Made by a program: the position numbers and the translations under genes. DNA of 64,000 nucleotides from Colwellia sp. (GTDB lineage Bacteria; Pseudomonadota; Gammaproteobacteria; Enterobacterales; Alteromonadaceae): positions 1 through 64,000 of the forward strand of contig NVWU01000008.1 in NCBI GenBank assembly GCA_002733765.1, in the 5' to 3' direction. The notes below the pieces were generated by a model that saw only the letters and a list, made by a program, of their open reading frames with translations, made no database searches and was not told the origin of the DNA. Positions within the stretch are counted from its first letter, which is position 1. Each line of letters opens with the position of its first letter. Below, piece after piece: positions 1-64,000 of the stretch.

Positions 1-180
1 AGGTTGCTAGTTGGTTTACCGTATAGTTCACCAGGCGCAATACCCCAGCAAATGAAACACTTTTATACCATGGCTGAAAGCTTAATCTTAGCACCTCGAA
101 GGGAAAGAACATTCCCTAGAATGGTAAAGCCAAGGCCTCAGCGATATGCTAGAAACAAAAATGCCGCTCACCTTAAGTGA
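1..180 (+). CDS. Transposase, C-terminal fragment (cut by window edge)
   Basis: An open frame enters from the left edge and stops at TGA 178-180. The 59 visible residues include LLVGLPYSSPGAIPQQMKHF and end in a basic tail (KPRPQRYARNKN). Such Arg/Lys/Pro-rich tails are typical of IS4-type transposases, which is the family I favour. Only the tail is visible, so family and intactness cannot be settled. The reading frame is open with no internal stop in the visible part. An alternative is another DDE transposase family. Confidence 0.55.
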   Translation, partial: RLLVGLPYSSPGAIPQQMKHFYTMAESLILAPRRERTFPRMVKPRPQRYARNKNAAHLK

Positions 181-188
181 ACGGCATT
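155..188 (-). terminator. Rho-independent terminator downstream of the acyl-CoA dehydrogenase gene
   Basis: Arms 160-171 and 177-188 pair with one mismatch around a 5-nt loop. Read on the minus strand the hairpin is followed by a T-rich stretch (complement of AAACAAAA at 153-160). It lies 57 bases past the stop of the minus-strand dehydrogenase gene. The stop codon of the plus-strand transposase is inside the hairpin, so it may serve both genes. Confidence 0.55.
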
Positions 189-244
189 AAAGCACATTGC
201 TTCCCTTTTTTATTAAGTCTATTGTTCTCTTTGTAATGAATTAA

Positions 245-2056
245 CTAAAATGCAAAATCATCCGCATCAAGAGCCATCATTGAATCACTACCATTTTCCA
301 CACAAGCAGCGTGACCACTTGCTCTAGGTAAAATACGTTGAAAATAGAAACGTGCTGTTTTAATTTTCGCTTGATAAAAGGCACTATCATCATCACCTGC
401 GGCTAACTTATCTTGGGAAACTTTTGCCATTCTAGCCCAAAAATAAGCAAGTACTAAATAACCTGAATACATTAGATAATCAACTGAAGCAGCGCCTATT
501 TCATCTGGGTTATCCATTGCTTTCAAACCTAACTTCTCGGTCATTTTTTGCCAGTCACCACCAAAAGTCATAATCGGTTGAATAAATTCTTGCATGGCTT
601 CATTACCAGAATTTTCGACACAAAATGCAGTGACTTCGGCGCCAAATGGTTTTAATATTTCACCTTTAGAGCCTAAAATTTTACGCGCTAATAAATCAAG
701 TGCTTGAATACCGGTTGTGCCTTCATACAAACAACTGATTTTTGTATCACGCATCAACTGCTCCATGCCCCATTCTTTAATATAGCCATGCCCACCAAAT
801 ACTTGCACACCATGACTAGTACATTCTAAGCCTAGTTCAGTTAAAAATGCTTTAGCAATTGGCGTTAATAACGCGAGCTTCGCTTCTGCTGAGGCTTTTT
901 CAGCTTCATTTACCCTGCCTTCACTTACCGGTGCATGACCAACATCAACTAACTGTGATAAATACGCGATTAACGCTCGACCACCTTCAGCAATAGACTT
1001 TTGCGTTAATAACATACGACGTACGTCAGGATGAACGATAATAGCGTCTGCTGGGCCTTCAGGATTTTTAACCCCTGACAATGAACGCATTTGTAATCTA
1101 TCTTTTGCGTAAGCGAGGGCTCCTTGAAATGATGCTTCAGCGGCGGCAACACCTTCAGTAGCAACACCTAAACGGGCAGCATTCATAAAGGTAAACATAC
1201 AATTTAAACCGCGATTAACTTCGCCAATTAAATAGCCTTTAGCGCCATCAAAATTGATCACACAAGTTGCATTCGCATTGATACCCATTTTATGCTCAAT
1301 TGAACCACAGCTGACGGCATTTCTATCACTAACTTCACCCGCATCAGTAACATTAAATTTAGGCACAATAAATAAGGAAATACCGCGACTGCCTTCTGGA
1401 GAACCGGGAATACGGGCAATAACAATATGCACAATATTATCCGACAAGTCATGCTCACCGGCTGAGATAAAAATTTTAGTACCTGTTATCGAGTAACTGC
1501 CATCATCATTTATTTCAGCTTTAGTACGTAACATACCTAAATCTGTACCACAATGAGGCTCAGTTAAACACATAGTACCTGTCCATGTTCCTTCAACCAG
1601 TTTAGGTATAAAAATATTTTTATCTTTATCACTGCCATGTGCCTCAATAGTTGCTAATGCGCCGTGACTTAATCCTGGATACATAGCAAAGCTATGATTC
1701 GCACTAGAGAAAAACTCGGTAATTGCTGTATTTAATGAATGAGGTAAACCTTGGCCACCAAAATCAACATTTTGCGCTAAGGTTGGCCAACCTCCATCAA
1801 CATATTGTTGATAAGCTTCTTTAAATCCATCAGGTGTTGTTACCTCACCATCATTCCAAGTACATCCTTGTTCATCACCACTTTGGTTTATTGGAGCAAC
1901 CACTTGTTCAGTAAACTTGGCAGCCTCAGTTATTATGGCATCGACCATATCAAGGCTAGCGTCTTCATAACCTAGTTTCTGATAATGGCTGTCACAATCT
2001 AGTAACTCTTGCATGACAAACTTCATATCTCTAATCGGTGCTTTATATTCTGGCAT
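245..2056 (-). CDS. Acyl-CoA dehydrogenase, long DmdC/FadE-like type
   Basis: A 603-residue flavoprotein that should oxidise an acyl-CoA to the trans-2-enoyl-CoA in fatty acid or short-chain thioester breakdown. The order is N-terminal helical domain, central beta domain (TGTMCLTEPHCGTDLG, ITGTKIFISAGEHDL), C-terminal helical domain with YEGTTGIQALDL (predicted catalytic Glu near residue 445), and the extra C-terminal domain found in the roughly 600-residue family that includes 3-methylmercaptopropionyl-CoA dehydrogenase. I chose the start at 2056 (MPEYKAP) because GGAG lies about 10 bases upstream; the open frame extends 34 codons further without a good ribosome site. The gene stands alone, followed by a terminator. 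The substrate cannot be told from sequence. Confidence 0.9.
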   Translation of the reverse strand: MPEYKAPIRDMKFVMQELLDCDSHYQKLGYEDASLDMVDAIITEAAKFTEQVVAPINQSGDEQGCTWNDGEVTTPDGFKEAYQQYVDGGWPTLAQNVDFGGQGLPHSLNTAITEFFSSANHSFAMYPGLSHGALATIEAHGSDKDKNIFIPKLVEGTWTGTMCLTEPHCGTDLGMLRTKAEINDDGSYSITGTKIFISAGEHDLSDNIVHIVIARIPGSPEGSRGISLFIVPKFNVTDAGEVSDRNAVSCGSIEHKMGINANATCVINFDGAKGYLIGEVNRGLNCMFTFMNAARLGVATEGVAAAEASFQGALAYAKDRLQMRSLSGVKNPEGPADAIIVHPDVRRMLLTQKSIAEGGRALIAYLSQLVDVGHAPVSEGRVNEAEKASAEAKLALLTPIAKAFLTELGLECTSHGVQVFGGHGYIKEWGMEQLMRDTKISCLYEGTTGIQALDLLARKILGSKGEILKPFGAEVTAFCVENSGNEAMQEFIQPIMTFGGDWQKMTEKLGLKAMDNPDEIGAASVDYLMYSGYLVLAYFWARMAKVSQDKLAAGDDDSAFYQAKIKTARFYFQRILPRASGHAACVENGSDSMMALDADDFAF

Positions 2057-2217
2057 AAGGGTTTCTCCAATATTAATTTTAGCAGTCCTACTCAATCCAA
2101 CTAGTGGTCGGACCTCAGATAGGCGTTTGATTAAATCATGTTCTTTACTTTTTCTCAAGTAAGATTAGTCGTGATTTTTATAAAAAGTCTATTACATCGG
2201 TAAAATTTAAGCATAAA

Positions 2218-2240
2218 AAAAGCGCAATAGATGCGCTTTT
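2218..2240 (-). terminator. Rho-independent terminator after the DUF3010 gene
   Basis: Perfect 8-bp arms AAAAGCGC (2218-2225) and GCGCTTTT (2233-2240) with a 7-nt loop. It lies 30 bases past the stop of the minus-strand DUF3010 gene and also precedes the dehydrogenase gene on the same strand, separating the two units. Confidence 0.75.
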
Positions 2241-2269
2241 AATTAAGAGGTACGTGATTTAAATAATCA

Positions 2270-2695
2270 TTACTGCGTTTCTAAATAAGCAAATACGGTA
2301 GTAAAAGCCTGCTCTTGATACTGTTTTAACCCTGTATCTCGAAAGTCGATGTCAACTTGGCTTTTCGTTAATTCTTTTTTAATAAAACTAGCAGCTAAAA
2401 TTTCAACCTGTAATTCTTTTATTAATTGAATTGCCGCTTCAACTTTAAAGCCAATAGGACCACCAGAAAACTTTCCTTTTAACGCGCGTCCTTTAATAAG
2501 TACATGGCTTACATGGTAGTCTTCCATTAGTTTCGCAAAAGTAAACTGGAATTTTTGCACTTGCTCTGCATCACCAGCGTTATCAAGGCTAATTTTTTGT
2601 ACTCGCGTATGAGGAATATCATACAAATTATTTTCTTTAGACATAATACAAATAATTGCATCATTACCTTTTATTTCAACGCCACATGCTTTCAT
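2270..2695 (-). CDS. DUF3010 family protein
   Basis: A 141-residue soluble protein beginning MKACGVEIKGNDAIICIM, which matches the DUF3010 family known from marine gammaproteobacteria. No signal peptide or membrane segment is visible. The alternating beta-strand pattern at the N-terminus (GVEIKGNDAIICIM) and the later segment VSHVLIKGRALKGKFSGGP are reminiscent of a Holliday-junction-resolvase/RNase H-like fold, but that is only an impression. Function is unknown. It is a single gene with its own terminator. Confidence 0.75.
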   Translation of the reverse strand: MKACGVEIKGNDAIICIMSKENNLYDIPHTRVQKISLDNAGDAEQVQKFQFTFAKLMEDYHVSHVLIKGRALKGKFSGGPIGFKVEAAIQLIKELQVEILAASFIKKELTKSQVDIDFRDTGLKQYQEQAFTTVFAYLETQ

Positions 2696-2823
2696 GGAAA
2701 AATCTCAAATTTTAGAATTATGGACATTATAGCGAATTTACTAAAATAAGAAAATGGCACTGAACTGAACTTAACGTTATCATTGAGAAAAGATTTATTT
2801 GATAAAATTAATGGCTCAATTAA

Positions 2824-3549
2824 ATGAAAAAAACATGTGTGGTTACTGGTGGTAGTTCAGGTATAGGTTTAAGCATAGTGAAATTATTTGAACAACATAA
2901 TTATCAGGTTTTTAACTTAGACTTATCCCCTTCTTCTTTTGGCAAATATTGTCATTGTGATGTCACTAATGCCAGTCTGGTAACTGACATTATTAATAAT
3001 ATTGCTAAGCAGCAGTCTATCGACGTATTGGTGTCCAACGCTGGCATTCACTTTTCTGCCAATATCGAAAACACCTCAGAAGATGACTTTGACAAGGTAT
3101 TTAATATCAACGTAAAAGGCGCTTATGCTGCCGTTAAAGCAGTATTACCCAGTATGAAAGCGAATAATAATGGCGCAATTATTATCATGTCTTCCGATCA
3201 AGCATTAGTCGCTAAACACAACTCTTTTGCCTATAACTTAAGTAAAGCCGCACTTGCTTCAATGGCAAAAACCACCGCACTTGATTACGCCGCCTTTAAT
3301 ATTCGCGCTAACGCTGTTTGCCCAGGCACAATAGAAACCCCTCTTTATCACGATGCGATCAACAATTACTGCCAAAAATCAGGTGCCGACAAAGCCGAAA
3401 TTCATCGAGAAGAAGAAAGCTTGCAACCACTGAACCGCTTAGGTCAACCAGAAGAAGTAGCTGAATTAGTGTTATTTTTAGCTTCCGATAAAGCTAAATT
3501 TATTACCGGTAGTTTGCAAGTAATTGACGGTGGTTACACCGTTCAATAA
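2824..3549 (+). CDS. SDR-family NAD(P)-dependent oxidoreductase
   Basis: A 241-residue classical short-chain dehydrogenase. The cofactor motif TGGSSGIG is at residues 8-15, NAG appears in LVSNAGIH, the catalytic Ser in MSSDQ and the catalytic Tyr/Lys in YNLSK, with a typical C-terminal end (FITGSLQVIDGGYTVQ). The next genes encode a lactonase-like amidohydrolase, an enolase-superfamily dehydratase and a class II aldolase, so oxidation of a sugar to its lactone is the most likely role. The actual sugar is not readable from the sequence. Spacing to the next gene is 67 bases, consistent with co-transcription. Confidence 0.88.
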   Translation: MKKTCVVTGGSSGIGLSIVKLFEQHNYQVFNLDLSPSSFGKYCHCDVTNASLVTDIINNIAKQQSIDVLVSNAGIHFSANIENTSEDDFDKVFNINVKGAYAAVKAVLPSMKANNNGAIIIMSSDQALVAKHNSFAYNLSKAALASMAKTTALDYAAFNIRANAVCPGTIETPLYHDAINNYCQKSGADKAEIHREEESLQPLNRLGQPEEVAELVLFLASDKAKFITGSLQVIDGGYTVQ

Positions 3550-3616
3550 CACTGTGCAAAGCATTACGAAGTAATTAACTCAAATAAAAAGCGCACTAAA
3601 ATAACGAGTAATAAAA

Positions 3617-4504
3617 ATGAAAATCATTGATCCTCACCTACATTTATTTGATCTTGAATTAGGCTATTATCATTGGTTAAGCGCTGAAAAACCACCTTTT
3701 TGGCCTGATAAGCAGCATATCAATAAGAGTTTCGATGAAACTGATTTAACGTTAACCGCACCATACTCTTTAGCTGGCTTTGTTCATATCGAAGCAGGGT
3801 TTGATAACGAACAGCCTTGGCGTGAACTGGCAACTTTAGAACAAAACTGCAATAAACCGTTTCGCGCTATCGCTAATATCGATTTAACATTATCAAGCCA
3901 ACACGTTAACTCTGTAATAGAAAAGTTGGTTGAATTTCGTTCATTCGTTGGTGTTCGCCATCTATTAGATGACCAAGCCTTGAGCTTATTAACTAACCAA
4001 CAAGTACTTGATAATATTAAAATACTCAATGATAATGATTTAATATTTGAAGTGCAGCTAGCCTTGATTGAACATGCAACAGTTAATAATTTATGTGATG
4101 TTATCCTTGATAATCCCGAGATAAGTTTCATTATAAACCACGCAGGTTTTCCACCTGCTGACATATACACTATTGAATGGCAACGCTGGCAAAGCAACTT
4201 AACTAAATTGTCGTTTTATCCTAATGTCGCCATTAAATGCTCTGGTTGGGAAATGACTAATAGAAATTATCAAGCAACTTGGCTAAACGAGAATTTATCA
4301 CTGATTTTTACCATTTTTGGTGCTAAAAATATGATGTTAGCCAGTAATTTTCCATTATGCTTGTTTAGCCATAACAACTATCAAGCCTATTGGCAGTCAA
4401 TAATATCGAGCGATTTTTTTCAAACATTAACGGAGAAAGAAAAAAGCGCATTGTGTTATGACAATGCGCTTAGTTGGTACAGTATGCGTGGGATCCTCAA
4501 TTAA
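3617..4504 (+). CDS. Amidohydrolase family protein, probable sugar lactonase
   Basis: A 295-residue TIM-barrel hydrolase of the amidohydrolase 2 type. The HxH metal motif is in IDPHLHLFD near the start, followed by FVGVRHLL, FIINHAGFP and the C-terminal LASNFPLCLF, the layout seen in L-fucono- and L-rhamnono-lactonases. It would open the lactone produced by the preceding dehydrogenase. The AT-rich intervening 67 bases contain a weak ribosome site (ACGAG). It converges on the dehydratase gene, with only 32 bases between stops and no clear terminator there. Confidence 0.85.
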   Translation: MKIIDPHLHLFDLELGYYHWLSAEKPPFWPDKQHINKSFDETDLTLTAPYSLAGFVHIEAGFDNEQPWRELATLEQNCNKPFRAIANIDLTLSSQHVNSVIEKLVEFRSFVGVRHLLDDQALSLLTNQQVLDNIKILNDNDLIFEVQLALIEHATVNNLCDVILDNPEISFIINHAGFPPADIYTIEWQRWQSNLTKLSFYPNVAIKCSGWEMTNRNYQATWLNENLSLIFTIFGAKNMMLASNFPLCLFSHNNYQAYWQSIISSDFFQTLTEKEKSALCYDNALSWYSMRGILN

Positions 4505-4536
4505 TACACCGTGAGGATGACGACTAATATAATTAT

Positions 4537-5712
4537 TTACTTGATGGTAACATGTGGTGAACGCTTCACCACTGCATCATTTAATTCAATACCCAATCCT
4601 GGCACTTCACTTACTTGAAAAAAGCCATCAACAGGTTGCGGGTCTTGTAAACATAATTCGCGATTCCAATCTTTAATCGCATAAGTATGATGCTCATGAA
4701 TTAAAAAGTTTGGAATAGCCGTTTCTAAATGTAGTGATGCTGCGGTAGCCACCGGCCCACCACAAACATGCGCTTGAATACGAATATCGTAAACATCAGC
4801 ATAATCACACACTTTTTTCGCTTCAGTAAAACCACCACATAAGCCAACATCAGGTTGCAGTACATCAATACTTTGATCTTCAAAATAAGGACGGACATCC
4901 CAACGATGATACAAACGCTCGCCGCCAGCAATAGGTACATTAACGTTATCCGATACCTTTTTATGTACCGCTGAGTTTAAGTAATTAACCGGTTCTTCAT
5001 ACATCATGCAGCCAACTTCTTCTACTATTCTCCCCATTTGTATCGCTGAAGCCGCACCCATTAACGAGTGCGATTCAAAAATAATATCAACATCTTCACC
5101 AACCGCGTCACGAATAGCACGTAATCGGTTACCAAATAAGCGCATTTGTGGTTTAGTAAATAGCTTGGTTCGATCAAATGATGAGCTACCATCTTTGTTA
5201 TACACAATGGGATCAACTTTAACCGCATCATAGCCTTCACTTACCGCTTTTAATGCTGCTTGTGCGTATTCTTCTGGCTCTATCAATTTATTAATTTCAC
5301 TATCCCAGTCAAATTGTAATTGACTGGCATAAGTGCGTAATTTGTCGTTGACCTTGCCGCCCAATAATTGATAAACCGGTACACCTAATGCTTTGGCTTT
5401 AATATCCCAAAGTGCGGTATCAATAGCGCTCATGGCAGAATATAGAACAGGTCCGCCGCCTAAACCCCAAAAACTTTCTCTAAGCATACGTGACCATAAC
5501 AATTCAGTATTGAATGGGTTAAAGCCTATTAAAATCGCTTCGCTAATTTCTTTGATCATGGCAGCAGCAGCACTGTGTCCCCAGTCGTAAGCTAAACCGG
5601 CTTCGCCTACACCACTAATGCCTTCATCAGTATGAATGCGAATAAAAACAGGGTTCCAACCGATACGTTTTGGACAGTGAATATCAAATACTTCAATATG
5701 GGTAACTTTCAT
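4537..5712 (-). CDS. Enolase-superfamily sugar-acid dehydratase (mandelate racemase/MLE family)
   Basis: A 391-residue protein with the capping domain followed by the barrel. Visible barrel motifs are YDAVKVDPI, the metal ligand region FESHSL, then YEEPVN and GGERLYHR, and QAHVCGGPVATAASLHLE with the late His. This pattern resembles galactonate dehydratase and its relatives rather than mandelate racemase itself, so dehydration of an aldonic acid to a 2-keto-3-deoxy acid is likely. It follows the aldolase gene on the same strand after 195 bases. GAGA precedes the ATG. Exact substrate unknown. Confidence 0.87.
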   Translation of the reverse strand: MKVTHIEVFDIHCPKRIGWNPVFIRIHTDEGISGVGEAGLAYDWGHSAAAAMIKEISEAILIGFNPFNTELLWSRMLRESFWGLGGGPVLYSAMSAIDTALWDIKAKALGVPVYQLLGGKVNDKLRTYASQLQFDWDSEINKLIEPEEYAQAALKAVSEGYDAVKVDPIVYNKDGSSSFDRTKLFTKPQMRLFGNRLRAIRDAVGEDVDIIFESHSLMGAASAIQMGRIVEEVGCMMYEEPVNYLNSAVHKKVSDNVNVPIAGGERLYHRWDVRPYFEDQSIDVLQPDVGLCGGFTEAKKVCDYADVYDIRIQAHVCGGPVATAASLHLETAIPNFLIHEHHTYAIKDWNRELCLQDPQPVDGFFQVSEVPGLGIELNDAVVKRSPHVTIK

Positions 5713-5810
5713 TTTTGTCTCTTTAAATTAAGTTCTTTTTCTATTTCAAATAAATTAAATACAATACTTATTTTAAGTTATCGCTATTGTAAGTAACAGT
5801 TCAGCTTTAC

Positions 5811-5894
5811 GTTGTATGGTTTAAGTTAAAGAAAAAAGCACAGAGTTGACGACAGTCAATGAGTACTTTTGACGCATAAGTTGGGCAATACAAC
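5811..5894. repeat. Hairpin-forming intergenic repeat, copy 1
   Basis: An outer inverted repeat (GTTGTATg at 5811, aATACAAC ending 5894) encloses an inner hairpin TTGAC/GTCAA (5846-5859). The inner part shares a run-by-run resemblance with 29986-30031 in the pfaC-pfaD gap (AAAAAxCACxGAxTTG then CAATGAGTAxTT). Same layout, different outer arms, so I treat the two as one dispersed repeat family. Confidence 0.45.
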
Positions 5895-5907
5895 AACAAG
5901 GTGAATG

Positions 5908-6678
5908 TTACGAAGCGAAATCTGGATAGGCCCTTGCCACTCTGCGCACCATGGCTGGCCATGCGGTTTCTCCGCCCGTTTTGCCTGTATGGACAATATT
6001 GGCTTGAGTTTTAATACCATCAATAATACTCTGCGGCGCATATATGGGTTTCATGCCCGTAGCCATTACTTGCAATTGCACCTGACATGCTCGGGTTAAG
6101 TCATACATATGCATAAACGCATCACCAATGGTTTTACCCATGGTAAGTGCGCCATGATTTCGCAGTAACATAAAGTTGCTATTGCCTAAATCTTGCTGCA
6201 ATCTTAACTTTTCATCCGCATTGACGGCTAAACCTTCATAACCATGATAACTTATTGAAGCAAGCGCAAACATAGCGTATTGGCTTAATGGCAGCAAGCC
6301 TTCTTCAAGGCTAGCAACAGCAATAGTTTCGTTGGTATGGACATGCATAGCGCAAATATCATCATGGCGTGCTTCATGTACTGCACTGTGAATAGTAAAA
6401 CCTGCGGGATTAATCTTAAATGGGCAATCTTTATCAATAATATTACCGTCAATATCAATTTTAACTAAATTTGACGCGGTGACTTCCTCAAACGCCAAGC
6501 CAAAAGCATTGATCAATAAATGCTCTGTTCCGGGAATACGCGCAGAAATATGCGTATGAATAAGATCATCCCAACCATGCATCACCATTAAACGATAACA
6601 GGCAGCTAAATCAACACGAATTTGCCATTCTTGTGCTGACACTTTATCTTTTACATTTACCTTAGGGAGTTCAAACAT
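5908..6678 (-). CDS. Class II aldolase/adducin family protein
   Basis: A 256-residue zinc-dependent aldolase-fold protein. The zinc-site elements are HTHISARIPG, MHVHTNET (HxH) and a later LLRNHGALTMG, in the order typical of the L-fuculose-phosphate aldolase/adducin family. With the neighbouring dehydrogenase, lactonase and dehydratase it could cleave or modify a 2-keto-3-deoxy sugar acid, which is inference. Some members of this family are not aldolases, so the reaction is open. It is the first gene of a minus-strand pair with the dehydratase. Confidence 0.85.
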   Translation of the reverse strand: MFELPKVNVKDKVSAQEWQIRVDLAACYRLMVMHGWDDLIHTHISARIPGTEHLLINAFGLAFEEVTASNLVKIDIDGNIIDKDCPFKINPAGFTIHSAVHEARHDDICAMHVHTNETIAVASLEEGLLPLSQYAMFALASISYHGYEGLAVNADEKLRLQQDLGNSNFMLLRNHGALTMGKTIGDAFMHMYDLTRACQVQLQVMATGMKPIYAPQSIIDGIKTQANIVHTGKTGGETAWPAMVRRVARAYPDFAS

Positions 6679-6790
6679 CTTTATGCCTTGTCTATTTTGT
6701 TGCTATAAATAAATTTTACCTGAGCTAGCCGCTGGTATAAAGAAAGAGTTACCATAAGCACTAATTTCAAATCAAAAAAATGTTATTTCG

Positions 6791-7573
6791 ATGTGCATAT
6801 TATTCTTTGCTATAAATCAGCACCCTAAATATCCAGTGATCATTTGTGCAAACCGTGATGAATTTCATCAAAGACCGACACAATCAATGCATTGGTGGCC
6901 TAAAAACAATTTACTCACGGCTAATGTACTAGCTAATGATGTATTAGCAGGTAAAGACTTACAAGCGGGTGGCACTTGGCTTGGCTTGAATAAACAGGGA
7001 CGATTTAGCGCACTAACCAATTATCGCCAACCTCAACTTTTTGATAAAAACAAACAATCTCGTGGTGAATTGGTATTACAAGCATTAGCATATCAAGATG
7101 ATGAAATGATAAATCAATTAACTCAGTCATCAAGTCACTATAACGGCTTTAACTTAGTCTTTGGTCAACTCAATAAGCTAGTGTGTTTTGACAGTGTATC
7201 GCAACAGCAACAAGTATTAAATTCAGGTTTCCACAGTCTCTGTAACGGTGCATTGGATGACATATGGCCTAAAATGGCACTGGGGCAAGCAACACTTGCC
7301 GAGGCAATAAAAGATCATTCTTTAGATATAAAACAGCTATTCAAATTAATGAAAAACGGTCAGCAAGCACCAACGGAACACTTACCCAAAACAGGGGTGC
7401 CATTAAATTGGGAACAATTACTGAGTGCTATTTTTATCGTTTCGCCAGAATACGGCACCCGTACCACCAATATCATTACGCTAGATAATGAAGGAAATAT
7501 TTCTATTTATGATCAAAGCTATAACGAGCAAGGTGAGTGTGTAAAAAAACAAAGTTTCTCTATAGAGCGATAA
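6791..7573 (+). CDS. NRDE family protein (TANGO2-like)
   Basis: A 260-residue protein beginning MCILFFAINQHPKYPVIICA and carrying the name-giving motif NRDEF at about residues 24-28, followed by GGTWLGLN and SPEYGTRTTNIITL near the end. This is the NRDE/TANGO2 family, cytoplasmic in bacteria. Eukaryotic TANGO2 homologues have been linked to heme or lipid handling, but the bacterial function is not established. It is divergent from the aldolase gene and stands alone. Confidence 0.88.
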   Translation: MCILFFAINQHPKYPVIICANRDEFHQRPTQSMHWWPKNNLLTANVLANDVLAGKDLQAGGTWLGLNKQGRFSALTNYRQPQLFDKNKQSRGELVLQALAYQDDEMINQLTQSSSHYNGFNLVFGQLNKLVCFDSVSQQQQVLNSGFHSLCNGALDDIWPKMALGQATLAEAIKDHSLDIKQLFKLMKNGQQAPTEHLPKTGVPLNWEQLLSAIFIVSPEYGTRTTNIITLDNEGNISIYDQSYNEQGECVKKQSFSIER

Positions 7574-7620
7574 GCTTGGATTTTATAGATAGTGCCAATA
7601 TGAGAATAAAGTTAATTACG

Positions 7621-7794
7621 TTAACTTATTTCTTTTACAATCGCAGCAAGTAGAAGAATAAAGACTAAAACCCATGTTATTTTACTAAATTTTGCTTGCT
7701 GTTCATCACTCATCGGTTTACCAAAGCGTTCACCCACCACAACCATCAATGCCACTACGGCAAAAACACTCGCTAATATAATTAATAATGTCAT
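7621..7794 (-). CDS. Small two-segment membrane protein, 57 residues
   Basis: ATG at 7794 opens a 57-residue frame ending TAA at 7621. Two hydrophobic segments (residues 2-20 and 40-54) flank a charged loop GERFGKPMSDEQQAKFSK. The composition is that of a real small membrane protein and I recall similar short proteins in related marine genera, but I cannot give a family name. It converges on the NRDE gene with 47 bases between stops. Confidence 0.6.
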   Translation of the reverse strand: MTLLIILASVFAVVALMVVVGERFGKPMSDEQQAKFSKITWVLVFILLLAAIVKEIS

Positions 7795-7899
7795 CTACAC
7801 CTATTCCCGTTAACTAAGTTTTTCTACCTAGATTTAACAAAATCATTTATTATTGCCAAAGATACCTTTTATTCATAATTTTAGCTAGAAACAGGGGGA

Positions 7900-8162
7900 T
7901 ACCCATGATACTTCAATATGCGCGTTTCAGGACACCTGAACGATTCATGATCAAGACGCATATTTTTATTAAAGGTTGTTCCCTTAAAAAAAGATGCAAC
8001 GAAGAGCATGATTTGCTCAGGGATCCCCATAGGACTAGTTTAGAAACGCTTTATGCTACGTTATTGATTTCGACAATGGAACAACCATTCTCTTCAATCA
8101 AAGCCTTGCCTGAAGGCGTTTCTAATTCCAGCTGAATCCGACATATTGAAGTAACATGGGTA
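7900..8162. mobile_element. MITE-like element, 263 bp
   Basis: Terminal inverted repeats at 7900-7920 and 8142-8162 match at 20 of 21 positions (each begins TACCCATG when read inward). No coding capacity for a transposase. Its internal stretch 8058-8111 closely matches 23119-23172 inside a second element, so both belong to one family. The right end lies 3 bases before the ATG of the exporter gene, so the element supplies that gene's whole immediate upstream region. Confidence 0.8.
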
Positions 8163-8165
8163 TAT

Positions 8166-9407
8166 ATGCCACAAGTTTCACCATTTCAAACAGATAATTT
8201 TCTACAAAAACGTCGATTTATAATTCGACTTGGCAAAGCATTACATAAGCTCGGCTCAACGTCATACCGTTTAGAAGATAATTTACTCTCTATTGCTCGA
8301 TTTTTAGATATTCGCGCTTCTTTTATGATCATGCCTACCGCATTAACTTTTATTCTATCTGGTGACGAAGATGAGCAGCAGTATAACCATATAATTCGCG
8401 TAACACCTGGAGAAATAGATCTAGGCTCATTGGCACGTATTGATGAATTAGTGGATGAACTCATTAATGGCGAACGCACATTAGAGCAAGCAATAGAGCG
8501 ATTAAAAGAAGTTGAATGTAAACCACATCCTTACGGCGTAATATTCACCTTTATAGCTTTTGGTGCTTCTAGCGGTGCATTTGCCATGTTAATGCACACC
8601 AGTTGGCATGATGTATTTTGGTCTACCATGCTTGGTTTTGTCGTTTTTCTTTTTGTTATTTGGGCAGAGCGTTCATCCCGTGTCACGGAAATGTTAGAGC
8701 CAATAGCAGCATTAACCACCTCTATACTGGCCTCACTCATTTCATTATTCGATCCTAGCATTAATATCCCCATGGTTATTTTATCAAGCATTATTGCTTT
8801 TATTCCGGGGCTATCACTCACGGTAGGTTTATCTGAACTGGCCGCTCGGCATTTAATGTCAGGCACAGCACGTATCATGGATAGTATAATGGTATTGTTT
8901 AAGCTTTATTTTGGCGCAATACTAGGCATGGCTTTGGGTAAACTTATTTGGGGAGAAGTAAATTTTATACCACCAGATACTATGCCTGTTTGGACCTCAT
9001 GGTTAGCAGTAACTACGCTGTCAATTTCGTTAGTTATTCTCTTTAAAGTGCGATTAAAAGACGCGCCTTGGGGTATGATAGCCGGCTATATTTCATTTGG
9101 CGTTAGTATTTGGGCCAGTAATTATTTAGGTGTGGCATTAGGCGCATTTGTGGGCGCTTTTGCCTTAGGAATATACAGTAATTTATTCTCACGTATAATG
9201 AACTTACCCTCTTCCATTGTTCGGCTACTCGGTTTAGTGGTACTAGTACCAGGCAGTAAGGTTTATATCGGTTTAAACAGTTTAGTTACCGGAAAACAAA
9301 TGTTAGCCGTAAATGATTTAGGTTCACAAACATTTTTAATTTTTATGTCACTTGTCGCAGGGCTTATTTTTTCTAATGTGGCTTTACCTCATAGAAAAAC
9401 CTTATAA
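8166..9407 (+). CDS. Threonine/serine exporter family protein (ThrE type)
   Basis: A 413-residue inner-membrane protein that fuses the two modules called ThrE and ThrE_2 (YjjP and YjjB in enterics). The N-terminal cytoplasmic part has FIIRLGKALHKLGSTSYRLE and MPTALTFIL; about ten hydrophobic segments follow, including the conserved IIAFIPGLSLTVGLSELAA. Expected role is proton-driven export of threonine, serine or, in YjjPB-type pairs, succinate. The start codon is 3 bases from a MITE end and has no recognisable ribosome site, so the true start or expression level may be altered. A TetR regulator follows after 29 bases. Confidence 0.87.
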   Translation: MPQVSPFQTDNFLQKRRFIIRLGKALHKLGSTSYRLEDNLLSIARFLDIRASFMIMPTALTFILSGDEDEQQYNHIIRVTPGEIDLGSLARIDELVDELINGERTLEQAIERLKEVECKPHPYGVIFTFIAFGASSGAFAMLMHTSWHDVFWSTMLGFVVFLFVIWAERSSRVTEMLEPIAALTTSILASLISLFDPSINIPMVILSSIIAFIPGLSLTVGLSELAARHLMSGTARIMDSIMVLFKLYFGAILGMALGKLIWGEVNFIPPDTMPVWTSWLAVTTLSISLVILFKVRLKDAPWGMIAGYISFGVSIWASNYLGVALGAFVGAFALGIYSNLFSRIMNLPSSIVRLLGLVVLVPGSKVYIGLNSLVTGKQMLAVNDLGSQTFLIFMSLVAGLIFSNVALPHRKTL

Positions 9408-9436
9408 ATTTAGCAATTAACTGATTAAGAATAATA

Positions 9437-10096
9437 ATGACAAAAACGCTGGAAACACTATCAACAACGGCAGTAGCCACAACCAAAGCCTCAACAAATT
9501 ACCATCATGGCGACTTATATAGTAGCTTATTGTCTACTGCAACGGCGATGATTTCAGAAAGTGGTATAGAAGCCTTATCGCTTCGAAAACTAGCAATGCG
9601 TATTGGTGTTTCTCGTACCGCCGCATATCATCACTTTAAAGATAAAAATGACTTACTTATTGCGATAGCAGCTCAAGGCTTTGTTTCATGGAAAAGTCAG
9701 GCTGAACAAATATTTAATAATAACTTAACCGAGCGCGAGAAATATAAAGCATTTGTTCGTTATTATGTACAGTTTGCTACAGAAAATGCCGCTATCTATC
9801 AACTTATGTTCGGAGGCACTTTATGGAAAGATAAAAAAAGCCCTTCAAAACTGAAAGAAGTCGCTTACCCTAGTTTTCAATTTCAAGTTGAAATGACTAA
9901 CGCTTGGCAAGCAAAAGGAATATTACCCTCTTCACCAAACACCTTACGCCTAGCCCAAGTAACGTGGGCAACACTACACGGTATTGCCCAATTAGTGATT
10001 GATGGAATATATGCCGACGCGAGCCAAATTGATGAAATGTGCCAATGTGCAGTTGACTTGTTTTTAGTCCCCACAAAAAATAACGATGGTATTTGA
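9437..10096 (+). CDS. TetR/AcrR family transcriptional regulator
   Basis: A 219-residue repressor-type protein. The helix-turn-helix lies at about residues 45-65 (LSLRKLAMRIGVSRTAAYHH, then FKDKNDLL). The C-terminal part has the sequence pattern of TetR proteins with a WHG-type ligand domain (WATLHGIAQLVIDG). It follows the ThrE-type exporter by 29 bases and may control that gene or an unlinked target. The first 20 residues, rich in Thr and Ala, look unstructured. Confidence 0.87.
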   Translation: MTKTLETLSTTAVATTKASTNYHHGDLYSSLLSTATAMISESGIEALSLRKLAMRIGVSRTAAYHHFKDKNDLLIAIAAQGFVSWKSQAEQIFNNNLTEREKYKAFVRYYVQFATENAAIYQLMFGGTLWKDKKSPSKLKEVAYPSFQFQVEMTNAWQAKGILPSSPNTLRLAQVTWATLHGIAQLVIDGIYADASQIDEMCQCAVDLFLVPTKNNDGI

Positions 10097-10249
10097 TCCT
10101 TAAAAATTAACTAACCACCTCCCCTCTATTATCAATAGAAAGTAAATAGCCTATAAACTTAACGTTACATTAAAAAATATAAATAGATGTTTCGCTAACT
10201 AGAATTTAACCTTAATTCCTCGTAGTATCGAATCACTATGTAGCACTTA

Positions 10250-10426
10250 TACTGATTGATATATAGCCATTAACAATCAAAGTGCAGAATTTCAGTGGGA
10301 ATTAAAGTCACTTTAGACAAGGCAAATGGTTTAAGCATAGTAATTCTATGGTTTGATTATTTAACGACGTATAAAGTGAGTTGAAATAACTCAAGCACTC
10401 TGAAACATGCATAATGATAACGGGTA
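10250..10426. repeat. Degenerate MITE-like repeat, 177 bp
   Basis: The segment starts TACTGATTGATAT and ends ATAACGGGTA, giving weak terminal inverted repeats. Its interior (TTCAGTGGGAATTAAAG, then GACAAGGCAAATGG) resembles the reverse complement of the element at 22962-23222. It lies in the 377-base gap between the TetR and M13 peptidase genes, which otherwise shows nothing but AT-rich promoter-like sequence. Confidence 0.45.
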
Positions 10427-10473
10427 TAAGTACAACAATATCGAATGATTAAAAAACAAATGAGAGTAAAACA

Positions 10474-12540
10474 ATGAAAGCGATTATAACAAGCGCTGTA
10501 TGCTCATCTTTGCTATTGCTTAGTAGTTGTAGCAACAGTGATAGCACCGCCACAGATTCTTTATTGAATACTGTACAAAAAACTGCTTTAGTTTCAGGTA
10601 TAGATAAAGCCAATATGGACACTAATATTCGTCCGCAAGATAATTTTTATCGCTATATTAATGGCGGCTGGATGAAAAGTAATGAGATTCCCGATGATAA
10701 AACCGCGATAGGCTCTTTTTACGATTTACGCGACAAGGCCGATGACGATGTCAAAGTGATTATTGAAGAGCTTGCTGCAACGAAAGGTTTGGCCATGGGT
10801 ACAGATGAGCAAAAAGTTGCTGACTTATTTCGCTCTTTTATGAACTCTGAACAACGTAATACCGCTGGTATTACGCCAATTCAATCCATTTTAACAGCCA
10901 TCGATAATCTCCAGAATAAAGATGACCTAGCAGAGTTTTTTGGTCAATACTCCTCGTCAGGAATTAACAGCCCATTAGCATTGTACATTAGCGTAAATGC
11001 TAAAGAATCATCAAGCTACGCTATTCATATTTGGCAAAATGGCTTAAATTTACCTGACAAAGATTATTATTTTAATGAAACCGAACGCTTTGTTGATTTG
11101 CGCAGAGGCTATATCAAACATATTAACAATATGTATGACATAGCCGGCATCAGCAATGGCAAAAGTGCTGCTAAAAATATTATGGCATTAGAAACTAGCT
11201 TAGCTGAGTTTCATTGGACACGTGTAGAAAGCCGTGACAGCGAAAAACGTTATAATAAGTTTGCTACCAAGGATCTAAACAGCATCACCAGTAAATTTAA
11301 CTGGCAAACTTTTTTAGCGGCCGAAGGGGTTGCTAGCCAAAAAGATATTATTATTAACCAGCCTGATTTTATTGCAGGCTTTGGTAAAGTATTTGATCGA
11401 ACCTCACTTGAAATATGGAAACAGTATTTAACATTCAATACCTTAAATGCTTTTTCTAGTTACTTAACCGCTGATTTAGATAATGAGAGTTTTGACTTCT
11501 TCTCAAAACAGCTAAATGGCCGCAAAGAACAGCGTCCACAGTGGAAACGCGGTGTAGCTGTTGTTAATGGTAATCTGGGTGAAGTGATTGGTAAAATTTA
11601 TGTTACTCGCCACTTTACGCCGCAAGCTAAATCGAGAATGAGTACTTTAGTTGAAAATTTGCGATCTGCTTATGGCTCAAGCATTGATGATTTAGAATGG
11701 ATGTCCGACAACACTAAAAAAGCAGCTCAGGTTAAACTAGCCGCCTTTACTCCTAAAATTGGTTACCCCGATCAATGGGAAGACTACTCAAAGCTTTCAA
11801 TTAAAGCCGATGATATAGTCGGTAATATTATTCGTTCACGTAAAGTATCTAGCGAAAAAGAAATTTCAAAACTTGGTGGTCCAATACGAAAATGGGAATG
11901 GGCCATGACGCCACAAACCGTTAACGCTTATTACAACCCCACAGTAAACGAAATTGTTTTTCCTGCAGCGATATTACAGCCACCTTTCTTTAATATGAAA
12001 GCTGACGATGCCGTGAACTACGGTGGTATTGGCGCGGTAATTGGCCATGAAATGGGACATGGCTTTGATGACCAAGGCAGTAAATACGACGCCACAGGTA
12101 ACCTTAATAATTGGTGGACAGAGCAAGATCTAAAACAGTTTTCAATTCGCACTAAAGCCCTCGTTGAGCAATATGCAAATTATCAAGTATTTGATGATTT
12201 AAACGTGAATGGTCAATTAACCTTAGGTGAAAATATTGGTGATTTATCAGGGGTAACTATTGCCTATAAAGCCTATAAAACATCTTTAAACGGTAAAAAA
12301 TCACCGGTAATTGACGGACTAACGGGTGACCAACGCTTCTTCATGGGTTATGCACAAATTTGGCGTTCCAAAATAGTCGAAAAATCACTACGTAATCGTA
12401 TCGCAACTGATCCTCATGCTCCAGGTGAATTTCGCGCTTTGGGTTCACTATCAAACATGCAGGAATTCTATCAAGCCTTTAACGTAAAAGAAGGTGATGC
12501 TATGTATATAGTCCCAGAGAAGCGCGTAAAGATTTGGTAA
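10474..12540 (+). CDS. M13 family metallopeptidase, lipoprotein (PepO-like)
   Basis: A 688-residue zinc endopeptidase of the neprilysin/PepO family. The N-terminus is a lipoprotein signal (LLLLSSC, lipid Cys near residue 19), placing it in the periplasm, membrane-anchored. The zinc motif HEMGH is in GAVIGHEMGHGFDDQGS, and the third ligand in GENIGDLSG. The family N-terminal domain begins with DNFYRYINGGWMKSNEIP and the C-terminal end KRVKIW matches the family's usual end. Length is normal. A UUCG-loop terminator follows. Likely role is degradation of oligopeptides in the periplasm. Confidence 0.93.
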   Translation: MKAIITSAVCSSLLLLSSCSNSDSTATDSLLNTVQKTALVSGIDKANMDTNIRPQDNFYRYINGGWMKSNEIPDDKTAIGSFYDLRDKADDDVKVIIEELAATKGLAMGTDEQKVADLFRSFMNSEQRNTAGITPIQSILTAIDNLQNKDDLAEFFGQYSSSGINSPLALYISVNAKESSSYAIHIWQNGLNLPDKDYYFNETERFVDLRRGYIKHINNMYDIAGISNGKSAAKNIMALETSLAEFHWTRVESRDSEKRYNKFATKDLNSITSKFNWQTFLAAEGVASQKDIIINQPDFIAGFGKVFDRTSLEIWKQYLTFNTLNAFSSYLTADLDNESFDFFSKQLNGRKEQRPQWKRGVAVVNGNLGEVIGKIYVTRHFTPQAKSRMSTLVENLRSAYGSSIDDLEWMSDNTKKAAQVKLAAFTPKIGYPDQWEDYSKLSIKADDIVGNIIRSRKVSSEKEISKLGGPIRKWEWAMTPQTVNAYYNPTVNEIVFPAAILQPPFFNMKADDAVNYGGIGAVIGHEMGHGFDDQGSKYDATGNLNNWWTEQDLKQFSIRTKALVEQYANYQVFDDLNVNGQLTLGENIGDLSGVTIAYKAYKTSLNGKKSPVIDGLTGDQRFFMGYAQIWRSKIVEKSLRNRIATDPHAPGEFRALGSLSNMQEFYQAFNVKEGDAMYIVPEKRVKIW

Positions 12541-12571
12541 TCGTTTATTTTTAAACTGAGACTTACGATTT

Positions 12572-12597
12572 AAAAAAGCAGCTTCGGCTGTTTTTAT
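12572..12597 (+). terminator. Rho-independent terminator of the M13 peptidase gene
   Basis: A-rich arm, CAGC-TTCG-GCTG tetraloop hairpin and TTTTT tail, 32 bases after the peptidase stop codon. Confidence 0.75.
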
Positions 12598-12615
12598 TTA
12601 CCCAAAACAAAGTTG

Positions 12616-12641
12616 TTATTGATAATCATTCTTATTAAGGT
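12616..12641. promoter_or_regulatory. Probable Fur box upstream of bfd
   Basis: The stretch TTATTGATAATCATTCTTAT resembles the Fur consensus (GATAATGATAATCATTATC) with the central GATAATCATT intact. It lies about 50-75 bases upstream of the bfd start, a position suited to iron-dependent repression. The match is by eye; no score was computed. Confidence 0.6.
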
Positions 12642-12692
12642 TATCATTACATTGTAAGTTCAGTATTACTTTTATTTATATAGGTATTAATA

Positions 12693-12887
12693 ATGTACGT
12701 ATGCATTTGTCATGGGGTAACCGATACACAAATTGAAGCGGCAGTAGATAATGGCGCGCACACCATGAAACAACTTAGTAGCGAATTAAAAATAGGCTCA
12801 CAGTGCGGCAAATGCTGTCAGTGCAGTAAACGTGTACTAAATAATAAATTGATGCAAATTGCCGAGGCCGAGCCTAAAGTAGCCTAA
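12693..12887 (+). CDS. bfd: Bacterioferritin-associated ferredoxin
   Basis: A 64-residue [2Fe-2S] protein with Cys4 and Cys6 in VCICHG and a Cys pair in QCGKCCQC, the Bfd pattern. Bfd docks on bacterioferritin and reduces the core so that iron is released. The gene converges on two bacterioferritin genes, with only 6 bases between stops, and a Fur-like box lies upstream, fitting expression under iron starvation. Confidence 0.92.
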   Translation: MYVCICHGVTDTQIEAAVDNGAHTMKQLSSELKIGSQCGKCCQCSKRVLNNKLMQIAEAEPKVA

Positions 12888-12893
12888 CCTATA

Positions 12894-13361
12894 TTAGTTC
12901 ATCATTGACTGTAAATAATTCTCTAACCCAATACTAATAATTAAAAGTTGTTGAGCTTCAATCCAATCTATTTGTTCTTCAACATTCTCTAATAAATTTT
13001 CGCCACATTCTCTACTGATATAGTCTTGTTTTTTCTCACTAGTTGCAATTAGCTCTTGTAATACAGCGCGTGAATTATGCTCTAAGTTAAGATTTGACTG
13101 TAACATTTCAGGTGTGTTTTCACCTATATGTAACCTACCTAAATCTTGTAAATTAGGTAAACCTTCCAAAAACAAAATACGCTCTATTAACTTGTCCGCT
13201 TGCTTCATTTTTTCAATTGAAATTTTATAATCAGCTTTATCTAGCTTATCTAACCCCCAATTTTTATACATACGAGCATGTAAAAAATATTGATTAATAG
13301 CTATTAATTCAACCGCTAACGCTTTATTCAACAAAGATATAATACTTTTATCGCCTTTCAT
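12894..13361 (-). CDS. bfr: Bacterioferritin subunit, heme-binding type with lost ferroxidase residues
   Basis: A 155-residue four-helix subunit of the iron-storage cage. Aligned by eye to E. coli Bfr, Glu18 is kept and the heme ligand Met52 is kept, but Glu51 is Lys, His54 is Gln (IEKMKQAD) and His130 is Gln (NVEEQIDWIE). The dinuclear iron site should therefore be non-functional while heme binding between subunits is possible. The adjacent paralogue shows the opposite pattern, so the two probably co-assemble. The stop-to-start gap between the two genes on the minus strand is 15 bases, indicating one operon. Confidence 0.9.
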   Translation of the reverse strand: MKGDKSIISLLNKALAVELIAINQYFLHARMYKNWGLDKLDKADYKISIEKMKQADKLIERILFLEGLPNLQDLGRLHIGENTPEMLQSNLNLEHNSRAVLQELIATSEKKQDYISRECGENLLENVEEQIDWIEAQQLLIISIGLENYLQSMMN

Positions 13362-13376
13362 AACTTATCCCCTTAT

Positions 13377-13862
13377 TCAAGCGCCTAAATGATTGCCCAT
13401 GTGTGACTGTATGTAATTACTCAGGCCAATTCTATCGATTAAACCAAGTTGTTTTTCAAGCCAATAAACATGATCTTCTTCTGTATCTTCAAGTAACTTA
13501 CTTAACATCTCTCGGCTCATATAATCGCCTTCAGCCTCGCATAAAGTAATACTAGCTTTTAACGCCGCAACAACCTCCATCTCTAATAACAAATCATTCT
13601 TCAACATTGACGGTACATCATTACCAATAATGAGATCTCGACGGTCAGTTAAATTAGGCGTGCCTTCCAAAAATAATATTCGCTTAATTAACGCATCAGC
13701 ATGGGTGATTTCTTCTTGCATCTCATGATCTAATTGGTCAAATAATTTATCTAATGCCCAATCTTGGTACATACGAGAGTGGATAAAATATTGATCAATA
13801 GCAGCAAGTTCGTTATGTAACAAACCATTCAGACTAGCAATAACTTTGGCATTACCTTTCAT
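13377..13862 (-). CDS. bfr: Bacterioferritin subunit, ferroxidase type lacking the heme Met
   Basis: A 161-residue bacterioferritin. The ferroxidase ligands appear intact (Glu18, the Glu and His of QEEITHAD, the Glu of LLLEMEV, and TEEDH for the last pair), but the heme-ligand Met52 is Ile. I chose the start at 13862 (MKGNAKV, with GGAG upstream) instead of the longer open frame. It is promoter-proximal to the other subunit. Such split heme/ferroxidase pairs are known from Pseudomonas, Neisseria and magnetotactic bacteria. Confidence 0.9.
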   Translation of the reverse strand: MKGNAKVIASLNGLLHNELAAIDQYFIHSRMYQDWALDKLFDQLDHEMQEEITHADALIKRILFLEGTPNLTDRRDLIIGNDVPSMLKNDLLLEMEVVAALKASITLCEAEGDYMSREMLSKLLEDTEEDHVYWLEKQLGLIDRIGLSNYIQSHMGNHLGA

Positions 13863-14089
13863 TTTAATTCTCCATTTAACTTTAAAATGATAACTATAGC
13901 TATAAGCGAAACTATAGTCGACAAATACCATTATAGTCTTAAGATAACATGACAACAAATAGCCATCTAAACCGCTAAACCTTGCTAATACTATTATCTC
14001 AGCGTAAAATAGTTTTTATGCTAAGTAATGGGGTTAACTGCAATTTATTTGTAATGAATCCTTATTTTTACACGAATAAAGGACAAAAC

Positions 14090-14701
14090 ATGACAGATGA
14101 AAATTTAGATAAAAAAAGTGCACAGCATAAAAAGCGCATGCAGAGCATCAAAGAAAAAGTAGATCAACGTATTGATAATGCCCAAGAAGAGCGCGGCCTG
14201 ATAATTGTTATTACAGGTAATGGTAAAGGTAAATCCACCTCAGGATTTGGCACAATTGCCCGTGCCGTTGGCCATGGTTTAAATGCCGCTGTAGTACAAT
14301 ATATTAAAGGTACATGGGCATGTGGAGAACGCACTTTACTTGAAAACGCAGGTGTTAGTTTTGAGGTCATGGGAACTGGTTTTACTTGGAATACACAAGA
14401 TAAAGAACAAGATATTGCCGCAGCACAAAAAGTTTGGCAACGCAGTAAAGAACTATTAAAAGACAATAATATTGATGTTATTTTGTTTGATGAATTAACC
14501 TATATGCTCAGCTATAAATATATTGATTTAGATGAAGTGCTTGATGCCCTAAAAAACAGACCTATTAACCAACACGTCATTATTACCGGACGTGGTTGCC
14601 ACAGAAGTATCATTGAGTTAGCTGATACGGTGAGTGAAGTTCAATCAGTGAAACATGCTTTTGATAATGGCGTCAAAGCACAGAAAGGCATTGATTGGTA
14701 A
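14090..14701 (+). CDS. cobO: Cob(I)yrinic acid a,c-diamide adenosyltransferase
   Basis: A 203-residue protein of the BtuR/CobO/CobP family. The P-loop GNGKGKSTSGFG is at about residues 43-54, followed by VVQYIKGTWACGERTLL, ILFDELTYML and VIITGRGCH. It transfers adenosyl from ATP to a corrinoid, making coenzyme B12, in the cytoplasm. I chose ATG 14090 (AAAGGAC upstream); the open frame extends 36 codons upstream without family resemblance. The N-terminal 35 residues are a charged helix usual in the family. btuR is the synonym. It diverges from the bacterioferritin operon and has a terminator. Confidence 0.92.
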   Translation: MTDENLDKKSAQHKKRMQSIKEKVDQRIDNAQEERGLIIVITGNGKGKSTSGFGTIARAVGHGLNAAVVQYIKGTWACGERTLLENAGVSFEVMGTGFTWNTQDKEQDIAAAQKVWQRSKELLKDNNIDVILFDELTYMLSYKYIDLDEVLDALKNRPINQHVIITGRGCHRSIIELADTVSEVQSVKHAFDNGVKAQKGIDW

Positions 14702-14794
14702 ACAAACGCTATTATTTTCTTTGAAAAATCAATGGGTATGAACTTACTTTGACTGGATAAACTGGGGATATATACCCGTTTATTTAGAAATGAT

Positions 14795-14820
14795 AAAAGG
14801 AATAGCGAAATATTCCTTTT
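14795..14820 (+). terminator. Rho-independent terminator of cobO
   Basis: Perfect 10-bp arms AAAAGGAATA (14795-14804) and TATTCCTTTT (14811-14820), loop of 6, followed by T. It lies 94 bases after the cobO stop. Confidence 0.7.
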
Positions 14821-14850
14821 TGGATAAATCCTACAGCCTCCCCCCAAATA

Positions 14851-15030
14851 AGAGGAAAATACGCCATACTAAGTGGAAAATAAAAACAGCATGCCCATGA
14901 TGTCAGCCATTAAATGCAACCAAAAATTCAAGGAGATTTATTAATGCATGGTTGCGGCCAGAAAACCAAAGAAAGTCGCAATAATTACCTGTAGAAAAAA
15001 GTGAGTGATCGTACTTAATTCAATGGTGAT
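14851..15030 (+). pseudogene. IS110-family transposase remnant (C-terminal part)
   Basis: Pieces in shifting frames read KWKIKTAC, then MMSAIKCNQKFKEIY stop, then MVAARKPKKVAIITCRKK stop, then VLNSMV. These match in order the C-terminal transposase_20 region of IS110/IS116 transposases (typically SAIKCN..., AAGKPKKVAI, RK.I..LNSMV). Stops and frameshifts show it is dead. The rest of the 476-base gap up to the lipoprotein gene has an inverted pair TGGTGTCA/TGACACCA near 15033-15075 and nothing else I can support. Confidence 0.65.
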
Positions 15031-15177
15031 ATATGGTGTCACTTCCTAAAATAATTTAAAATTAAGAATTGACACCATCTCTAACCATAGTCACTTGTTA
15101 GCTACTTTTTCTGTAAATATCATACTTACAGTTTACTTAAACTTGAATAAGCTAATGAATTTATCGCCTTTTGTCTT

Positions 15178-17367
15178 TTATTCTACCCGATTATAAGTGG
15201 ATTCAGCTGTAGTAAATGAATTGGAAGAATTAAATTTTATATTCTTATTCTGCCATTCGAAATGCTCAAATTCTTTATTGCTTAGATTGTAGTTATATCT
15301 ACGATATTCTGATGAATAGCTATTCTCTCCTGTGGATTTAATATTTCGAAGCATCGGCTGACCAATTATGTTGGGTAAATTTTGTATCTCAGATAAATCA
15401 GTACCATAATCCGTATAATTACATGGGCCTAAGTCTGTAATACATTCGATGGTTCTTCCGTCACTTCTTTGCCAGATACCTTCCAACGTTGGAATATCAC
15501 AAATTGTTCCGATAGCACAAAATGCTCCAATTGAACATTGAGCAATATAGCCAAATTCGCAAGATTGTAATTCTCCAGATAAAAAATTAGATTTTATGAT
15601 AGAGCCTACAGGATTAGATTGGTCTGTTGATACTATGGTTGTTTGTGTTACAAAGTTTTCAAATGTTATAGACAAATCTGGCAACATGATATAACGACCT
15701 TTTTCCAAATAAACACTTTCGTCAGAAGCACCGCTAGCTAATTCTATAACAACTATATTGTTCGTAATATCAACTAAAAATATATTTCCTGAGCCAGTAT
15801 GTTTCAATTGAAAAGAACCGTCAGCATTTACATAAAAACCAATAGGTTCATTTTTATTTTCACTGTTCCAAATTTTTTCAACATTATATTTACCACCATT
15901 ATCGAGGCGTATAAAATGTGCTGACGTGCTCCCATATATACTTACTGACGATAAAATAGAGTCAGCACTTGAATCAGAAATAGTAGTAAAAGAGTTTTCA
16001 TCATTAAGTGTGACCGATGCTGTTGGCCAAATGAATTCTTCAAAATTTAATGTGTCTATATCATACTTAATCCATTTCGTTTCACCATTAAGGTTATTCC
16101 CATCTTGAGATATGCTCCTGATGGTTGCTAACCCCACAGTAGAAGGCAAATTATTAATACCCAACCTATTACTACTTTCATTAATATTTATGCACTCTCC
16201 TTGAGTTTTATCGCATGAAATTATGCGTCCAGACTCAACACCTTTCCAGTAGCCATTCAAAAAATTTGGATCAATTATATTTGCACCTTGTGTTCGAGCT
16301 GACACTTGCTCAAAAGAAAAAGCATATATAGATTCATCATTAGAATTTTTTATACAATATGGACTATCATTTTGATCTAAAAATATACTTGTACAAAACT
16401 TTGCGCTTGTAGAAGACAAAACATTTTCTATCAGGTTTGAAGAAACGCCCGCTTCATTTTCATTAGTATTTCCAATGATGAAAAACACTCCATGCTCATC
16501 AATATACCAAGTATCTATATGGTTTATAGATGTGCCAGGTGCATTATGAATGGCAGTTCCATCACTACAGAAAGTATACTTATACTCATTCACATCCCAC
16601 CCAAAATCAAAATCCACATCAAACTGCCACGTTCCATTAAGTAAATCTAGCCTGTCCCATCCATCAGTTAGCACACTATTATTAGTATTACTGCCTTCGG
16701 GGCATGATACGGATGTATCTACCGCAACTAAAATTGTAATATCATCACTCGAGCTATTTGTTTCACTATCTGTGACTTCCAGCGTAAATGTGAGCGATGT
16801 ATCAATATTAGGTGCAGTAAACGATGTAATAATAGCAGTAGGATTTTCAATAATAATAGTAGGCCCAGCTATCTGCGTCCAAAGAAATGTTAAATTATCA
16901 CTCTGTAAATTAATAGGTTCTACGTTCATTTTTTGTGCTGACAATACAACATTTGATTCGCTGTTCACATGCTGTGTCGTGACTGTCGAAGTTGTTTTAT
17001 TTACAACAACTTCGACAGTATCATTGTTTGTGGCTCCGTCATTATCTGTGACTATTAGTTGAAAAATTAAGGTTTCATCAACACTAATTTCAGGTGTAGT
17101 AAATGAGGCGTTAGCAGTATTAGCATTGGAAATAGTGACTACTGTACCTGCGGTCTGATACCAACTGTAACTCACAATAGTACCATCTGAATCAGTTCCC
17201 ATACCAATCAAGCTAACTTCGCTGTTTTCTTCAACTGTTTTGTCTACTCCTGCATTTGCTGAGGGTGAATTATTTGTTGGTGTATTACTTCCATCATCTC
17301 CAGAGCTACTTCCACCGCCACAGGCAGCGAGACTAAGAATAAAAGTAATAAACAATAATATTTTCAT
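15178..17367 (-). CDS. Large surface lipoprotein with PKD/REJ-like domains
   Basis: A 729-residue protein. The signal MKILLFITFILSLAAC puts the lipid Cys at residue 16, followed by a GGGSSSGDDGSN linker. Two Ig-like beta domains follow at about 35-125 and 130-215, the first of PKD/K319 type (ANAGVDKTVEENSEVSL, GTDSDGTIVSYSW, LIVTDNDGATNNDTVEV). The remaining 500 residues contain two related segments: FLNGYWKGVESGRIISCD and LEGIWQRSDGRTIECITD each start a similar module ending in a WP/WQN region. I know no function; outer-membrane or exported carbohydrate- or protein-binding is plausible. The start at 17367 follows a GGAAGG ribosome site. Confidence 0.75.
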   Translation of the reverse strand: MKILLFITFILSLAACGGGSSSGDDGSNTPTNNSPSANAGVDKTVEENSEVSLIGMGTDSDGTIVSYSWYQTAGTVVTISNANTANASFTTPEISVDETLIFQLIVTDNDGATNNDTVEVVVNKTTSTVTTQHVNSESNVVLSAQKMNVEPINLQSDNLTFLWTQIAGPTIIIENPTAIITSFTAPNIDTSLTFTLEVTDSETNSSSDDITILVAVDTSVSCPEGSNTNNSVLTDGWDRLDLLNGTWQFDVDFDFGWDVNEYKYTFCSDGTAIHNAPGTSINHIDTWYIDEHGVFFIIGNTNENEAGVSSNLIENVLSSTSAKFCTSIFLDQNDSPYCIKNSNDESIYAFSFEQVSARTQGANIIDPNFLNGYWKGVESGRIISCDKTQGECININESSNRLGINNLPSTVGLATIRSISQDGNNLNGETKWIKYDIDTLNFEEFIWPTASVTLNDENSFTTISDSSADSILSSVSIYGSTSAHFIRLDNGGKYNVEKIWNSENKNEPIGFYVNADGSFQLKHTGSGNIFLVDITNNIVVIELASGASDESVYLEKGRYIMLPDLSITFENFVTQTTIVSTDQSNPVGSIIKSNFLSGELQSCEFGYIAQCSIGAFCAIGTICDIPTLEGIWQRSDGRTIECITDLGPCNYTDYGTDLSEIQNLPNIIGQPMLRNIKSTGENSYSSEYRRYNYNLSNKEFEHFEWQNKNIKFNSSNSFTTAESTYNRVE

Positions 17368-17680
17368 TTTAATTTTTCCTTCCATTTTAATTTGTTCCAT
17401 TTATATTAGTTTTTTCGAGTTGATTACACATCATTCAAGAGATCAGATGTGATTTAGCCGTTTAAGCAACTTGTATGGTGCTTTTAAAGCACCCTTGAAT
17501 TTAATGCTACCTGATAATTACTGGTAGTTGAATGTGTGGCACTTAATAATAAGATGGATAAAAGTGGGTATTTGATTAACTTCATTGTCGGTATACTCCT
17601 TGTCGGTACCTAACACGCCTACTATGCGGGCAACGGTAATTTGTCCGTTTGGGTGCCTTGTTCTATTTTTTGAACTAAAC

Positions 17681-17699
17681 TGTACGACCATACCGTACA
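17681..17699. promoter_or_regulatory. Palindromic operator of the decayed antitoxin
   Basis: TGTACGACCATACCGTACA is an inverted repeat with 6-bp arms, 19 bases before the antitoxin-like ATG. YefM-type operators contain TGTACA cores, so this is probably the old autoregulatory site. Confidence 0.5.
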
Positions 17700-17717
17700 A
17701 TAAGTAGTAAATTAATT

Positions 17718-17774
17718 ATGAATAGCATAAGCGTAAATCAGTTTAGAGACAACCTAAAAACATATGTTGAATAA
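17718..17774 (+). pseudogene. Truncated Phd/YefM-type antitoxin (N-terminus only)
   Basis: Eighteen codons, MNSISVNQFRDNLKTYVE, then a stop. This is the standard N-terminal DNA-binding opening of Phd/YefM antitoxins, but the rest of the protein and any toxin are missing; downstream sequence runs into an ISAs1 remnant. The upstream palindrome supports the identification. A dead or peptide-only relic of a toxin-antitoxin locus. Confidence 0.55.
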
Positions 17775-17879
17775 ACTGTTAACACGGCAAGATCATTATA
17801 AATTGAACTTATAGAACAAGCCGCGATCAGAGCAAGGCATAATAATCACCTTGATCACTTAATATAAGCGCTACTTTTC

Positions 17880-18228
17880 TGAAACACTTTAATTCAATTA
17901 CCAACCCTCGCATTAAACGGTGTAAGAAGCATGAACTTATCGATATTCTTCTTTTAGCCATTAGTGCTGTACTCTCTGGCGCAGAAGGATGGGAGGATAT
18001 TGAAGACTTTGGGCACCTAAAACTTGATTGGTTAAAAAATACAACGCTTTCAACGCAGATATTCCAAGGAATGAAACCACAGGTGCTGATATTACCACTA
18101 TTGATGGAAAAACAGCACGTCATTCATTTACAACAAAAGACAGAAAAAGTGCCTTACGTACCGTTAGTGCATGGAGTTACCAACACCAATTAGTGTTAGG
18201 ACAAACAGCGGTATTTTTTTATGACTAA
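17880..18228 (+). pseudogene. ISAs1-family transposase remnant
   Basis: One frame reads ITNPRIKRCKKHELIDILLL then AISAVLSGAEGWEDIEDFGH and LKLDWLK, the N-terminal domain of ISAs1-family transposases. A frameshift near 18035 moves to a second frame with ADIPRN, then TTIDGKTARHSF, DRKSALRTVSAW and LVLGQTAVFFYD stop. About 60-70 residues between IPRN and the IDGK motif and the whole C-terminal half are missing. Clearly inactivated. Confidence 0.8.
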
Positions 18229-18244
18229 CATGACAACAATAGAC

Positions 18245-21200
18245 TTAACTAGACGGTAACTCTTGTGGTGTTATTGCTGTATCGGTATTCGTTTTCTTGT
18301 GCTTTTTACGAGTAAACACACCACGTATATCTTCAATAATCATGTATAGGCTAGGAATAAATACTAGCGTAACGATTGTCGCAAATAACACCCCAAAAGA
18401 TAATGACACCGCCATTGGAATAACGATTTGTGCTTGGGCACTGGTTTCAAAATAGATAATAGGCACTAGGCCAATAAACGTGGTAAGCGATGTCAGCATT
18501 ATCGCCCTAAAGCGTTTAGTACCCGCATGCATCACTGCATCTTTTAATTGTTCACCACGTTGTCTGGCTTTGTTAACATAATCAACCATAACCAACGAGT
18601 CATTCACCGCAACCCCTGCCGCCGCTAGAATGCCAAAAACAGATAAAACACTAAGGTCCATTCCCAAAATAAAGTGGCCAAACACCGCACCAATGATTCC
18701 AAAAGGAATAACGGTCATGATCATCACCGCTTGTGAATATGATCTTAACGGGATCGCTAACAATGAAAAAATCACCATAAATGAAATAAGTCCATCACGT
18801 ATTTGATCCGCGACGCCATCCATCTCTTCTTGAATTTTACCTGATAACTGACTGCTAACCGCAGGGTACTTTTTCAATAACGTAGGAATGAAATTATCAC
18901 GAATATCCTTAGCAACTTCAAATGGCTCAACCTGTTCAGCATCAACGCTACCCCAGACATTAATGGTTCGATTACCATTTTCACGCCGAATACGCGTAAC
19001 ACCGTCAGTTAACGTTATTTCTGCTAATTCAGACAACGGTAACTCTGCCCCATTGGGTGCTTGAATCAACACATCACTGACATGACCAACACTGCTTCGT
19101 TGTGCTAAAGGATAGCGCACCATCACTTTAACTTCTTCACTGTCACGCAAGATGCGCTGCGCTTCTAAGCCATAAAAGCTATTATTCACTTGTGAAGCAA
19201 TATCAGCCAAAGAGAACCCCATACTATAGGCTAAGGGCTTTAAGGAAAACTGTACTTCTTTAGCGCTAGTTTGGCGTGAATCATTCACATCGCCAACACC
19301 TTTAACCGTCTCTAATTTTCGTTTTAGCGCTTGAGCTGCTGCCAATAATTGCTCATCATTTTGACTTTCTAGCCTAAAGGCAACATCACCATCTTCTCTA
19401 CCAGCACCAAAAAAGTTATCACTAATATCAAGTGTTTTTACCCCAGGGTAATCAGGAATAGCTTGGCGCCACAGTTCAGCCAGTTCAAAGGTATTAATAG
19501 GTCTGTCTTCTGGCACAGTAAGCTTCACCATTACTTGTCCACTGGTTCTGCTACGTAGCTCTACTTGCATATCAGAAATCATGGATATGCCATACTTACT
19601 TTCAATCTCTTTATCTACGTTCAACACATGACGTTGTATATTAAGTAAAGTGTCCAGCGTTGATTTTTCAGATGCATTAATATTCATATCGATACTAATG
19701 CGAGGAAAATCATGAGGAATTTTAGGTTGACCAATATAACGAACAAAGCCACCACTGAATAATCCGGCACTTAACAACATTAGGCTAATAAAAAACATCA
19801 ATACCGCGTAACGATACTCAAGAAATAGTGCAAGCGCAGGTTTATAGATATTATGAATAAAGCTCTGTAATTTAATATCAATAAAACGACGAGCTCTATC
19901 AAGCGGGTTTTTAGGATTAAATGCTTTGATTTTCATTTTTACCAAATGCGCAGGTAAAATAAGCTTTGATTCTATCAAGGAAAAAATCAAACAAAAAATA
20001 ACGACACCACCAATGGCTTTACCAAAGGCTGCAGAAGGCCCTTCACCAAAAAGAAACGGTACAAACACGGCAATAGTCGTTAATACACCAAAGGTTGCCG
20101 GCATAGCAACACGCTTAACACCTCGTATCACATTTTCAGTTGAATGACCGTATTTTTCTATTTCATCATGAGCGCTCTCTCCCATCACAATGGCATCATC
20201 TACCACAATACCGAGCACTAAAATAAAGGCAAATAAGCTAATAACATTAATGGTAATGTTAATAAATTCTACCGGCATTACTAACAAGGTACCAAGAAAA
20301 CAAACAGGTAAGCCCATCATTACCCAAAAAGCTAACCGTACGCGGAGAAATAAGGCTAGCATTAAAAAAACGAGCACTGCGCCACTTTTCATGTTGTCTA
20401 ACATCATGTTTAAGCGACCGTTTAAGTAGTAGGTCAGATCAACCCAGGTTTCTAATTTAACACCTTCAGGTAAACTCGCTGATTTACTCTCAACATAAAT
20501 GTCCATAATATCGGCAATTTTAGTAATGCTTTGAATTTCTGATGCGCCAATAAATATGGTTATAGAGTTTTCACCATTAAATTTAGAATATTGCAAACCT
20601 TCTTCAAAGCCATCATTAATCGTTGCCACTTCGCCCAACAAAATTTTTGTACCATCTTCAAGCGTGATCACTGGTACTTGTTCAAATTCATGACCGCGAT
20701 AAGCCTGATTCTCAACCCTTAAGTTAATATAACCATTGGTTGCTCGAATTTGTCCCGCTGACATATTACGAGAATAATTACGAACTGCATTAGCAATATC
20801 GCTAAAGCTCAAGTTATATTCACGCAGTTTGTCTTTGCTCACTTCAATAGATATTTCATACGATAAGCCACTGTATAGCTCAGAGATACTCACACCGGGC
20901 AGTTGCTGAATCTCGCTGTGAATTTTTCGGCCTAATTCTTTTAAGTCACCATTAGTTAAATCGCCATACAAACTAATGTACATCACTTCCTGACGAAATT
21001 TATCTCGCTCAACTTTAATGCGTTCCATACCGTCAGGGAAACTAGAAATCGCATCAATGGCTGATTTGACTTCTTCAAGTACAATTTGAGGGTCGTAATC
21101 CAGTTCAACTTCAAGCCAACCGTTAGAGTAGTTACGATTAGAATAGGTTATTACCCTTTTAATTCCTTGCACCGACTTCAAGGCTTCTTCAATCTTAATA

Positions 21201-21493
21201 GTAATGCCCTCCTCAACTTCTTGAGGCGCTGCCCCCGGATATGGCGCAGCATAAGATATCCAATTTAATTCAACCTGTGGGAACATTTGTTTATTGATGG
21301 TTAACGCCGTTAAAGCACCACCAATCAAAATAAAAAACATTAATAAATTTGCCGCGATACTATTACGAGCAAACCAAGCAATAATACCGGTATGGGTATC
21401 TATACTGTTGTCTATTTCCTGCTTGTTATCACTACTTTCATCAGTACTGGGTGCCACTTGGGTTACATCATTATGAGAATGTGTAGTCATCAC
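18245..21493 (-). CDS. RND-family efflux permease (HAE1/AcrB-like)
   Basis: A protein of about 1082 residues with the duplicated RND plan: an N-terminal membrane segment, large periplasmic loops, and two blocks of membrane segments (LVFLMLALFLRVRLAFWVMM with GIVVDDAIVMGESAHDEIE, and later FGILAAAGVAVNDSLVMVDY). The proton-relay acidic pair is visible in VVDDAIVMGE. It should use the proton gradient to pump drugs or other amphiphiles out through a tripartite complex. GTG 21493 overlaps the adaptor's TAG, and an ATG follows immediately at 21490. No outer-membrane TolC-type gene is adjacent. Confidence 0.92.
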   Translation of the reverse strand: MMTTHSHNDVTQVAPSTDESSDNKQEIDNSIDTHTGIIAWFARNSIAANLLMFFILIGGALTALTINKQMFPQVELNWISYAAPYPGAAPQEVEEGITIKIEEALKSVQGIKRVITYSNRNYSNGWLEVELDYDPQIVLEEVKSAIDAISSFPDGMERIKVERDKFRQEVMYISLYGDLTNGDLKELGRKIHSEIQQLPGVSISELYSGLSYEISIEVSKDKLREYNLSFSDIANAVRNYSRNMSAGQIRATNGYINLRVENQAYRGHEFEQVPVITLEDGTKILLGEVATINDGFEEGLQYSKFNGENSITIFIGASEIQSITKIADIMDIYVESKSASLPEGVKLETWVDLTYYLNGRLNMMLDNMKSGAVLVFLMLALFLRVRLAFWVMMGLPVCFLGTLLVMPVEFINITINVISLFAFILVLGIVVDDAIVMGESAHDEIEKYGHSTENVIRGVKRVAMPATFGVLTTIAVFVPFLFGEGPSAAFGKAIGGVVIFCLIFSLIESKLILPAHLVKMKIKAFNPKNPLDRARRFIDIKLQSFIHNIYKPALALFLEYRYAVLMFFISLMLLSAGLFSGGFVRYIGQPKIPHDFPRISIDMNINASEKSTLDTLLNIQRHVLNVDKEIESKYGISMISDMQVELRSRTSGQVMVKLTVPEDRPINTFELAELWRQAIPDYPGVKTLDISDNFFGAGREDGDVAFRLESQNDEQLLAAAQALKRKLETVKGVGDVNDSRQTSAKEVQFSLKPLAYSMGFSLADIASQVNNSFYGLEAQRILRDSEEVKVMVRYPLAQRSSVGHVSDVLIQAPNGAELPLSELAEITLTDGVTRIRRENGNRTINVWGSVDAEQVEPFEVAKDIRDNFIPTLLKKYPAVSSQLSGKIQEEMDGVADQIRDGLISFMVIFSLLAIPLRSYSQAVMIMTVIPFGIIGAVFGHFILGMDLSVLSVFGILAAAGVAVNDSLVMVDYVNKARQRGEQLKDAVMHAGTKRFRAIMLTSLTTFIGLVPIIYFETSAQAQIVIPMAVSLSFGVLFATIVTLVFIPSLYMIIEDIRGVFTRKKHKKTNTDTAITPQELPSS

Positions 21494-22749
21494 TATTCCC
21501 CTTCATTTTTAGTACTAGCAACTTGCACCTCAGTACTTTTCTCAAGGGGCTCTAGCGATTCTTTTTTATCAGAAATCAAAGAAAGTTTCATGCCGTCAAC
21601 AGGGTAATCTAACGCTGACACAATTAATTTATCACCATCAAGCAATCCATTAGAGACCACAACATTGGCCCCTTGTTGGCGAACAACATTAATCGTTGCA
21701 TAGTGTAGTTTTGACTCATTATCTAAAAGAGCCACCTTATCACCAATGACTAAATAACGCGGTAATATACTGGCATTATCAATTTCGATACCCAATATTT
21801 CAGCCTGAACATAAGCGCCAAAACGCAATGGTACAATATGACTAAAACTCGTATTGATAGCATCAAAATTACTAGCACTGTTTTCACCCGCTATATTCTC
21901 TTGCAATAAATAGGGATTTTGAATTTCAGCAACCAAGTAAGTCATGCGACTTGTATTATCAATAACACCTTCATTACGCACAATATTAGCCAACCATTCA
22001 ACGTTTTTTCCTGCATAAGAGCCAATCAATTTCACTTTAGCATCGTGCCCTTGATCAATTAAAAACTGTAATTGCTTATCAGGTACCGGTAAGCGTACTT
22101 CAGCAATAGCGGTACCAAGTAATTTACCTATTTGACTACCTACACTAACAAAAGAACCTAAACCAATCATTCGGCTATCAATCATGGCATCGTATGGCGC
22201 CGTAATTTTTGTTCGTTGTAAATTACGCTCGGCACGTAAAACTGCCGCTTGTGCAGATTTAACACGGGCTAGTTCTTGCGCTAATTGCGGTTTACGTAAA
22301 CTTAATTCAGTCGGTGATGTATCGGTTATAAGTTTCCACTCTCGCTCTGCAACCTTACCTTGAGCAACTTCTGTTTCTAACGCTGCACGTGCTGAAGCCA
22401 TATTCGCTTGCGCCTCAATTAAGGCTGCATAATAGTCATTAGGGTCAATACGTGCTAACAGTTGTCCTTTTTTAACAAAGCCACCGCGCACAAAAATAGC
22501 ATTAAGTTCAACAATTTCACCATTCACTTGCGCCACTAATGATGTTTCGTATTTGGGTTTTACAATGCCATAAGAACTTACCTGTAAAATCATTGGCGCT
22601 ACAACAATATTTTCTACCGCAACAATCGGCGTACTGTCGACCTCAGCTTTTTCTGCTAGTGGTGTTTTGAAACTAGCAAAGCCAAAGTAAGCAATAACGC
22701 CCACCGCTAAAATGGCAATAGGTAGTATTATTTGTTTTTTATGTGCCAC
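21493..22749 (-). CDS. RND efflux periplasmic adaptor subunit
   Basis: A 418-residue membrane-fusion protein. An N-terminal hydrophobic anchor (ILPIAILAVGVIAYFGFA) is followed by the lipoyl-like half VKPKYETSLVAQVNGEIVEL and RGGFVKKGQLLARIDPNDY, a helical hairpin of about 80 residues, the second lipoyl half RTKITAPYDAMIDSRMIGLG, and beta-barrel and membrane-proximal domains. It bridges the permease and an outer-membrane channel. Stop overlaps the permease start, indicating coupled translation. It is the first gene of the pair. Confidence 0.92.
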   Translation of the reverse strand: MAHKKQIILPIAILAVGVIAYFGFASFKTPLAEKAEVDSTPIVAVENIVVAPMILQVSSYGIVKPKYETSLVAQVNGEIVELNAIFVRGGFVKKGQLLARIDPNDYYAALIEAQANMASARAALETEVAQGKVAEREWKLITDTSPTELSLRKPQLAQELARVKSAQAAVLRAERNLQRTKITAPYDAMIDSRMIGLGSFVSVGSQIGKLLGTAIAEVRLPVPDKQLQFLIDQGHDAKVKLIGSYAGKNVEWLANIVRNEGVIDNTSRMTYLVAEIQNPYLLQENIAGENSASNFDAINTSFSHIVPLRFGAYVQAEILGIEIDNASILPRYLVIGDKVALLDNESKLHYATINVVRQQGANVVVSNGLLDGDKLIVSALDYPVDGMKLSLISDKKESLEPLEKSTEVQVASTKNEGE

Positions 22750-22961
22750 TCTATAATCCCTTTTAAAAAATTTACTTACATTGAAACAACGTATTATACC
22801 CGCACCACTATATATGTAACCATTTCTACTGGTTAAAACCGTACACTATTTTATGGTATAAATAATAACTAAATTAGTGCTATCAATGATCACAAAGTTG
22901 TAACTGTCTATTACAAACTATGCGTCTATTTTCCCAAACATTTAACAATCAGGTAGAGTAA

Positions 22962-23222
22962 TACCAAATGAAATAATGAATGAGTCAATTCAGAGCTGTG
23001 TCAGGGAAGTTAGAACAAGCAAAATTTGTGCGACTATAGTCATTCTATATCAAACAAATTTGTGACGTTATCACTTTCCAGACAAGCTCCCAAGGGCGAG
23101 TTTAAAAGGTATATAGCTGCGTTATTGATTTTGACAAGGGAACAACCATTCTCTTTAATCAATGCCTTGCCTCTACACCTTTTAATTCTCGCTGAATGAT
23201 CTATTCATTACTTCAATTGGTA
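22962..23222. mobile_element. MITE-like element, 261 bp
   Basis: Imperfect terminal inverted repeats of about 30 bases (inward both begin TACCAA.TGAA.TAATGAAT). Interior segment 23119-23172 matches 8058-8111 of the element near the ThrE-type gene. It occupies the centre of the 693-base gap between the efflux pair and the TerB gene; the rest of the gap is AT-rich with A and T runs and a likely promoter before 23443. Confidence 0.78.
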
Positions 23223-23442
23223 TAAAACATTAACCTTTACATTTCATCAAGTTAAAAGCATTATTTTTTGCTTTTTTTTATAAAAAAAAACTAAAATAAA
23301 CAAGGTTTAAATAACTGAGTTTTTTTTCACAACTTTTTATATTCTTTATCCAGTTTTAATAAGTAAAATAATATTATGCCCAACACGTCAAAGTACAAGT
23401 TATCGCTTATAATGTATACATACACTATAAAAAGGAATACAT

Positions 23443-23925
23443 ATGCTAAATAAAATTAGCGCATTCTTTACTGAGTTAGTTGAAGACTTTCAGAAAACAA
23501 CTGAGCAGCAAAAAAATACTGAACTGTCATTAGAAATTTGCTGTGCTGTTTTATTGTGTGAAGTAATGCGTGCTGATAGTGTTTTTACCGAAACAGAGCA
23601 AGATGCGCTCAGTATCATTTTAACCAATCAATTTAACTTAACGGCTCTGGAAGTTAGTGACATCCTAGACCAAGCATTCGAACTAAGTGAAAATGCCAGT
23701 GATTTTTATCAATTTACCTCAAAAATAAACCAACATTATTCACTTGATGACCGTATAAAAATAGTCACCTTATTGTGGAAAGTGGCTTTCGCTGATGGTG
23801 AGCTTGCCAATATTGAAGAGCACATTATTAGAAAAATTTCTGATCTATTACACCTTAGACACAACGAATATATTGCAACAAAAATTGCTGCTGAGGAGTT
23901 TCATATTAAAAATGAAAAGAAGTAG
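23443..23925 (+). CDS. TerB-family protein
   Basis: A 160-residue acidic, all-helical protein with the TerB/DjlA-type metal-site pattern: LCEVMRADSVFTETEQDAL in the first half and LLWKVAFADGELANIEEHII in the second. The family is named for tellurite resistance, but solitary TerB-like proteins have no established role. AAAGGA precedes the start by about 10 bases. It is followed by the CvfB-like gene 63 bases later. Confidence 0.85.
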   Translation: MLNKISAFFTELVEDFQKTTEQQKNTELSLEICCAVLLCEVMRADSVFTETEQDALSIILTNQFNLTALEVSDILDQAFELSENASDFYQFTSKINQHYSLDDRIKIVTLLWKVAFADGELANIEEHIIRKISDLLHLRHNEYIATKIAAEEFHIKNEKK

Positions 23926-23988
23926 TTAACAATATCAGTTATTATATACCTTAGCAGCTACTCACCATATTCTATACTTGGCAATTTA

Positions 23989-24846
23989 ATGACACAATCA
24001 ACTCCAGATTTAAACGCAGAAATCGGCAAATACAATACTTTACGCGTCATTGCGTTAACCGATAGTGGTACCTATCTTGACGGCGGAGAATTAGGGGAAA
24101 TATTACTTCCCAAACGTTTTAGACCTGACGATTGTAAAATAGGAGAGAACATCCGTGTTTTTGTTTATTTAGACGGCGCCGAACGGTTAGTTGCCACCAC
24201 AGAAAATGCCTATGGCCAAGTGGGTGAATTTGTTTCATTAAAAGTTGCTCAAGTCAATAAAATGGGTGCTTTTTTAGATTGGGGTTTACCGAAAGATTTA
24301 CTTGTACCTTATAACCAGCAGCATTCAGAAATGGAAGTAGGTAAATATTATCTGGTTCGCATTTACCTTGATCAAGTCACCGATCGTGTTGCCGCTTCAA
24401 GTAAATTAGATAAATTTATCGACATTTGGCCGGCGGAATATCAGCAAGGCGATAAAGTAAAGTTGATTATTGGTGGTAAAACAGATTTAGGTTTTAAAGC
24501 CATAGTGAATGATTTACATTGGGGATTATTATACGACAATGAAATCTTTCAACCGTTGCGTATAGGTAAGCATATTGACGGTTATATCAAACAAGTACGT
24601 GAAGACGGTCGCCTCGATCTAATTTTATCGCGTGGCAGTAAAAATAAAGTGAATGATTTTGCTGAAAAGTTTCTACAACACTTACGAGATAATGATGGCT
24701 TCAGTCCACTACATGATAAAAGCTCACCAGAGTTAATCCAAAGGATACTGGGCGTTAGTAAAAAGACCTACAAGGCCACTGTGGGTAACTTAATGAAAAA
24801 TGGCAAAGTCACCATTGAAAAAGAGGGTGTTCGCTTAAAACAATAA
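23989..24846 (+). CDS. S1-domain RNA-binding protein, CvfB/YitL family
   Basis: A 285-residue protein with consecutive S1-like beta domains: residues about 10-65 (SGTYLDGGELGEILLPKRF), about 75-135 (VGEFVSLKVAQVNKMGAFLD then WGLPKDLLVP), a further degenerate S1 domain (LGFKAIVNDLHWGLLYDNEI), and a C-terminal winged helix (GVSKKTYKATVGNLMKNGKV). This is the CvfB architecture. Binds RNA, probably on or near ribosomes; in Staphylococcus CvfB affects virulence gene expression. Role here unknown. Confidence 0.88.
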   Translation: MTQSTPDLNAEIGKYNTLRVIALTDSGTYLDGGELGEILLPKRFRPDDCKIGENIRVFVYLDGAERLVATTENAYGQVGEFVSLKVAQVNKMGAFLDWGLPKDLLVPYNQQHSEMEVGKYYLVRIYLDQVTDRVAASSKLDKFIDIWPAEYQQGDKVKLIIGGKTDLGFKAIVNDLHWGLLYDNEIFQPLRIGKHIDGYIKQVREDGRLDLILSRGSKNKVNDFAEKFLQHLRDNDGFSPLHDKSSPELIQRILGVSKKTYKATVGNLMKNGKVTIEKEGVRLKQ

Positions 24847-24950
24847 TACTCAGGCTAATATCTATTAGCTGCAATGTATATATTTTATTTATCTATGTAC
24901 ATTGCTCAGCGGCCTGACTAATACTTATTCTTTTAACATAACCAAGTAAT

Positions 24951-25262
24951 TTATTCGGGAATATATACCATTGACCCATCGGGCAACTGATAAGCAGTTC
25001 CTACCTTGACCCCAGCACCAATATCACTTGCCCCCTTAGACTTATAACGTTTAATTTCTTGACCTTTTTTGATGACTATTTCCATTTGAGGTGTTCCTGG
25101 GTTACTAATCACCGTTACATCCTCAGCGGTAAAAGGTGATAATGGATTGTCAGCAAGCACTAAAAATAATGCGGCAATAATCACCAGTAAAACATCAATC
25201 AAATTAACTACCGCGATAAAAGGATCTTCGTCACTATCCTCTAAAAGTAAATTACTATTCAT
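24951..25262 (-). CDS. DUF2149 family membrane protein (ExbD/TolR-like)
   Basis: A 103-residue protein beginning MNSNLLLEDSDEDPFIAVVN with one membrane segment (IDVLLVIIAALFLVLA) and a periplasmic remainder, the DUF2149 pattern. The acidic residue before and in the membrane helix (NLIDVLL) resembles the key Asp of ExbD/TolR. The start at 25262 has GGAG upstream and overlaps the stop of the ExbB-like gene by 8 bases, so the two are translationally coupled and probably form one ion-driven complex. Confidence 0.8.
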   Translation of the reverse strand: MNSNLLLEDSDEDPFIAVVNLIDVLLVIIAALFLVLADNPLSPFTAEDVTVISNPGTPQMEIVIKKGQEIKRYKSKGASDIGAGVKVGTAYQLPDGSMVYIPE

Positions 25263-25746
25263 TACGTTCTCCACGAAGCTTTTGAATTTCACACAATTCA
25301 CTCAAGTACCAACGACGCTTAACGTTATAAATAACCTGAATAATTATTGTGGCAATAAGCGCTACAATAACGGCTGAAAATGCCTGAGACAATGCCATAG
25401 AAACATCAGTAAGTTTCCCTTCTCCTAATGCCCGAAGTGCTGGCCCCATTGGTATCATTGTGGCAACTAAGCCAAGCATAGGTGCAATTCTGGCAGAAAT
25501 TCGCAAATATTCAAGCTGCTTGTAGGCTAACAATTCAAGCTCTTTATCAGATAAATAATCAGCCGAATGCCAAAGTAATATTAACTCAAAGCCATTAGGT
25601 AAAGCATTATGGCGTTGCCAAACTTGTAACATGAAAACGCCTAAAGAAAAAAAAGCATAGGCCAATAAAATGGCAATAACCACTATTACGGGTAACGGTA
25701 ACAATTGGCTAAAATCATACAAAATAGCATCAAGAAATTGCATCAT
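25255..25746 (-). CDS. MotA/TolQ/ExbB proton channel family protein
   Basis: A 163-residue protein with three hydrophobic segments (about 18-42, 92-112 and 128-150) and the family motif region ISARIAPMLGLVATMIPMGPALRALGEG. Shorter than TolQ. It should form the stator pentamer that carries protons to energise its DUF2149 partner. Two alternative Met codons open the frame. The preceding Sel1 gene stops 1 base before this start, so it is in the same operon. Confidence 0.87.
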   Translation of the reverse strand: MMQFLDAILYDFSQLLPLPVIVVIAILLAYAFFSLGVFMLQVWQRHNALPNGFELILLWHSADYLSDKELELLAYKQLEYLRISARIAPMLGLVATMIPMGPALRALGEGKLTDVSMALSQAFSAVIVALIATIIIQVIYNVKRRWYLSELCEIQKLRGERNE

Positions 25747-25747
25747 A

Positions 25748-26509
25748 TTAAGCCCCCTTATTTAACGATTTGCGAGGTTTTATTGTTTGATAAAAAGCGC
25801 CAATAACGATCAATAATAACAAGGCAATTAATGACCATGTTCTGCCTTTGTTTGCCATTGTAGGCTCATTATCTACTGCAACATCATTAGCAACAGGAAT
25901 AAGGTGCTGAGCCAGGGGGATCTTTGCGTCGCCTAATTTTTTAGCTTCATATTGCAACGCCACTGAACGCCCTTTTACGTCACGATCAGCTGCGTGAGTG
26001 CCAGTACGCAAGAATTCCATCGCATCAGCATCGCCCTCATCTGCTGCTTCACGAAACCATTTCATTGCTTCATCAACATTACGCTCTGTCCCTCGCCCTA
26101 AGTATAAAGAAGTGGCATAATGTAACTTACCTAAGGTGGCATAATCTTTATTGTCACTTAAAGCCGCTCTTCGCATCAACTCAGTCGCTTTTGCGCTATC
26201 TTGGGGTACCCCTGTGCCATTTTCATAAAGCAATGATTTCCAAATCATTGCGCCTACATAGCCAGCTTCGATACAGCGATCAAAAATAATATGAGCGGTT
26301 TTATGGGCACCGCATTTTTCAGCCCAATAGCCATGACTACACATGAGCATGCTTGCTTCTTTTTTCGCCCAATACGACAAGGATAGTTCATTTTCTGTTT
26401 CTGCCGTTGCGATACATGAAGTAGGCGGAACACCGGCATACACAACGAATGATAAGGTTGAAATAATGATAGAGAAAAAGATTGCCGCTACATTGCTAAA
26501 TAAAGTCAT
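25748..26509 (-). CDS. Sel1-repeat protein with signal peptide and C-terminal membrane anchor
   Basis: A 253-residue exported protein. Signal: residues 1-24 (IFFSIIISTLSFVVYAGVPP). Sel1/TPR-type helical repeats at about 80-180 (GAMIWKSLLYENGTGVPQDS, YATSLYLGRGTERNVDEAMK, WFREAADEGDADAMEFL). C-terminal membrane helix (WSLIALLLLIVIGAFY) and basic tail, so the repeats face the periplasm. Four or more Cys in the N-terminal part may form disulfides. Operon partner of the ExbB-like and DUF2149 genes; likely a protein-interaction scaffold for that complex. Confidence 0.82.
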   Translation of the reverse strand: MTLFSNVAAIFFSIIISTLSFVVYAGVPPTSCIATAETENELSLSYWAKKEASMLMCSHGYWAEKCGAHKTAHIIFDRCIEAGYVGAMIWKSLLYENGTGVPQDSAKATELMRRAALSDNKDYATLGKLHYATSLYLGRGTERNVDEAMKWFREAADEGDADAMEFLRTGTHAADRDVKGRSVALQYEAKKLGDAKIPLAQHLIPVANDVAVDNEPTMANKGRTWSLIALLLLIVIGAFYQTIKPRKSLNKGA

Positions 26510-26560
26510 GAGTTACTCCTGATAACATTAAGAGTAATTGCGTATAAAAATGATTTATTC

Positions 26561-26965
26561 TCATATCAACTCACCTGGATAGAACAGCAAACCAAGAATA
26601 ACAAGTAGCGCCCAAAAGCCAGTTTCTAGTGTTTCAATCATGGGTTGGCTACCCTCAATAGCTCCCCAAATATGTACTACAACCATAAAGACACAGAAAC
26701 CAGTAAAAAATTCCAACATAAGATCTGCGCCAGTACCGCTAATGATTACCCGTAAAAAAAGCGCATTGGTCATTATTGCAAACGCGCCAAGACAACGCGC
26801 AAAATAAACAGTGAGATCAGTATCCTCAGGTATTTTCCATTGAAACATTTTTGCCCACAATAACGGCTTTAAAAAAAGTAATAAACTAAAGGTAAAAAAA
26901 GTAATTACCGTAATAACCAGTAAATAGCTATTTGCATGTTCTGACCATAATCCAATAAAGTGCAC
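26561..26965 (-). CDS. Small membrane protein with four hydrophobic segments
   Basis: A 134-residue protein with segments at about 13-33, 50-70, 80-100 and 113-130 and few charged residues (WKIPEDTDLTVYFARCLGAF between the first two). I do not recognise the family. It precedes the Sel1 gene by 51 bases on the same strand and follows the membrane-bound regulator by 159 bases, so it probably belongs to the same group. Confidence 0.7.
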   Translation of the reverse strand: MHFIGLWSEHANSYLLVITVITFFTFSLLLFLKPLLWAKMFQWKIPEDTDLTVYFARCLGAFAIMTNALFLRVIISGTGADLMLEFFTGFCVFMVVVHIWGAIEGSQPMIETLETGFWALLVILGLLFYPGELI

Positions 26966-27124
26966 ACTAAACTCCTAAAAATCGTATTAATTTTCAGAGA
27001 AATACCATGTAGCTAAAACGCAACAAGGTTAAATCTCTGAGCAGTAATTAATTAAACGAAATTTAGCGTAAGAATGTGTCAGCAGATTAAAAAAAGTTTG
27101 CAAGAAATTTGCAAAATTGCAGTT

Positions 27125-28012
27125 TTATTGAGGTAAAGGGCATTTATATCCTTGCCCGTGAACAGTTTCGATAAGTACTTGACGTTTTTTTTCAGGATCT
27201 AACTTACGTCGTAATACCATGATATGTTGCTCAAGTGCACGACTATTAGGTAAGAACTCGCGTCCCCAACCTGCAGAATACAACTGATCTTTAGACAGCA
27301 CTTCACTCGGATGTAGTGCCATAAAAGTGAGTAATTTAATATCTCGGCTTGTTAACGATATAGTTAATGAATCTCGAATGCCTATTTGTTGTTTAGGCTT
27401 TACGATTAAGTCACCTAGCGTAAAAAATTCAGCATCAACAACTGCTGGCTTGGTATGGGATCGCCTTTGATAAAATATAAACAATGAACAGAAAATAATG
27501 AACAACAAGAAAACAAATAAAATAGAGTACTTGCTTGAAAAGGTAGGTATTACTAAAACAGCATTCAATAATTCTTTATGCTTAACTCCCAGCTGTGCAG
27601 ACAATTCAATCACATCAATGATTAGGCAGCTTGACGCTATATCTTTACGACAATAATGAAAAATTAAAGCGCTCGCATCACGCTGCTCCCATTTAACCGG
27701 ATTAGCCGTCGCTAACAGTAGGTCAAATCGCAATATATCACGTAAAATCAAATCATCATTCACATGAGATAGTTCACCTTTTATTGGAAAAAGTATATTA
27801 CCTTCTTTATCCCAAAGCACCGCAGCTTTAACAATAGCAGAGCCCGCCAGCTTAAAACGAATAGCGTTTGTATCACCTGTCGCTATGTTACTCCGCAAGT
27901 CGGTTGAAATTTCATCCAGTAAATATTCTGCAGAAATACGGGGTTCATTGGCTAAAGAAAAAAAACTAATAACAAATAAACACGCGCTACTCCATCTAAG
28001 TAAAATATTCAT
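27125..28012 (-). CDS. Membrane-anchored winged-helix regulator with N-terminal periplasmic sensor
   Basis: A 295-residue protein. Residues 1-21 are a signal-like segment (LLRWSSACLFVISFFSLANE), about 22-160 a periplasmic region with a possible disulfide (YCRKDIASSC), about 163-183 a membrane helix (YSILFVFLLFIIFCSLFIFY), and about 197-295 an OmpR/PhoB-type winged helix (LTSRDIKLLTFMALHPSEVL, EQHIMVLRRKLDPEKK, ETVHGQGYKC). This is the reverse orientation of ToxR/CadC, whose DNA-binding domain is N-terminal. It probably controls the downstream membrane genes. Confidence 0.82.
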   Translation of the reverse strand: MNILLRWSSACLFVISFFSLANEPRISAEYLLDEISTDLRSNIATGDTNAIRFKLAGSAIVKAAVLWDKEGNILFPIKGELSHVNDDLILRDILRFDLLLATANPVKWEQRDASALIFHYCRKDIASSCLIIDVIELSAQLGVKHKELLNAVLVIPTFSSKYSILFVFLLFIIFCSLFIFYQRRSHTKPAVVDAEFFTLGDLIVKPKQQIGIRDSLTISLTSRDIKLLTFMALHPSEVLSKDQLYSAGWGREFLPNSRALEQHIMVLRRKLDPEKKRQVLIETVHGQGYKCPLPQ

Positions 28013-28138
28013 AACACCGGTAATACCAAACTTTTTTTAAACACAACTACCCCATTTAAATGCCACAATTTAGCCATAAGGTTAATAAAATAACATTTAA
28101 TACAAGGGGTGAAAATAGTTTGTTAGTACCATATAACT

Positions 28139-28193
28139 AAGCCAACATAACCGGATAATTAACTGACGTTAGCTTATCCTATTATATTGGCTT
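28139..28193. repeat. Long imperfect hairpin downstream of pfaD
   Basis: Arms AAGCCAA-ATAA-GGATAA and TTATCC-TTAT-TTGGCTT pair with small bulges around a 17-nt loop. It lies 35 bases past the pfaD stop. There is no strong T-run, so it may be an mRNA end-protecting structure or a weak terminator rather than a classical one. Confidence 0.5.
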
Positions 28194-28227
28194 AAATAAT
28201 TCCGCTTTACTAAATCCTAGCGAATTT

Positions 28228-29826
28228 TTAATCAGACGTTCGGTAGCTCGCTAGCTCAGTAGATAAACTAACGCCTTGCAATTTAAGCTGGTTAACACGT
28301 TGTAAATACGCGGCACCTTTTAGCATATGCAAGGCAACATCCACCGCACCACGACGGGTATAATCTTCTAAATAACTGCCTTTTACCCAGCTATTAAAAG
28401 CACCTAAACTTGGACCTGCCCAAATTTGATAATCCATTTCACGGCCTTTTTCGCCAGTGTTAGACCAACGAGAGCTTAAGCCTAAATACCAACGAAAAAT
28501 TAAAGCCATTTTACGTTTAGGGCTTGATTGCGCGCGAGCTAACATGTCTGGATCGCGCTCTTGGAAAAAGGCTTCAGTACCGGCCCAAACCTCATCTAAG
28601 TTTGAACGGAAAATTTGTTTCTCAATTTTTAAACGCTCAGCCGCAGGGATAGCTTCAATCGAATCATAAGTAACATATAACTCGTATAGCTTTTTCGCTC
28701 GCATAGCAAACATTGAACCACGTTTTACCACTTGTAATTTAACGCCCATTTCAAACATATCTGCGGCAGGTGCCATGGTGACATCCGCCATTTCAACATT
28801 TGCCAATAACTTACGCGTATATTCAGAAGCGCCCGCTTCAACACAAGCTTGGTTCACCGAGCCAAGTACAATGTATGCTGCGCCCATATTAAAAGCCGCC
28901 AATGCGGCATCAGGCGTACCAATACCACCACCAGCGCCTACGCGAAGTACAGGAGAGAAATTATATTGCGCTTGCACTTCATCACGAAGGGCAATAATCG
29001 TTGGCAATAAGGTTAAAAATGGGCGGTTATCCGTATGACCACCCGAATCTGCTTCAGCAGTAATGTCATCCGCCATTGGCACAAGCTTTGACAATTCAGC
29101 TTGCTCTGGCGTGATCTTACCTTGGGCCAGTAACTTATCAATGAACTTTTGTGGCGCAGGCTCCATAAAACGGCGACCCACTTCAGTACGAGATACTTTA
29201 GCAATCACCTTGTTACCAATGTGAACACTGCCGTCAGCATTTTTTGAAAGACCCGCAACACGATACCAAACAATATGTTCGGTTAAGCCTAAATAAGCCG
29301 ACGCTTCAACCGTTTTAACGCCCAGTTTAATAAAACGTTCCACCGCGCCACGCTCTAACGCTTCTTCAGCAGGCGCATGAATTAAATTGACCGCATAAGG
29401 GCCATTTGGTAGTTCGGCTTGAATGCGGCGAATAGCATCTTCAACCGCATCAGGCACTAAACCTGCTGCGCCAAATGAACATAAAAATCCCGCTTTGCCT
29501 AAGGCAACAACTAACTCCACTGAAGCAATACCATTGGCCATAGCGCCACCATGATAAGCGTATTTAACCCCATGCTGTTTTTTATAAGCCTCATCACCTA
29601 AATCTTCAGGATTAAGCTTTTGAGCAAAGGCTAATACGTCACTAGCGCCTGAGGTCGAGGTAGCATTTGCTACACCATAGTCATTAGCTGATTTTGCTAA
29701 ATAGATAGGTTTGGTTAAATCCATTAAGGCAGACTTTATTTCAACATTGTTAGTTTTAACGCCTTTCGCATCAACTTTCCATGCCCAGTCGATGGCATTA
29801 TTATTGGTAAAACTTAAATTCGACAT
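28228..29826 (-). CDS. pfaD: PUFA synthase subunit PfaD (enoyl reductase)
   Basis: A 532-residue FMN-dependent protein of the nitronate monooxygenase/FabK-like group, the trans-acting enoyl reductase of the polyunsaturated fatty acid synthase. Motifs: YHGGAMANGIASVELVVALG, GPYAVNLIHAP, PVLRVGAGGGIGTPDAALAA (flavin phosphate site), YIVLGSVNQACVEAG, and the C-terminal WFRWYLGLSSRWSNTGEKG-like block (IFRWYLGLSSRWSNTGEKG here) typical of PfaD. I took ATG 29826 (AGGAAG upstream); the open frame extends 25 codons more. A 242-base gap containing a hairpin repeat separates it from pfaC. Confidence 0.95.
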   Translation of the reverse strand: MSNLSFTNNNAIDWAWKVDAKGVKTNNVEIKSALMDLTKPIYLAKSANDYGVANATSTSGASDVLAFAQKLNPEDLGDEAYKKQHGVKYAYHGGAMANGIASVELVVALGKAGFLCSFGAAGLVPDAVEDAIRRIQAELPNGPYAVNLIHAPAEEALERGAVERFIKLGVKTVEASAYLGLTEHIVWYRVAGLSKNADGSVHIGNKVIAKVSRTEVGRRFMEPAPQKFIDKLLAQGKITPEQAELSKLVPMADDITAEADSGGHTDNRPFLTLLPTIIALRDEVQAQYNFSPVLRVGAGGGIGTPDAALAAFNMGAAYIVLGSVNQACVEAGASEYTRKLLANVEMADVTMAPAADMFEMGVKLQVVKRGSMFAMRAKKLYELYVTYDSIEAIPAAERLKIEKQIFRSNLDEVWAGTEAFFQERDPDMLARAQSSPKRKMALIFRWYLGLSSRWSNTGEKGREMDYQIWAGPSLGAFNSWVKGSYLEDYTRRGAVDVALHMLKGAAYLQRVNQLKLQGVSLSTELASYRTSD

Positions 29827-29971
29827 GTTTGCTTCCTGTTTGTTCTTGTTCGGTATTGGCATAAGCATTGTTGGGTAAAAAAGTAAAACATATAAATCCA
29901 ACAGCTTTTACTTTTCTTAACTTTGTTATTCTGAAAGGGAATCACCTGCTAATAGTTAAGCTCGAAGTCAG

Positions 29972-30045
29972 TTGGTACTGTAGCAAAGAAAAAACACGGA
30001 ATTGGTGCCTACCAATGAGTATTTCTGATGCTGCTACAGTGCCAA
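29972..30045. repeat. Hairpin-forming intergenic repeat, copy 2, between pfaC and pfaD
   Basis: Outer arms TTGGTACTGTAGCA (29972-29985) and TGCTACAGTGCCAA (30032-30045) pair at 13 of 14 positions plus a G-T pair; an inner hairpin ATTGGT/ACCAAT is at 30001-30016. The middle resembles the repeat at 5811-5894. It lies immediately downstream of the pfaC stop and could act as a transcript stabiliser or partial terminator that lowers pfaD relative to pfaC. Confidence 0.6.
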
Positions 30046-30068
30046 ATGGCAATGAGATTAGCTATTAG

Positions 30069-33000
30069 TTATGCTTCAATGATAGAAAGCACAATATCTT
30101 TCACTTCATATATGCGCAGGCCATCTTTCGATAAATTGGCATCACCCACTAAACGCACTTCGCCGTCTGCTCTAATGATATCGGTGATATGTACATCCAA
30201 TGACATTTGTTTATTCAATGGCGTAATTTGACCACGGTATTTCCATTTAACTAACGTTGCTGGCGCAATAAATCTTGGGTTAGTGAATCCTTTACCTAAA
30301 TCTTTATTAAGCGCGTAGGTTTGCATTAATTCGATAATGGCTTCAACCCCTAATGAACCAGGCATTACTGGATCTTGATGGAAGTGATAACGGAAGAACC
30401 AATCTGTTGCATCAATGGTGCGTTCACCATGCACATAAGCAACACCCGCTTTACCGCCACCTTCAACAATAGAAACAGTATCAATAAAGTTCATTTGGCC
30501 ACCAGCAAGTTTATAATGCGGCTTATTGGTTGGTGCTTTATATAAAGCTAAATCTTGATTAGATAAATCAATTACTTCAATGTCAGATTTTGGGGTGTTG
30601 TTATCTTCAAACCACGAATAAGTGACTTTACCATTATCGATGCCTAACTGGTTAGTTAAGGCATCACTACCAAAGTAACCAAATACAGCCGTGCCTTTAT
30701 AGAATAAATCATGACTGTCTAGCGCTTGAGCTGCTTTGCTATTATCTTTGACATAAAGTTCAAAGGTGAAACTTTGAATGATCATGCCGCCAGCCATGGT
30801 GGTACTTAATAAGGCTGATTTATTAACAATGGTTTTACCACGTAAATCAACTTGTTTAATTAAATCACCACTGCCATCTAAGTTACGGAAGAATAAATCT
30901 TTTTCTGGGTAAACCAAGGTAGTACCCATATAACCTGAAATAAAGCCGTTTGGTTGTAGCGCTATTTCCATGATTAATGAATAAGGCATCCAGTTATTGA
31001 CACTGTTTTTAGTAAAATACCAAGCATCTTCTGGCACATAATATTCAGCAACACAGCTTGATGGTTTTTTCAAATCAAGACGTGTACCTTGTACTTCAAC
31101 TACCTGAGTAACTACTTGTAAGTCACCACATGGCGTGCGTGGCGGAATTCTGCCTTTATATACATCAAAGTCCGGGCCAAAACATTTAGAGATATTACCA
31201 GTAGCAAATTCAAACATATGCCACGGCGTAAATGGTGCTTGGTTAGGCACGCGATTTTGACCTGTTACCATAGGCGCTTCAAAATGCTGAATAGGCGTTA
31301 CACCCTTTTCTTTTGGCGCGTCAAAGTCAGACATGACTTTCATTAACGGGCGTTCAATATGTTTAAACGGGTTAATACCACGTTCGTCAAGTTCAGTAAC
31401 AGCTGCCGCACTTTCAACATCATTAACAGCCTGAGCACTGACCAATTGCACGTTATCAGGTAGGGTTACCGGATACTGAGAACTTTCATCTTGCTCGGTG
31501 ATCATCATCGCCAAGTTTTTAAAATCTACTACCACTTTGCCATCTAAAATAATATCAATATTAGCTTTTAGATAAGGGTACGGTTGCATGCCCATTTCCG
31601 TCACTTCCATACGATAAGTCAGGGTATTATGTTGCGGCTGAACTTGACCACGACAACGCACTGTTTGTGACTCACCCGGCATAGGTTGGAAGCGTGCATT
31701 GTTCATATTGGCGTGCATACCTAAAGACAACATAAAGAACATTGCCATTTGGCCACAACCTTCACTCATTAATGAGCCAGCCATCACTTCATCACCTTTA
31801 AAATGACAAGGGAAATACCAATGCTTCGGATCTAAATCTTTTTGGCCTTCAACTACACCTAGGCCCCAATGACCACCGCTAGCATCAACATTAATGATAC
31901 GTTCGATCATTAAGAATTTTTCTGAAGAAAACTTTAATGAGGGATTACGACCTTTTTGATCATAATCGCGTCCAAAACAGCCCGCTACATCACCATTGAC
32001 TAACTTCATCATGTCGTTGTAATCGTATTGATCACGTGGACGCGTTAACAATGCTGGGAATGTGCTTTTAACTGCATTGGCAAATTGTGCTTTGTCTTTA
32101 TCGTTATGAATAACACCTTTACCGTCTTTTAACTCCTCGTCAGTAAAGAAGCCTGCACAACCGTTACGCATAATTAAAACTTTTTTATCTCCGACATAAC
32201 AATCATAGTGGAAGAAGAATAATAATTGCTCACCATTTCTAGCGTATGAGTCGATATGAATTTCATAACGTAGCGTTTCGCCGCCAAAAGCCATTTCTTC
32301 TAAGAAGGTTAATTCACAATCAAGCAAACGATAAACACGCTCACCTTTCGCTTGAAAATCAATACCGATATAAGAAATTAACAATAAATCACATTGGCCT
32401 GACTCTACCGACACTGACCACGGAATTTGCCCATCAATTAAAAAGGGTGCATCTACCGGAATATCATACTCGGTGCACATGTATGATTTTTTATACTCGT
32501 TTACCGTGGCTTCAAGCTCAGTAACACGTGATACCAATAAATAATCCGTAGTCGGTAAACGTACTCGTCGTGAATAACTGTCGATAATCTTAAATTCATC
32601 ACCAAACACCTTGGCAATATCACCTTCGGCAAATTCAACTAAATCAGCAGTATCCCAAATAATGTTTTCTGGCTGATTGAACTGCTCTTTTAGTTGTAAT
32701 GGTGGATAATTATAACCATCAGGTCCTTTTATTTGGAAACCTGATTTGCTCGCCCAATGGTCATTAACCGCAGATACACTAGCGGTTGGTACGTTTGAGT
32801 TAACCACCGATAGTTCAGGGGCATAAGTAGCATTTATCGATTGAGTGTCAGCGGTATAAGCAGGTATGCCTGCGCTGACATTGGCTTGCATTTCTATCAG
32901 CTTCGATATTTGCTGTCCTGCTATTTGGCGCGTTGTTAAAAACGCTTGATGGGTAGCAGATTCTTGATAAATTTCTTTACTCGCCTGATGTTTAACATCA

Positions 33001-36000
33001 ACTTTATTTGCATTGGTCGCTTGAGAGATACTTTTCACTTGTGCTCCAGTAACGATTTTTGATCGTGCTTTGGCTTGAGTTATGCTCTGAGTTCGTTCTT
33101 GAACCTGCTCTTGAGCTTGTGCTTGAGCGTTTGTTTGAATAGGTTCTTGAGTAACTACCTTAGGAGTTAAATTACTCAAGTTAATGCCTTGTTTCACTTT
33201 TGCTAACGCTTTACCGATAAATGATTGCTTGATACTCACCATTTCAGCACTTTGGCCTTGAGTAATGATGGCATCAAAAATTGAATTACCACCTAAGAAA
33301 ATAGTTTTGATTAACTTAGGACGTTGTTTTCCTGTTGGCGCAGGTGCTGACTGATGGTTATGCTTGCTCGATGATAAAATTAAGTGAGCACAACTTTCAT
33401 CTTTGCCTAAACCGTTTATTGCAATAGAAGACTTTACTGTGGTGCGCTTATCTAAAATAAGCGCGGTTTTAACAATACTCGCAATACCCGAAGCATTAAA
33501 CATATGGCCAATATTACTTTTAACCGAGCTGATTGCTTTACCAGCATAGATTTTTGGTAAGGCTTGATTTTCGGCTAAGTTTTCACCACTAAAGCCACTG
33601 GCATGTGCTTCCACTTCACTAATCTCTGCGGCATTAATTCCGGCAAGTGCTAATGCTTTATTAGCCGCTTTGGTAATAGCACCGTTGTCACAGCCATTGG
33701 CAAAACTAATACTGTCAATGCTGGCATATATTTGCTGCTCATTTACTTTAGACTCTGGTTTAACCACAAAAGCTGCTGCGCCTTCACCGACAAGCCATTG
33801 GTCTTGGCTAAGCACATTACTTGTCGCTTTCCCCTCAACCGATACCTTGCCATAGTGTTGCCTAAGGGTAATATTTTCTACTGAGCCAGCTAAATCAACT
33901 GAGGCAATAATTACCGCATCAATATCTGAGGTTTGAAATAAATTTTCGGCTAGTTCAACACAACGATAAACAGAGTTTTCTTCTGCCGATAAGGTAATTG
34001 CTGGGCCAGAAAAATCCCATAAAGCGGAAATACGTGACGCCATAATATTACCAATAAAACTGGTATATTGATTAAGCTGAGCAGCGAAAGCAACACCGTC
34101 TTTAGCGATATTGGTTAAGGTTTCACGTTGTTCATCGCTTAAGGTCACGCCTTGTTGTAATAAGCTCTCTTCTATTTGAGTGCTTAAGTTTACTCGGCCA
34201 CGGTATTGATGAAGTTCTAACTCAATGCCCATCGCCACTAATACCGCAACATTACTACCTTCTTTCAGGCCAGCATCTTTCGCGGCATTATCAGCAACTT
34301 TCATCATCATTAGCTGTTGAGGTATTAAACAGTCTTGCTCGTTTGGTGGTACTTTAAAGCGTAAGAAATCAATATCAAATTCTTCAACATATCCTCCTTT
34401 AGGCGCTTTATTTAAGCTCAAGGCATTCATCACTTCATTATTTTTTTCAATGCCTTTCCAACGCTTAGTAGGCAACTCTCTAAAGGTATTGCCATTGCTT
34501 TCTATAAGCGTTTTAAAACTCGCTAAATCTTTCGCACCACCAAAGTGTGCATCCATGCCAATAATCGCAAGTGGTTCACGAGCTCTAGCCACTGCTTCTT
34601 TGCCACTTCGTGGAGTCAATGTTTGTGTGGGCTGCTGTAACACCAAATGAGCATTTGAACCACCAAAACCAAAAACGCTAACGCCTGCGGTTCTAGGTTT
34701 AAGACTATTTTTTTGCGGCCAATCAATAGTTTCCGTTGGCATTTGCGCGCCAGTTAAATAGCCATTTTTAGAATTAAGCGGTTCATTCAAATTAATGGTT
34801 GCTGGAATTTTAGCTTGATTGAGTGCCCAAATAGCTTTAGTCATACCCGGCATGCCTGCGGCGGTCAGCAAGTGGCCTAAGTTAGACTTTACTGAGCCAA
34901 GCAGTGGTTTATTGCCTTTTTCTCGAGGGAAACGACTAAAAAAAGTATCCATTGAAGCCAATTCAACGTTATCACCTTTGGGAGTACCAGTAGCATGGCA
35001 TTCAATGTAATCAACATCACGTGGGTCAACACCCGCATTATCATAAGCACGTTCGTAAACTAGCACTTGCCCTTTGGTATTTGGACTCAGTACAAACTCA
35101 CCTTTACCATCATTAGATAAGGCGCCACCTTTAATAATCGCGTGAATTTTATCGCCATCACGTACGGCATCACTATGGCGTTTAAGCACCATCATGCCTG
35201 CGCCTTCACCGGCAAATAAACCTTGCGAGTTTTTATCAAACGGGGCGTGAATATTATTAGCAGGATAGGCTTGGAAAATTGAAAAGCCCATATTAACAAA
35301 CATAGGATCAGCGCCAGAAACTGCGCCAGCTAACATCATGTCAGCTTTACCTGTATGCAAATAATCACAGGCCAATTTCACTGAATAACAACTTGATGCA
35401 CAAGCGGCATCAAGCGAAAAATGTGTACCACCAAGCCCCGCTGCTTTCGCCAGTAATGCCGCAGGGTAACCGGCAACTAAAGCATTATCTGCATGAATGT
35501 TTTTTTGCGATATTGCGGTGTCAGAAAAGTGACTTAATTGAAAATCTTTATTGAGTAATTGTTTTAATGCACCATCAACCACTTGGTGATAGAGCGGCAT
35601 AAATAAATGATTAGACGATTTAGTCGGAAACGATAAGTTACCTAAAATTACGCCACAATCGGCAAGCTTATCACTGCCCCAATAACCAGCATCAGTTAAT
35701 GCTTGTTGAGTAACATATAATGCCCACTGATTTAAATCATCTAACTGGTTTAAATACTCAGCTGTTAAGCCGTTGCCATTTTGAGCATCAGCGGCAACAA
35801 AAGCACTGGCATCAAAATCAAAATCTCGAATATAACCGCCATGTACACAATAAAACTTATCGGTATCACCTTTTTTACCGGTATATTTGTCAGGGTCAAC
35901 GCCCATTTGTTCTCTGGTTGCTTTGCTTCTACAATCTTGTTTTTTGAGCAACTGTTGCCAAAAATCTTCTGGCGCAGAAGATCCTGGGAACAAATTAGCA

Positions 36001-36026
36001 ATACCTACTACAGCAATATTTTCCAT
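30069..36026 (-). CDS. pfaC: PUFA synthase subunit PfaC (KS-CLF-DH-DH)
   Basis: A 1985-residue synthase subunit. Ketosynthase at about 1-460 with active Cys in DAACASSCYSVK and His in ECHATGTPKGD and SNLGHLLTAAG. Chain-length-factor-type second KS at about 490-900, where the Cys position reads SAEENSVYRC and the His motif VEAHASGFSGEN. A Gln/Ala/Thr-rich linker at about 950-1090. Two FabA-like hot-dog dehydratases with HFKGDEVMAGSL (about 1450) and HFHQDPVMPGSL (about 1890). These make the cis double bonds without oxygen. The start at 36026 follows GAGGAAA; the gap from pfaB is 54 bases. Confidence 0.96.
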   Translation of the reverse strand: MENIAVVGIANLFPGSSAPEDFWQQLLKKQDCRSKATREQMGVDPDKYTGKKGDTDKFYCVHGGYIRDFDFDASAFVAADAQNGNGLTAEYLNQLDDLNQWALYVTQQALTDAGYWGSDKLADCGVILGNLSFPTKSSNHLFMPLYHQVVDGALKQLLNKDFQLSHFSDTAISQKNIHADNALVAGYPAALLAKAAGLGGTHFSLDAACASSCYSVKLACDYLHTGKADMMLAGAVSGADPMFVNMGFSIFQAYPANNIHAPFDKNSQGLFAGEGAGMMVLKRHSDAVRDGDKIHAIIKGGALSNDGKGEFVLSPNTKGQVLVYERAYDNAGVDPRDVDYIECHATGTPKGDNVELASMDTFFSRFPREKGNKPLLGSVKSNLGHLLTAAGMPGMTKAIWALNQAKIPATINLNEPLNSKNGYLTGAQMPTETIDWPQKNSLKPRTAGVSVFGFGGSNAHLVLQQPTQTLTPRSGKEAVARAREPLAIIGMDAHFGGAKDLASFKTLIESNGNTFRELPTKRWKGIEKNNEVMNALSLNKAPKGGYVEEFDIDFLRFKVPPNEQDCLIPQQLMMMKVADNAAKDAGLKEGSNVAVLVAMGIELELHQYRGRVNLSTQIEESLLQQGVTLSDEQRETLTNIAKDGVAFAAQLNQYTSFIGNIMASRISALWDFSGPAITLSAEENSVYRCVELAENLFQTSDIDAVIIASVDLAGSVENITLRQHYGKVSVEGKATSNVLSQDQWLVGEGAAAFVVKPESKVNEQQIYASIDSISFANGCDNGAITKAANKALALAGINAAEISEVEAHASGFSGENLAENQALPKIYAGKAISSVKSNIGHMFNASGIASIVKTALILDKRTTVKSSIAINGLGKDESCAHLILSSSKHNHQSAPAPTGKQRPKLIKTIFLGGNSIFDAIITQGQSAEMVSIKQSFIGKALAKVKQGINLSNLTPKVVTQEPIQTNAQAQAQEQVQERTQSITQAKARSKIVTGAQVKSISQATNANKVDVKHQASKEIYQESATHQAFLTTRQIAGQQISKLIEMQANVSAGIPAYTADTQSINATYAPELSVVNSNVPTASVSAVNDHWASKSGFQIKGPDGYNYPPLQLKEQFNQPENIIWDTADLVEFAEGDIAKVFGDEFKIIDSYSRRVRLPTTDYLLVSRVTELEATVNEYKKSYMCTEYDIPVDAPFLIDGQIPWSVSVESGQCDLLLISYIGIDFQAKGERVYRLLDCELTFLEEMAFGGETLRYEIHIDSYARNGEQLLFFFHYDCYVGDKKVLIMRNGCAGFFTDEELKDGKGVIHNDKDKAQFANAVKSTFPALLTRPRDQYDYNDMMKLVNGDVAGCFGRDYDQKGRNPSLKFSSEKFLMIERIINVDASGGHWGLGVVEGQKDLDPKHWYFPCHFKGDEVMAGSLMSEGCGQMAMFFMLSLGMHANMNNARFQPMPGESQTVRCRGQVQPQHNTLTYRMEVTEMGMQPYPYLKANIDIILDGKVVVDFKNLAMMITEQDESSQYPVTLPDNVQLVSAQAVNDVESAAAVTELDERGINPFKHIERPLMKVMSDFDAPKEKGVTPIQHFEAPMVTGQNRVPNQAPFTPWHMFEFATGNISKCFGPDFDVYKGRIPPRTPCGDLQVVTQVVEVQGTRLDLKKPSSCVAEYYVPEDAWYFTKNSVNNWMPYSLIMEIALQPNGFISGYMGTTLVYPEKDLFFRNLDGSGDLIKQVDLRGKTIVNKSALLSTTMAGGMIIQSFTFELYVKDNSKAAQALDSHDLFYKGTAVFGYFGSDALTNQLGIDNGKVTYSWFEDNNTPKSDIEVIDLSNQDLALYKAPTNKPHYKLAGGQMNFIDTVSIVEGGGKAGVAYVHGERTIDATDWFFRYHFHQDPVMPGSLGVEAIIELMQTYALNKDLGKGFTNPRFIAPATLVKWKYRGQITPLNKQMSLDVHITDIIRADGEVRLVGDANLSKDGLRIYEVKDIVLSIIEA

Positions 36027-36080
36027 ACTTTCCTCGAAAAAATTCGTCATACCCGAAGTGTTTTAATCGGATATCTAATT

Positions 36081-38651
36081 TTATTTTTTATTCACAATAA
36101 TCGAGCCATTAAATAGGGTTTGAAGATCAAGCTTTACCCCATGACTAGCTAATTTTGCAATAGCTCTTAAATACGTTAATTCGTCACTAGTACCTTTAGC
36201 ATTAACTGGCACAGCAACCCGTGCTTTGTTAACACTTTTGCTATCCGTATCATTAGCAGAATCAATAGCTGATTCTGCAGTAGAATCTAAAATTTTATCA
36301 ACCCAACTACACAATGAGCGCCCAGGCCCCATTTCAATAAACACGCGCGCACCTTTATTATGCAGCGTATTAATTAAACGGGGAAAATCTACTCGATCAC
36401 ACAGGCATTTTGCTACGCTATGGGCAATAGCTTTACTCAGTTGTGGTACCGGTAAATAACAGGAACTTGAATACATTTTTGTTGTTAAACGTGGCATTAC
36501 CTCCATGGTATATAAGTCAACCATGTCACCATATTCTTTATTAGCGGGTGCACTATGAATGGCATTGGCCATATTTAGTGGCATAGCGCGTACACCTAAT
36601 GTTTTAATTACTCGTAGACAATCTGCTGGATAACCGGCCAGTAATAAGCTATCAGGGGTATTAATGATAGTGCAATAAACCCGTTCTTCACCTTCACTGG
36701 CTTTCATGACATCAGCAAGCGTTGCTTTGATGGTGTAGGTTTCCCAGATAGTTTCATCTAATGGCACATCGGTTAACCCCCAATGCTCACGTAAGGTGAG
36801 TAAATCGCCACATAATCGATGATTAAAAGTATCAGAAGCGGCCAAACGCGCACTCATTAAACCTGGTTGCTGCCACGCACCAAGGGCTGCGTACATACTA
36901 ACTTCACCCATTGAATAACCAGTAGCGTAATCCGCTTTGACTTTAAAAACATTTTCAAACACTTTGGTAAAAACACAAGCAAAGCCAACCCCTGCCTCGG
37001 CAATATCAGCCAAGTTACCACGTAGGTTTAAATCGAGCTGTTTAAGTGCTTTAAAATCAGGACGAATAATAGTACGAGGGTTTAATAACCGATCTTTTAA
37101 GCTCGCGCCAATATCATCAGCTAAACCGGCAACGTCTTGATGTATTTCAGGAAACAAGTGAAATAAATCACGACCTAAACCAACGTAGGTAGCGCCAATA
37201 CCCGGATATAAAAAGGTGACATTATTGGTATTTTCAGTAACGTTCACTGGTGTCGGGCTAAAATAACTGCCTTTCGGTGTACGCCACTCTTTCTGCGCAT
37301 TAGCTTGCGCAAAAACAGCGACAATACCTAACTTTGCTGATTGTATTTCTTTGCTTAGTTCTTCTTGGGATTCACATAACAAAGAAACGGTATAAGTACT
37401 TTCGACTGACTTATAAGTATCAAAACAACGCAAAGCAATCGCCTTAATACAAGGTAGGTCCAGCTCAAGCTCCGTTTCAATGGCAGCTAACTTGGTCAAT
37501 AAGGCTTGCTGATCATTACCGGTAATTAACACTAGCTGTAAATCACTACAGGCAATAAAACCATTAGCACGAATATCGTCTGCGGGGTGTTTTTCAGTAG
37601 AATTAATCGCTTTATTTTCAGCTAAAACCACATGACAATAATCATTATTTCCTGTTAAACAACGGCCTGCTGAAGAACCGGCGGCTAAGCAACTATAGGC
37701 AGCAAGATGCGCACTACCATCAACATGTGGATACCAAGGACGAGACTCCGTAGGTAAGTAAAAGTTTGAAGCTTGCCATTGTTCTAACTCACTCGCTTGT
37801 GGTTGTTGCCAGTCACTGATGGCCGGAATATAACGCTGCTGCAGTGCAATGACAGTACGCAATAATCCTAATACTTGGGAAAAACCTTGACCTTCCCCAG
37901 TAACACTTCGAGCACAGCTGATGGCTGTGGTTGATTTTTGTGCATTACCATAACTTGAAATTAACGCAGTAGTTTCTGTAGTAGCAAGCTTATTATCCGC
38001 TAACGCTGATACTTCAATTAAGCCAATATCAAGAGGATTTACTTCAGCATTTTGCAAAGCAGATTGCGTCGTTAAGTGAATATCATCACCAACCGCAAAA
38101 CCTTTTAACCATGAGTATACGTAGCTGTTATTGGTTTGCGCAAAACTGGTTGATGAAAATAATAATGCTGCAATACCCTCACAAGCTTGATAGCCGTTAA
38201 AGTTTTGATCAAAGCTAATAGTGGCCAGTACTAATAACTCATTATCGGCTGCTGGTTGCTGCGCTAAATTAACGCCTAAATTAACGCCAACTAACGCGAC
38301 TAAATTATTTTGGCCAAGCAGTAAATCAATTTGCACCAGTGCTTTCGCTAACGTATTTACCACCAAAATATTGTCAATAGTTGTCGCTTCAAAGCCGGCT
38401 TTTTCAATATCAGCATTTTGCGTCACAACGACTACTTTGATATCTGAGCTGTTTATTTGATTAGCAGATGCCATACGGGCAACCGCTTGTTGGCAATCAC
38501 TTAAGCTGATTTTTGAAGAGCTTTTATTGGCCAGTTCTTTGCCTAAGTAAAGCGCGCGCTCAACCCGATCAATATCCGGTTGAAAGCCACCTTGATTAAT
38601 AAACTGGGCATCAAGCCCAATAATGGCACTACTATAATTATTCGTTACCAT
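36081..38651 (-). CDS. pfaB: PUFA synthase subunit PfaB (acyltransferase)
   Basis: An 856-residue subunit. The N-terminal half is a KS-like domain without a clear catalytic Cys. The acyltransferase starts near residue 475 (FLYPGIGATYVGLGRDLFHL) and has the nucleophile motif GYSMGE, followed by the usual His region (ANAIHSAPANKEYGD). PfaB type is thought to influence whether EPA or DHA is released. Its ATG overlaps the pfaA stop in TAATG, so translation is coupled to PfaA. Confidence 0.95.
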   Translation of the reverse strand: MVTNNYSSAIIGLDAQFINQGGFQPDIDRVERALYLGKELANKSSSKISLSDCQQAVARMASANQINSSDIKVVVVTQNADIEKAGFEATTIDNILVVNTLAKALVQIDLLLGQNNLVALVGVNLGVNLAQQPAADNELLVLATISFDQNFNGYQACEGIAALLFSSTSFAQTNNSYVYSWLKGFAVGDDIHLTTQSALQNAEVNPLDIGLIEVSALADNKLATTETTALISSYGNAQKSTTAISCARSVTGEGQGFSQVLGLLRTVIALQQRYIPAISDWQQPQASELEQWQASNFYLPTESRPWYPHVDGSAHLAAYSCLAAGSSAGRCLTGNNDYCHVVLAENKAINSTEKHPADDIRANGFIACSDLQLVLITGNDQQALLTKLAAIETELELDLPCIKAIALRCFDTYKSVESTYTVSLLCESQEELSKEIQSAKLGIVAVFAQANAQKEWRTPKGSYFSPTPVNVTENTNNVTFLYPGIGATYVGLGRDLFHLFPEIHQDVAGLADDIGASLKDRLLNPRTIIRPDFKALKQLDLNLRGNLADIAEAGVGFACVFTKVFENVFKVKADYATGYSMGEVSMYAALGAWQQPGLMSARLAASDTFNHRLCGDLLTLREHWGLTDVPLDETIWETYTIKATLADVMKASEGEERVYCTIINTPDSLLLAGYPADCLRVIKTLGVRAMPLNMANAIHSAPANKEYGDMVDLYTMEVMPRLTTKMYSSSCYLPVPQLSKAIAHSVAKCLCDRVDFPRLINTLHNKGARVFIEMGPGRSLCSWVDKILDSTAESAIDSANDTDSKSVNKARVAVPVNAKGTSDELTYLRAIAKLASHGVKLDLQTLFNGSIIVNKK

Positions 38652-41600
38652 TACATTGCTTTCTTATTCTTAGGTAAAAACAAATCATTTAAATTAGCGC
38701 TAGCAGTCACTTTAGCTGACTTTATCTCGCTCAACACTTCATTATTTTCGCTAATTAATTGCATATCTGCTGTTAACGCGCCCCGTTGTTTACCTTTACC
38801 TGAACTTTTAACAACGGTTAATTTTAAGTAAAAACACTCATCAAGCGTCACTTCACGATATACCGTCCAGCTTTGGGTACTTGATGGTAAGCTACCAAGC
38901 CCTAACTCTTTTTTCACCCAAACTAACATCGCTTGATAGGCTAAATCGTTAGCAAAAATATTGCTTTGAACACCATTATTACTTAAAGGGAAGTCCCCTT
39001 GTTTTTCAACGGCTACTGCGGGTACTTGGCAACGTAATAATAAACCTTGCTCATTACATTCAAGTATTTCACTAATACCTTGCAAGCTTGGCCCGTGAAA
39101 TAAAGTCCCATTGCTATAAAGTGCTTGTGCACTTTCAACTGATGTTGGTATCGCTAAATTAACTTCAGGGCTAGCTTTACGTTGGCTAACTAAAGTCAGT
39201 TGAGCACCATAATGAAAAACGATTTTTCCTTGTGCGTTAATACTTGAGATTTTAGTCTCAACGACTAAACGCACACCATCATCAACAACCTCGGCATTAA
39301 ACTCAATTTGATATTCGTTCGCTTCGTTGTCATCGCTATTACTTTCAAAGATGATACCTTTGAACAATTTATAGTTTTCTAAACCTTGGTAGTGATAACC
39401 CGAATAAGCTTTTTCACTGGCATCACGCATCCAAGCAATTGCACATACCGTTGGGAAAACTTGGTCATCGCCAATGGTATGGTCAGCTAAAAAAGTATTG
39501 TTAGTCGCTAAAAGTGTTTTCTTAACACTTATGTTTAAGCGACTAACTTGTGGCTTTTTTACAGCAACACCTGCTTGATCTTTAGACAGGTCATTACCCA
39601 CTAGTATTTGCGCACAACGGTTATTTACCGACGCTAATTCGCTCACTAATAATTTTGCGCCGGCATCAAGTGGAATAATATAAACACCACGGTCGTTAAA
39701 CATACGCTTAAGTTCAGGCGTTACCATGCCGCCATCCCAAGGCCCCCAGTTAAAACTAAGTACTTGCGCATTTGGATTTAACGCTTTAAAGCGGTAAGCA
39801 GTTTTATTTAAAATATCATTAGCAATTGAGTAATCAGACTGACCTGGGTTTCCATAAAAACCTGCAGCTGAAGAGAATAAAACTAAATGTTTAACATTTT
39901 CAACCGTTGTTGCGGCTAATAAAGAAAGTAAACCGTCAATTTTAGTGGTGTAAACGGCATTAAATTCTTCAAGCGTTTTTTGCTCAATAAATTTATCGGC
40001 TAAAACACCTGCACCATGAATAATACCCGTCACTTCACCAAACTCTTTGGTTATTGGTGCTACCGCAGCAGCAACATTAGTACTGTTAGTTACATCTGCT
40101 GCAGCGTATTGTGCTTGGCCGCCAGCAGCGTTAATCGCATTTAAGGTTTGTGCAATTTCACGGTTTGCTAATATTGGACGAACAAATTGCGTTACTTTAA
40201 CTGGGGTAGGCTTATCACCAGCGGCAATCAAGGCCTGCATTGCTGCTTTTTTCAAGGCAACTTCATCAGTAATGCCTTTGGCCCAGCTTGGTTCGTTGTC
40301 ATCAAACGATGAACGACCTAATAAGATAAATTTAGACTGGTATTGTTTGGCAATTTCTATCACACAATGTGCGGTTACGCCTTTGGCGCCACCACTGACT
40401 AAAAATACAGAGTTATTATCAATACTGCTGCCCGCAGTTAACTGATAACTATCGGTAGCAACGCCTGTTAAGGTTAAACGTGTACCAATGTTGTTGCTAA
40501 GGTTATCGGTATCATGAGCCACTTCAACAATACTGCTATCAATATCAAGTAATTCATCATTGATAATCGTTGCTGCTTTATCTGCCGCTAATTTGGCTGA
40601 TAAATCAACAACACGACAAAATACACTATTGTCACCCGCATTCCATTCATGATTGATAGTTTTAACCAAACCCGCTAAACCTGCTTGTACTAAATCAGCG
40701 TTAACATCGGCTTTAACCTGTGTTGCGCTATCATCATTATTAGCAAAACCTAACGCGCCACCTTGACGTGTCACCACAACAAAGGAAGCGCGTGCTTTAG
40801 TTGCCGCTTTTACTTTAGACAACTTGGCTAAAACAAACGCTAACATTAAGCCTTGTTTTGCCGCTTCTGGGTAAGCAATAGTATTTGCTCGGTTATTTCC
40901 TTTAAGATCTAAGCTTTGTAGATAGATAACCGCATCAAGTTGCTCATTGCTGTCGATAATGTCTTTAATTTGTGCTTCATCAAGAGTTTTATCACTGTTG
41001 CCAATTTCAATCACGTTGACTGACTTGGCAAACGTTTTTTTCGAGTTAACCGTCACCCAGTTAGGCTTTAATGCAGTAACACTCCAACCGGCTTTCACCA
41101 GTTTTGCACTTAAAGCCACGGCAGCGCCGGTGCCATCATCAACGATTAAGGCATTAGCGCCAGTAACATCTTGAGCAATTTTATTAATTGAAGATAACGC
41201 GGTTAATTCAACCGTCGCACTGGGTGCGCCTTGAAAATTAACCGTAGCTTCAGTTGCCTTATCTGATGTTGGAACCGCAGCTTTTGCACCTGGTGGTGTT
41301 GGCTCAGTAGGTGAAACCTTACTTTGCATATAACTAACAATTTCACCTAAGGTACGTAGTTCGGCTAAATCTTCTGGGTTAAGCTCAGGTAAATCAGAAA
41401 TAGTTTCTTGCACAGCACCTAAAATTTCAACACGTTTAATTGAATCAATACCTAAGTCCGCTTCCATATCCATGGCCAGCTCTAACATTTCTGCTGGATA
41501 ACCAGTTTTATCAGCCACCACTGCCATCATTACTTTTTGAATGTAATCTAAGTCAATCGCAGGTGCACTGCTCTCAGTGGCGAGTGCATCGCTGTTCGAA

Positions 41601-44600
41601 CTCTCTGCTACAGGTGCAGGAGCTACTTTCGATTGCATATAACTAACAATTTCACCTAGCGTACGTAGTTCGGCTAAATCTTCTGGGTTAAGCTCAGGTA
41701 AATCTGGAATAGTTTCTTGCACGGCTCCTAGAATTTCAACACGTTTAATTGAGTCGATACCTAAGTCTGCTTCCATGTCCATAGCCAGCTCTAACATTTC
41801 TGTTGGATAACCAGTTTTCTCAGCCACCACTGCCATCATCACTTTTTGAATGTAATCTAAGTCAATCGCAGGCGCGCTGCTATCAGTGGCTAGCGCATCG
41901 CTGTTCGAACTCTCTGCTACAGGTGCAGGAGCCACTTTAGACTGCATATAACTAACAATTTCACCTAGTGTGCGTAGTTCAGCTAAATCTTCTGGGTTAA
42001 GCTCAGGTAAATCAGGGATGGTTTCTTGTACCGCACCTAAAATTTCAACACGTTTAATTGAATCGATACCTAAATCCGCTTCCATGTCCATTTCAAGTTC
42101 AAGCATTTCTGTTGGATAACCTGTTTTCTCAGCCACCACTGCCATCATCACTTTTTGAATATAATCTAAGTCAATCGCAGGAGCGCTGTTTACCACTGTA
42201 GTAGTAATTGGCGCACTTGCTACTACAGGAGCAGCAGACACTTTAGATTGCATATAACTAACAATTTCACCTAGTGTGCGTAGTTCGGCTAAATCTTCAG
42301 GGTTTAACTCAGGTAAATCAGGGATGGTTTCTTGCACCGCACCTAAAATTTCAACACGTTTAATTGAGTCGATACCTAAATCGGCTTCCATATCCATTTC
42401 AAGTTCAAGCATTTCTGTTGGATAACCAGTTTTCTCAGCCACCACTTCCATCATCACTTTTTGAATGTAATCTAAGTCAATGGCAGGAGCAGTTACTACA
42501 GACGTTTCAACTAAATGAAGTGCTGGAGCGCTATCGGCGGTTGGTGCAGCCGACTCTGCTTTTGACTTCATATAGTTAACAATTTCGCCTAACGTACGAA
42601 GTTCAGCAAGATCTTCAGGGTTTAACTCTGGCAAATCAGGAATAAGTTCTTGTACTGAACCTAGAATTTCAACACGTTTGATTGAGTCGATACCCAAATC
42701 AGCTTCCATGTCCATTTCTAACTCTAACATTTCAGTTGGATAGCCAGTTTTATCAGCCACCACTTCCATCATCACTGTTTGGATATTTTGTAGAGCAAGA
42801 GTTGATAAATCAATCGATGGTGCTGAAGCAGTTTCGGCAATAGGAGCCATAGCCACTGCCGAGGCTACTGTTCTAACCGGCGCCGCTGGCGTATGAACTA
42901 CTGGAACAACAGGTGCGACTGGCGTTGATACTTGAGTAGGCGTAACAACCTGAGCAACTTGCACGGCAGGCGATATTTTAGGTGAGGCAATAGCCACTAT
43001 TTTTTCAACCGCTTTTCCAACCGTTTTTTCAACAAGAGGGCTATCACTCGTTGACAACATTGCAGTCATATTATCCGTTTGATTATTGAGATATTGTTCA
43101 TGAACACGTAACGTTTCAGATTGGAAATCATGATACATGCCTAAAGTACGATCTAAACTTTCAGGTAACTCACCTCCTTCTTGAGAAGAAAGTACCGCGT
43201 CAAAGGTTTTAGCGTAATCTTTTGGTCCTTGCATGTATTGTTCATGAACGTTTAATAACTGTTGCTGATGATCAACAAACTGACTAACACTACGTTCAAT
43301 GCTGCTTATTAAGCCAGTTGTATCACTTGCTATAGGCGCACTAACTTGGTTTGGTTGAGCAACGGTGCCATCGGCATTCAAATAAACTATTCTCTCTACT
43401 TCAACGATGCGTTCTACTTCGACAATTTTTTCTACTATTTTCTGTTCTGGTACGGCAACAGGCACCGAGGTTGCTTGCTTAACCGTCCAACCATCATTTA
43501 AGGCATCATCAAAGGCTTTTTTGGTTTTAGCACTAACATACGACGCACCCGTTAGCTTCATTGCTAATGGCGACATTTTAGTTGCCGTTAATGGACGTTT
43601 AACCGCGCAGTAAGGGTCAATATCGTTAAGCGCTAAGCCTAATACCGCCATTTGTACCGCCGCTTGACGCATTTGCATATCAGCAGACTTTTTCGGATTG
43701 GCATTAACCGCAATCGCAACGACATCGTCTTTCTCTTTTAAAATATTTTCAACCAGTTTGGTTAATACATTTTTAGGACCAAATTCGACAAAGACACGAC
43801 CACCGTCAGCATAAATATTATCAATTTCTTCATTAAAATGAACCGATTCTAAAATGTGATTCTTTAAGCTCTTTTTAATATCAGCCGCTTTATTTGAATG
43901 GGCTTTTGCAGTGCCATTTGAATAAACAGGCACATTCGGTTGATTAAATTTAGCGTTATCAATTGCAGCGGCAAAAGGTTTTTGTGCATGACCCACCAAT
44001 GGCGTATGAAATGCTGCCGAGACAGGTAATGGTACAACCTTGTAGCCTTTCGCTTTTAATTCATCAATGGCAATGGCAATTTGGCTAGTAACACCAGCAA
44101 CCACTACTTGATTATTTGAGTTGTAGTTAGCAATTGAGATATCGTTAATGTCTTTAATGTCCTCAGCCACTTTTGTCGGTGAGCCAACCACCGCGATCAT
44201 AGTGCCGGTATCTACGCTAGTATCTTTAGGCGCAGCCATTGCTTGGCCACGACTACGTGCTAACATCATGTAGTCTTGCTCGCTTAATACGCCAGCAGCC
44301 CAAAGTGCCGTTAACTCACCAAAGCTGTGTCCCGCAGTAAAATCAGCTTTAAAACCAGCATTAGTGAAGGTTTTGTATAGGCCTACACTTAAGGTACCAA
44401 TAGCCGGTTGAGCGTGTTGGGTTAACCGTAACGCTTCATCTTGTGCCTTACGAGCGTCATCACTGAAAACTGGAATAGGATAAGTGGTCGGGGTTAATTG
44501 CCCTAAGCCAGCATTGGCAAACTCACTGTCCATGTCTTGCGCGGCTTGCATAACACTAGGAAAATTACAGGCAAGCTCTCGTCCCATATTGACGTATTGT

Positions 44601-46459
44601 GAACCTTGACCAGAAAACAGCGCCACAACTTTACCTTCAACCGTCAAACCAGATTGTCGGAAATAAACCCCTGTAGGAACTGACCATTGTTCACTACCAG
44701 CTTTGCTAGCAAACTGCTTAAGTGCCGCTGCTATCATCTTGATTGCTTCAACCGCATTTTTAGCAACAAAACCACAACGGGCTAAATCAGCCGCGGGTGT
44801 TTGTAAAGTATTCTCAGTCACTAAGGCGTTAAACACATACTGCTGAGCTTCACTATCAACACGTAGTTTAGTTTGCCAATCAGTTAAGCTGGCAATCAAA
44901 GCACTTTCATTAACAGCAGTAACTAAAAGTGTTTGCGGCACTGCATTTAAACGGTATTGACCGCTAGCAGTTGGACGGTACTCTTCTAATACCATGTGGT
45001 AGTTAGTGCCGCCAAAACCAAATGAGCTCACGCCGGCACGACGAGGTACACCATCTTCTCTTGCCATCCAAGGGCGGGTTTCATTGTTCAAATACATTGG
45101 GCTATTTTCAATTTCTAGCGCGGTATTAGGTTGATCAATATGAATTGTTGCTGGTAATACTTTATGGTGCAGTGCTAATACTGCTTTGATCATACCCGCT
45201 GAGCCTGCGGCAGCTTTAGTATGGCCAATTTGTGATTTTACTGAGCCTAAGGCGATATGCTGTTTTTGTTCGTTGTCTGTACTAAAGTGTTTAACCAAAC
45301 CACCAAACTCAGCTGCGTCACCCGCTTTAGTACCGGTGCCGTGCGCTTCTATTAAGCCACAAGTGAGAGGATCAAACCCAGCATCATCATAAGCGCGTTT
45401 TAATGCTTTTGCTTGTCCGTCTGGACGTGGTGCGTAAATAGATTTAAAGCGACCATCTGAAGAAGTACCGATACCTTTAAGTACCGCATAAATTTTATCT
45501 CCATCACGTTCAGCATCTTCAAGGCGTTTAAACGCCATCATGCCGATACCTTCACCGATCATCATGCCTTTTGAGTCGTTATCGAACGGGCGAATATCTT
45601 CACCGGTAGTAAACGCTGGCGTTTTTGAGAATGACATGTACATAAATGGTGAGTTATCACAACAAACACCACCTGAAATCATCACTTCTGAGCGATGCTC
45701 TAATAAGTCAGAAATTGCTAATTTAATCGCCGCTAAAGAACCCGCACAAGCCGCATCAACCACACAGTTAGTGCCACCAAAATCGAAGCGGTTAGCAATA
45801 CGACCTGAAATAACATTACCTAACATGCCAGGGAATGAATTTTCTTCCCAACCGATATAGGCTTTCTTGAATTTATCGATGATCATCGCGCGATCTTCAG
45901 CGTCAACACCTGAGGCTTTCAATACTTTTTCTAATATTGGGCCTTGCAAACGAGACGTTAACGGTGAAATTTGCTTTTGACCACCACCAACACCTAAGGT
46001 AATACCAACTTTGTCACGGTCATAACCTGAGCCATCACCAATACCCGCATCATTTAACACGTCACGCGCAACCACTAGCGATAATAACTGGGCGATATCC
46101 GTTAATTCTAAAATATTTGGCGGCAGACCAAATTCCATTGGGTCAAAGTCAATCTCAGGTAAAAAACCACCACGTTTACAGTAAGTTTTATCCGTATCTT
46201 TTGGATTGCTTGAATAATAATCATCAATCGCCCAACGATCACTTGGCACATCTTTAATGGCATCTACTGATTCAAAAATATTATCCCAGTAATCTTCTAG
46301 GTTTTTAGCATCCGCAAAAATTGAGGCCATACCAACAACCGCAATAGGGCACTCTTGTAAACGCGAATTAAATTGCTGTTCATCAGTGATAATTTCTTCA
46401 GCTTTGACTTTTTTAACGCTTGTTGTATTTTGCTTGTTAGCCATAGATTTCTTAACCAT
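38651..46459 (-). CDS. pfaA: PUFA synthase subunit PfaA (KS-MAT-5xACP-KR-DH)
   Basis: A 2602-residue multidomain subunit. Ketosynthase at about 35-480 (DAACAGSLAAIKLA, EAHGTGTKAGD, SQIGHTKAAAGSAG). Malonyl-CoA acyltransferase at about 610-930 (ALFSGQGSQYVNMG, GHSFGELTALWAAG, AFHTPLVGHA). Five ACP domains at about 1225-1710, each with GIDSIKR. Ketoreductase at about 1980-2260 (VSGGAKGVTAHC, FSSAAGFYGNPGQSDYS with the Tyr). C-terminal hot-dog dehydratase region to about 2580. Together with PfaB-E it builds C20/C22 omega-3 acids from malonyl-CoA. Start 46459 follows GGAGATACTTTA. It begins 15 bases after pfaR. Confidence 0.97.
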   Translation of the reverse strand: MVKKSMANKQNTTSVKKVKAEEIITDEQQFNSRLQECPIAVVGMASIFADAKNLEDYWDNIFESVDAIKDVPSDRWAIDDYYSSNPKDTDKTYCKRGGFLPEIDFDPMEFGLPPNILELTDIAQLLSLVVARDVLNDAGIGDGSGYDRDKVGITLGVGGGQKQISPLTSRLQGPILEKVLKASGVDAEDRAMIIDKFKKAYIGWEENSFPGMLGNVISGRIANRFDFGGTNCVVDAACAGSLAAIKLAISDLLEHRSEVMISGGVCCDNSPFMYMSFSKTPAFTTGEDIRPFDNDSKGMMIGEGIGMMAFKRLEDAERDGDKIYAVLKGIGTSSDGRFKSIYAPRPDGQAKALKRAYDDAGFDPLTCGLIEAHGTGTKAGDAAEFGGLVKHFSTDNEQKQHIALGSVKSQIGHTKAAAGSAGMIKAVLALHHKVLPATIHIDQPNTALEIENSPMYLNNETRPWMAREDGVPRRAGVSSFGFGGTNYHMVLEEYRPTASGQYRLNAVPQTLLVTAVNESALIASLTDWQTKLRVDSEAQQYVFNALVTENTLQTPAADLARCGFVAKNAVEAIKMIAAALKQFASKAGSEQWSVPTGVYFRQSGLTVEGKVVALFSGQGSQYVNMGRELACNFPSVMQAAQDMDSEFANAGLGQLTPTTYPIPVFSDDARKAQDEALRLTQHAQPAIGTLSVGLYKTFTNAGFKADFTAGHSFGELTALWAAGVLSEQDYMMLARSRGQAMAAPKDTSVDTGTMIAVVGSPTKVAEDIKDINDISIANYNSNNQVVVAGVTSQIAIAIDELKAKGYKVVPLPVSAAFHTPLVGHAQKPFAAAIDNAKFNQPNVPVYSNGTAKAHSNKAADIKKSLKNHILESVHFNEEIDNIYADGGRVFVEFGPKNVLTKLVENILKEKDDVVAIAVNANPKKSADMQMRQAAVQMAVLGLALNDIDPYCAVKRPLTATKMSPLAMKLTGASYVSAKTKKAFDDALNDGWTVKQATSVPVAVPEQKIVEKIVEVERIVEVERIVYLNADGTVAQPNQVSAPIASDTTGLISSIERSVSQFVDHQQQLLNVHEQYMQGPKDYAKTFDAVLSSQEGGELPESLDRTLGMYHDFQSETLRVHEQYLNNQTDNMTAMLSTSDSPLVEKTVGKAVEKIVAIASPKISPAVQVAQVVTPTQVSTPVAPVVPVVHTPAAPVRTVASAVAMAPIAETASAPSIDLSTLALQNIQTVMMEVVADKTGYPTEMLELEMDMEADLGIDSIKRVEILGSVQELIPDLPELNPEDLAELRTLGEIVNYMKSKAESAAPTADSAPALHLVETSVVTAPAIDLDYIQKVMMEVVAEKTGYPTEMLELEMDMEADLGIDSIKRVEILGAVQETIPDLPELNPEDLAELRTLGEIVSYMQSKVSAAPVVASAPITTTVVNSAPAIDLDYIQKVMMAVVAEKTGYPTEMLELEMDMEADLGIDSIKRVEILGAVQETIPDLPELNPEDLAELRTLGEIVSYMQSKVAPAPVAESSNSDALATDSSAPAIDLDYIQKVMMAVVAEKTGYPTEMLELAMDMEADLGIDSIKRVEILGAVQETIPDLPELNPEDLAELRTLGEIVSYMQSKVAPAPVAESSNSDALATESSAPAIDLDYIQKVMMAVVADKTGYPAEMLELAMDMEADLGIDSIKRVEILGAVQETISDLPELNPEDLAELRTLGEIVSYMQSKVSPTEPTPPGAKAAVPTSDKATEATVNFQGAPSATVELTALSSINKIAQDVTGANALIVDDGTGAAVALSAKLVKAGWSVTALKPNWVTVNSKKTFAKSVNVIEIGNSDKTLDEAQIKDIIDSNEQLDAVIYLQSLDLKGNNRANTIAYPEAAKQGLMLAFVLAKLSKVKAATKARASFVVVTRQGGALGFANNDDSATQVKADVNADLVQAGLAGLVKTINHEWNAGDNSVFCRVVDLSAKLAADKAATIINDELLDIDSSIVEVAHDTDNLSNNIGTRLTLTGVATDSYQLTAGSSIDNNSVFLVSGGAKGVTAHCVIEIAKQYQSKFILLGRSSFDDNEPSWAKGITDEVALKKAAMQALIAAGDKPTPVKVTQFVRPILANREIAQTLNAINAAGGQAQYAAADVTNSTNVAAAVAPITKEFGEVTGIIHGAGVLADKFIEQKTLEEFNAVYTTKIDGLLSLLAATTVENVKHLVLFSSAAGFYGNPGQSDYSIANDILNKTAYRFKALNPNAQVLSFNWGPWDGGMVTPELKRMFNDRGVYIIPLDAGAKLLVSELASVNNRCAQILVGNDLSKDQAGVAVKKPQVSRLNISVKKTLLATNNTFLADHTIGDDQVFPTVCAIAWMRDASEKAYSGYHYQGLENYKLFKGIIFESNSDDNEANEYQIEFNAEVVDDGVRLVVETKISSINAQGKIVFHYGAQLTLVSQRKASPEVNLAIPTSVESAQALYSNGTLFHGPSLQGISEILECNEQGLLLRCQVPAVAVEKQGDFPLSNNGVQSNIFANDLAYQAMLVWVKKELGLGSLPSSTQSWTVYREVTLDECFYLKLTVVKSSGKGKQRGALTADMQLISENNEVLSEIKSAKVTASANLNDLFLPKNKKAM
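41324..42800 (-). repeat. Five tandem acyl carrier protein domains within pfaA
   Basis: Five copies of the block with DMEADLGIDSIKRVEILG, at spacings of about 306-324 bases, separated by Ala/Pro/Ser-rich linkers. Ser in GIDS is the phosphopantetheine site of each. Copies 2 to 4 differ only at a few positions and the linkers of copies 3-4 and 4-5 are almost identical, showing recent expansion or homogenisation. ACP number affects product yield in known Pfa synthases. Confidence 0.95.
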
Positions 46460-46474
46460 TAAAGTATCTCCAGT

Positions 46475-47374
46475 TTAGGATTTTGTTGCATTTTCGCGCT
46501 CACAATTGTCAATATCACCTTGATGAGTTTTTTCATCAACAGTGGTATTAGTAGCATTGTTCGCTACATTGTTAAGTAAACGAAAACGACTTAGAAATTC
46601 AGTATAATTACCCGCCAAAATTCGGCGAATATGGAATGGGGCTTTGGTGAGCACATAGCTCATGTAACGACTCGCAGCATCTGCTTCGTTACCATCATAA
46701 ATATCAACATAGACCCAACCAGAGGTAGGGTCATTAGCGACGAGTAAACGTCGTTTGTTTTGTTGTTCGCTATCTTTTGTTGAACCTTTTGTTGAGCCTT
46801 TTTCGGCCCCTTGTTCAGTATTTTTATTAGAGAAGTCAGGTAACTGCGTGACTTTTACTTGTACTACTTCGTCTTCAGATAAATGATTAGTGCGATTTAA
46901 TACTTCACGCATCGCTTTGGGAGAAATATCAGAGAGTAATACTTGGTGTTCAAGGGTATCTTCTAACGTGACCTGTACCGGAGATGAAAGAGGGTTATCT
47001 GCATCAACAAACTCACCACTATCTTCCATGTCTGCTAATCGAGAAACACCATGACGTTTTAAACAGCGCTGTAAACCAGCACGCGATACATGTGAATTAA
47101 TAAATTGTTTACAGACAACAAGTAACTCATCAAGTGAGAGTAAGAGCCGAGTACGTAACTCAACCACAACATATTCTTGTGCTTCACTTAAGGTAGTATT
47201 TAATTGCTTTGGTACATGAGAAGCGTCAGACATTGATTCTCGCTGACGCCACTTACGCACGGTTGACTCAGATATTTTGAGCAAACGTGCAAGTACAGCG
47301 GTTGGTAGATCTGACTCATGAATAAACGCACGCATTTCAGGTGTGGTGGTAGCATTAGCGTGTTGCTTAGGCAT
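46475..47374 (-). CDS. pfaR: Transcriptional regulator PfaR, transposase-derived
   Basis: A 299-residue DNA-binding protein that directly precedes pfaA. The N-terminal helix-turn-helix (TAVLARLLKISESTVRKWRQ) and second helical domain (FINSHVSRAGLQRCLKRHGV) match the DNA-binding part of IS481/IS3-type transposases. The C-terminal part (TSGWVYVDIYDGNEADAASR, PFHIRRILAGNYTEF) aligns with the integrase core, but the usual TDNG catalytic Asp is replaced (AGNY) and the final Glu region is missing. PfaR is a known activator of pfa genes in Shewanella/Photobacterium. It is preceded by an overlapping 33-codon ORF. Confidence 0.88.
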   Translation of the reverse strand: MPKQHANATTTPEMRAFIHESDLPTAVLARLLKISESTVRKWRQRESMSDASHVPKQLNTTLSEAQEYVVVELRTRLLLSLDELLVVCKQFINSHVSRAGLQRCLKRHGVSRLADMEDSGEFVDADNPLSSPVQVTLEDTLEHQVLLSDISPKAMREVLNRTNHLSEDEVVQVKVTQLPDFSNKNTEQGAEKGSTKGSTKDSEQQNKRRLLVANDPTSGWVYVDIYDGNEADAASRYMSYVLTKAPFHIRRILAGNYTEFLSRFRLLNNVANNATNTTVDEKTHQGDIDNCERENATKS

Positions 47375-47475
47375 TAATAAGCCTCATAACAATTAAGCAA
47401 TAAACACTCAAAATTAAGCGCCCACAGTTTATATTCAACTGATGTAGTGGTAGCGTTAGCATGTTGTTTAATCAT
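47374..47475 (-). CDS. Upstream ORF of 33 codons overlapping pfaR, copying its N-terminus
   Basis: ATG 47475 opens a 33-residue frame ending TAA at 47374-47376, which overlaps the pfaR ATG as TAATG. Its first 11 residues MIKQHANATTT match PfaR's MPKQHANATTT with one change; over these codons there are four silent differences. The remaining 22 residues (SVEYKLWALNFECLLLNCYE...) are hydrophobic and unrelated. The pfaR ribosome site (GAGG) lies inside this frame, so translational coupling is possible. Could be a leader peptide, or a relic of a tandem duplication of the pfaR start. Confidence 0.55.
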   Translation of the reverse strand: MIKQHANATTTSVEYKLWALNFECLLLNCYEAY

Positions 47476-47696
47476 CTATAACCCATCGTTATCGTATAAT
47501 TATCGTAAAATACACGAATTGCATTTTTCCAAGGTGAGCTAATATACACAGGTTTCACACCCAAGACAATCACCCGATACAAGGTTCAATAAAAAAATAG
47601 ACCAAAGTATTAGCGCGCTTTAGGTTTTAATGGACAACCAGTTAAATTAAATAAACTTTAATTTTAGTAAAATCAAGTAAAAGCGAGTTAAAACCT

Positions 47697-47710
47697 TTGA
47701 TGTGCATCAA
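47697..47710. promoter_or_regulatory. Perfect FNR-type box in the pfaR/pfaE divergent promoter
   Basis: TTGATGTGCATCAA fits TTGAT-N4-ATCAA exactly, the FNR consensus. It lies 129 bases upstream of the pfaE ATG and 222 upstream of the pfaR upstream ORF. The surrounding 47476-47838 region is very AT-rich with no other ORF. Binding by an FNR/CRP-family oxygen sensor is inferred from the match alone. Confidence 0.6.
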
Positions 47711-47838
47711 GGATTTTTAATAAAACAGTTTAAAAAATTAAATTTATAATAAATTTTATGATAAAGTCACGTCAATTAAAGGTAGTTTTTGTTATAAAAG
47801 CTTGTTAAATCATTCAATGCAACCTAGTGATACTTTTC

Positions 47839-48666
47839 ATGCCCCTTCTTTATCGTGCTAAAAATTCTAAAAATTCACTTAAGCTTAAGAAAAATGAAAT
47901 TCACCTGTGGCAAGTAAATCCTGAGAAAATCACACAGCCTGAGTTGCTCAATAAATATAAAGATTTACTTAGCGATGATGAAACCAAAAAACAACAAAGA
48001 TATAAATTTGTCCACGATAGACACGATGCCTTAATCACAAGAGCTTTTGTCAGAGACCTACTTTCTTATTATGCTGATATTGCCCCGAATGAGTGGCGCT
48101 TTGATAAAGGCGAAAAAGATAAACCTGAAATTGTTAATCCGCCACTGCCGTTACGGTTTAATATAAGCCACACAAAAGGGTTAATTATTTGTGTGGTTAC
48201 TTTAGAAGATGATATTGGCTGCGATGTTGAAAATACCACGCGCAGTAACGATGTGCTTGCCATCGCCAATCGTTATTTCTCAGCCATTGAGACTACAGAA
48301 TTATTTTCTCTGCCTAAGGAACAGCAGCGCCATCGGTTTTTTGATTATTGGACATTAAAAGAGTCGTATATTAAAGCATGGGGATTAGGATTAGCCATTC
48401 CTTTAAAAGATTTTAGTTTTAATATTATTGATGCTGCCGTTAAAAAAACGGCACCTTTCACTATTAAAAGTGCCATTAGTTTGAGTTTTGCTCAACACCG
48501 AGTAGATAATGCTGATAGATGGCGTAATTGGCTTTTATATCCAAACGGTAATGAGCAACACCGTATTGCGATAGCCTTAAGAGCAAAAGAGAATAATCAA
48601 GAGGTTAATTATCAATTACGCTACTTTAACAGCACCCCTTTACAGGGTTACCAAGAATCTATTTAA
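47839..48666 (+). CDS. pfaE: 4'-phosphopantetheinyl transferase PfaE
   Basis: A Sfp-type transferase of 275 residues that activates the PfaA ACPs. Motifs in order: WRFDKGEKDKPEI, FNISHTKGLIICVVT, IGCDVEN (Mg-binding Asp/Glu), FFDYWTLKESYIKAWGLGL (Glu and Lys of the WxxKES motif). The frame also opens with a GTG four codons earlier; ATG 47839 (MPLLYRAK) is a natural start, though no strong ribosome site is visible for either. It diverges from pfaR, completing the five-gene set needed for PUFA synthesis. Confidence 0.95.
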   Translation: MPLLYRAKNSKNSLKLKKNEIHLWQVNPEKITQPELLNKYKDLLSDDETKKQQRYKFVHDRHDALITRAFVRDLLSYYADIAPNEWRFDKGEKDKPEIVNPPLPLRFNISHTKGLIICVVTLEDDIGCDVENTTRSNDVLAIANRYFSAIETTELFSLPKEQQRHRFFDYWTLKESYIKAWGLGLAIPLKDFSFNIIDAAVKKTAPFTIKSAISLSFAQHRVDNADRWRNWLLYPNGNEQHRIAIALRAKENNQEVNYQLRYFNSTPLQGYQESI

Positions 48667-48701
48667 GCTCAACTCTGTTTAAAAAGTTATTTACGCTAAA
48701 A

Positions 48702-49103
48702 CTAACCTGATATTAACGGAGTTAATATCTCATCAGGAATAGGATGCAAGCGTTTTTCTTTATCCAAACACACCATTTCAATATCACCAATCACTGCAGG
48801 TTTGCTTGCATTAGGACGCCACACCTCTTGTCGCCATAAGGTTTTATATTTGCCATCAAGGCTAAAGGTAGTGCGAATATCACATATTTCAGCAAACTCT
48901 ACACCATCTTGAAAAGTTAAATTAGCTTTATAAACAGCAAAGCCTAAACCTTTTTCACTCCACAACTTGGCTAAGCGATCACTGTCAATAACATGCTCAC
49001 GCGCGCGTTCAAAGTACTTTAAAAAGTTAGGATGATAAACCACACCAGAATGATCGGTATCTTCATAATAGATTTGTACGGGATGATGATAAATTTTACT
49101 CAT
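48702..49103 (-). CDS. Acyl-CoA thioesterase, YbgC/FadM hot-dog type
   Basis: A 133-residue 4HBT-fold thioesterase with IYYEDTDHSGVVYHPNFLKY (catalytic Asp in EDTDHSG) and FERAREHVID. It converges on pfaE with 35 bases between stops. A hot-dog thioesterase (Orf6) is linked to pfa clusters in Photobacterium, and FadM/YbgC enzymes can hydrolyse long acyl thioesters, so release of the finished fatty acid is a reasonable inference. It is not next to tol-pal genes here, which favours the lipid role over the ybgC role. Confidence 0.87.
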   Translation of the reverse strand: MSKIYHHPVQIYYEDTDHSGVVYHPNFLKYFERAREHVIDSDRLAKLWSEKGLGFAVYKANLTFQDGVEFAEICDIRTTFSLDGKYKTLWRQEVWRPNASKPAVIGDIEMVCLDKEKRLHPIPDEILTPLISG

Positions 49104-49150
49104 AGTAATGCCTGATTTTATAATGGATATAATCGAGAGGAAATGAATTA

Positions 49151-49307
49151 TACCAATCAGACTAACTAAGTGATCTTTTTAAAGGGTCTAAATATTCAAT
49201 AACATCGTTGCTTTCAATTCCAATAGCCAGCTATTGGTCAATCAAGCGTCTTGTTCTGGAAAATTTACCCTCATTAAAATTTGAACCATTAATTAATCTT
49301 ATTGGTA
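49151..49307. mobile_element. Short MITE, 157 bp, with TTA flanks
   Basis: Terminal inverted repeats TACCAATCAGACTAA (49151-49165) and the reverse complement of 49293-49307 (TACCAATAAGATTAA) agree at 13 of 15 positions. TTA is present directly outside both ends, a likely target-site duplication. The interior has no ORF. Confidence 0.75.
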
Positions 49308-49494
49308 TTAAAGCTATTTTAACCTTTATAGATGAAAGAACAAAGGCGTTAAAATGATAACTGTTGTCGGCCTGTTGAGTTTTGAGAACTCGATAAGTTA
49401 ATTGTTCAACTTAATGATAATTGTAGAGAGTAAATCAGCAGTATACATATGCGTTATTGAGGAGGTAAAGTCGAATAACTTACGATTAAAACTA

Positions 49495-49523
49495 TTATTC
49501 CCGCGCGATAACAACGGGAATAA
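49495..49523 (-). terminator. Rho-independent terminator of the 40-residue membrane protein gene
   Basis: Arms TTATTCCCG (49495-49503) and CGGGAATAA (49515-49523) pair perfectly, loop 11. On the minus strand it lies 13 bases after the stop of the small gene and is followed by TAGTTTTAA. Confidence 0.65.
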
Positions 49524-49536
49524 CAATTTTAAAAAA

Positions 49537-49659
49537 TTATCGTAGCATGGTAAACCAACCCATTAACATGGGGAATAAAGGAAATAAAACCATCGCTAGT
49601 ATTACTAAAATAACCTGACCTGCACCAGTGCTATCTTTAAAATCTTCATTGTGTGACAT
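49537..49659 (-). CDS. Small membrane protein, 40 residues, preceded by an FNR-type box
   Basis: ATG 49659 follows AGGAACTCAAAG, a good ribosome site. The 40-residue product starts MSHNEDFKDSTGAGQ and has one long hydrophobic segment (VILVILAMVLFPLFPMLMGW). Own terminator follows. The perfect FNR-type site at 49731-49744 is 72 bases upstream. I do not recognise the family; small single-helix proteins often attach to respiratory complexes, which would fit oxygen control, but that is speculation. Confidence 0.65.
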   Translation of the reverse strand: MSHNEDFKDSTGAGQVILVILAMVLFPLFPMLMGWFTMLR

Positions 49660-49730
49660 CTTTGAGTTCCTACACGGCTATAATTAACACGCACATTCTA
49701 GCCGCAAAGAGGTTTTTTGAATAGTTTTAT

Positions 49731-49744
49731 TTGATCTATATCAA
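49731..49744. promoter_or_regulatory. Perfect FNR-type box
   Basis: TTGATCTATATCAA matches TTGAT-N4-ATCAA exactly. Position relative to the small membrane protein gene (72 bases before its ATG) suits an activating site near -41 of its promoter. Confidence 0.65.
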
Positions 49745-49870
49745 GTATCACCTATATTTATATGGTTATTTTAAGTCGCTTTACTTTCAAAATAACCAAC
49801 AAACAAAGACAATATAAGCATTGAAAAAGCAGGTAGTAGCATTAACGCAAATAAACAAGCGGAGGCTAAC

Positions 49871-49903
49871 ATGAAATATCCTATTGGTGATAAGTTGCAA
49901 TAA
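49871..49903 (+). other. Mini-ORF of 10 codons with strong ribosome site
   Basis: GCGGAGG lies 5 bases before ATG AAA TAT CCT and the frame (MKYPIGDKLQ) stops at 49903. A perfect terminator follows at 49942. The pair suggests a short transcript with a leader-like peptide, or the worn remains of a longer gene. No known family. Confidence 0.35.
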
Positions 49904-49941
49904 CTATTACAAAGGCTGTGCCATAGTTTGAGTTATTAACT

Positions 49942-49966
49942 AACCTACTGATACTGTAGGTTTTTA
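49942..49966 (+). terminator. Rho-independent terminator after the mini-ORF
   Basis: AACCTAC (49942-49948) and GTAGGTT (49956-49962) pair perfectly, loop 7, followed by TTTATTT. The remaining sequence to the dusA stop (50140) holds nothing I can name. Confidence 0.65.
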
Positions 49967-50139
49967 TTTGCCTTACCCTGTCTTTGATTAAGGTTTGTGA
50001 GTAAGAAAAATAAAAACATTAATTTAAATAACTATTTTTTAGTCATTTTTGTAACAAAGTAGTCATTTAGTAACATTAATTATAAAAATTGATTTCACAA
50101 TTTAGAAATATGTACTCCCTAAATCGAGATTATGTTTAT

Positions 50140-51180
50140 CTATACTAGTTCATTAAGCGTTGTTACTTTAGCAAACGCTTGTTTTAACGTATTACCATTG
50201 GCATTGCCTTTTCTGGCAGATTCACTCAAATACCGACGAAATTGACGAGCCCCCGCTAAACCATTACACAGACCTAACATATGCCGTAATATGTGCCAGG
50301 CTCTAGGATTACGGTAAGCATTACCTTGCTCAAGCGTTGAACTAACATAAGCATCAACATAATCAGCCATTAAATTAATAACTTCCGTTCGAGAAATAAC
50401 GTCTTTTTCAACACCATAAATTTGTTGATCAGCGGCTGCCAACATATAAGGGCTATTATAAATTTCACGACCAATCATTACACCATCAAGGTGCTGTAAG
50501 TGATTATTGGCCTCTGCGAACGTTTTAATACCACCATTAATAGATATTTCTAACGCAGAAAAATCTTGTTTTATTTGATAGACACGATCGTAATCAAGTG
50601 GTGGAATATCACGGTTTTGCTTAGGACTTAAACCACTAAGCCAAGCTTTACGCGCATGAATAATAAAATGCTGACAACCCGCTTGTGCGACTTGTTCAAT
50701 AAAAGTGTGTAAAAATTCATAACTATCTAAGTCATCAATACCAATACGAGACTTCACCGTAACAGGTACTTTAGTGGCCGCTTGCATCTCATTAACACAA
50801 TCGGCAACTAAGCTAGGTTCAGCCATCAAACAGGCACCAAAACGACCATTTTGTACTCTATCTGACGGACAACCAACGTTAATGTTAATTTCATCATAAC
50901 CATACTGCTCAGCAATTTTAGCGCATTCGGTCATCGCTTTTACATCACTGCCACCAAGTTGTAAAACTAACGGATGTTCCACATTGTTATAAGAAAGATA
51001 ATCTCCCTTACCATGTAATATAGCGCCCGTGGTGACCATTTCGGTATAAAGCACCGTATGCGCTGACATTAAACGGTAAAAATAACGGCAATGACGATCG
51101 GTCCAATCAAGCATGGGCGCAACAGAAAGTCGGTGATCTATAGGATTAAAGGGTTTCATTGGTTTTACTGGCTTTGACAC
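50140..51180 (-). CDS. dusA: tRNA-dihydrouridine(20/20a) synthase
   Basis: A 346-residue FMN enzyme that reduces uridine 20/20a in tRNA D-loops. Motifs: RLSVAPMLDWTDRHCRYFYR, NVGCPSDRVQNGRFGACLM with the catalytic Cys, INGGIKTF and GVMIGREIYNSPYML. DusA-type signature VAPMLDWTDRHCR. The frame opens with GTG 51180 (AAGGTG upstream); ATG 51159 is the alternative. The 5' end faces a prophage integrase, and dusA is a well-known integration target of tyrosine integrases. Confidence 0.95.
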   Translation of the reverse strand: MSKPVKPMKPFNPIDHRLSVAPMLDWTDRHCRYFYRLMSAHTVLYTEMVTTGAILHGKGDYLSYNNVEHPLVLQLGGSDVKAMTECAKIAEQYGYDEININVGCPSDRVQNGRFGACLMAEPSLVADCVNEMQAATKVPVTVKSRIGIDDLDSYEFLHTFIEQVAQAGCQHFIIHARKAWLSGLSPKQNRDIPPLDYDRVYQIKQDFSALEISINGGIKTFAEANNHLQHLDGVMIGREIYNSPYMLAAADQQIYGVEKDVISRTEVINLMADYVDAYVSSTLEQGNAYRNPRAWHILRHMLGLCNGLAGARQFRRYLSESARKGNANGNTLKQAFAKVTTLNELV

Positions 51181-51289
51181 GTTTACACCTTAAACAAAAT
51201 ACTGTATGAATCCACAGGAATTACCTTGAATTGCTTTGAATTTCGATATACGGTACCCCATATGTACCCCATAAAAAGTAGGATTAACG
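51181..51289. other. Probable left attachment region between dusA and the integrase gene
   Basis: The 109 bases between the dusA start and the integrase start contain a direct repeat GTACCCCATA/GTACCCCATA near 51252-51275. The integrase lies directly beside dusA, as in dusA-type islands. I found no matching copy of dusA 5' sequence elsewhere in the window, so the right end is not placed and the exact core is unknown. Confidence 0.35.
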
Positions 51290-52360
51290 ATGGCATCTTT
51301 TACTATTGAAAAACGAGCTAAGGCAAACGGTGATTTTTCTTACCGCTGTAAAATCGTTGTTAAAAAAAACAACAAGATTATACACCGAGAATCTAAAACT
51401 TTCCGCAAAAAAGAGCTAGCTAGAACTTTTGGTAAAAAAAGAGTGTCAGAAATTGAAAGTGATGACTTAGGCATAAAGAAAACAATCCCCCTGAGTAAAT
51501 TATTAGATATGTATATTGAAGATAAACATCTATGGGATAAAACAGGAAGAACCAAGCGCTATGTTATCCAGATGCTCAGAGATTGCGAAATTGCCAAAAT
51601 ACAAAGCAACAAACTTAAAACCAGTGATTTAATAGAACATTGTAAAATTAGGCAAGCGGCTGGAGCAAAGCCAGCTACCGTTTACCATGACGTTTCATAT
51701 TTACGCGCTGTCATGAAAAAAGCTCATCCCGTTTTTGATATTGAAGCTAACACCATAATATTTGAGGAAGCATTACCAACGTTAATTGATATGGGGTTAA
51801 TAGGTAAAAGTGATAAAAGAACTAGACGCCCTACTCAAGTCGAGTTAGAGAAATTAAGAGAAGGCCTAGAGATAAGACAAAATCAAAAACCTAATGGGAA
51901 TGTAAGAATACCTTTCTTGGATATATTAGAATTTAGCATTTTAACTTGTATGCGCATTGGTGAAGTTTGCAAATTAAGGTGGGAAGACTTAAACCGAGAA
52001 CATAAAACCATTATTGTTCGGGATAGAAAAGATCCACGTAAAAAAGAAGGTAATCATATGATAGCCCCGTTATTAGGTGAGTCATTCAATATTGCAATTA
52101 AACAGCCTAGCGATAAAGACTTAATTTTTCCTTATAACCCAAGAAGTGTTTCAGCAGGATTTCAACGTGTACGCAATGATTTAGGTATTGAAGATTTACG
52201 TTATCATGACTTAAGACGCGAGGGAGCAAGCAGGTTGTTTGAACAAGGTTATTCTATAGAAGAAGTAGCTCAAGTTACTGGTCATAGAAATTTAAATATA
52301 TTATGGCAAGTATATACGCAACTATTTCCGCATAAGTTACATGATAAATTTAATCAATGA
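51290..52360 (+). CDS. Tyrosine-type site-specific integrase (dusA-associated)
   Basis: A 356-residue recombinase. The N-terminal arm-binding part ends near 70, the SAM-like core binder spans about 70-170, and the catalytic domain carries Arg in CMRIGEVCKLRWEDL, HDLRR, GHRN and the nucleophile Tyr in VYTQLF (about residue 342). It should insert and excise the prophage at dusA. It is oriented away from dusA and followed by a convergent unknown gene. Confidence 0.92.
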   Translation: MASFTIEKRAKANGDFSYRCKIVVKKNNKIIHRESKTFRKKELARTFGKKRVSEIESDDLGIKKTIPLSKLLDMYIEDKHLWDKTGRTKRYVIQMLRDCEIAKIQSNKLKTSDLIEHCKIRQAAGAKPATVYHDVSYLRAVMKKAHPVFDIEANTIIFEEALPTLIDMGLIGKSDKRTRRPTQVELEKLREGLEIRQNQKPNGNVRIPFLDILEFSILTCMRIGEVCKLRWEDLNREHKTIIVRDRKDPRKKEGNHMIAPLLGESFNIAIKQPSDKDLIFPYNPRSVSAGFQRVRNDLGIEDLRYHDLRREGASRLFEQGYSIEEVAQVTGHRNLNILWQVYTQLFPHKLHDKFNQ

Positions 52361-52381
52361 GTCAGCTCAATAATAAAGAAA

Positions 52382-52897
52382 TTATGAGGTATGACTATCA
52401 ATCCATTCTTCACATACGTTTTCTATTGTTGTTGTTGTTATTGTTGTTTCAGTGCTCTTTAAACGCTTATTTTTTTCATAATTTTCAATAGTTATAGTTG
52501 TAACTGATTCAATTTTTTTACAAATTTCTTCATATTCTTTTTGTGACTCTGCTGGAGCTGAAATAACAGCCTCAAAAACTGTCTCAACATCTGGTAATTG
52601 ATTGACTATATACCCTGCTAGTATAGAAGTTACAAAGGCATGAGCTGCAAACACGTAACCATTAACATTTACCGAACCCTCGCTGTATTCTATATTACCT
52701 ATGAATAAATCTGCTCCTATTTCACGAGTTAGATTTATCGATATTAACTTAGCAACAATAGTAAAATGTTTTTCTACAACACTCTTATCATATTCAAAAT
52801 CTCCAATCGAGAGATCCAATTCATATTTCAAAGAAAAATCAGCAAGAGCAATACCAGCCTTCGGTTCTTTTACCAATTCTAATTCCCTTACTTCCAT
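52382..52897 (-). CDS. Hypothetical protein, 171 residues
   Basis: An acidic soluble protein with no recognised domain. The N-terminal half is beta-rich (LKYELDLSIGDFEYDKS), and a hydrophobic stretch AAHAFVTSILAGYIVNQLP lies near 80-100. The C-terminal 35 residues are Thr-rich (STETTITTTTIENV). The repetitive ACA/GTT coding there is low-complexity. It sits between the integrase and the phage early genes, convergent with the integrase, and may be cargo. Start is ATG 52897; no ribosome site stands out. Confidence 0.55.
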   Translation of the reverse strand: MEVRELELVKEPKAGIALADFSLKYELDLSIGDFEYDKSVVEKHFTIVAKLISINLTREIGADLFIGNIEYSEGSVNVNGYVFAAHAFVTSILAGYIVNQLPDVETVFEAVISAPAESQKEYEEICKKIESVTTITIENYEKNKRLKSTETTITTTTIENVCEEWIDSHTS

Positions 52898-53116
52898 TTG
52901 GTTAACTCCTAGCTTGCTGCCTTTACGGTAATTATGTGAGAATCTCAGTATTTCATGTATACCTGATTACATATCAATCTAGCTCAAATCTCATAAATTT
53001 CAAATTTACAGCACACATTAAATTATTGTGCTTCAATCTACTAAAAACTTTATAAAAAATACGTTTTACTGAAAGCCTTTACTGTCAACGCACACAGAGG
53101 AGTGTAAAAATACTTT

Positions 53117-53140
53117 ACCCCCGTATTACTAAACGGGGGT
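53117..53140. repeat. Strong hairpin in the 555-base intergenic region
   Basis: ACCCCCGT (53117-53124) and ACGGGGGT (53133-53140) pair perfectly, loop 8. The region 52898-53451 has no ORF; besides this hairpin it contains CGACAC/GTGTCG at 53391-53410. Such structured gaps in inovirus genomes can hold terminators, packaging or replication signals. Which applies here is not decidable. Confidence 0.55.
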
Positions 53141-53390
53141 CGATTTCATCAAATCCCAAAAAGACTAAGTTCAAAAGATTAAGCTCAAAGGACTAAAGAA
53201 TAAATAAAGTCGTTTCACTCCGTTTTACAAGAGCAGTTCCAAAGAGCTTCAAGTGTTATTTAGTAAAGTAAAATGACGGTTTCTAGAACATTTTCAAAAA
53301 GACGAAAATAACCCAGACACTCCGAAATTTTCATTGACAAAATCCCCCTCTCACTCTGTTTGATTAGCATCAAATTAAACGCGCACCCCT

Positions 53391-53410
53391 CGACACAAAG
53401 AAACGTGTCG
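53391..53410. repeat. Small hairpin upstream of the phage early genes
   Basis: CGACAC and GTGTCG pair around AAAGAAAC, 41 bases before the first plus-strand phage gene. Possibly an operator or 5'-leader structure. Confidence 0.4.
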
Positions 53411-53451
53411 TTGAATGCAATTTAAATTGACACTAAACAGGGAACTAGAGC

Positions 53452-53670
53452 ATGCCAGCCATTCAGATGTTATTAGAGCTAGATTATTCATTGTGTAATG
53501 CAATGAAAATTCCTTTTAAGTTTAGAGCTATTAAACGCTTCTTTGGTGCAAAACCAAATCAATTTAAGTTCATGTTCACTTTGGTAAGCACCAAGCGAAG
53601 CTTATTTAAAAAAGTAAAAACTCAAATTATTAATAATATTAAAAGGATATCGAAATGGTTCACATCTTAA
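53452..53670 (+). CDS. Small basic hypothetical phage protein, 72 residues
   Basis: A strongly basic peptide (KFRAIKRFFGAKPNQFKFMF, STKRSLFKKVKTQIINNIKR) with AGGGAAC as ribosome site. No family recognised; high Lys/Arg content suggests nucleic acid binding. Its 3' end overlaps the next gene by 16 bases. First of five closely packed plus-strand genes. Confidence 0.5.
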   Translation: MPAIQMLLELDYSLCNAMKIPFKFRAIKRFFGAKPNQFKFMFTLVSTKRSLFKKVKTQIINNIKRISKWFTS

Positions 53671-54164
53671 AAAACGAAGAAAAACAAAAAGTAATTAAGG
53701 CTTATTTTGGTGAAATCAAAATCATGGAAGAAGCTTTTGATAATCCAGAAATAGAATGGGCATCCATAACTCATAGAGTTAATGCAAAAAGAAAAAACAA
53801 GTTAAAAATAGCAGAAAGATACTTAAGTGATTATCCAATACTCAAATCTTTTTTTCTCCTACCTGCTTTTACCGTTAAGCACTTGAAAGAGTATTTATTG
53901 TTTGATAAAAAAACACATAATTTAAAAACATTCCACAATCATTTTGTTGATGTTATTTCAGGTAATAAAAAAGCAGAAATAAGAATTAATGATAGAAACT
54001 TTAAAAAGGGTGACTATTTAAATCTACAAGAATTTCATTTGGGAAATTATACAGGCAATGAACATAAAGTGATAATTACTCATGTTTTAGATGGTGGACT
54101 ATATGGCATTAAAAAAAACTATGTTGTTTTAAGTATTAACAACGTCACCAGTGACGAGGTATAG
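53655..54164 (+). CDS. DUF3850 (ASCH-superfamily) domain protein
   Basis: A 169-residue protein. The N-terminal 90 residues are charged and helical and not recognised. The C-terminal 75 residues match DUF3850: LKTFHNHFVDVISGNKKAEI, RINDRNFKKGDYLNLQEF, VITHVLDGGLYGIKKNYVVL. The ASCH/PUA-like fold points to RNA or modified-nucleic-acid binding. DUF3850 genes are common small phage genes. AAGGA precedes the start. Confidence 0.8.
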   Translation: MVHILKNEEKQKVIKAYFGEIKIMEEAFDNPEIEWASITHRVNAKRKNKLKIAERYLSDYPILKSFFLLPAFTVKHLKEYLLFDKKTHNLKTFHNHFVDVISGNKKAEIRINDRNFKKGDYLNLQEFHLGNYTGNEHKVIITHVLDGGLYGIKKNYVVLSINNVTSDEV

Positions 54165-54166
54165 AA

Positions 54167-54358
54167 ATGACTTCTCGTAATGCAATCTATGAGCAAAAAA
54201 TGCGCGACAAATGCTTAAAGAAAATCACACTCTGGATACCTGAGCATTGCGCTGATGACTTAAAACTTATGGCAAGTATCTGCTGCGATAATAAAGACCT
54301 CATACCGTCAACGGTAAGAAGTTTAACCACTGGTAGAATGAAAGGAATAAACTCATGA
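54167..54358 (+). CDS. Small hypothetical protein, possible ribbon-helix-helix
   Basis: A 63-residue protein with CLKKITLWIPEHCADDLKLM followed by a short helical region, reminiscent of a ribbon-helix-helix DNA-binding protein. GACGAGG ribosome site, 2 bases after the DUF3850 stop, and ATGA overlap with the next gene. May be a copy-number or early regulator. Confidence 0.55.
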   Translation: MTSRNAIYEQKMRDKCLKKITLWIPEHCADDLKLMASICCDNKDLIPSTVRSLTTGRMKGINS

Positions 54359-54555
54359 ATATATTAATAGCAATAAGCTTTCAAATATCAATATTTAGTG
54401 TAGGTATGTTTTGTGGTGCTTTAATGTCGGACATCGAATGGTATGACACCCTAACAAATGAAGTTGCTAAATGTTCAGTGCTTGATACTAAAGAATTGTG
54501 TGATGCAAAAATCAATTTTAACAAAGCTATCAAGGAATTTAATAATGCTGATTAA
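54355..54555 (+). CDS. Small single-helix membrane protein, 66 residues
   Basis: One N-terminal hydrophobic segment (ILIAISFQISIFSVGMFCGA) then a soluble acidic tail with two Cys (KCSVLDTKELC). AAGGA ribosome site. Start overlaps the previous stop (ATGA) and its end overlaps the next start by 11 bases. Function unknown. Confidence 0.55.
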   Translation: MNILIAISFQISIFSVGMFCGALMSDIEWYDTLTNEVAKCSVLDTKELCDAKINFNKAIKEFNNAD

Positions 54556-54793
54556 AATTAATGAATCAGACGCTGAATTCGTGGCATTCGTTGAAGAACT
54601 AAAGCAGCACTATGGCAGTGCAACGGCAGCCGGAGCGATTAAGAAAGCAATTCTTAATCATGTTTCAGTAATTAAAGATTTACGTAAGAATAAAAAAATA
54701 CGTTATCGCTTGGAAGGTAACTTAGCTGAAATTAAAGATATTAGGCGACAACAAAAAAGCTTAGAACAAGCTTTGAGTATTATGATTGATTAG
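54545..54793 (+). CDS. Small hypothetical protein, 82 residues, coiled-coil tail
   Basis: ATG 54545 has AAGGA upstream. Residues beginning MLIKINESDAEFVAFVEEL are acidic and helical; the C-terminal part (NLAEIKDIRRQQKSLEQALS) looks like a coiled coil. Last gene of the plus-strand early group; it converges on zot across the structured intergenic region. Confidence 0.55.
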   Translation: MLIKINESDAEFVAFVEELKQHYGSATAAGAIKKAILNHVSVIKDLRKNKKIRYRLEGNLAEIKDIRRQQKSLEQALSIMID

Positions 54794-54796
54794 ATT

Positions 54797-55045
54797 GGTA
54801 CCAAAAAAATTCACTCGAGTGATTGGCCAATCAACTGAAGGAAATAAAATGGTACCAAAAACGCTTGAGCTCGTCCTGACTTGGTTAACTTTTTGGTACC
54901 AAAACGCTAAAAGTACGTAATAACAGTTACGTACTAAAAACATCAAAATTTGGGAGAATGCCTAAAACCCACCCTAACCACTACCCAAAAAAAGCACGTT
55001 GATTGGCTGCGGTGCGGTGGCTCCTCGCAAATCTAGTGCTTTTTA
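54797..55045. other. Palindrome-rich intergenic region with GGTACCAAAA repeats (candidate phage origin/packaging region)
   Basis: Three GGTACCAAAA copies begin at 54797, 54851 and 54895; the latter two extend into ACGCT. Also present: CACTCGAGTG and GATTGGCCAATC palindromes (54812-54833), arms AGTACGTAA/TTACGTACT (54912-54935), and a long hairpin AAAAAAGCAC/GTGCTTTTTAT (54987-55045) that could terminate both converging gene groups. Filamentous phage intergenic regions carry the Rep-nick origin and packaging hairpin, so this is the best candidate in the prophage. Confidence 0.5.
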
Positions 55046-55058
55046 TTTTCATTAACAA

Positions 55059-56273
55059 CTAAGAAGATGAAAAATCAGAATTATTAGATTTAAAATTAAC
55101 AGGTAAATCAGGTGTCACTAACGTATCTAACGAGCAATAAACATATTCAGTTTGTTCATCTAATGTAATAGCCGCTTTACAGCTAGTTATCCAATCAACA
55201 CGATAACCTCTATCCACTAAATCCATACTAGTAAAACTCAGCTCTTTATTATCATAATTTGCTGAGAATGCATAAGTAGAATCAAAGCCCCTTGATAACG
55301 CTGTACTACCCGTAAAAACAGAGCCAGTAATAATAGTCGCTTTAATAAACGGCTCTATAGCACCCATTTTATTATGTAACTCGTCAGATACATCATCAAC
55401 AGCAGCATTAGCAATCGAATCACTATCACCGTCAGTAGAAATTTTAGAGGTCTTATTAGAAAGTTTTTGATTATCATCTTCAACAGTTTGAGTAGCCGTA
55501 TTATCTGCACCCCCAAGAATTTTAACATCTGATTTACTAAATAAATAAGACCAAAGAACACCGAGACAAAGCAAAAGCCCAAGTACTTTAGGGTCACGAT
55601 AAAACGCTGTTCTTGGCTCTGAATTTGTGAAAGCTCCCGTTTTTGTCGAGCTATAAAGCGCAAATATTTTCGACGGAACATAGTTAAAATACTTGATTGT
55701 TCCTTGATTTGATTTGGTTGTACCTCTTGAATCTGCTGCATGTTCCACCGTCTTATAAAATCGCCAAAGACCAAGGTTAATATGACGCACGGCAACTTTT
55801 GCCATGTCTTTCATCTCACTTCTAACCTTTGTAATTGATGTTGTTGTAAAAACAAAATCCCAATTATAATGGCGTTGCATATCCCATGCGGTGTCCATAT
55901 CTTCGGGTCTGTCGTCTAGTTCTGCTTGAGCCGTACCGCCAATGTAATTTAAAAGTGCGACATCTTTAGCAGTCCACTTAGGTTTGAATATTCGTTGTAC
56001 TTCATCAATAACAAAAAAAGAGCCTTTAGGTGCCCAGTGAAAAAATCGAGCCATTTTATCTCGACCCGCTTGGCATTCAGTATCAACAAAAATAACCTTA
56101 AAATTCTTATGTACGTTTTTGCGACCGAGCACCTTAATTGCAAGTTGCTTAGAGAACCCACGAATATTAGTGACTAATGTTCTACCCGACTTGATAACCG
56201 GAAGAATATCGTCTTTGATAGCGCCTGATGTTTTGAAAGTGCCATCCGGACCATGATGTATTTTTATACTCAT
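55059..56273 (-). CDS. zot: Zot-family phage assembly protein (gpI-like)
   Basis: A 404-residue Zot-domain protein of filamentous phages. The degenerate Walker A is GPDGTFKTSG near residue 9-18, the Walker B-like FFVIDEVQRIF near 85. A membrane helix (VLGLLLCLGVLWSYLF) near 235 separates the cytoplasmic ATPase part from the periplasmic tail. It drives virion extrusion through the envelope together with a secretin. The start overlaps the DUF2523 stop (ATGA). No pIV secretin gene is seen; the phage may borrow a host one. Confidence 0.9.
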   Translation of the reverse strand: MSIKIHHGPDGTFKTSGAIKDDILPVIKSGRTLVTNIRGFSKQLAIKVLGRKNVHKNFKVIFVDTECQAGRDKMARFFHWAPKGSFFVIDEVQRIFKPKWTAKDVALLNYIGGTAQAELDDRPEDMDTAWDMQRHYNWDFVFTTTSITKVRSEMKDMAKVAVRHINLGLWRFYKTVEHAADSRGTTKSNQGTIKYFNYVPSKIFALYSSTKTGAFTNSEPRTAFYRDPKVLGLLLCLGVLWSYLFSKSDVKILGGADNTATQTVEDDNQKLSNKTSKISTDGDSDSIANAAVDDVSDELHNKMGAIEPFIKATIITGSVFTGSTALSRGFDSTYAFSANYDNKELSFTSMDLVDRGYRVDWITSCKAAITLDEQTEYVYCSLDTLVTPDLPVNFKSNNSDFSSS

Positions 56274-56590
56274 CCGAAAACCCTAAAACCCATGACAAAG
56301 CGGGTAACAAATGCATTAATTAATAAATTAAAACCAGTGATAATATTAAAAAAATTTAACTGAGATACAGTATCTTGAGGTAATCTAGAAAGTGAATTAT
56401 TTATTTGAGTTGAAATATCTAATTGAATTAATATTGATTGGGCTATATCCCAAGAAAAATTCAAAGACCAAAGCATGGCTTCATATCTAAAATAGGTAAT
56501 TTTAATTATTACCCAAGCGTAAAACTCAACAACAAAACCATAAATACCAGAAGTTAAAAACTCATAAATACCAAGTAAAGCATCAAGCAT
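56270..56590 (-). CDS. DUF2523-type minor coat protein (gpVI-like)
   Basis: A 106-residue hydrophobic protein starting MLDALLGIYEFLTSGIYGF. The C-terminal part (LPQDTVSQLNFFNIITGFNL, INAFVTRFVMGF) matches the DUF2523/gpVI pattern next to zot. ATG 56590 has GGAG 9 bases upstream; the frame can be extended by 5 codons. Its N-terminal coding sequence is repeated in the upstream chimeric ORF. Confidence 0.75.
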   Translation of the reverse strand: MLDALLGIYEFLTSGIYGFVVEFYAWVIIKITYFRYEAMLWSLNFSWDIAQSILIQLDISTQINNSLSRLPQDTVSQLNFFNIITGFNLLINAFVTRFVMGFRVFG

Positions 56591-56738
56591 TCTTAATTTC
56601 TCCAAAAATTATAATTGCTGATAAAACCGAAAAAATGAACGTCATAGAAATAGCTACAACATTTGACCATATGTAAACAGCGAAATAATATAAACCAAGA
56701 GTTAAAAAATCATAAATACCAAGTAAAGCATCAAGCAT
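56583..56738 (-). CDS. Chimeric 51-residue membrane ORF made by tandem duplication
   Basis: ATG 56738 overlaps the adsorption-protein stop, and its own TGA (56583-56585) overlaps the DUF2523 start, in both cases as ATGCTTGA. Residues 1-11 MLDALLGIYDF copy the DUF2523 N-terminus, while the end (VLSAIIIFGEIKNA) copies the adsorption-protein C-terminus (VLAAIIIFGGLKNA). Sequences 56553-56629 and 56701-56777 match at an offset of 148. It is probably expressed, having a ribosome site GGAGGG. Two membrane segments are predicted; function unknown. Confidence 0.7.
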   Translation of the reverse strand: MLDALLGIYDFLTLGLYYFAVYIWSNVVAISMTFIFSVLSAIIIFGEIKNA

Positions 56739-58446
56739 TCTTAAGCCCTCCAAAAATTATAATTGCTGCTAAAACAGTAAAAATAAATAATATAATATTA
56801 GATATAAGTAACATTTCATCTTGATATTCAGAAAGACAAACCTCTTTAATGTCACCCATAAAAAAAGCGATTTTATAGCACTGATTAAAAGAGCCGCCAG
56901 AAACGGCAATAGGCTTTATAATTGTATGCATTTCAGTTTTTATATCATCAATACGAGTAGTTAAATCAGATTGAATATCGATGATATCTTGAATATCAGA
57001 TGTGGAATCAAAAGAACCCTGAGCAGTAACAATTTGTTGAGTTAATATATCAGCAACTAAGCTATCACCAGATTGATTAAAAGCATCTTTTAAATCATCC
57101 AACTTACTCCCTAGTGAATCAGTTTGATTAGTAATTTTTTGACCTAACGCATTAGCAGCATTATTAATTGATGAAACAACGTCACCATTCCCATTGCCCG
57201 AACTAGTTCCATCACCCGTACCACCAGTACCACTAGCGCCACAAATCAAATCAAACTCGATTACGTCACCATTTGGACAAATTTTAGTATTACAATTTTC
57301 ATTTATTGAAATTTCTAAACCATTAGGGCAAGTCTTAACAGTTGTAGAACAATCAATATCCTCTTGAATTTCGTCACCATTAGGACATGTTTTTAAACAT
57401 AATGAAAAAGCATCACTATAAACGGTATGAATATTATGAATATCACCGCTTTTACAATGAAGCATTTTTGTTGCTGTAATCCGAACACCGCAACCTGAAT
57501 GCGATGGGCCGCTACTAGATTGAGAACTCTTATAATTAGCGGTACCCAAAGAAAAAGAATCACAAATTGGTTGATTATAATCATCTTCGCCATCACTATT
57601 TAAATAATAACCAAAATTAATGCTATCACCTACATCTACAGAAAGTTGTCGAAAATCATCTAAACTTCTATAATTTCCACTAGCAGAGCAACTCGAAAAA
57701 AAAACACCTTTGTGATAACTTTTACAATCATTTATAGAGCCATAAACATAACGCTCACCATCATTATTAACACAAACACCATCGGTTAACGTTTGACCCA
57801 AAGGACAAGAATTATTTTGACAAATACCCTGAGAATCTAAAGACTTACCAGTTGGACATGTTTTATCAATACATGCAAACGGAGTGAAATCAGGCATTGT
57901 ATTAATCACTGGAACAACAGGATCGTTTAAGCGATAAAACATATAGTTTAAACATTGAGATTCATATTGATTACTATTAATAGTAACGCCAAAAGCTGAA
58001 TATTTGCATCCTGCAAACTCAAAATAACCACTTGAACCCTTTGGGTAGCCCGTTATTTTATCTTTGCCAAAGCTAGCCAATGAATTAGGATTATCAACCC
58101 CGCAATCAGGTTTAACTTCACATTGATACTGAGTTAAATCTGGTAAATCTTCACTAGAATCAGATTCAATACTTGTTCTAGTTAACGTAAAATTATAACA
58201 AGTATTTTCCCAATCTTGCGAAGTGTCTTGAACATAAGAAATATCATACAAACAGCCACTATAACCAAACTTACCAGTACTTTGATATGTTGGTAAATCT
58301 ATCTTTTGAGCAATTTGAAGTGCTGAATTAAGAGCTGAATTACCCTGTAGACAATTGTTTGTATCATCAGCAAAAGCACCAAATGACGTTAACAATATGA
58401 CAATTAAAGAAGTAAAAAGTAAATTATGAAATTTAATCATAAGCAT
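56731..58446 (-). CDS. Phage adsorption/minor coat protein (gpIII-like)
   Basis: A 571-residue exported protein. Signal peptide about 1-26 (FTSLIVILLTSFGAFA). The body is rich in Cys, including repeated CPNG.E motifs (KTCPNGDEIQ, KTCPNGLEIS, KICPNGDVIE). A Gly/Ser linker (SGTGGTGDGTSSGNGNGD) at about 405-425 leads to a helical part with coiled coil, and a C-terminal membrane anchor (LISNIILFIFTVLAAIIIFG). This is the usual gpIII layout: receptor-binding domains, glycine linker, anchor. Met1 or Met3 may be the start; neither has a clear ribosome site. Confidence 0.82.
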   Translation of the reverse strand: MLMIKFHNLLFTSLIVILLTSFGAFADDTNNCLQGNSALNSALQIAQKIDLPTYQSTGKFGYSGCLYDISYVQDTSQDWENTCYNFTLTRTSIESDSSEDLPDLTQYQCEVKPDCGVDNPNSLASFGKDKITGYPKGSSGYFEFAGCKYSAFGVTINSNQYESQCLNYMFYRLNDPVVPVINTMPDFTPFACIDKTCPTGKSLDSQGICQNNSCPLGQTLTDGVCVNNDGERYVYGSINDCKSYHKGVFFSSCSASGNYRSLDDFRQLSVDVGDSINFGYYLNSDGEDDYNQPICDSFSLGTANYKSSQSSSGPSHSGCGVRITATKMLHCKSGDIHNIHTVYSDAFSLCLKTCPNGDEIQEDIDCSTTVKTCPNGLEISINENCNTKICPNGDVIEFDLICGASGTGGTGDGTSSGNGNGDVVSSINNAANALGQKITNQTDSLGSKLDDLKDAFNQSGDSLVADILTQQIVTAQGSFDSTSDIQDIIDIQSDLTTRIDDIKTEMHTIIKPIAVSGGSFNQCYKIAFFMGDIKEVCLSEYQDEMLLISNIILFIFTVLAAIIIFGGLKNA

Positions 58447-58467
58447 AAAAAAAGGGCTTAACGCCCT
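58447..58467 (-). terminator. Terminator between the major coat group and gpIII-like gene
   Basis: AGGGC/GCCCT stem with 5-nt loop (58453-58467) and seven T on the minus strand. A terminator directly after the major coat genes and before gene III is a hallmark of filamentous phages and gives excess major coat transcript. Confidence 0.8.
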
Positions 58468-58470
58468 AAT

Positions 58471-58551
58471 TTACCTAACTATTAAAATGCCTATCCATAT
58501 GCTAAAAACAAACGTTAACGCACAGACGGCACCAAAAATAAGTGAAATCAT
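58471..58551 (-). CDS. Tiny membrane protein, 26 residues (gpVII/gpIX-like)
   Basis: ATG 58551 overlaps the major coat stop as TAATG. The 26-residue product is one hydrophobic helix (MISLIFGAVCALTFVFSIWI then GILIVR) with a basic end. Ff phages have gpVII and gpIX of 33 and 32 residues at the virion tip, encoded beside gene VIII; size, place and coupling agree. Below the size normally annotated. Confidence 0.55.
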   Translation of the reverse strand: MISLIFGAVCALTFVFSIWIGILIVR

Positions 58552-58787
58552 TAGATTTTTTTAACAATACCAATAACTAATGTGATAACAACTAATGAAA
58601 CAACAGTACCGATAACGTACTCACCAGTAGTTAACGCTGATGTTTCAGCCGCAGTAATACCCGTTTTGATTTTAGTTAAATCAATACCAACAGCAGATGC
58701 AGCAGTACTAACCGCAGCAGATGAAACGACAACGGCCGTAACCACTTTAGCTTTAAAACCTGAAAAAACTTTTTTTACTTTACTCAT
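58551..58787 (-). CDS. Major coat protein (gpVIII-like)
   Basis: A 78-residue precursor. A basic n-region MSKVKKVFSGFKAK and hydrophobic VVTAVVVSSAAVSTAASA form the signal peptide, cleavage expected after ASA (residue 32). The mature part of about 46 residues has an amphipathic stretch (DLTKIKTGITAAETS), a membrane helix (VIGTVVSLVVITLVIGIV) and the basic end KKI that contacts the DNA. Typical of class I-like inovirus coat proteins. Confidence 0.85.
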   Translation of the reverse strand: MSKVKKVFSGFKAKVVTAVVVSSAAVSTAASAVGIDLTKIKTGITAAETSALTTGEYVIGTVVSLVVITLVIGIVKKI

Positions 58788-58803
58788 AAAAATACCTATT
58801 AAA

Positions 58804-59031
58804 TTAACGACGAATTTTTGTTATTAAGCCGATGACTGCGCCGATTCCAATCCCAGCAACGAACATTGTAATTACACCTTCAAAACCAACGTTATACGCA
58901 TCAAGATTAAAAATTTCTGATTGAATATTGTTGTATTCTGTAGATGTCATTACGACATATGTTGTGCATTGCTCTAACGTAGAACCATTGTTCTGATAAA
59001 TAGAATTAGTTAAATCAACACACGAACTCAT
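58804..59031 (-). CDS. Small phage membrane protein, 75 residues
   Basis: N-terminal soluble part with two Cys (MSSCVDLTNSIYQN, LEQCTTYVV), C-terminal membrane helix (ITMFVAGIGIGAVIGLI) and basic end TKIRR. AAGGT ribosome site. It lies between the ssDNA-binding protein and the major coat protein, the usual place of minor coat proteins. No precise family. Confidence 0.7.
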   Translation of the reverse strand: MSSCVDLTNSIYQNNGSTLEQCTTYVVMTSTEYNNIQSEIFNLDAYNVGFEGVITMFVAGIGIGAVIGLITKIRR

Positions 59032-59109
59032 TTTCTAAACCTTAAATAGAGTGCTTGCTCACCCACAGAGCCAAGCGAAAAAATAATAGCGTCCATGCTT
59101 TAAGCTTCG

Positions 59110-59424
59110 TTATTTAACTAGTTCGAAATCTACCACGATGTTACGTGATGGATTTTGTGGGTCTGCATCAAGCATTAAATGTACTTTTTGACCGAATGGA
59201 CATTGTGTTTTGAAGCGTTCAAATAAGGCCGCATCAAACAAGGTACTTAGCTCTTGTACGTCATACCCTGCCATTTGAATATTGTGTTGTTCGTTTTGAA
59301 ATGATTCAGCATTTTTTAAGTAGCTGACATTAGCGAATTGATAAGGTTTTGGGGAGCCTGATTTAGTGCTTGTACCTGTACCAAATTTAGCGCCGATTAC
59401 GATTACATTTTGTAGTTTAGCCAT
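59110..59424 (-). CDS. Phage single-stranded DNA-binding protein (gpV-like)
   Basis: A 104-residue beta-rich protein (NVIVIGAKFGTGTSTKSGSP, YQFANVSYLKNAESF, VHLMLDADPQNPSRNIVVDF) of the length and position of inovirus gpV-type proteins, which coat newly made single strands and prevent their conversion. AAGGG ribosome site, 22 bases after rep. Identification rests on context and general pattern. Confidence 0.72.
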   Translation of the reverse strand: MAKLQNVIVIGAKFGTGTSTKSGSPKPYQFANVSYLKNAESFQNEQHNIQMAGYDVQELSTLFDAALFERFKTQCPFGQKVHLMLDADPQNPSRNIVVDFELVK

Positions 59425-59446
59425 GTTATGTTTTCCCTTTTATCGT

Positions 59447-60859
59447 TTAGGTTGTTGAAAGTTGTTGTGAAAAATCTTGTTCACATTGTTTTAAGTATTC
59501 TTCTTCGGTCGTTGTTATGTTTAGCCGTTGAGGAAGTGAAGCTCTACTAAATGGATCTACAAGACCTTTCAAGAATTTATCTATAATTTCACTGTCTGAC
59601 ATATCACAAAGAACGCGCATCATATTGATAGCTTTGCGAGTTGAAATAACTTGGTTTTCAATGATTCTATCCACCGTCATTGTCATTTTTTTAACAATGG
59701 TTTTAATCACGCTTTGTTCTTCATTTAAAAATGATAATGCTGGGTAAGCACCTGCTAAATATTCGCTAGGTTTAATCATGGTATCGAGTGGAATAATGCG
59801 TTGGCTCGAATGTAGTTCAAGTTCCCAACGAACCCATTTGTCTTTAGGGTCGCCCATTTGAATACCTTTTTCATACACCCGTAAAAGCTTGCCTGACTCG
59901 CGAGAGCCAACGTATAAAGAGCGCCCTTTGTCAGGAATAAAACGAAATTCTTTCTTTAAGTCTTTACGTATTTTTTGATTTAAATGACCCGATTCAATAT
60001 ACATATAGGAGGAAGGACGACCGCCACAGTTAAAACCGCCCTTTTTAGCGAGTTTTCTAGCCACGTTAATTGAGCGTGTTCCGGCATAATCGTCATGTGC
60101 TAAATCAATTCGAGTAATTTTAATTTCAGGAATGTTTTTGATTTCTTGGTATAAACGAGCCATATCTAGTGCATCACAGCCAGTACCCATGAAAGAGACA
60201 TAACAACCAAGGTTTTTACCACCCCATGCGATTATTCCGGCATTAACACCATCAGCATAAAGCGTGGCTGAGTATTGATAGTTAAAACGTCCCATTGGAT
60301 TATTTTTAACTGTCCACATATACGTTTCAGACGTGAAAACATTGTTTAACCGACACACGAAACGTTCAGCTTCACCACAACAAAGGGTATCAACCAAATC
60401 AACACCAATATTGTCTAAAAGATTGTTCAATCGGTCATCATATTTAACCGCAGTATCTACTTCTAAATCGCCTTTTAACATGTCACGTAATTCATAACGG
60501 GCAGCAATTTCATTGTTAACAAGGTGCATTGAATTAAGGCTTAAATCTTTAAAGCGTCTATCTTCATATTCTTTAGTGATTGTTGAGCAAGCATCTTTAT
60601 AACGACTTATTACATTTTGATAACCCGTATTATCAAAAGCATTAAGACCTAAGAATTCTTTATGCATTTTTGACTTAGCATCATTCAAATGACGTTGGCG
60701 AGAATCGCTTTTTGCTGTCTCAATAATGTCACCTTTAAGGCATGCACCAATTTTAGCTAAGTGCTTAATGCGCAATAACTCAGTAGGTGACCAAGTCAGG
60801 GAAAGTGCATCGACTTTGCAAGGGATGCTTTGAATGGTTTTGGGGTTACTGGTCATCAA
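59447..60859 (-). CDS. Phage replication initiation protein (RstA/Rep_trans type)
   Basis: A 470-residue initiator. Conserved pieces: ITRIDLAHDDYAG, GRSLYVGSRESGKLLRVYEK and WVRWELELHS, as in RstA and other Rep_trans family proteins of CTX-like phages. It should nick the replicative form at the origin to start rolling-circle replication. The start overlaps the upstream small gene by 14 bases. The candidate origin with GGTACCAAAA repeats is at 54797-55045. Confidence 0.87.
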   Translation of the reverse strand: MMTSNPKTIQSIPCKVDALSLTWSPTELLRIKHLAKIGACLKGDIIETAKSDSRQRHLNDAKSKMHKEFLGLNAFDNTGYQNVISRYKDACSTITKEYEDRRFKDLSLNSMHLVNNEIAARYELRDMLKGDLEVDTAVKYDDRLNNLLDNIGVDLVDTLCCGEAERFVCRLNNVFTSETYMWTVKNNPMGRFNYQYSATLYADGVNAGIIAWGGKNLGCYVSFMGTGCDALDMARLYQEIKNIPEIKITRIDLAHDDYAGTRSINVARKLAKKGGFNCGGRPSSYMYIESGHLNQKIRKDLKKEFRFIPDKGRSLYVGSRESGKLLRVYEKGIQMGDPKDKWVRWELELHSSQRIIPLDTMIKPSEYLAGAYPALSFLNEEQSVIKTIVKKMTMTVDRIIENQVISTRKAINMMRVLCDMSDSEIIDKFLKGLVDPFSRASLPQRLNITTTEEEYLKQCEQDFSQQLSTT

Positions 60860-61046
60860 AAACCCCCGAGATATAAAGCGCTTGGTAGTTATCTTCGGTT
60901 ACTTCGACTAGTTCAAAGTCATGTCCGTAAATTGGTTGCAGGAATGAGATTAACGATATTAAATTCGAAAAATGATGCACTTGGCCTTTGTGCTGTATAG
61001 CCACATCGCCCCATGCTTCTTTTTGAAAATAAACGTCTTTAGTCAC
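60846..61046 (-). CDS. Small hypothetical phage protein, 66 residues
   Basis: A soluble protein (MTKDVYFQKEAWGDVAIQHK, FSNLISLISFLQPIYGHDFE) overlapping the rep start by 14 bases. No family recognised; an accessory to replication control is possible from position. Confidence 0.55.
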   Translation of the reverse strand: MTKDVYFQKEAWGDVAIQHKGQVHHFSNLISLISFLQPIYGHDFELVEVTEDNYQALYISGVFDDQ

Positions 61047-61153
61047 TGTCTATTCCATTTTCATTAATTGGTTGGTTTGTTGTTCATTCGATTGTTGCTT
61101 AATCAGGTGAACTGTTATTTTTTCTATTAATAAGTAATACTTAAAACAATTAG

Positions 61154-61411
61154 TTATAGGTTGTGCACTTGCTTCCATTCTGTTTCGGCTTCTGCATAAC
61201 GTTTGTCTATGTAGGTTGCAAGGTCTTCAATTTTTATTAGTGTTGGGCTGCGTTCTGAGTCACGTAATTTAAATGTTGGTATTGGAAAATCGCACCCTTT
61301 TGCTTTTTGCTCTGCTGTTTTAGGTTTAATGCCAAAGAACTCTTCACAAATATTTTTCAGTTCAATAACAGGAGATTGGAACCTAGCGAGCAATGCAAAA
61401 TTTGTATTCAT
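61154..61411 (-). CDS. Pyocin-activator PrtN-like protein
   Basis: An 85-residue DNA-binding protein matching the PrtN pattern: MNTNFALLARFQSPVIELKN, CEEFFGIKPKTAEQKAKGCD, FPIPTFKLRDSERSP, IEDLATYIDKRYAEAETEW. PrtN activates phage-tail pyocin genes in Pseudomonas; relatives are found as early regulators in filamentous prophages. It diverges from the CI/LexA-type repressor, so this gene probably drives rep and structural genes when the repressor is cleaved. Confidence 0.82.
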   Translation of the reverse strand: MNTNFALLARFQSPVIELKNICEEFFGIKPKTAEQKAKGCDFPIPTFKLRDSERSPTLIKIEDLATYIDKRYAEAETEWKQVHNL

Positions 61412-61450
61412 ATAGCACCTATGTAATTATTTACAGTTAAAGCAATTCTA

Positions 61451-61488
61451 AGCGATTACAGTCGCTTTTTAGTTCCATAAGTAGAACT
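61451..61488. promoter_or_regulatory. Two inverted repeats in the repressor/activator control region
   Basis: AGCGA-N6-TCGCT (61451-61466) and AGTTC-N8-GAACT (61471-61488) lie between the divergent PrtN-like and repressor genes. They are candidate operators for the repressor; no binding data. Confidence 0.45.
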
Positions 61489-61525
61489 TGTGGTAATAGT
61501 AAATCCAAATGTGGAACCATGTCAA

Positions 61526-62185
61526 ATGAATTATGGTAGAAAAATAAAAATTCTACGAGAGTCGCTAAATAAAACTCAACCTGAGTTCTCAGAAATTACA
61601 GGTATATCATTGAGTACATTAAAGAAAGTTGAAGCAGGATTTTCAAATGTAGGTATTTCAGTTATTGATAAAATAATTGCCACTCAGTCACTTAAAAAAC
61701 ATGTTTTATGGTTCATGACTGGAAATGGAGATCTAAAAGTAGAACCAGAAATTGAAACTAATACACGAAATATAAATTTACCTTTTTACGAAGTAAAAGC
61801 ATCAGCTGGTGATGGGGCATTGGTAGAAGCAGAAGAACAAACACATTTAATTAGTTTTGAACCTGAATGGCTAAATAAAGAAATAGGTGTAAATCCTAAT
61901 GATGTATTTTTAATGTTGGTTGACGGTGACAGCATGTACCCAACATTAAAGAACGATGCCATGATTATGGTAAATCGAAATTTTAATGGATTAAGTGACG
62001 GTATTTATGTGATGCGACACGATCACAATCTATTAGTAAAAAGATTACAAATGTTACCGGGCGGCATCATCAAAGTTAAATCAGACAACAACATGTACGA
62101 ACCGTGGGAAATAAACAAAGAACATTTGAATGGTACTGATATTGAATTAATTGGCCGCGTCGTGTGGTCAGGTCAAAGAATGTAG
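61526..62185 (+). CDS. LexA/CI-type phage repressor with S24 self-cleavage domain
   Basis: A 219-residue repressor. Helix-turn-helix at about 10-50 (KTQPEFSEITGISLSTLKKV). The C-terminal S24 peptidase domain has the cleavage site Ala94-Gly95 (KASAGDG), Ser136 in DGDSMYP and Lys172 in LLVKRLQ. RecA-stimulated self-cleavage during DNA damage would induce the prophage. I chose ATG 61526 (MNYGRKIK). The last 22 codons are repeated downstream of the NERD gene. Confidence 0.9.
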   Translation: MNYGRKIKILRESLNKTQPEFSEITGISLSTLKKVEAGFSNVGISVIDKIIATQSLKKHVLWFMTGNGDLKVEPEIETNTRNINLPFYEVKASAGDGALVEAEEQTHLISFEPEWLNKEIGVNPNDVFLMLVDGDSMYPTLKNDAMIMVNRNFNGLSDGIYVMRHDHNLLVKRLQMLPGGIIKVKSDNNMYEPWEINKEHLNGTDIELIGRVVWSGQRM

Positions 62186-62235
62186 AAAATTAATAAACCA
62201 TACTGTTTTACATAGAAATATAAGGAAATACTTAA

Positions 62236-63150
62236 ATGATTCTAAAGGACAAAGAACTACAAAACGTTAAGGCCGCCAATACTATTGCAGGTCAAAAACA
62301 AGAACAAGATATTGCTTTTTATTTACGAAGAGAATTTAAAAATCACCCTAAAGTATTCGTTATTAATGATTATAAGTTTTCATTTAATGATGAAACTGCA
62401 CAAATAGATCACCTCATTGTATATCCATATGGCTTTATTCTTATTGAATCAAAAAGTATAACTGGAGAAGTCACGGTCAATGAGTTTGGCGAATGGTCAC
62501 GCAGTTCTAAAGCTAAATGGTCAGGAATGCCCTCTCCTATTAAACAGATTGAACTACAACAAAAACTACTAAGAGAGTTTTTATATCATCATAGAGAAAA
62601 AATATTGAATAAACTCTTTGGTATAAAGCAACAGTCTTTTGGAAAGCGCTGTTGGAATAATCTTTGTGCCATATCAAGTAATTCAATTATTAATAGAGAA
62701 TCAATACCTAAAAACATATCTGACGTTGTAGTTAAAAGTGAGTTCCTGATAGACAAAATTAATGAAGTAATGAAGCTTGAAAAAAGTTTTTTTGAAAAAG
62801 TCATCATTACAGATACCAGACCTGATTTTAATGATGAAGAATTACAATCTATAACTAATTTTTTAATCGACAATGGATACAAGAAAACAATAAAAAATGA
62901 AACTAAAAAACTAGAAAAAGTCAAAACAAATAATACTGTTTTAAAATGCAAAAAATGTAACGAAGCATCAAACTACACCGCACAAAATGGTCGCTACGGT
63001 TATTTCATTAATTGCAATGAATGCAACACCAACACACCAATGAAGATGCCTTGCAACCAATGCCATAGTAAAAACACGAAAGTGAGCAAGAAAAAAGAAA
63101 AATATACGCTTAATTGTTCAGATTGTGATAATAAATTAGCGATAATTTAA
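62236..63150 (+). CDS. NERD-domain nuclease-like protein with C-terminal zinc ribbons
   Basis: A 304-residue protein. The NERD domain spans about 15-130, with the PD-(D/E)xK-type residues Asp58 (AQIDHL) and Glu71/Lys73 (LIESKS). The C-terminal 75 residues hold four CxxC pairs (LKCKKCNEA, NCNECNT, PCNQCHS, NCSDCDN), i.e. topoisomerase-type zinc ribbons. Predicted DNA-binding nuclease. It lies between the repressor and a duplicated repressor end, with an AT-rich composition, which marks it as prophage cargo. A defence function is inference. Confidence 0.82.
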   Translation: MILKDKELQNVKAANTIAGQKQEQDIAFYLRREFKNHPKVFVINDYKFSFNDETAQIDHLIVYPYGFILIESKSITGEVTVNEFGEWSRSSKAKWSGMPSPIKQIELQQKLLREFLYHHREKILNKLFGIKQQSFGKRCWNNLCAISSNSIINRESIPKNISDVVVKSEFLIDKINEVMKLEKSFFEKVIITDTRPDFNDEELQSITNFLIDNGYKKTIKNETKKLEKVKTNNTVLKCKKCNEASNYTAQNGRYGYFINCNECNTNTPMKMPCNQCHSKNTKVSKKKEKYTLNCSDCDNKLAII

Positions 63151-63171
63151 TAAATGTAGATACAAGTAAGA

Positions 63172-63240
63172 AAAGAACATTTGAATGGTACGGATATAGA
63201 GTTTATAAGTCGCGTAATGTGGTCAAGTCAAAAAATATAG
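63172..63240 (+). pseudogene. Duplicated 3' end of the repressor gene
   Basis: The reading frame KEHLNGTDIEFISRVMWSSQ ending KI stop copies the repressor's last 22 codons (KEHLNGTDIELIGRVVWSGQ ending RM stop, 62117-62185). About 75-80 percent of bases agree. There is no upstream coding sequence, so it is a relic that flanks the NERD gene. Confidence 0.75.
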
Positions 63241-63298
63241 TGGCATAAAAAACCCCATCAGAGACTTTCATTGATCAACCCAAAAGTAATAAAGCGTC

Positions 63299-63703
63299 TT
63301 AATTCGTTTTTTTTGTCGTGACAGGCTGCACTATATGTATTTCTTGCTTCTCCATAAAGCTAGAAATTTTTCCCAGCTGCCCATTAACAATAAACCCAAT
63401 AACAACACAGCCAGAAATTAATGCACCAATAGCGTATGCTAACTTTTTATTGATCTTGATTATTTCAGCATTCGCTTTACCTATCTCAACATTCTGATTA
63501 TCTGATGCTTTTTCAATAAGTTTTTCGATACGAAGAAGCATTTTCTCTGAATGCTCTGCATGAGCTTCGATTGCAGAAATTCGCCCAACAAGATCTGATT
63601 GACTCTTCAATACCCAGTCCAAACGAGCATGTTCGGAAGCACCACCATTAGCTGATGGTTGAGATGATACTGGAGGTTGTGTATTTTTGGTATTCTTAGC
63701 CAT
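63299..63703 (-). CDS. Hypothetical coiled-coil membrane protein, 134 residues
   Basis: A disordered N-terminus rich in Pro/Ser/Gln (NTQPPVSSQPSANGGA), a helical coiled-coil region (ISAIEAHAEHSEKMLLRIEK), one membrane helix (AYAIGALISGCVVIGFIV) and a short tail. Its ATG overlaps the stop of the upstream 90-residue gene, so the two are coupled. No family known. Confidence 0.6.
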   Translation of the reverse strand: MAKNTKNTQPPVSSQPSANGGASEHARLDWVLKSQSDLVGRISAIEAHAEHSEKMLLRIEKLIEKASDNQNVEIGKANAEIIKINKKLAYAIGALISGCVVIGFIVNGQLGKISSFMEKQEIHIVQPVTTKKTN

Positions 63704-63975
63704 TATAATCCCTTATTTTTTAGCCAATCCCAAACAGCCTTTGATTGAACTCCCCAATAAGCATCAAAAGGTACAATTAAGCACGAAATAGAAGTATCAT
63801 CACCAAATAAATCTTGAAAAATGCCTTTAGGTTGAATTGACTCAGCTCCAAAAACTAACCAAGATTTATCGTCCAACTTCAAGTGATTATCAGCGTATTT
63901 GCTTGAAATAAGAGTGTTTAATTTATTAATTTTTTGTTCATTTTTATCTGTCGCTATTACAGCAAAAATTGTCAT
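63703..63975 (-). CDS. Hypothetical protein, 90 residues, coupled to a coiled-coil membrane protein
   Basis: A soluble protein (MTIFAVIATDKNEQKINKLN, SWLVFGAESIQPKGIFQDLF, CLIVPFDAYWGVQSKAVWDW) with an alternating strand-helix pattern. It forms a two-gene unit with the membrane protein downstream. Whether the pair belongs to the prophage or to the host cannot be told, because the right end of the prophage is not placed. Confidence 0.55.
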   Translation of the reverse strand: MTIFAVIATDKNEQKINKLNTLISSKYADNHLKLDDKSWLVFGAESIQPKGIFQDLFGDDTSISCLIVPFDAYWGVQSKAVWDWLKNKGL

Positions 63976-64000
63976 AATTAATTCAATTCCTTTTATTAAA

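What the first reader, a model, noticed from the sequence alone, without database searches (positions are those of the whole stretch)
62117..63240. NERD-nuclease cargo gene bracketed by copies of the repressor 3' end
The last 22 codons of the phage repressor reappear, diverged, right after the NERD + zinc-ribbon gene. The gene therefore looks like a cassette inserted behind the repressor by recombination that rebuilt the repressor end, so it would be expressed from the lysogen like other morons. A nuclease domain plus four CxxC pairs in a lysogenic position suggests defence against other phages or plasmids.
Basis: partly seen in the sequence, partly recalled or inferred. Interest (0 to 1): 0.75.

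Follow-up and report, generated by a model that had tools for sequence, protein, structure and literature searches.

The report
Swappable defence slot beside phage repressor
A filamentous virus living in a marine bacterium's chromosome has a swappable slot next to its control gene; here it holds a probable DNA-cutting enzyme, while related viruses hold other genes there, many of them anti-virus-like and in about half of the cases arranged as integron gene cassettes.

Summary
The 3' end of an S24 repressor (62109-62199) recurs, diverged (70/91 nt; best of 200 shuffles 47), at 63164-63254, behind an intact NERD + 8-cysteine gene (62236-63150). The repressor belongs to a CTX-like inovirus prophage in dusC; attR lies at contig 64778-64818, outside the window. 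The space from repressor stop to att is an accessory slot. Of 17 related loci, one inovirus carries this NERD gene there, two keep only its start, and others carry different cargo (DRT, GmrSD, TIR, ShosTA, PD-T7-3, OLD-like, NACHT). Cleanest case: two inoviruses 97.3% identical over 8.4 kb whose similarity ends at the repressor stop codon. The bracketing repeat is probably not the mechanism: no relative shows it in the stretch held, and the second copy looks like a decayed stub of another phage's repressor. Unexpectedly, 8 of 17 related slots hold integron cassettes (21 attC sites, found with a model trained on other genomes' chromosomal integrons); the window's slot has none. NERD's defence role is inferred. 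Filamentous-prophage accessory hotspots are known (Vibrio); integron-loaded ones were not found in three full-text searches.

The parts
51101..51123 (+). attL core inside the 5' end of dusC (dusC 50140-51180, minus strand); the matching attR is at contig 64778-64818, outside the window
   Evidence: 31 of 41 nt match between dusC 5' end and contig 64778-64818; a 23-nt core matches at 19-21 positions right of the cargo in L061, L064, L065, L067, L069, L070, L071, L073 (17-18 matches also occur by chance, one at 63617)
51290..52360 (+). tyrosine integrase of the prophage
   Evidence: Pfam Phage_integrase E 1.5e-20
55059..56273 (-). Zot/pI-like assembly ATPase, inovirus hallmark
   Evidence: Pfam Zot E 1.7e-41; PHROG CTXphi Zot-like E 4e-76
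59110..59424 (-). RstB-like protein
   Evidence: Pfam CTX_RstB E 1.8e-27
59447..60859 (-). replication initiation protein
   Evidence: Pfam Rep_trans E 9.5e-25
61154..61411 (-). PrtN-like regulator, divergent from the repressor
   Evidence: Pfam PyocinActivator E 4.9e-18; found in 11 of 17 related loci
61490..62185 (+). S24 (CI/LexA-like) phage repressor; its 3' half is the conserved left wall of the slot
   Evidence: Pfam Peptidase_S24 E 1.6e-20; PHROG repressor; alignment A1
62109..62199 (+). R1, genuine 3' end of the repressor plus 14 nt
62236..63150 (+). NERD nuclease-domain + four CxxC gene (304 aa), the cargo
   Evidence: Pfam NERD E 5.5e-20; alignment A2; same place in inovirus L134
63164..63254 (+). 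R2, decayed copy of a repressor 3' end (stop codon 63238-63240)
63299..63703 (-). 134-aa protein, half of a two-gene module
   Evidence: homologue (37%, E 8.9e-19) next to the 90-aa homologue in prophage L129
63703..63975 (-). 90-aa protein, other half of the module
   Evidence: 4 of 395 family genomes match, own included; homologues in L129 and L130

Best explanation
The stretch from the repressor stop codon to the right att site of a dusC-integrated Colwellia-type inovirus is an accessory slot. Cargo in it is exchanged as a block while the repressor 3' half stays as the left wall (shown by comparison). In this phage the slot holds a NERD-family nuclease with two four-cysteine zinc-ribbon-like units, read in the same direction as the repressor and so probably made in the lysogen (inferred). 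It most likely works as a single-gene anti-phage or anti-plasmid nuclease (inferred from its domain, its invariant E23/D58/E71/K73, the defence genes that are its alternatives in the slot, and those near relatives of it elsewhere). R2 is the stub of another phage's repressor, left with that phage's own cargo (the 134/90-aa pair) when two inoviruses were joined, probably by deletion between tandem prophages or by illegitimate recombination (inferred).
For: Two inoviruses 97.3% identical over 8,431 nt differ completely after the repressor stop; one carries the same NERD gene, 68% identical, in a supported clade with the window gene (95/99). Two more loci keep only its start behind the repressor (32/45 and 33/45 nt, 0 of 500 shuffles each; the other 14 loci scored do not stand out). 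Cargo differs in the other loci; 7 of 15 loci scanned have a PADLOC match below 1e-10 and one more (L061) a Pfam NACHT, while 0 of 10 control genes match. 14 of 25 NERD loci outside the slot have, within two genes, a PADLOC-named defence gene (11) or only a recurrent methyltransferase-HNH gene (3) (queries taken from the same loci, so post hoc). The slot lies inside the att sites. In 3 of 17 loci (L066, L068, L073) the phage core is gone but repressor tail and cargo remain. A second integrase behind the att core in L067, and an integrase piece in L071, show repeated elements at this site.
Against: No experiment. The NERD protein has no PADLOC match, and Foldseek finds no solved structure at E <= 0.001. 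Six of 15 scanned loci have no PADLOC match among the proteins scanned, and only part of the cargo was scanned. 11 of 25 NERD loci outside the slot show none of the defence queries in the stretch held. No att remnant lies in the 13 nt between NERD and R2, so the tandem-prophage route needs a further deletion.
Confidence: 0.7

Rival explanations
1. One reading: the NERD gene is a cassette that inserted behind the repressor and duplicated or rebuilt the repressor end, so R1 and R2 are its boundaries.
For: R2 begins 13 nt after the NERD stop and the two tails bracket exactly one gene.
Against: The other NERD inovirus has no R2 and no related locus shows a second tail in the stretch held (17 of 17); the NERD stubs in L062 and L068 have none; R2 is about as far from R1 as other lineages' tails are, and decayed.
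Confidence: 0.12
2. The NERD gene serves the phage itself (control of replication, competition with co-resident inoviruses, prophage maintenance) rather than host defence.
For: It sits next to the repressor in two inoviruses and was there before in two more loci; a Pf inovirus kinase module is reported to do both jobs (PMC11341870, abstract start and passages seen).
Against: It is dispensable (absent in a 97% identical phage), and relatives outside the slot are solitary or beside restriction-type genes.
Confidence: 0.2
3. R2 arose by duplication within this one phage and simply diverged.
For: R2 has the right orientation and happens to be in the same reading frame as NERD (its stop lies 90 nt after NERD's).
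Against: Only the last 77 coding nt are duplicated, behind a different gene, and the sequence after R2's stop hardly matches that after R1's (8 of 14 nt).
Confidence: 0.12

Closest known systems
Accessory gene hot spot of filamentous and tailless prophages in marine Vibrionaceae (PMC11630473; section 35 in full, abstract and other passages seen)
   Same: One variable locus, often near the prophage border and next to a transcriptional regulator, rich in defence genes, in filamentous prophages of marine bacteria.
   Different: Here the host is Colwellia-type, the site is dusC with a phage tyrosine integrase, the left wall is defined to the repressor stop codon, and 8 of 17 related slots hold integron cassettes.
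Antiviral hotspots of P2/P4 elements and the K139-like hotspot between cI repressor and integrase (PMC9122126; passages seen)
   Same: Swappable defence cargo between a repressor and the integrase side.
   Different: Tailed phages and satellites; the words filamentous and inovir do not occur in its main text.
Integron cassettes as anti-phage reservoirs in V. cholerae and V. parahaemolyticus (summarised in PMC12409362; passages seen)
   Same: attC-bounded cassettes carrying defence genes.
   Different: There they lie in chromosomal or mobile integrons; here in an inovirus slot, and in relatives of this phage, not in the window itself.
NERD-domain defence proteins (PglW, PMC9009780 one passage; MAD6 model NF047741)
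   Same: N-terminal NERD nuclease-like domain.
   Different: Those are kinase proteins of multi-gene systems; this is a 304-aa NERD + cysteine-pair protein for which Pfam lists no kinase (MAD6 match 22 bits against a cut-off of 460).

Membership tests
Inovirus (CTX-like) prophage | Zot/pI ATPase with replication initiator and RstB-type protein | tested here: met
   Pfam Zot, Rep_trans, CTX_RstB
Inovirus (CTX-like) prophage | Integrated between att sites | tested here: met
   dusC core at both ends, attR at contig 64778-64818
Inovirus (CTX-like) prophage | Produces virions | not testable with these tools
   none
Filamentous-prophage accessory hotspot | Different genes at one place in phages with the same core | tested here: met
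   L133/L134, 97.3% identical core, different cargo
Filamentous-prophage accessory hotspot | Enriched for defence genes | tested here: met
   7 of 15 loci with a PADLOC match < 1e-10 versus 0 of 10 control genes; small sample, only part of the cargo scanned, and 2 of the 10 controls (in L064) lie left of that locus's att core
NERD nuclease | NERD domain with intact presumed catalytic residues | tested here: met
   PF08378 72.4 bits, cut-off 22.1; E23, D58, E71, K73 invariant in 21 of 21; that these are the catalytic ones is recalled
NERD nuclease | Cleaves DNA | not testable with these tools
   none
Known PADLOC defence system | Matches a PADLOC model | tested here: not met
   0 families for the NERD protein and for the 134/90-aa pair
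Integron cassette array (relatives' slots, not the window) | attC sites at the 3' end of each cassette gene, one orientation | tested here: met
   21 attC in 8 of 17 relatives with a model trained on other genomes' chromosomal integrons; 10 of 10 in L064 and L133 lie within 8 nt of a gene's 3' end; not checked gene by gene in the other six loci
Integron cassette array (the window's own slot) | attC sites | tested here: not met
   no match in the window or L008

The most novel reading that the evidence does not exclude
Colwellia-type inoviruses use the place behind their repressor as a landing site for integron gene cassettes: prophages carry integrase-less cassette arrays (gene + attC, up to five in a row, in one orientation, in L133 starting next to the repressor stop codon), so filamentous phages would lift cassettes, defence genes among them, out of chromosomal integrons and move them between cells. 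The window's NERD gene would be an older inhabitant of the same slot that was displaced in relatives (L062 keeps the start of NERD with an attC-like site behind it).
Probability: 0.7. Interest if true: 0.78.

Novelty: new variant of a known kind. Interest (0 to 1): 0.62.

Why it matters
It ties together two reservoirs of anti-phage genes that are usually described apart: chromosomal integrons and small filamentous prophages. If inoviruses pick up integron cassettes at a defined point, a sedentary store of tens of cassettes gains a possible route between cells that need not kill the host. The slot is also a place to look for new defence genes; the NERD protein, the 134/90-aa pair and the 370-aa protein of L070 are candidates without a PADLOC name.

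Tried and rejected
Chance repeat: rejected. R1/R2 as general cassette boundaries: rejected, no relative shows R2 in the stretch held. R2 as an att site: rejected, the att core is in dusC. Integron cassette for the window's own NERD: rejected, no attC. A home-made attC scan was too loose: 16 hits against 8.75 expected, several inside genes; it was replaced by covariance models. One search gave 36 rows: the 21, seven weaker matches to the opposite strand of the same sites, and eight elsewhere (three in L071 and two in L067 right of the att core, one further right in L064, one each on the left side of L133 and L134). One of 20 NERD loci outside the slot (L078) also has attC sites. A profile search of PDB sequences gave only weak matches (best E 0.0071, translation factor 2 beta; also Nse4, Frigida, DnaJ). 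Foldseek on the model: 0 matches at E <= 0.001. VIA-align was not available. Relatives of NERD were not found in viral contigs with the single sequence but two were with the alignment. PHROGs has no match for the window's NERD and a weak one for that of L134. L074 (49% repressor identity, none of seven inovirus queries found) may not be an inovirus; L060, L070 and L072 are short contigs. The control is imperfect: its two L064 genes lie left of that locus's att core.

Full report
WHAT IS THERE. The 3' end of the repressor gene (61490-62185) recurs 1,055 nt downstream: 62109-62199 (R1) and 63164-63254 (R2), 70 of 91 nt identical. The best of 200 dinucleotide shuffles reached 47 of 91, and a search of the whole assembly with the repressor finds only these two places. 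Between them lies an intact 304-codon gene with a NERD domain (Pfam E 5.5e-20) and four CxxC pairs.

WHERE IT SITS. The repressor is that of a CTX-like inovirus: integrase 51290-52360, Zot 55059-56273, RstB-like 59110-59424, Rep 59447-60859, PrtN-like 61154-61411. The prophage is in the 5' end of dusC (50140-51180). The dusC core recurs at contig 64778-64818 (31 of 41 nt), about 780 nt past the window's end. A 23-nt core, matched at 19-21 positions, lies right of the cargo in eight relatives (L061, L064, L065, L067, L069, L070, L071, L073); matches of 17-18 also turn up by chance there. In the short contig L070 the order is repressor, cargo, att core, integrase, so the slot belongs to the phage. 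NERD, R2 and the 134/90-aa pair are therefore inside the prophage.

THE SAME SITE IN RELATIVES. The S24 half of the repressor was searched in 39 genomes of the genus (12 with a match at E <= 0.001, own included) and in 395 of the family (11 at E <= 1e-30, own included). Fifteen places were taken with flanks (L060-L074); an IMG/VR scan gave two more (L133, L134), so 17 related loci. Genes differ behind the repressor from locus to locus; L072 is too short to tell, and a few cargo genes recur (a DUF2726 protein in L061 and L066, a 133-175-aa protein in L063 and L066). Named cargo: GmrSD N-terminal domain (L060), NACHT with SNaCT5 and DUF2726 + zinc ribbon (L061), DRT6/4-type reverse transcriptase and a RelA_SpoT protein (L062), OLD/GajA-like ATPase (L065), a cold-shock protein (L066), PD-T7-3 and endonuclease I (L067), three TIR proteins (L068), ShosT/ShosA and a weak Panacea match (L069), DUF4062 (L071), Panacea protein (L073), ATPase (L074). 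No name came out for the proteins scanned of L063, L064, L070 and L133. In PADLOC, 7 of the 15 loci of which I scanned at least one cargo protein have a match below 1e-10 (L060, L062, L065, L067, L068, L069, L074), two have weak matches (L066, L071), six none (L061, L063, L064, L070, L073, L133). Ten genes taken right of the cargo stretches as controls gave 0 matches; two of them (L064) lie left of that locus's att core.

THE CLEANEST COMPARISON. L133 and L134 are 97.3% identical over 8,431 nt, and the alignment ends at the repressor stop codon. L134 then has a NERD gene, 68% identical to the window's and starting 41 nt after the stop; L133 has five other genes in the stretch held. L134 has no second repressor tail in its 2,271 bases behind the repressor. 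The window and L134 NERD genes form a clade (95/99). L062 and L068 keep only the start of the NERD gene (about 13-16 codons) behind the repressor: 32 and 33 of 45 nt match the window gene, 0 of 500 shuffles reach this in either, and none of the other 14 loci scored stands out. So NERD is an old inhabitant of the slot. L062 and L068 may share one truncation event; L133 lost or never had the gene.

WHAT R2 IS. Against R1, R2 has 8 changing and 5 silent codon differences; relatives with similar total divergence have mostly 2-5 changing and 6-12 silent (L072 has 7 and 9, the distant L074 12 and 4). R2 changes four residues of IGRVVWSGQR, which is unchanged in all 15 relatives of that call. 0 of 17 related loci have a second tail in the stretch held behind the repressor (488 to 12,743 bases). 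I read R2 as the dead stub of another inovirus's repressor, still followed by that phage's cargo. In support, L066, L068 and L073 have lost the phage core but keep a repressor tail and cargo right next to dusC, and L067 has a second integrase behind its att core, L071 a piece of one, so repeated elements and core loss both happen here. Against: no att remnant survives in the 13 nt between NERD and R2. The order of events is inference.

THE NERD PROTEIN. 50 of 395 family genomes, own included, have a relative at E <= 1e-6. An alignment of 21 keeps E23, D58, E71, K73 and all eight cysteines without exception. The predicted model (pLDDT 83.6, pTM 0.65) places E23 in the first long helix and D58, E71 and K73 in the following strands, as in PD-(D/E)XK nucleases (this topology is recalled). 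Foldseek gives no match at E <= 0.001; the weak ones (E 0.02-0.2) include the nucleases Can2 and Bax1 but also RNA polymerase and initiation-factor zinc ribbons. Of 25 NERD loci outside the slot, 14 have, within two genes, a PADLOC-named defence gene (11: type IV methyl-directed restriction helicase, HEC-06, AbiL, type I restriction, DRT3) or only a methyltransferase-HNH gene that PADLOC matches weakly (3: L076, L089, L140); 11 of 25 have none of the queries in the stretch held. The queries came from these loci, so the count is post hoc and has no control; the helicase taken from L079 recurs strongly in seven others (L076, L081, L085, L086, L088, L090, L091). The gene has no PADLOC model.

INTEGRON CASSETTES IN THE SLOT. 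In six slots all cargo ORFs are on the minus strand (L061, L062, L065, L066, L067, L068), and many gaps between cargo genes form hairpins. They contain attC-like sites. To reduce circularity I took 19 attC sites from eight integron loci (seven genomes from which no slot locus was taken), each with an integron integrase nearby, built a second covariance model and searched the slots: 21 sites at E <= 3.4e-6 in 8 of 17 relatives: L061 3, L062 1, L063 1, L064 5, L065 3, L067 2, L071 1, L133 5. The stronger match of all 21 has one orientation relative to the phage. In L064 and L133, 10 of 10 sites end within 8 nt of the 3' end of a minus-strand gene, the anatomy of integron cassettes (recalled). 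The slots examined add up to 63,180 bases, the window's included; 301,679 bases of NERD loci outside the slot gave two sites, both in L078. The window and its right flank gave none. In the genus, 31 of 39 genomes have an integron integrase above the curated cut-off, against 0 of 14 control genomes, and 39 of 39 have matches to the first attC model at E <= 0.001 (at most 100 candidates scored per genome), so donors are at hand. The window's own genome has integrase matches in two pieces on one contig (C26) and 21 attC matches. In L133 the first attC begins next to the repressor stop codon. In five of the eight loci (L061, L064, L065, L067, L071) an att core lies right of the array, so the cassettes are inside the element; in L062, L063 and L133 I found no right att core. 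Whether the phage packages them is not known.

LITERATURE. Filamentous prophages of marine Vibrio have an accessory hot spot near the border, often beside a regulator, with defence genes (PMC11630473: section 35 in full, abstract and passages), so the slot itself is a known kind. Inovirus toxin-antitoxin and superinfection-exclusion genes are described in PMC6813254 (passages). Integron cassettes as anti-phage stores are summarised in PMC12409362 (passages). Insertion of cassettes outside integrons (attG) I saw only as a reference title and in abstract starts. Three searches for integrons or attC together with filamentous phage, prophage defence or inovirus (12, 4 and 1 papers listed) showed no title or abstract start about integron cassettes in filamentous phages. 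Most of the listed papers, among them the review PMC11389934 that holds all three words, were not opened, and only open-licence PMC papers are covered.

VERDICT. Observation confirmed. The window's gene is a plausible but untested single-gene defence nuclease. The surprising part is the integron loading of the same slot in relatives.

Noticed in passing
L061, L062, L063, L064, L065, L067, L071, L133 (cargo slots): Integron attC sites between minus-strand cargo genes of inovirus loci; 21 found with a model trained on other genomes' integrons.
   Followed up: yes
63299-63975; L129:13393-14033; L130:7600-7863: A two-gene module (about 90 aa + 123-134 aa) shared with L129, a prophage that looks Mu-like by its ORFs (not tested); the 90-aa gene also occurs in prophage L130, where the neighbour of like size gave no match. 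No Pfam, PADLOC, NCBIfam or PHROG match; an exclusion-type function is a guess.
   Followed up: partly
L076, L079, L081, L085, L086, L088, L090, L091: NERD homologues within three genes of a PLD-ResIII-DUF3427 helicase, several also with a methyltransferase-HNH gene, in changing orientation.
   Followed up: partly
L066, L068, L073: Phage core lost; only repressor tail (and integrase pieces in two) and cargo kept beside dusC, as if the cargo were retained for the host.
   Followed up: partly
56528-56807: A 132-nt stretch at the end of the 571-aa ORF is repeated (81%) in the next small ORF; possible duplication of a membrane tail of a coat protein.
   Followed up: no
L008:4180-4506 (contig 64180-64506): Small minus-strand ORF made of tandem copies of a TGAQKNPDGTWVCGGAY-like unit, between the cargo and attR.
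   Followed up: no
28228-46459: Four large minus-strand ORFs (557, 1993, 856, 2602 aa) of sizes that fit a polyunsaturated fatty acid synthase cluster; recalled, not tested.
   Followed up: no
61490-61760 versus relatives (alignment A1): The repressor's DNA-binding half differs between relatives while its S24 half is conserved.
   Followed up: no
L078:10726-10832: attC site directly behind a HEC-06 gene that lies next to a NERD homologue outside the phage slot.
   Followed up: no
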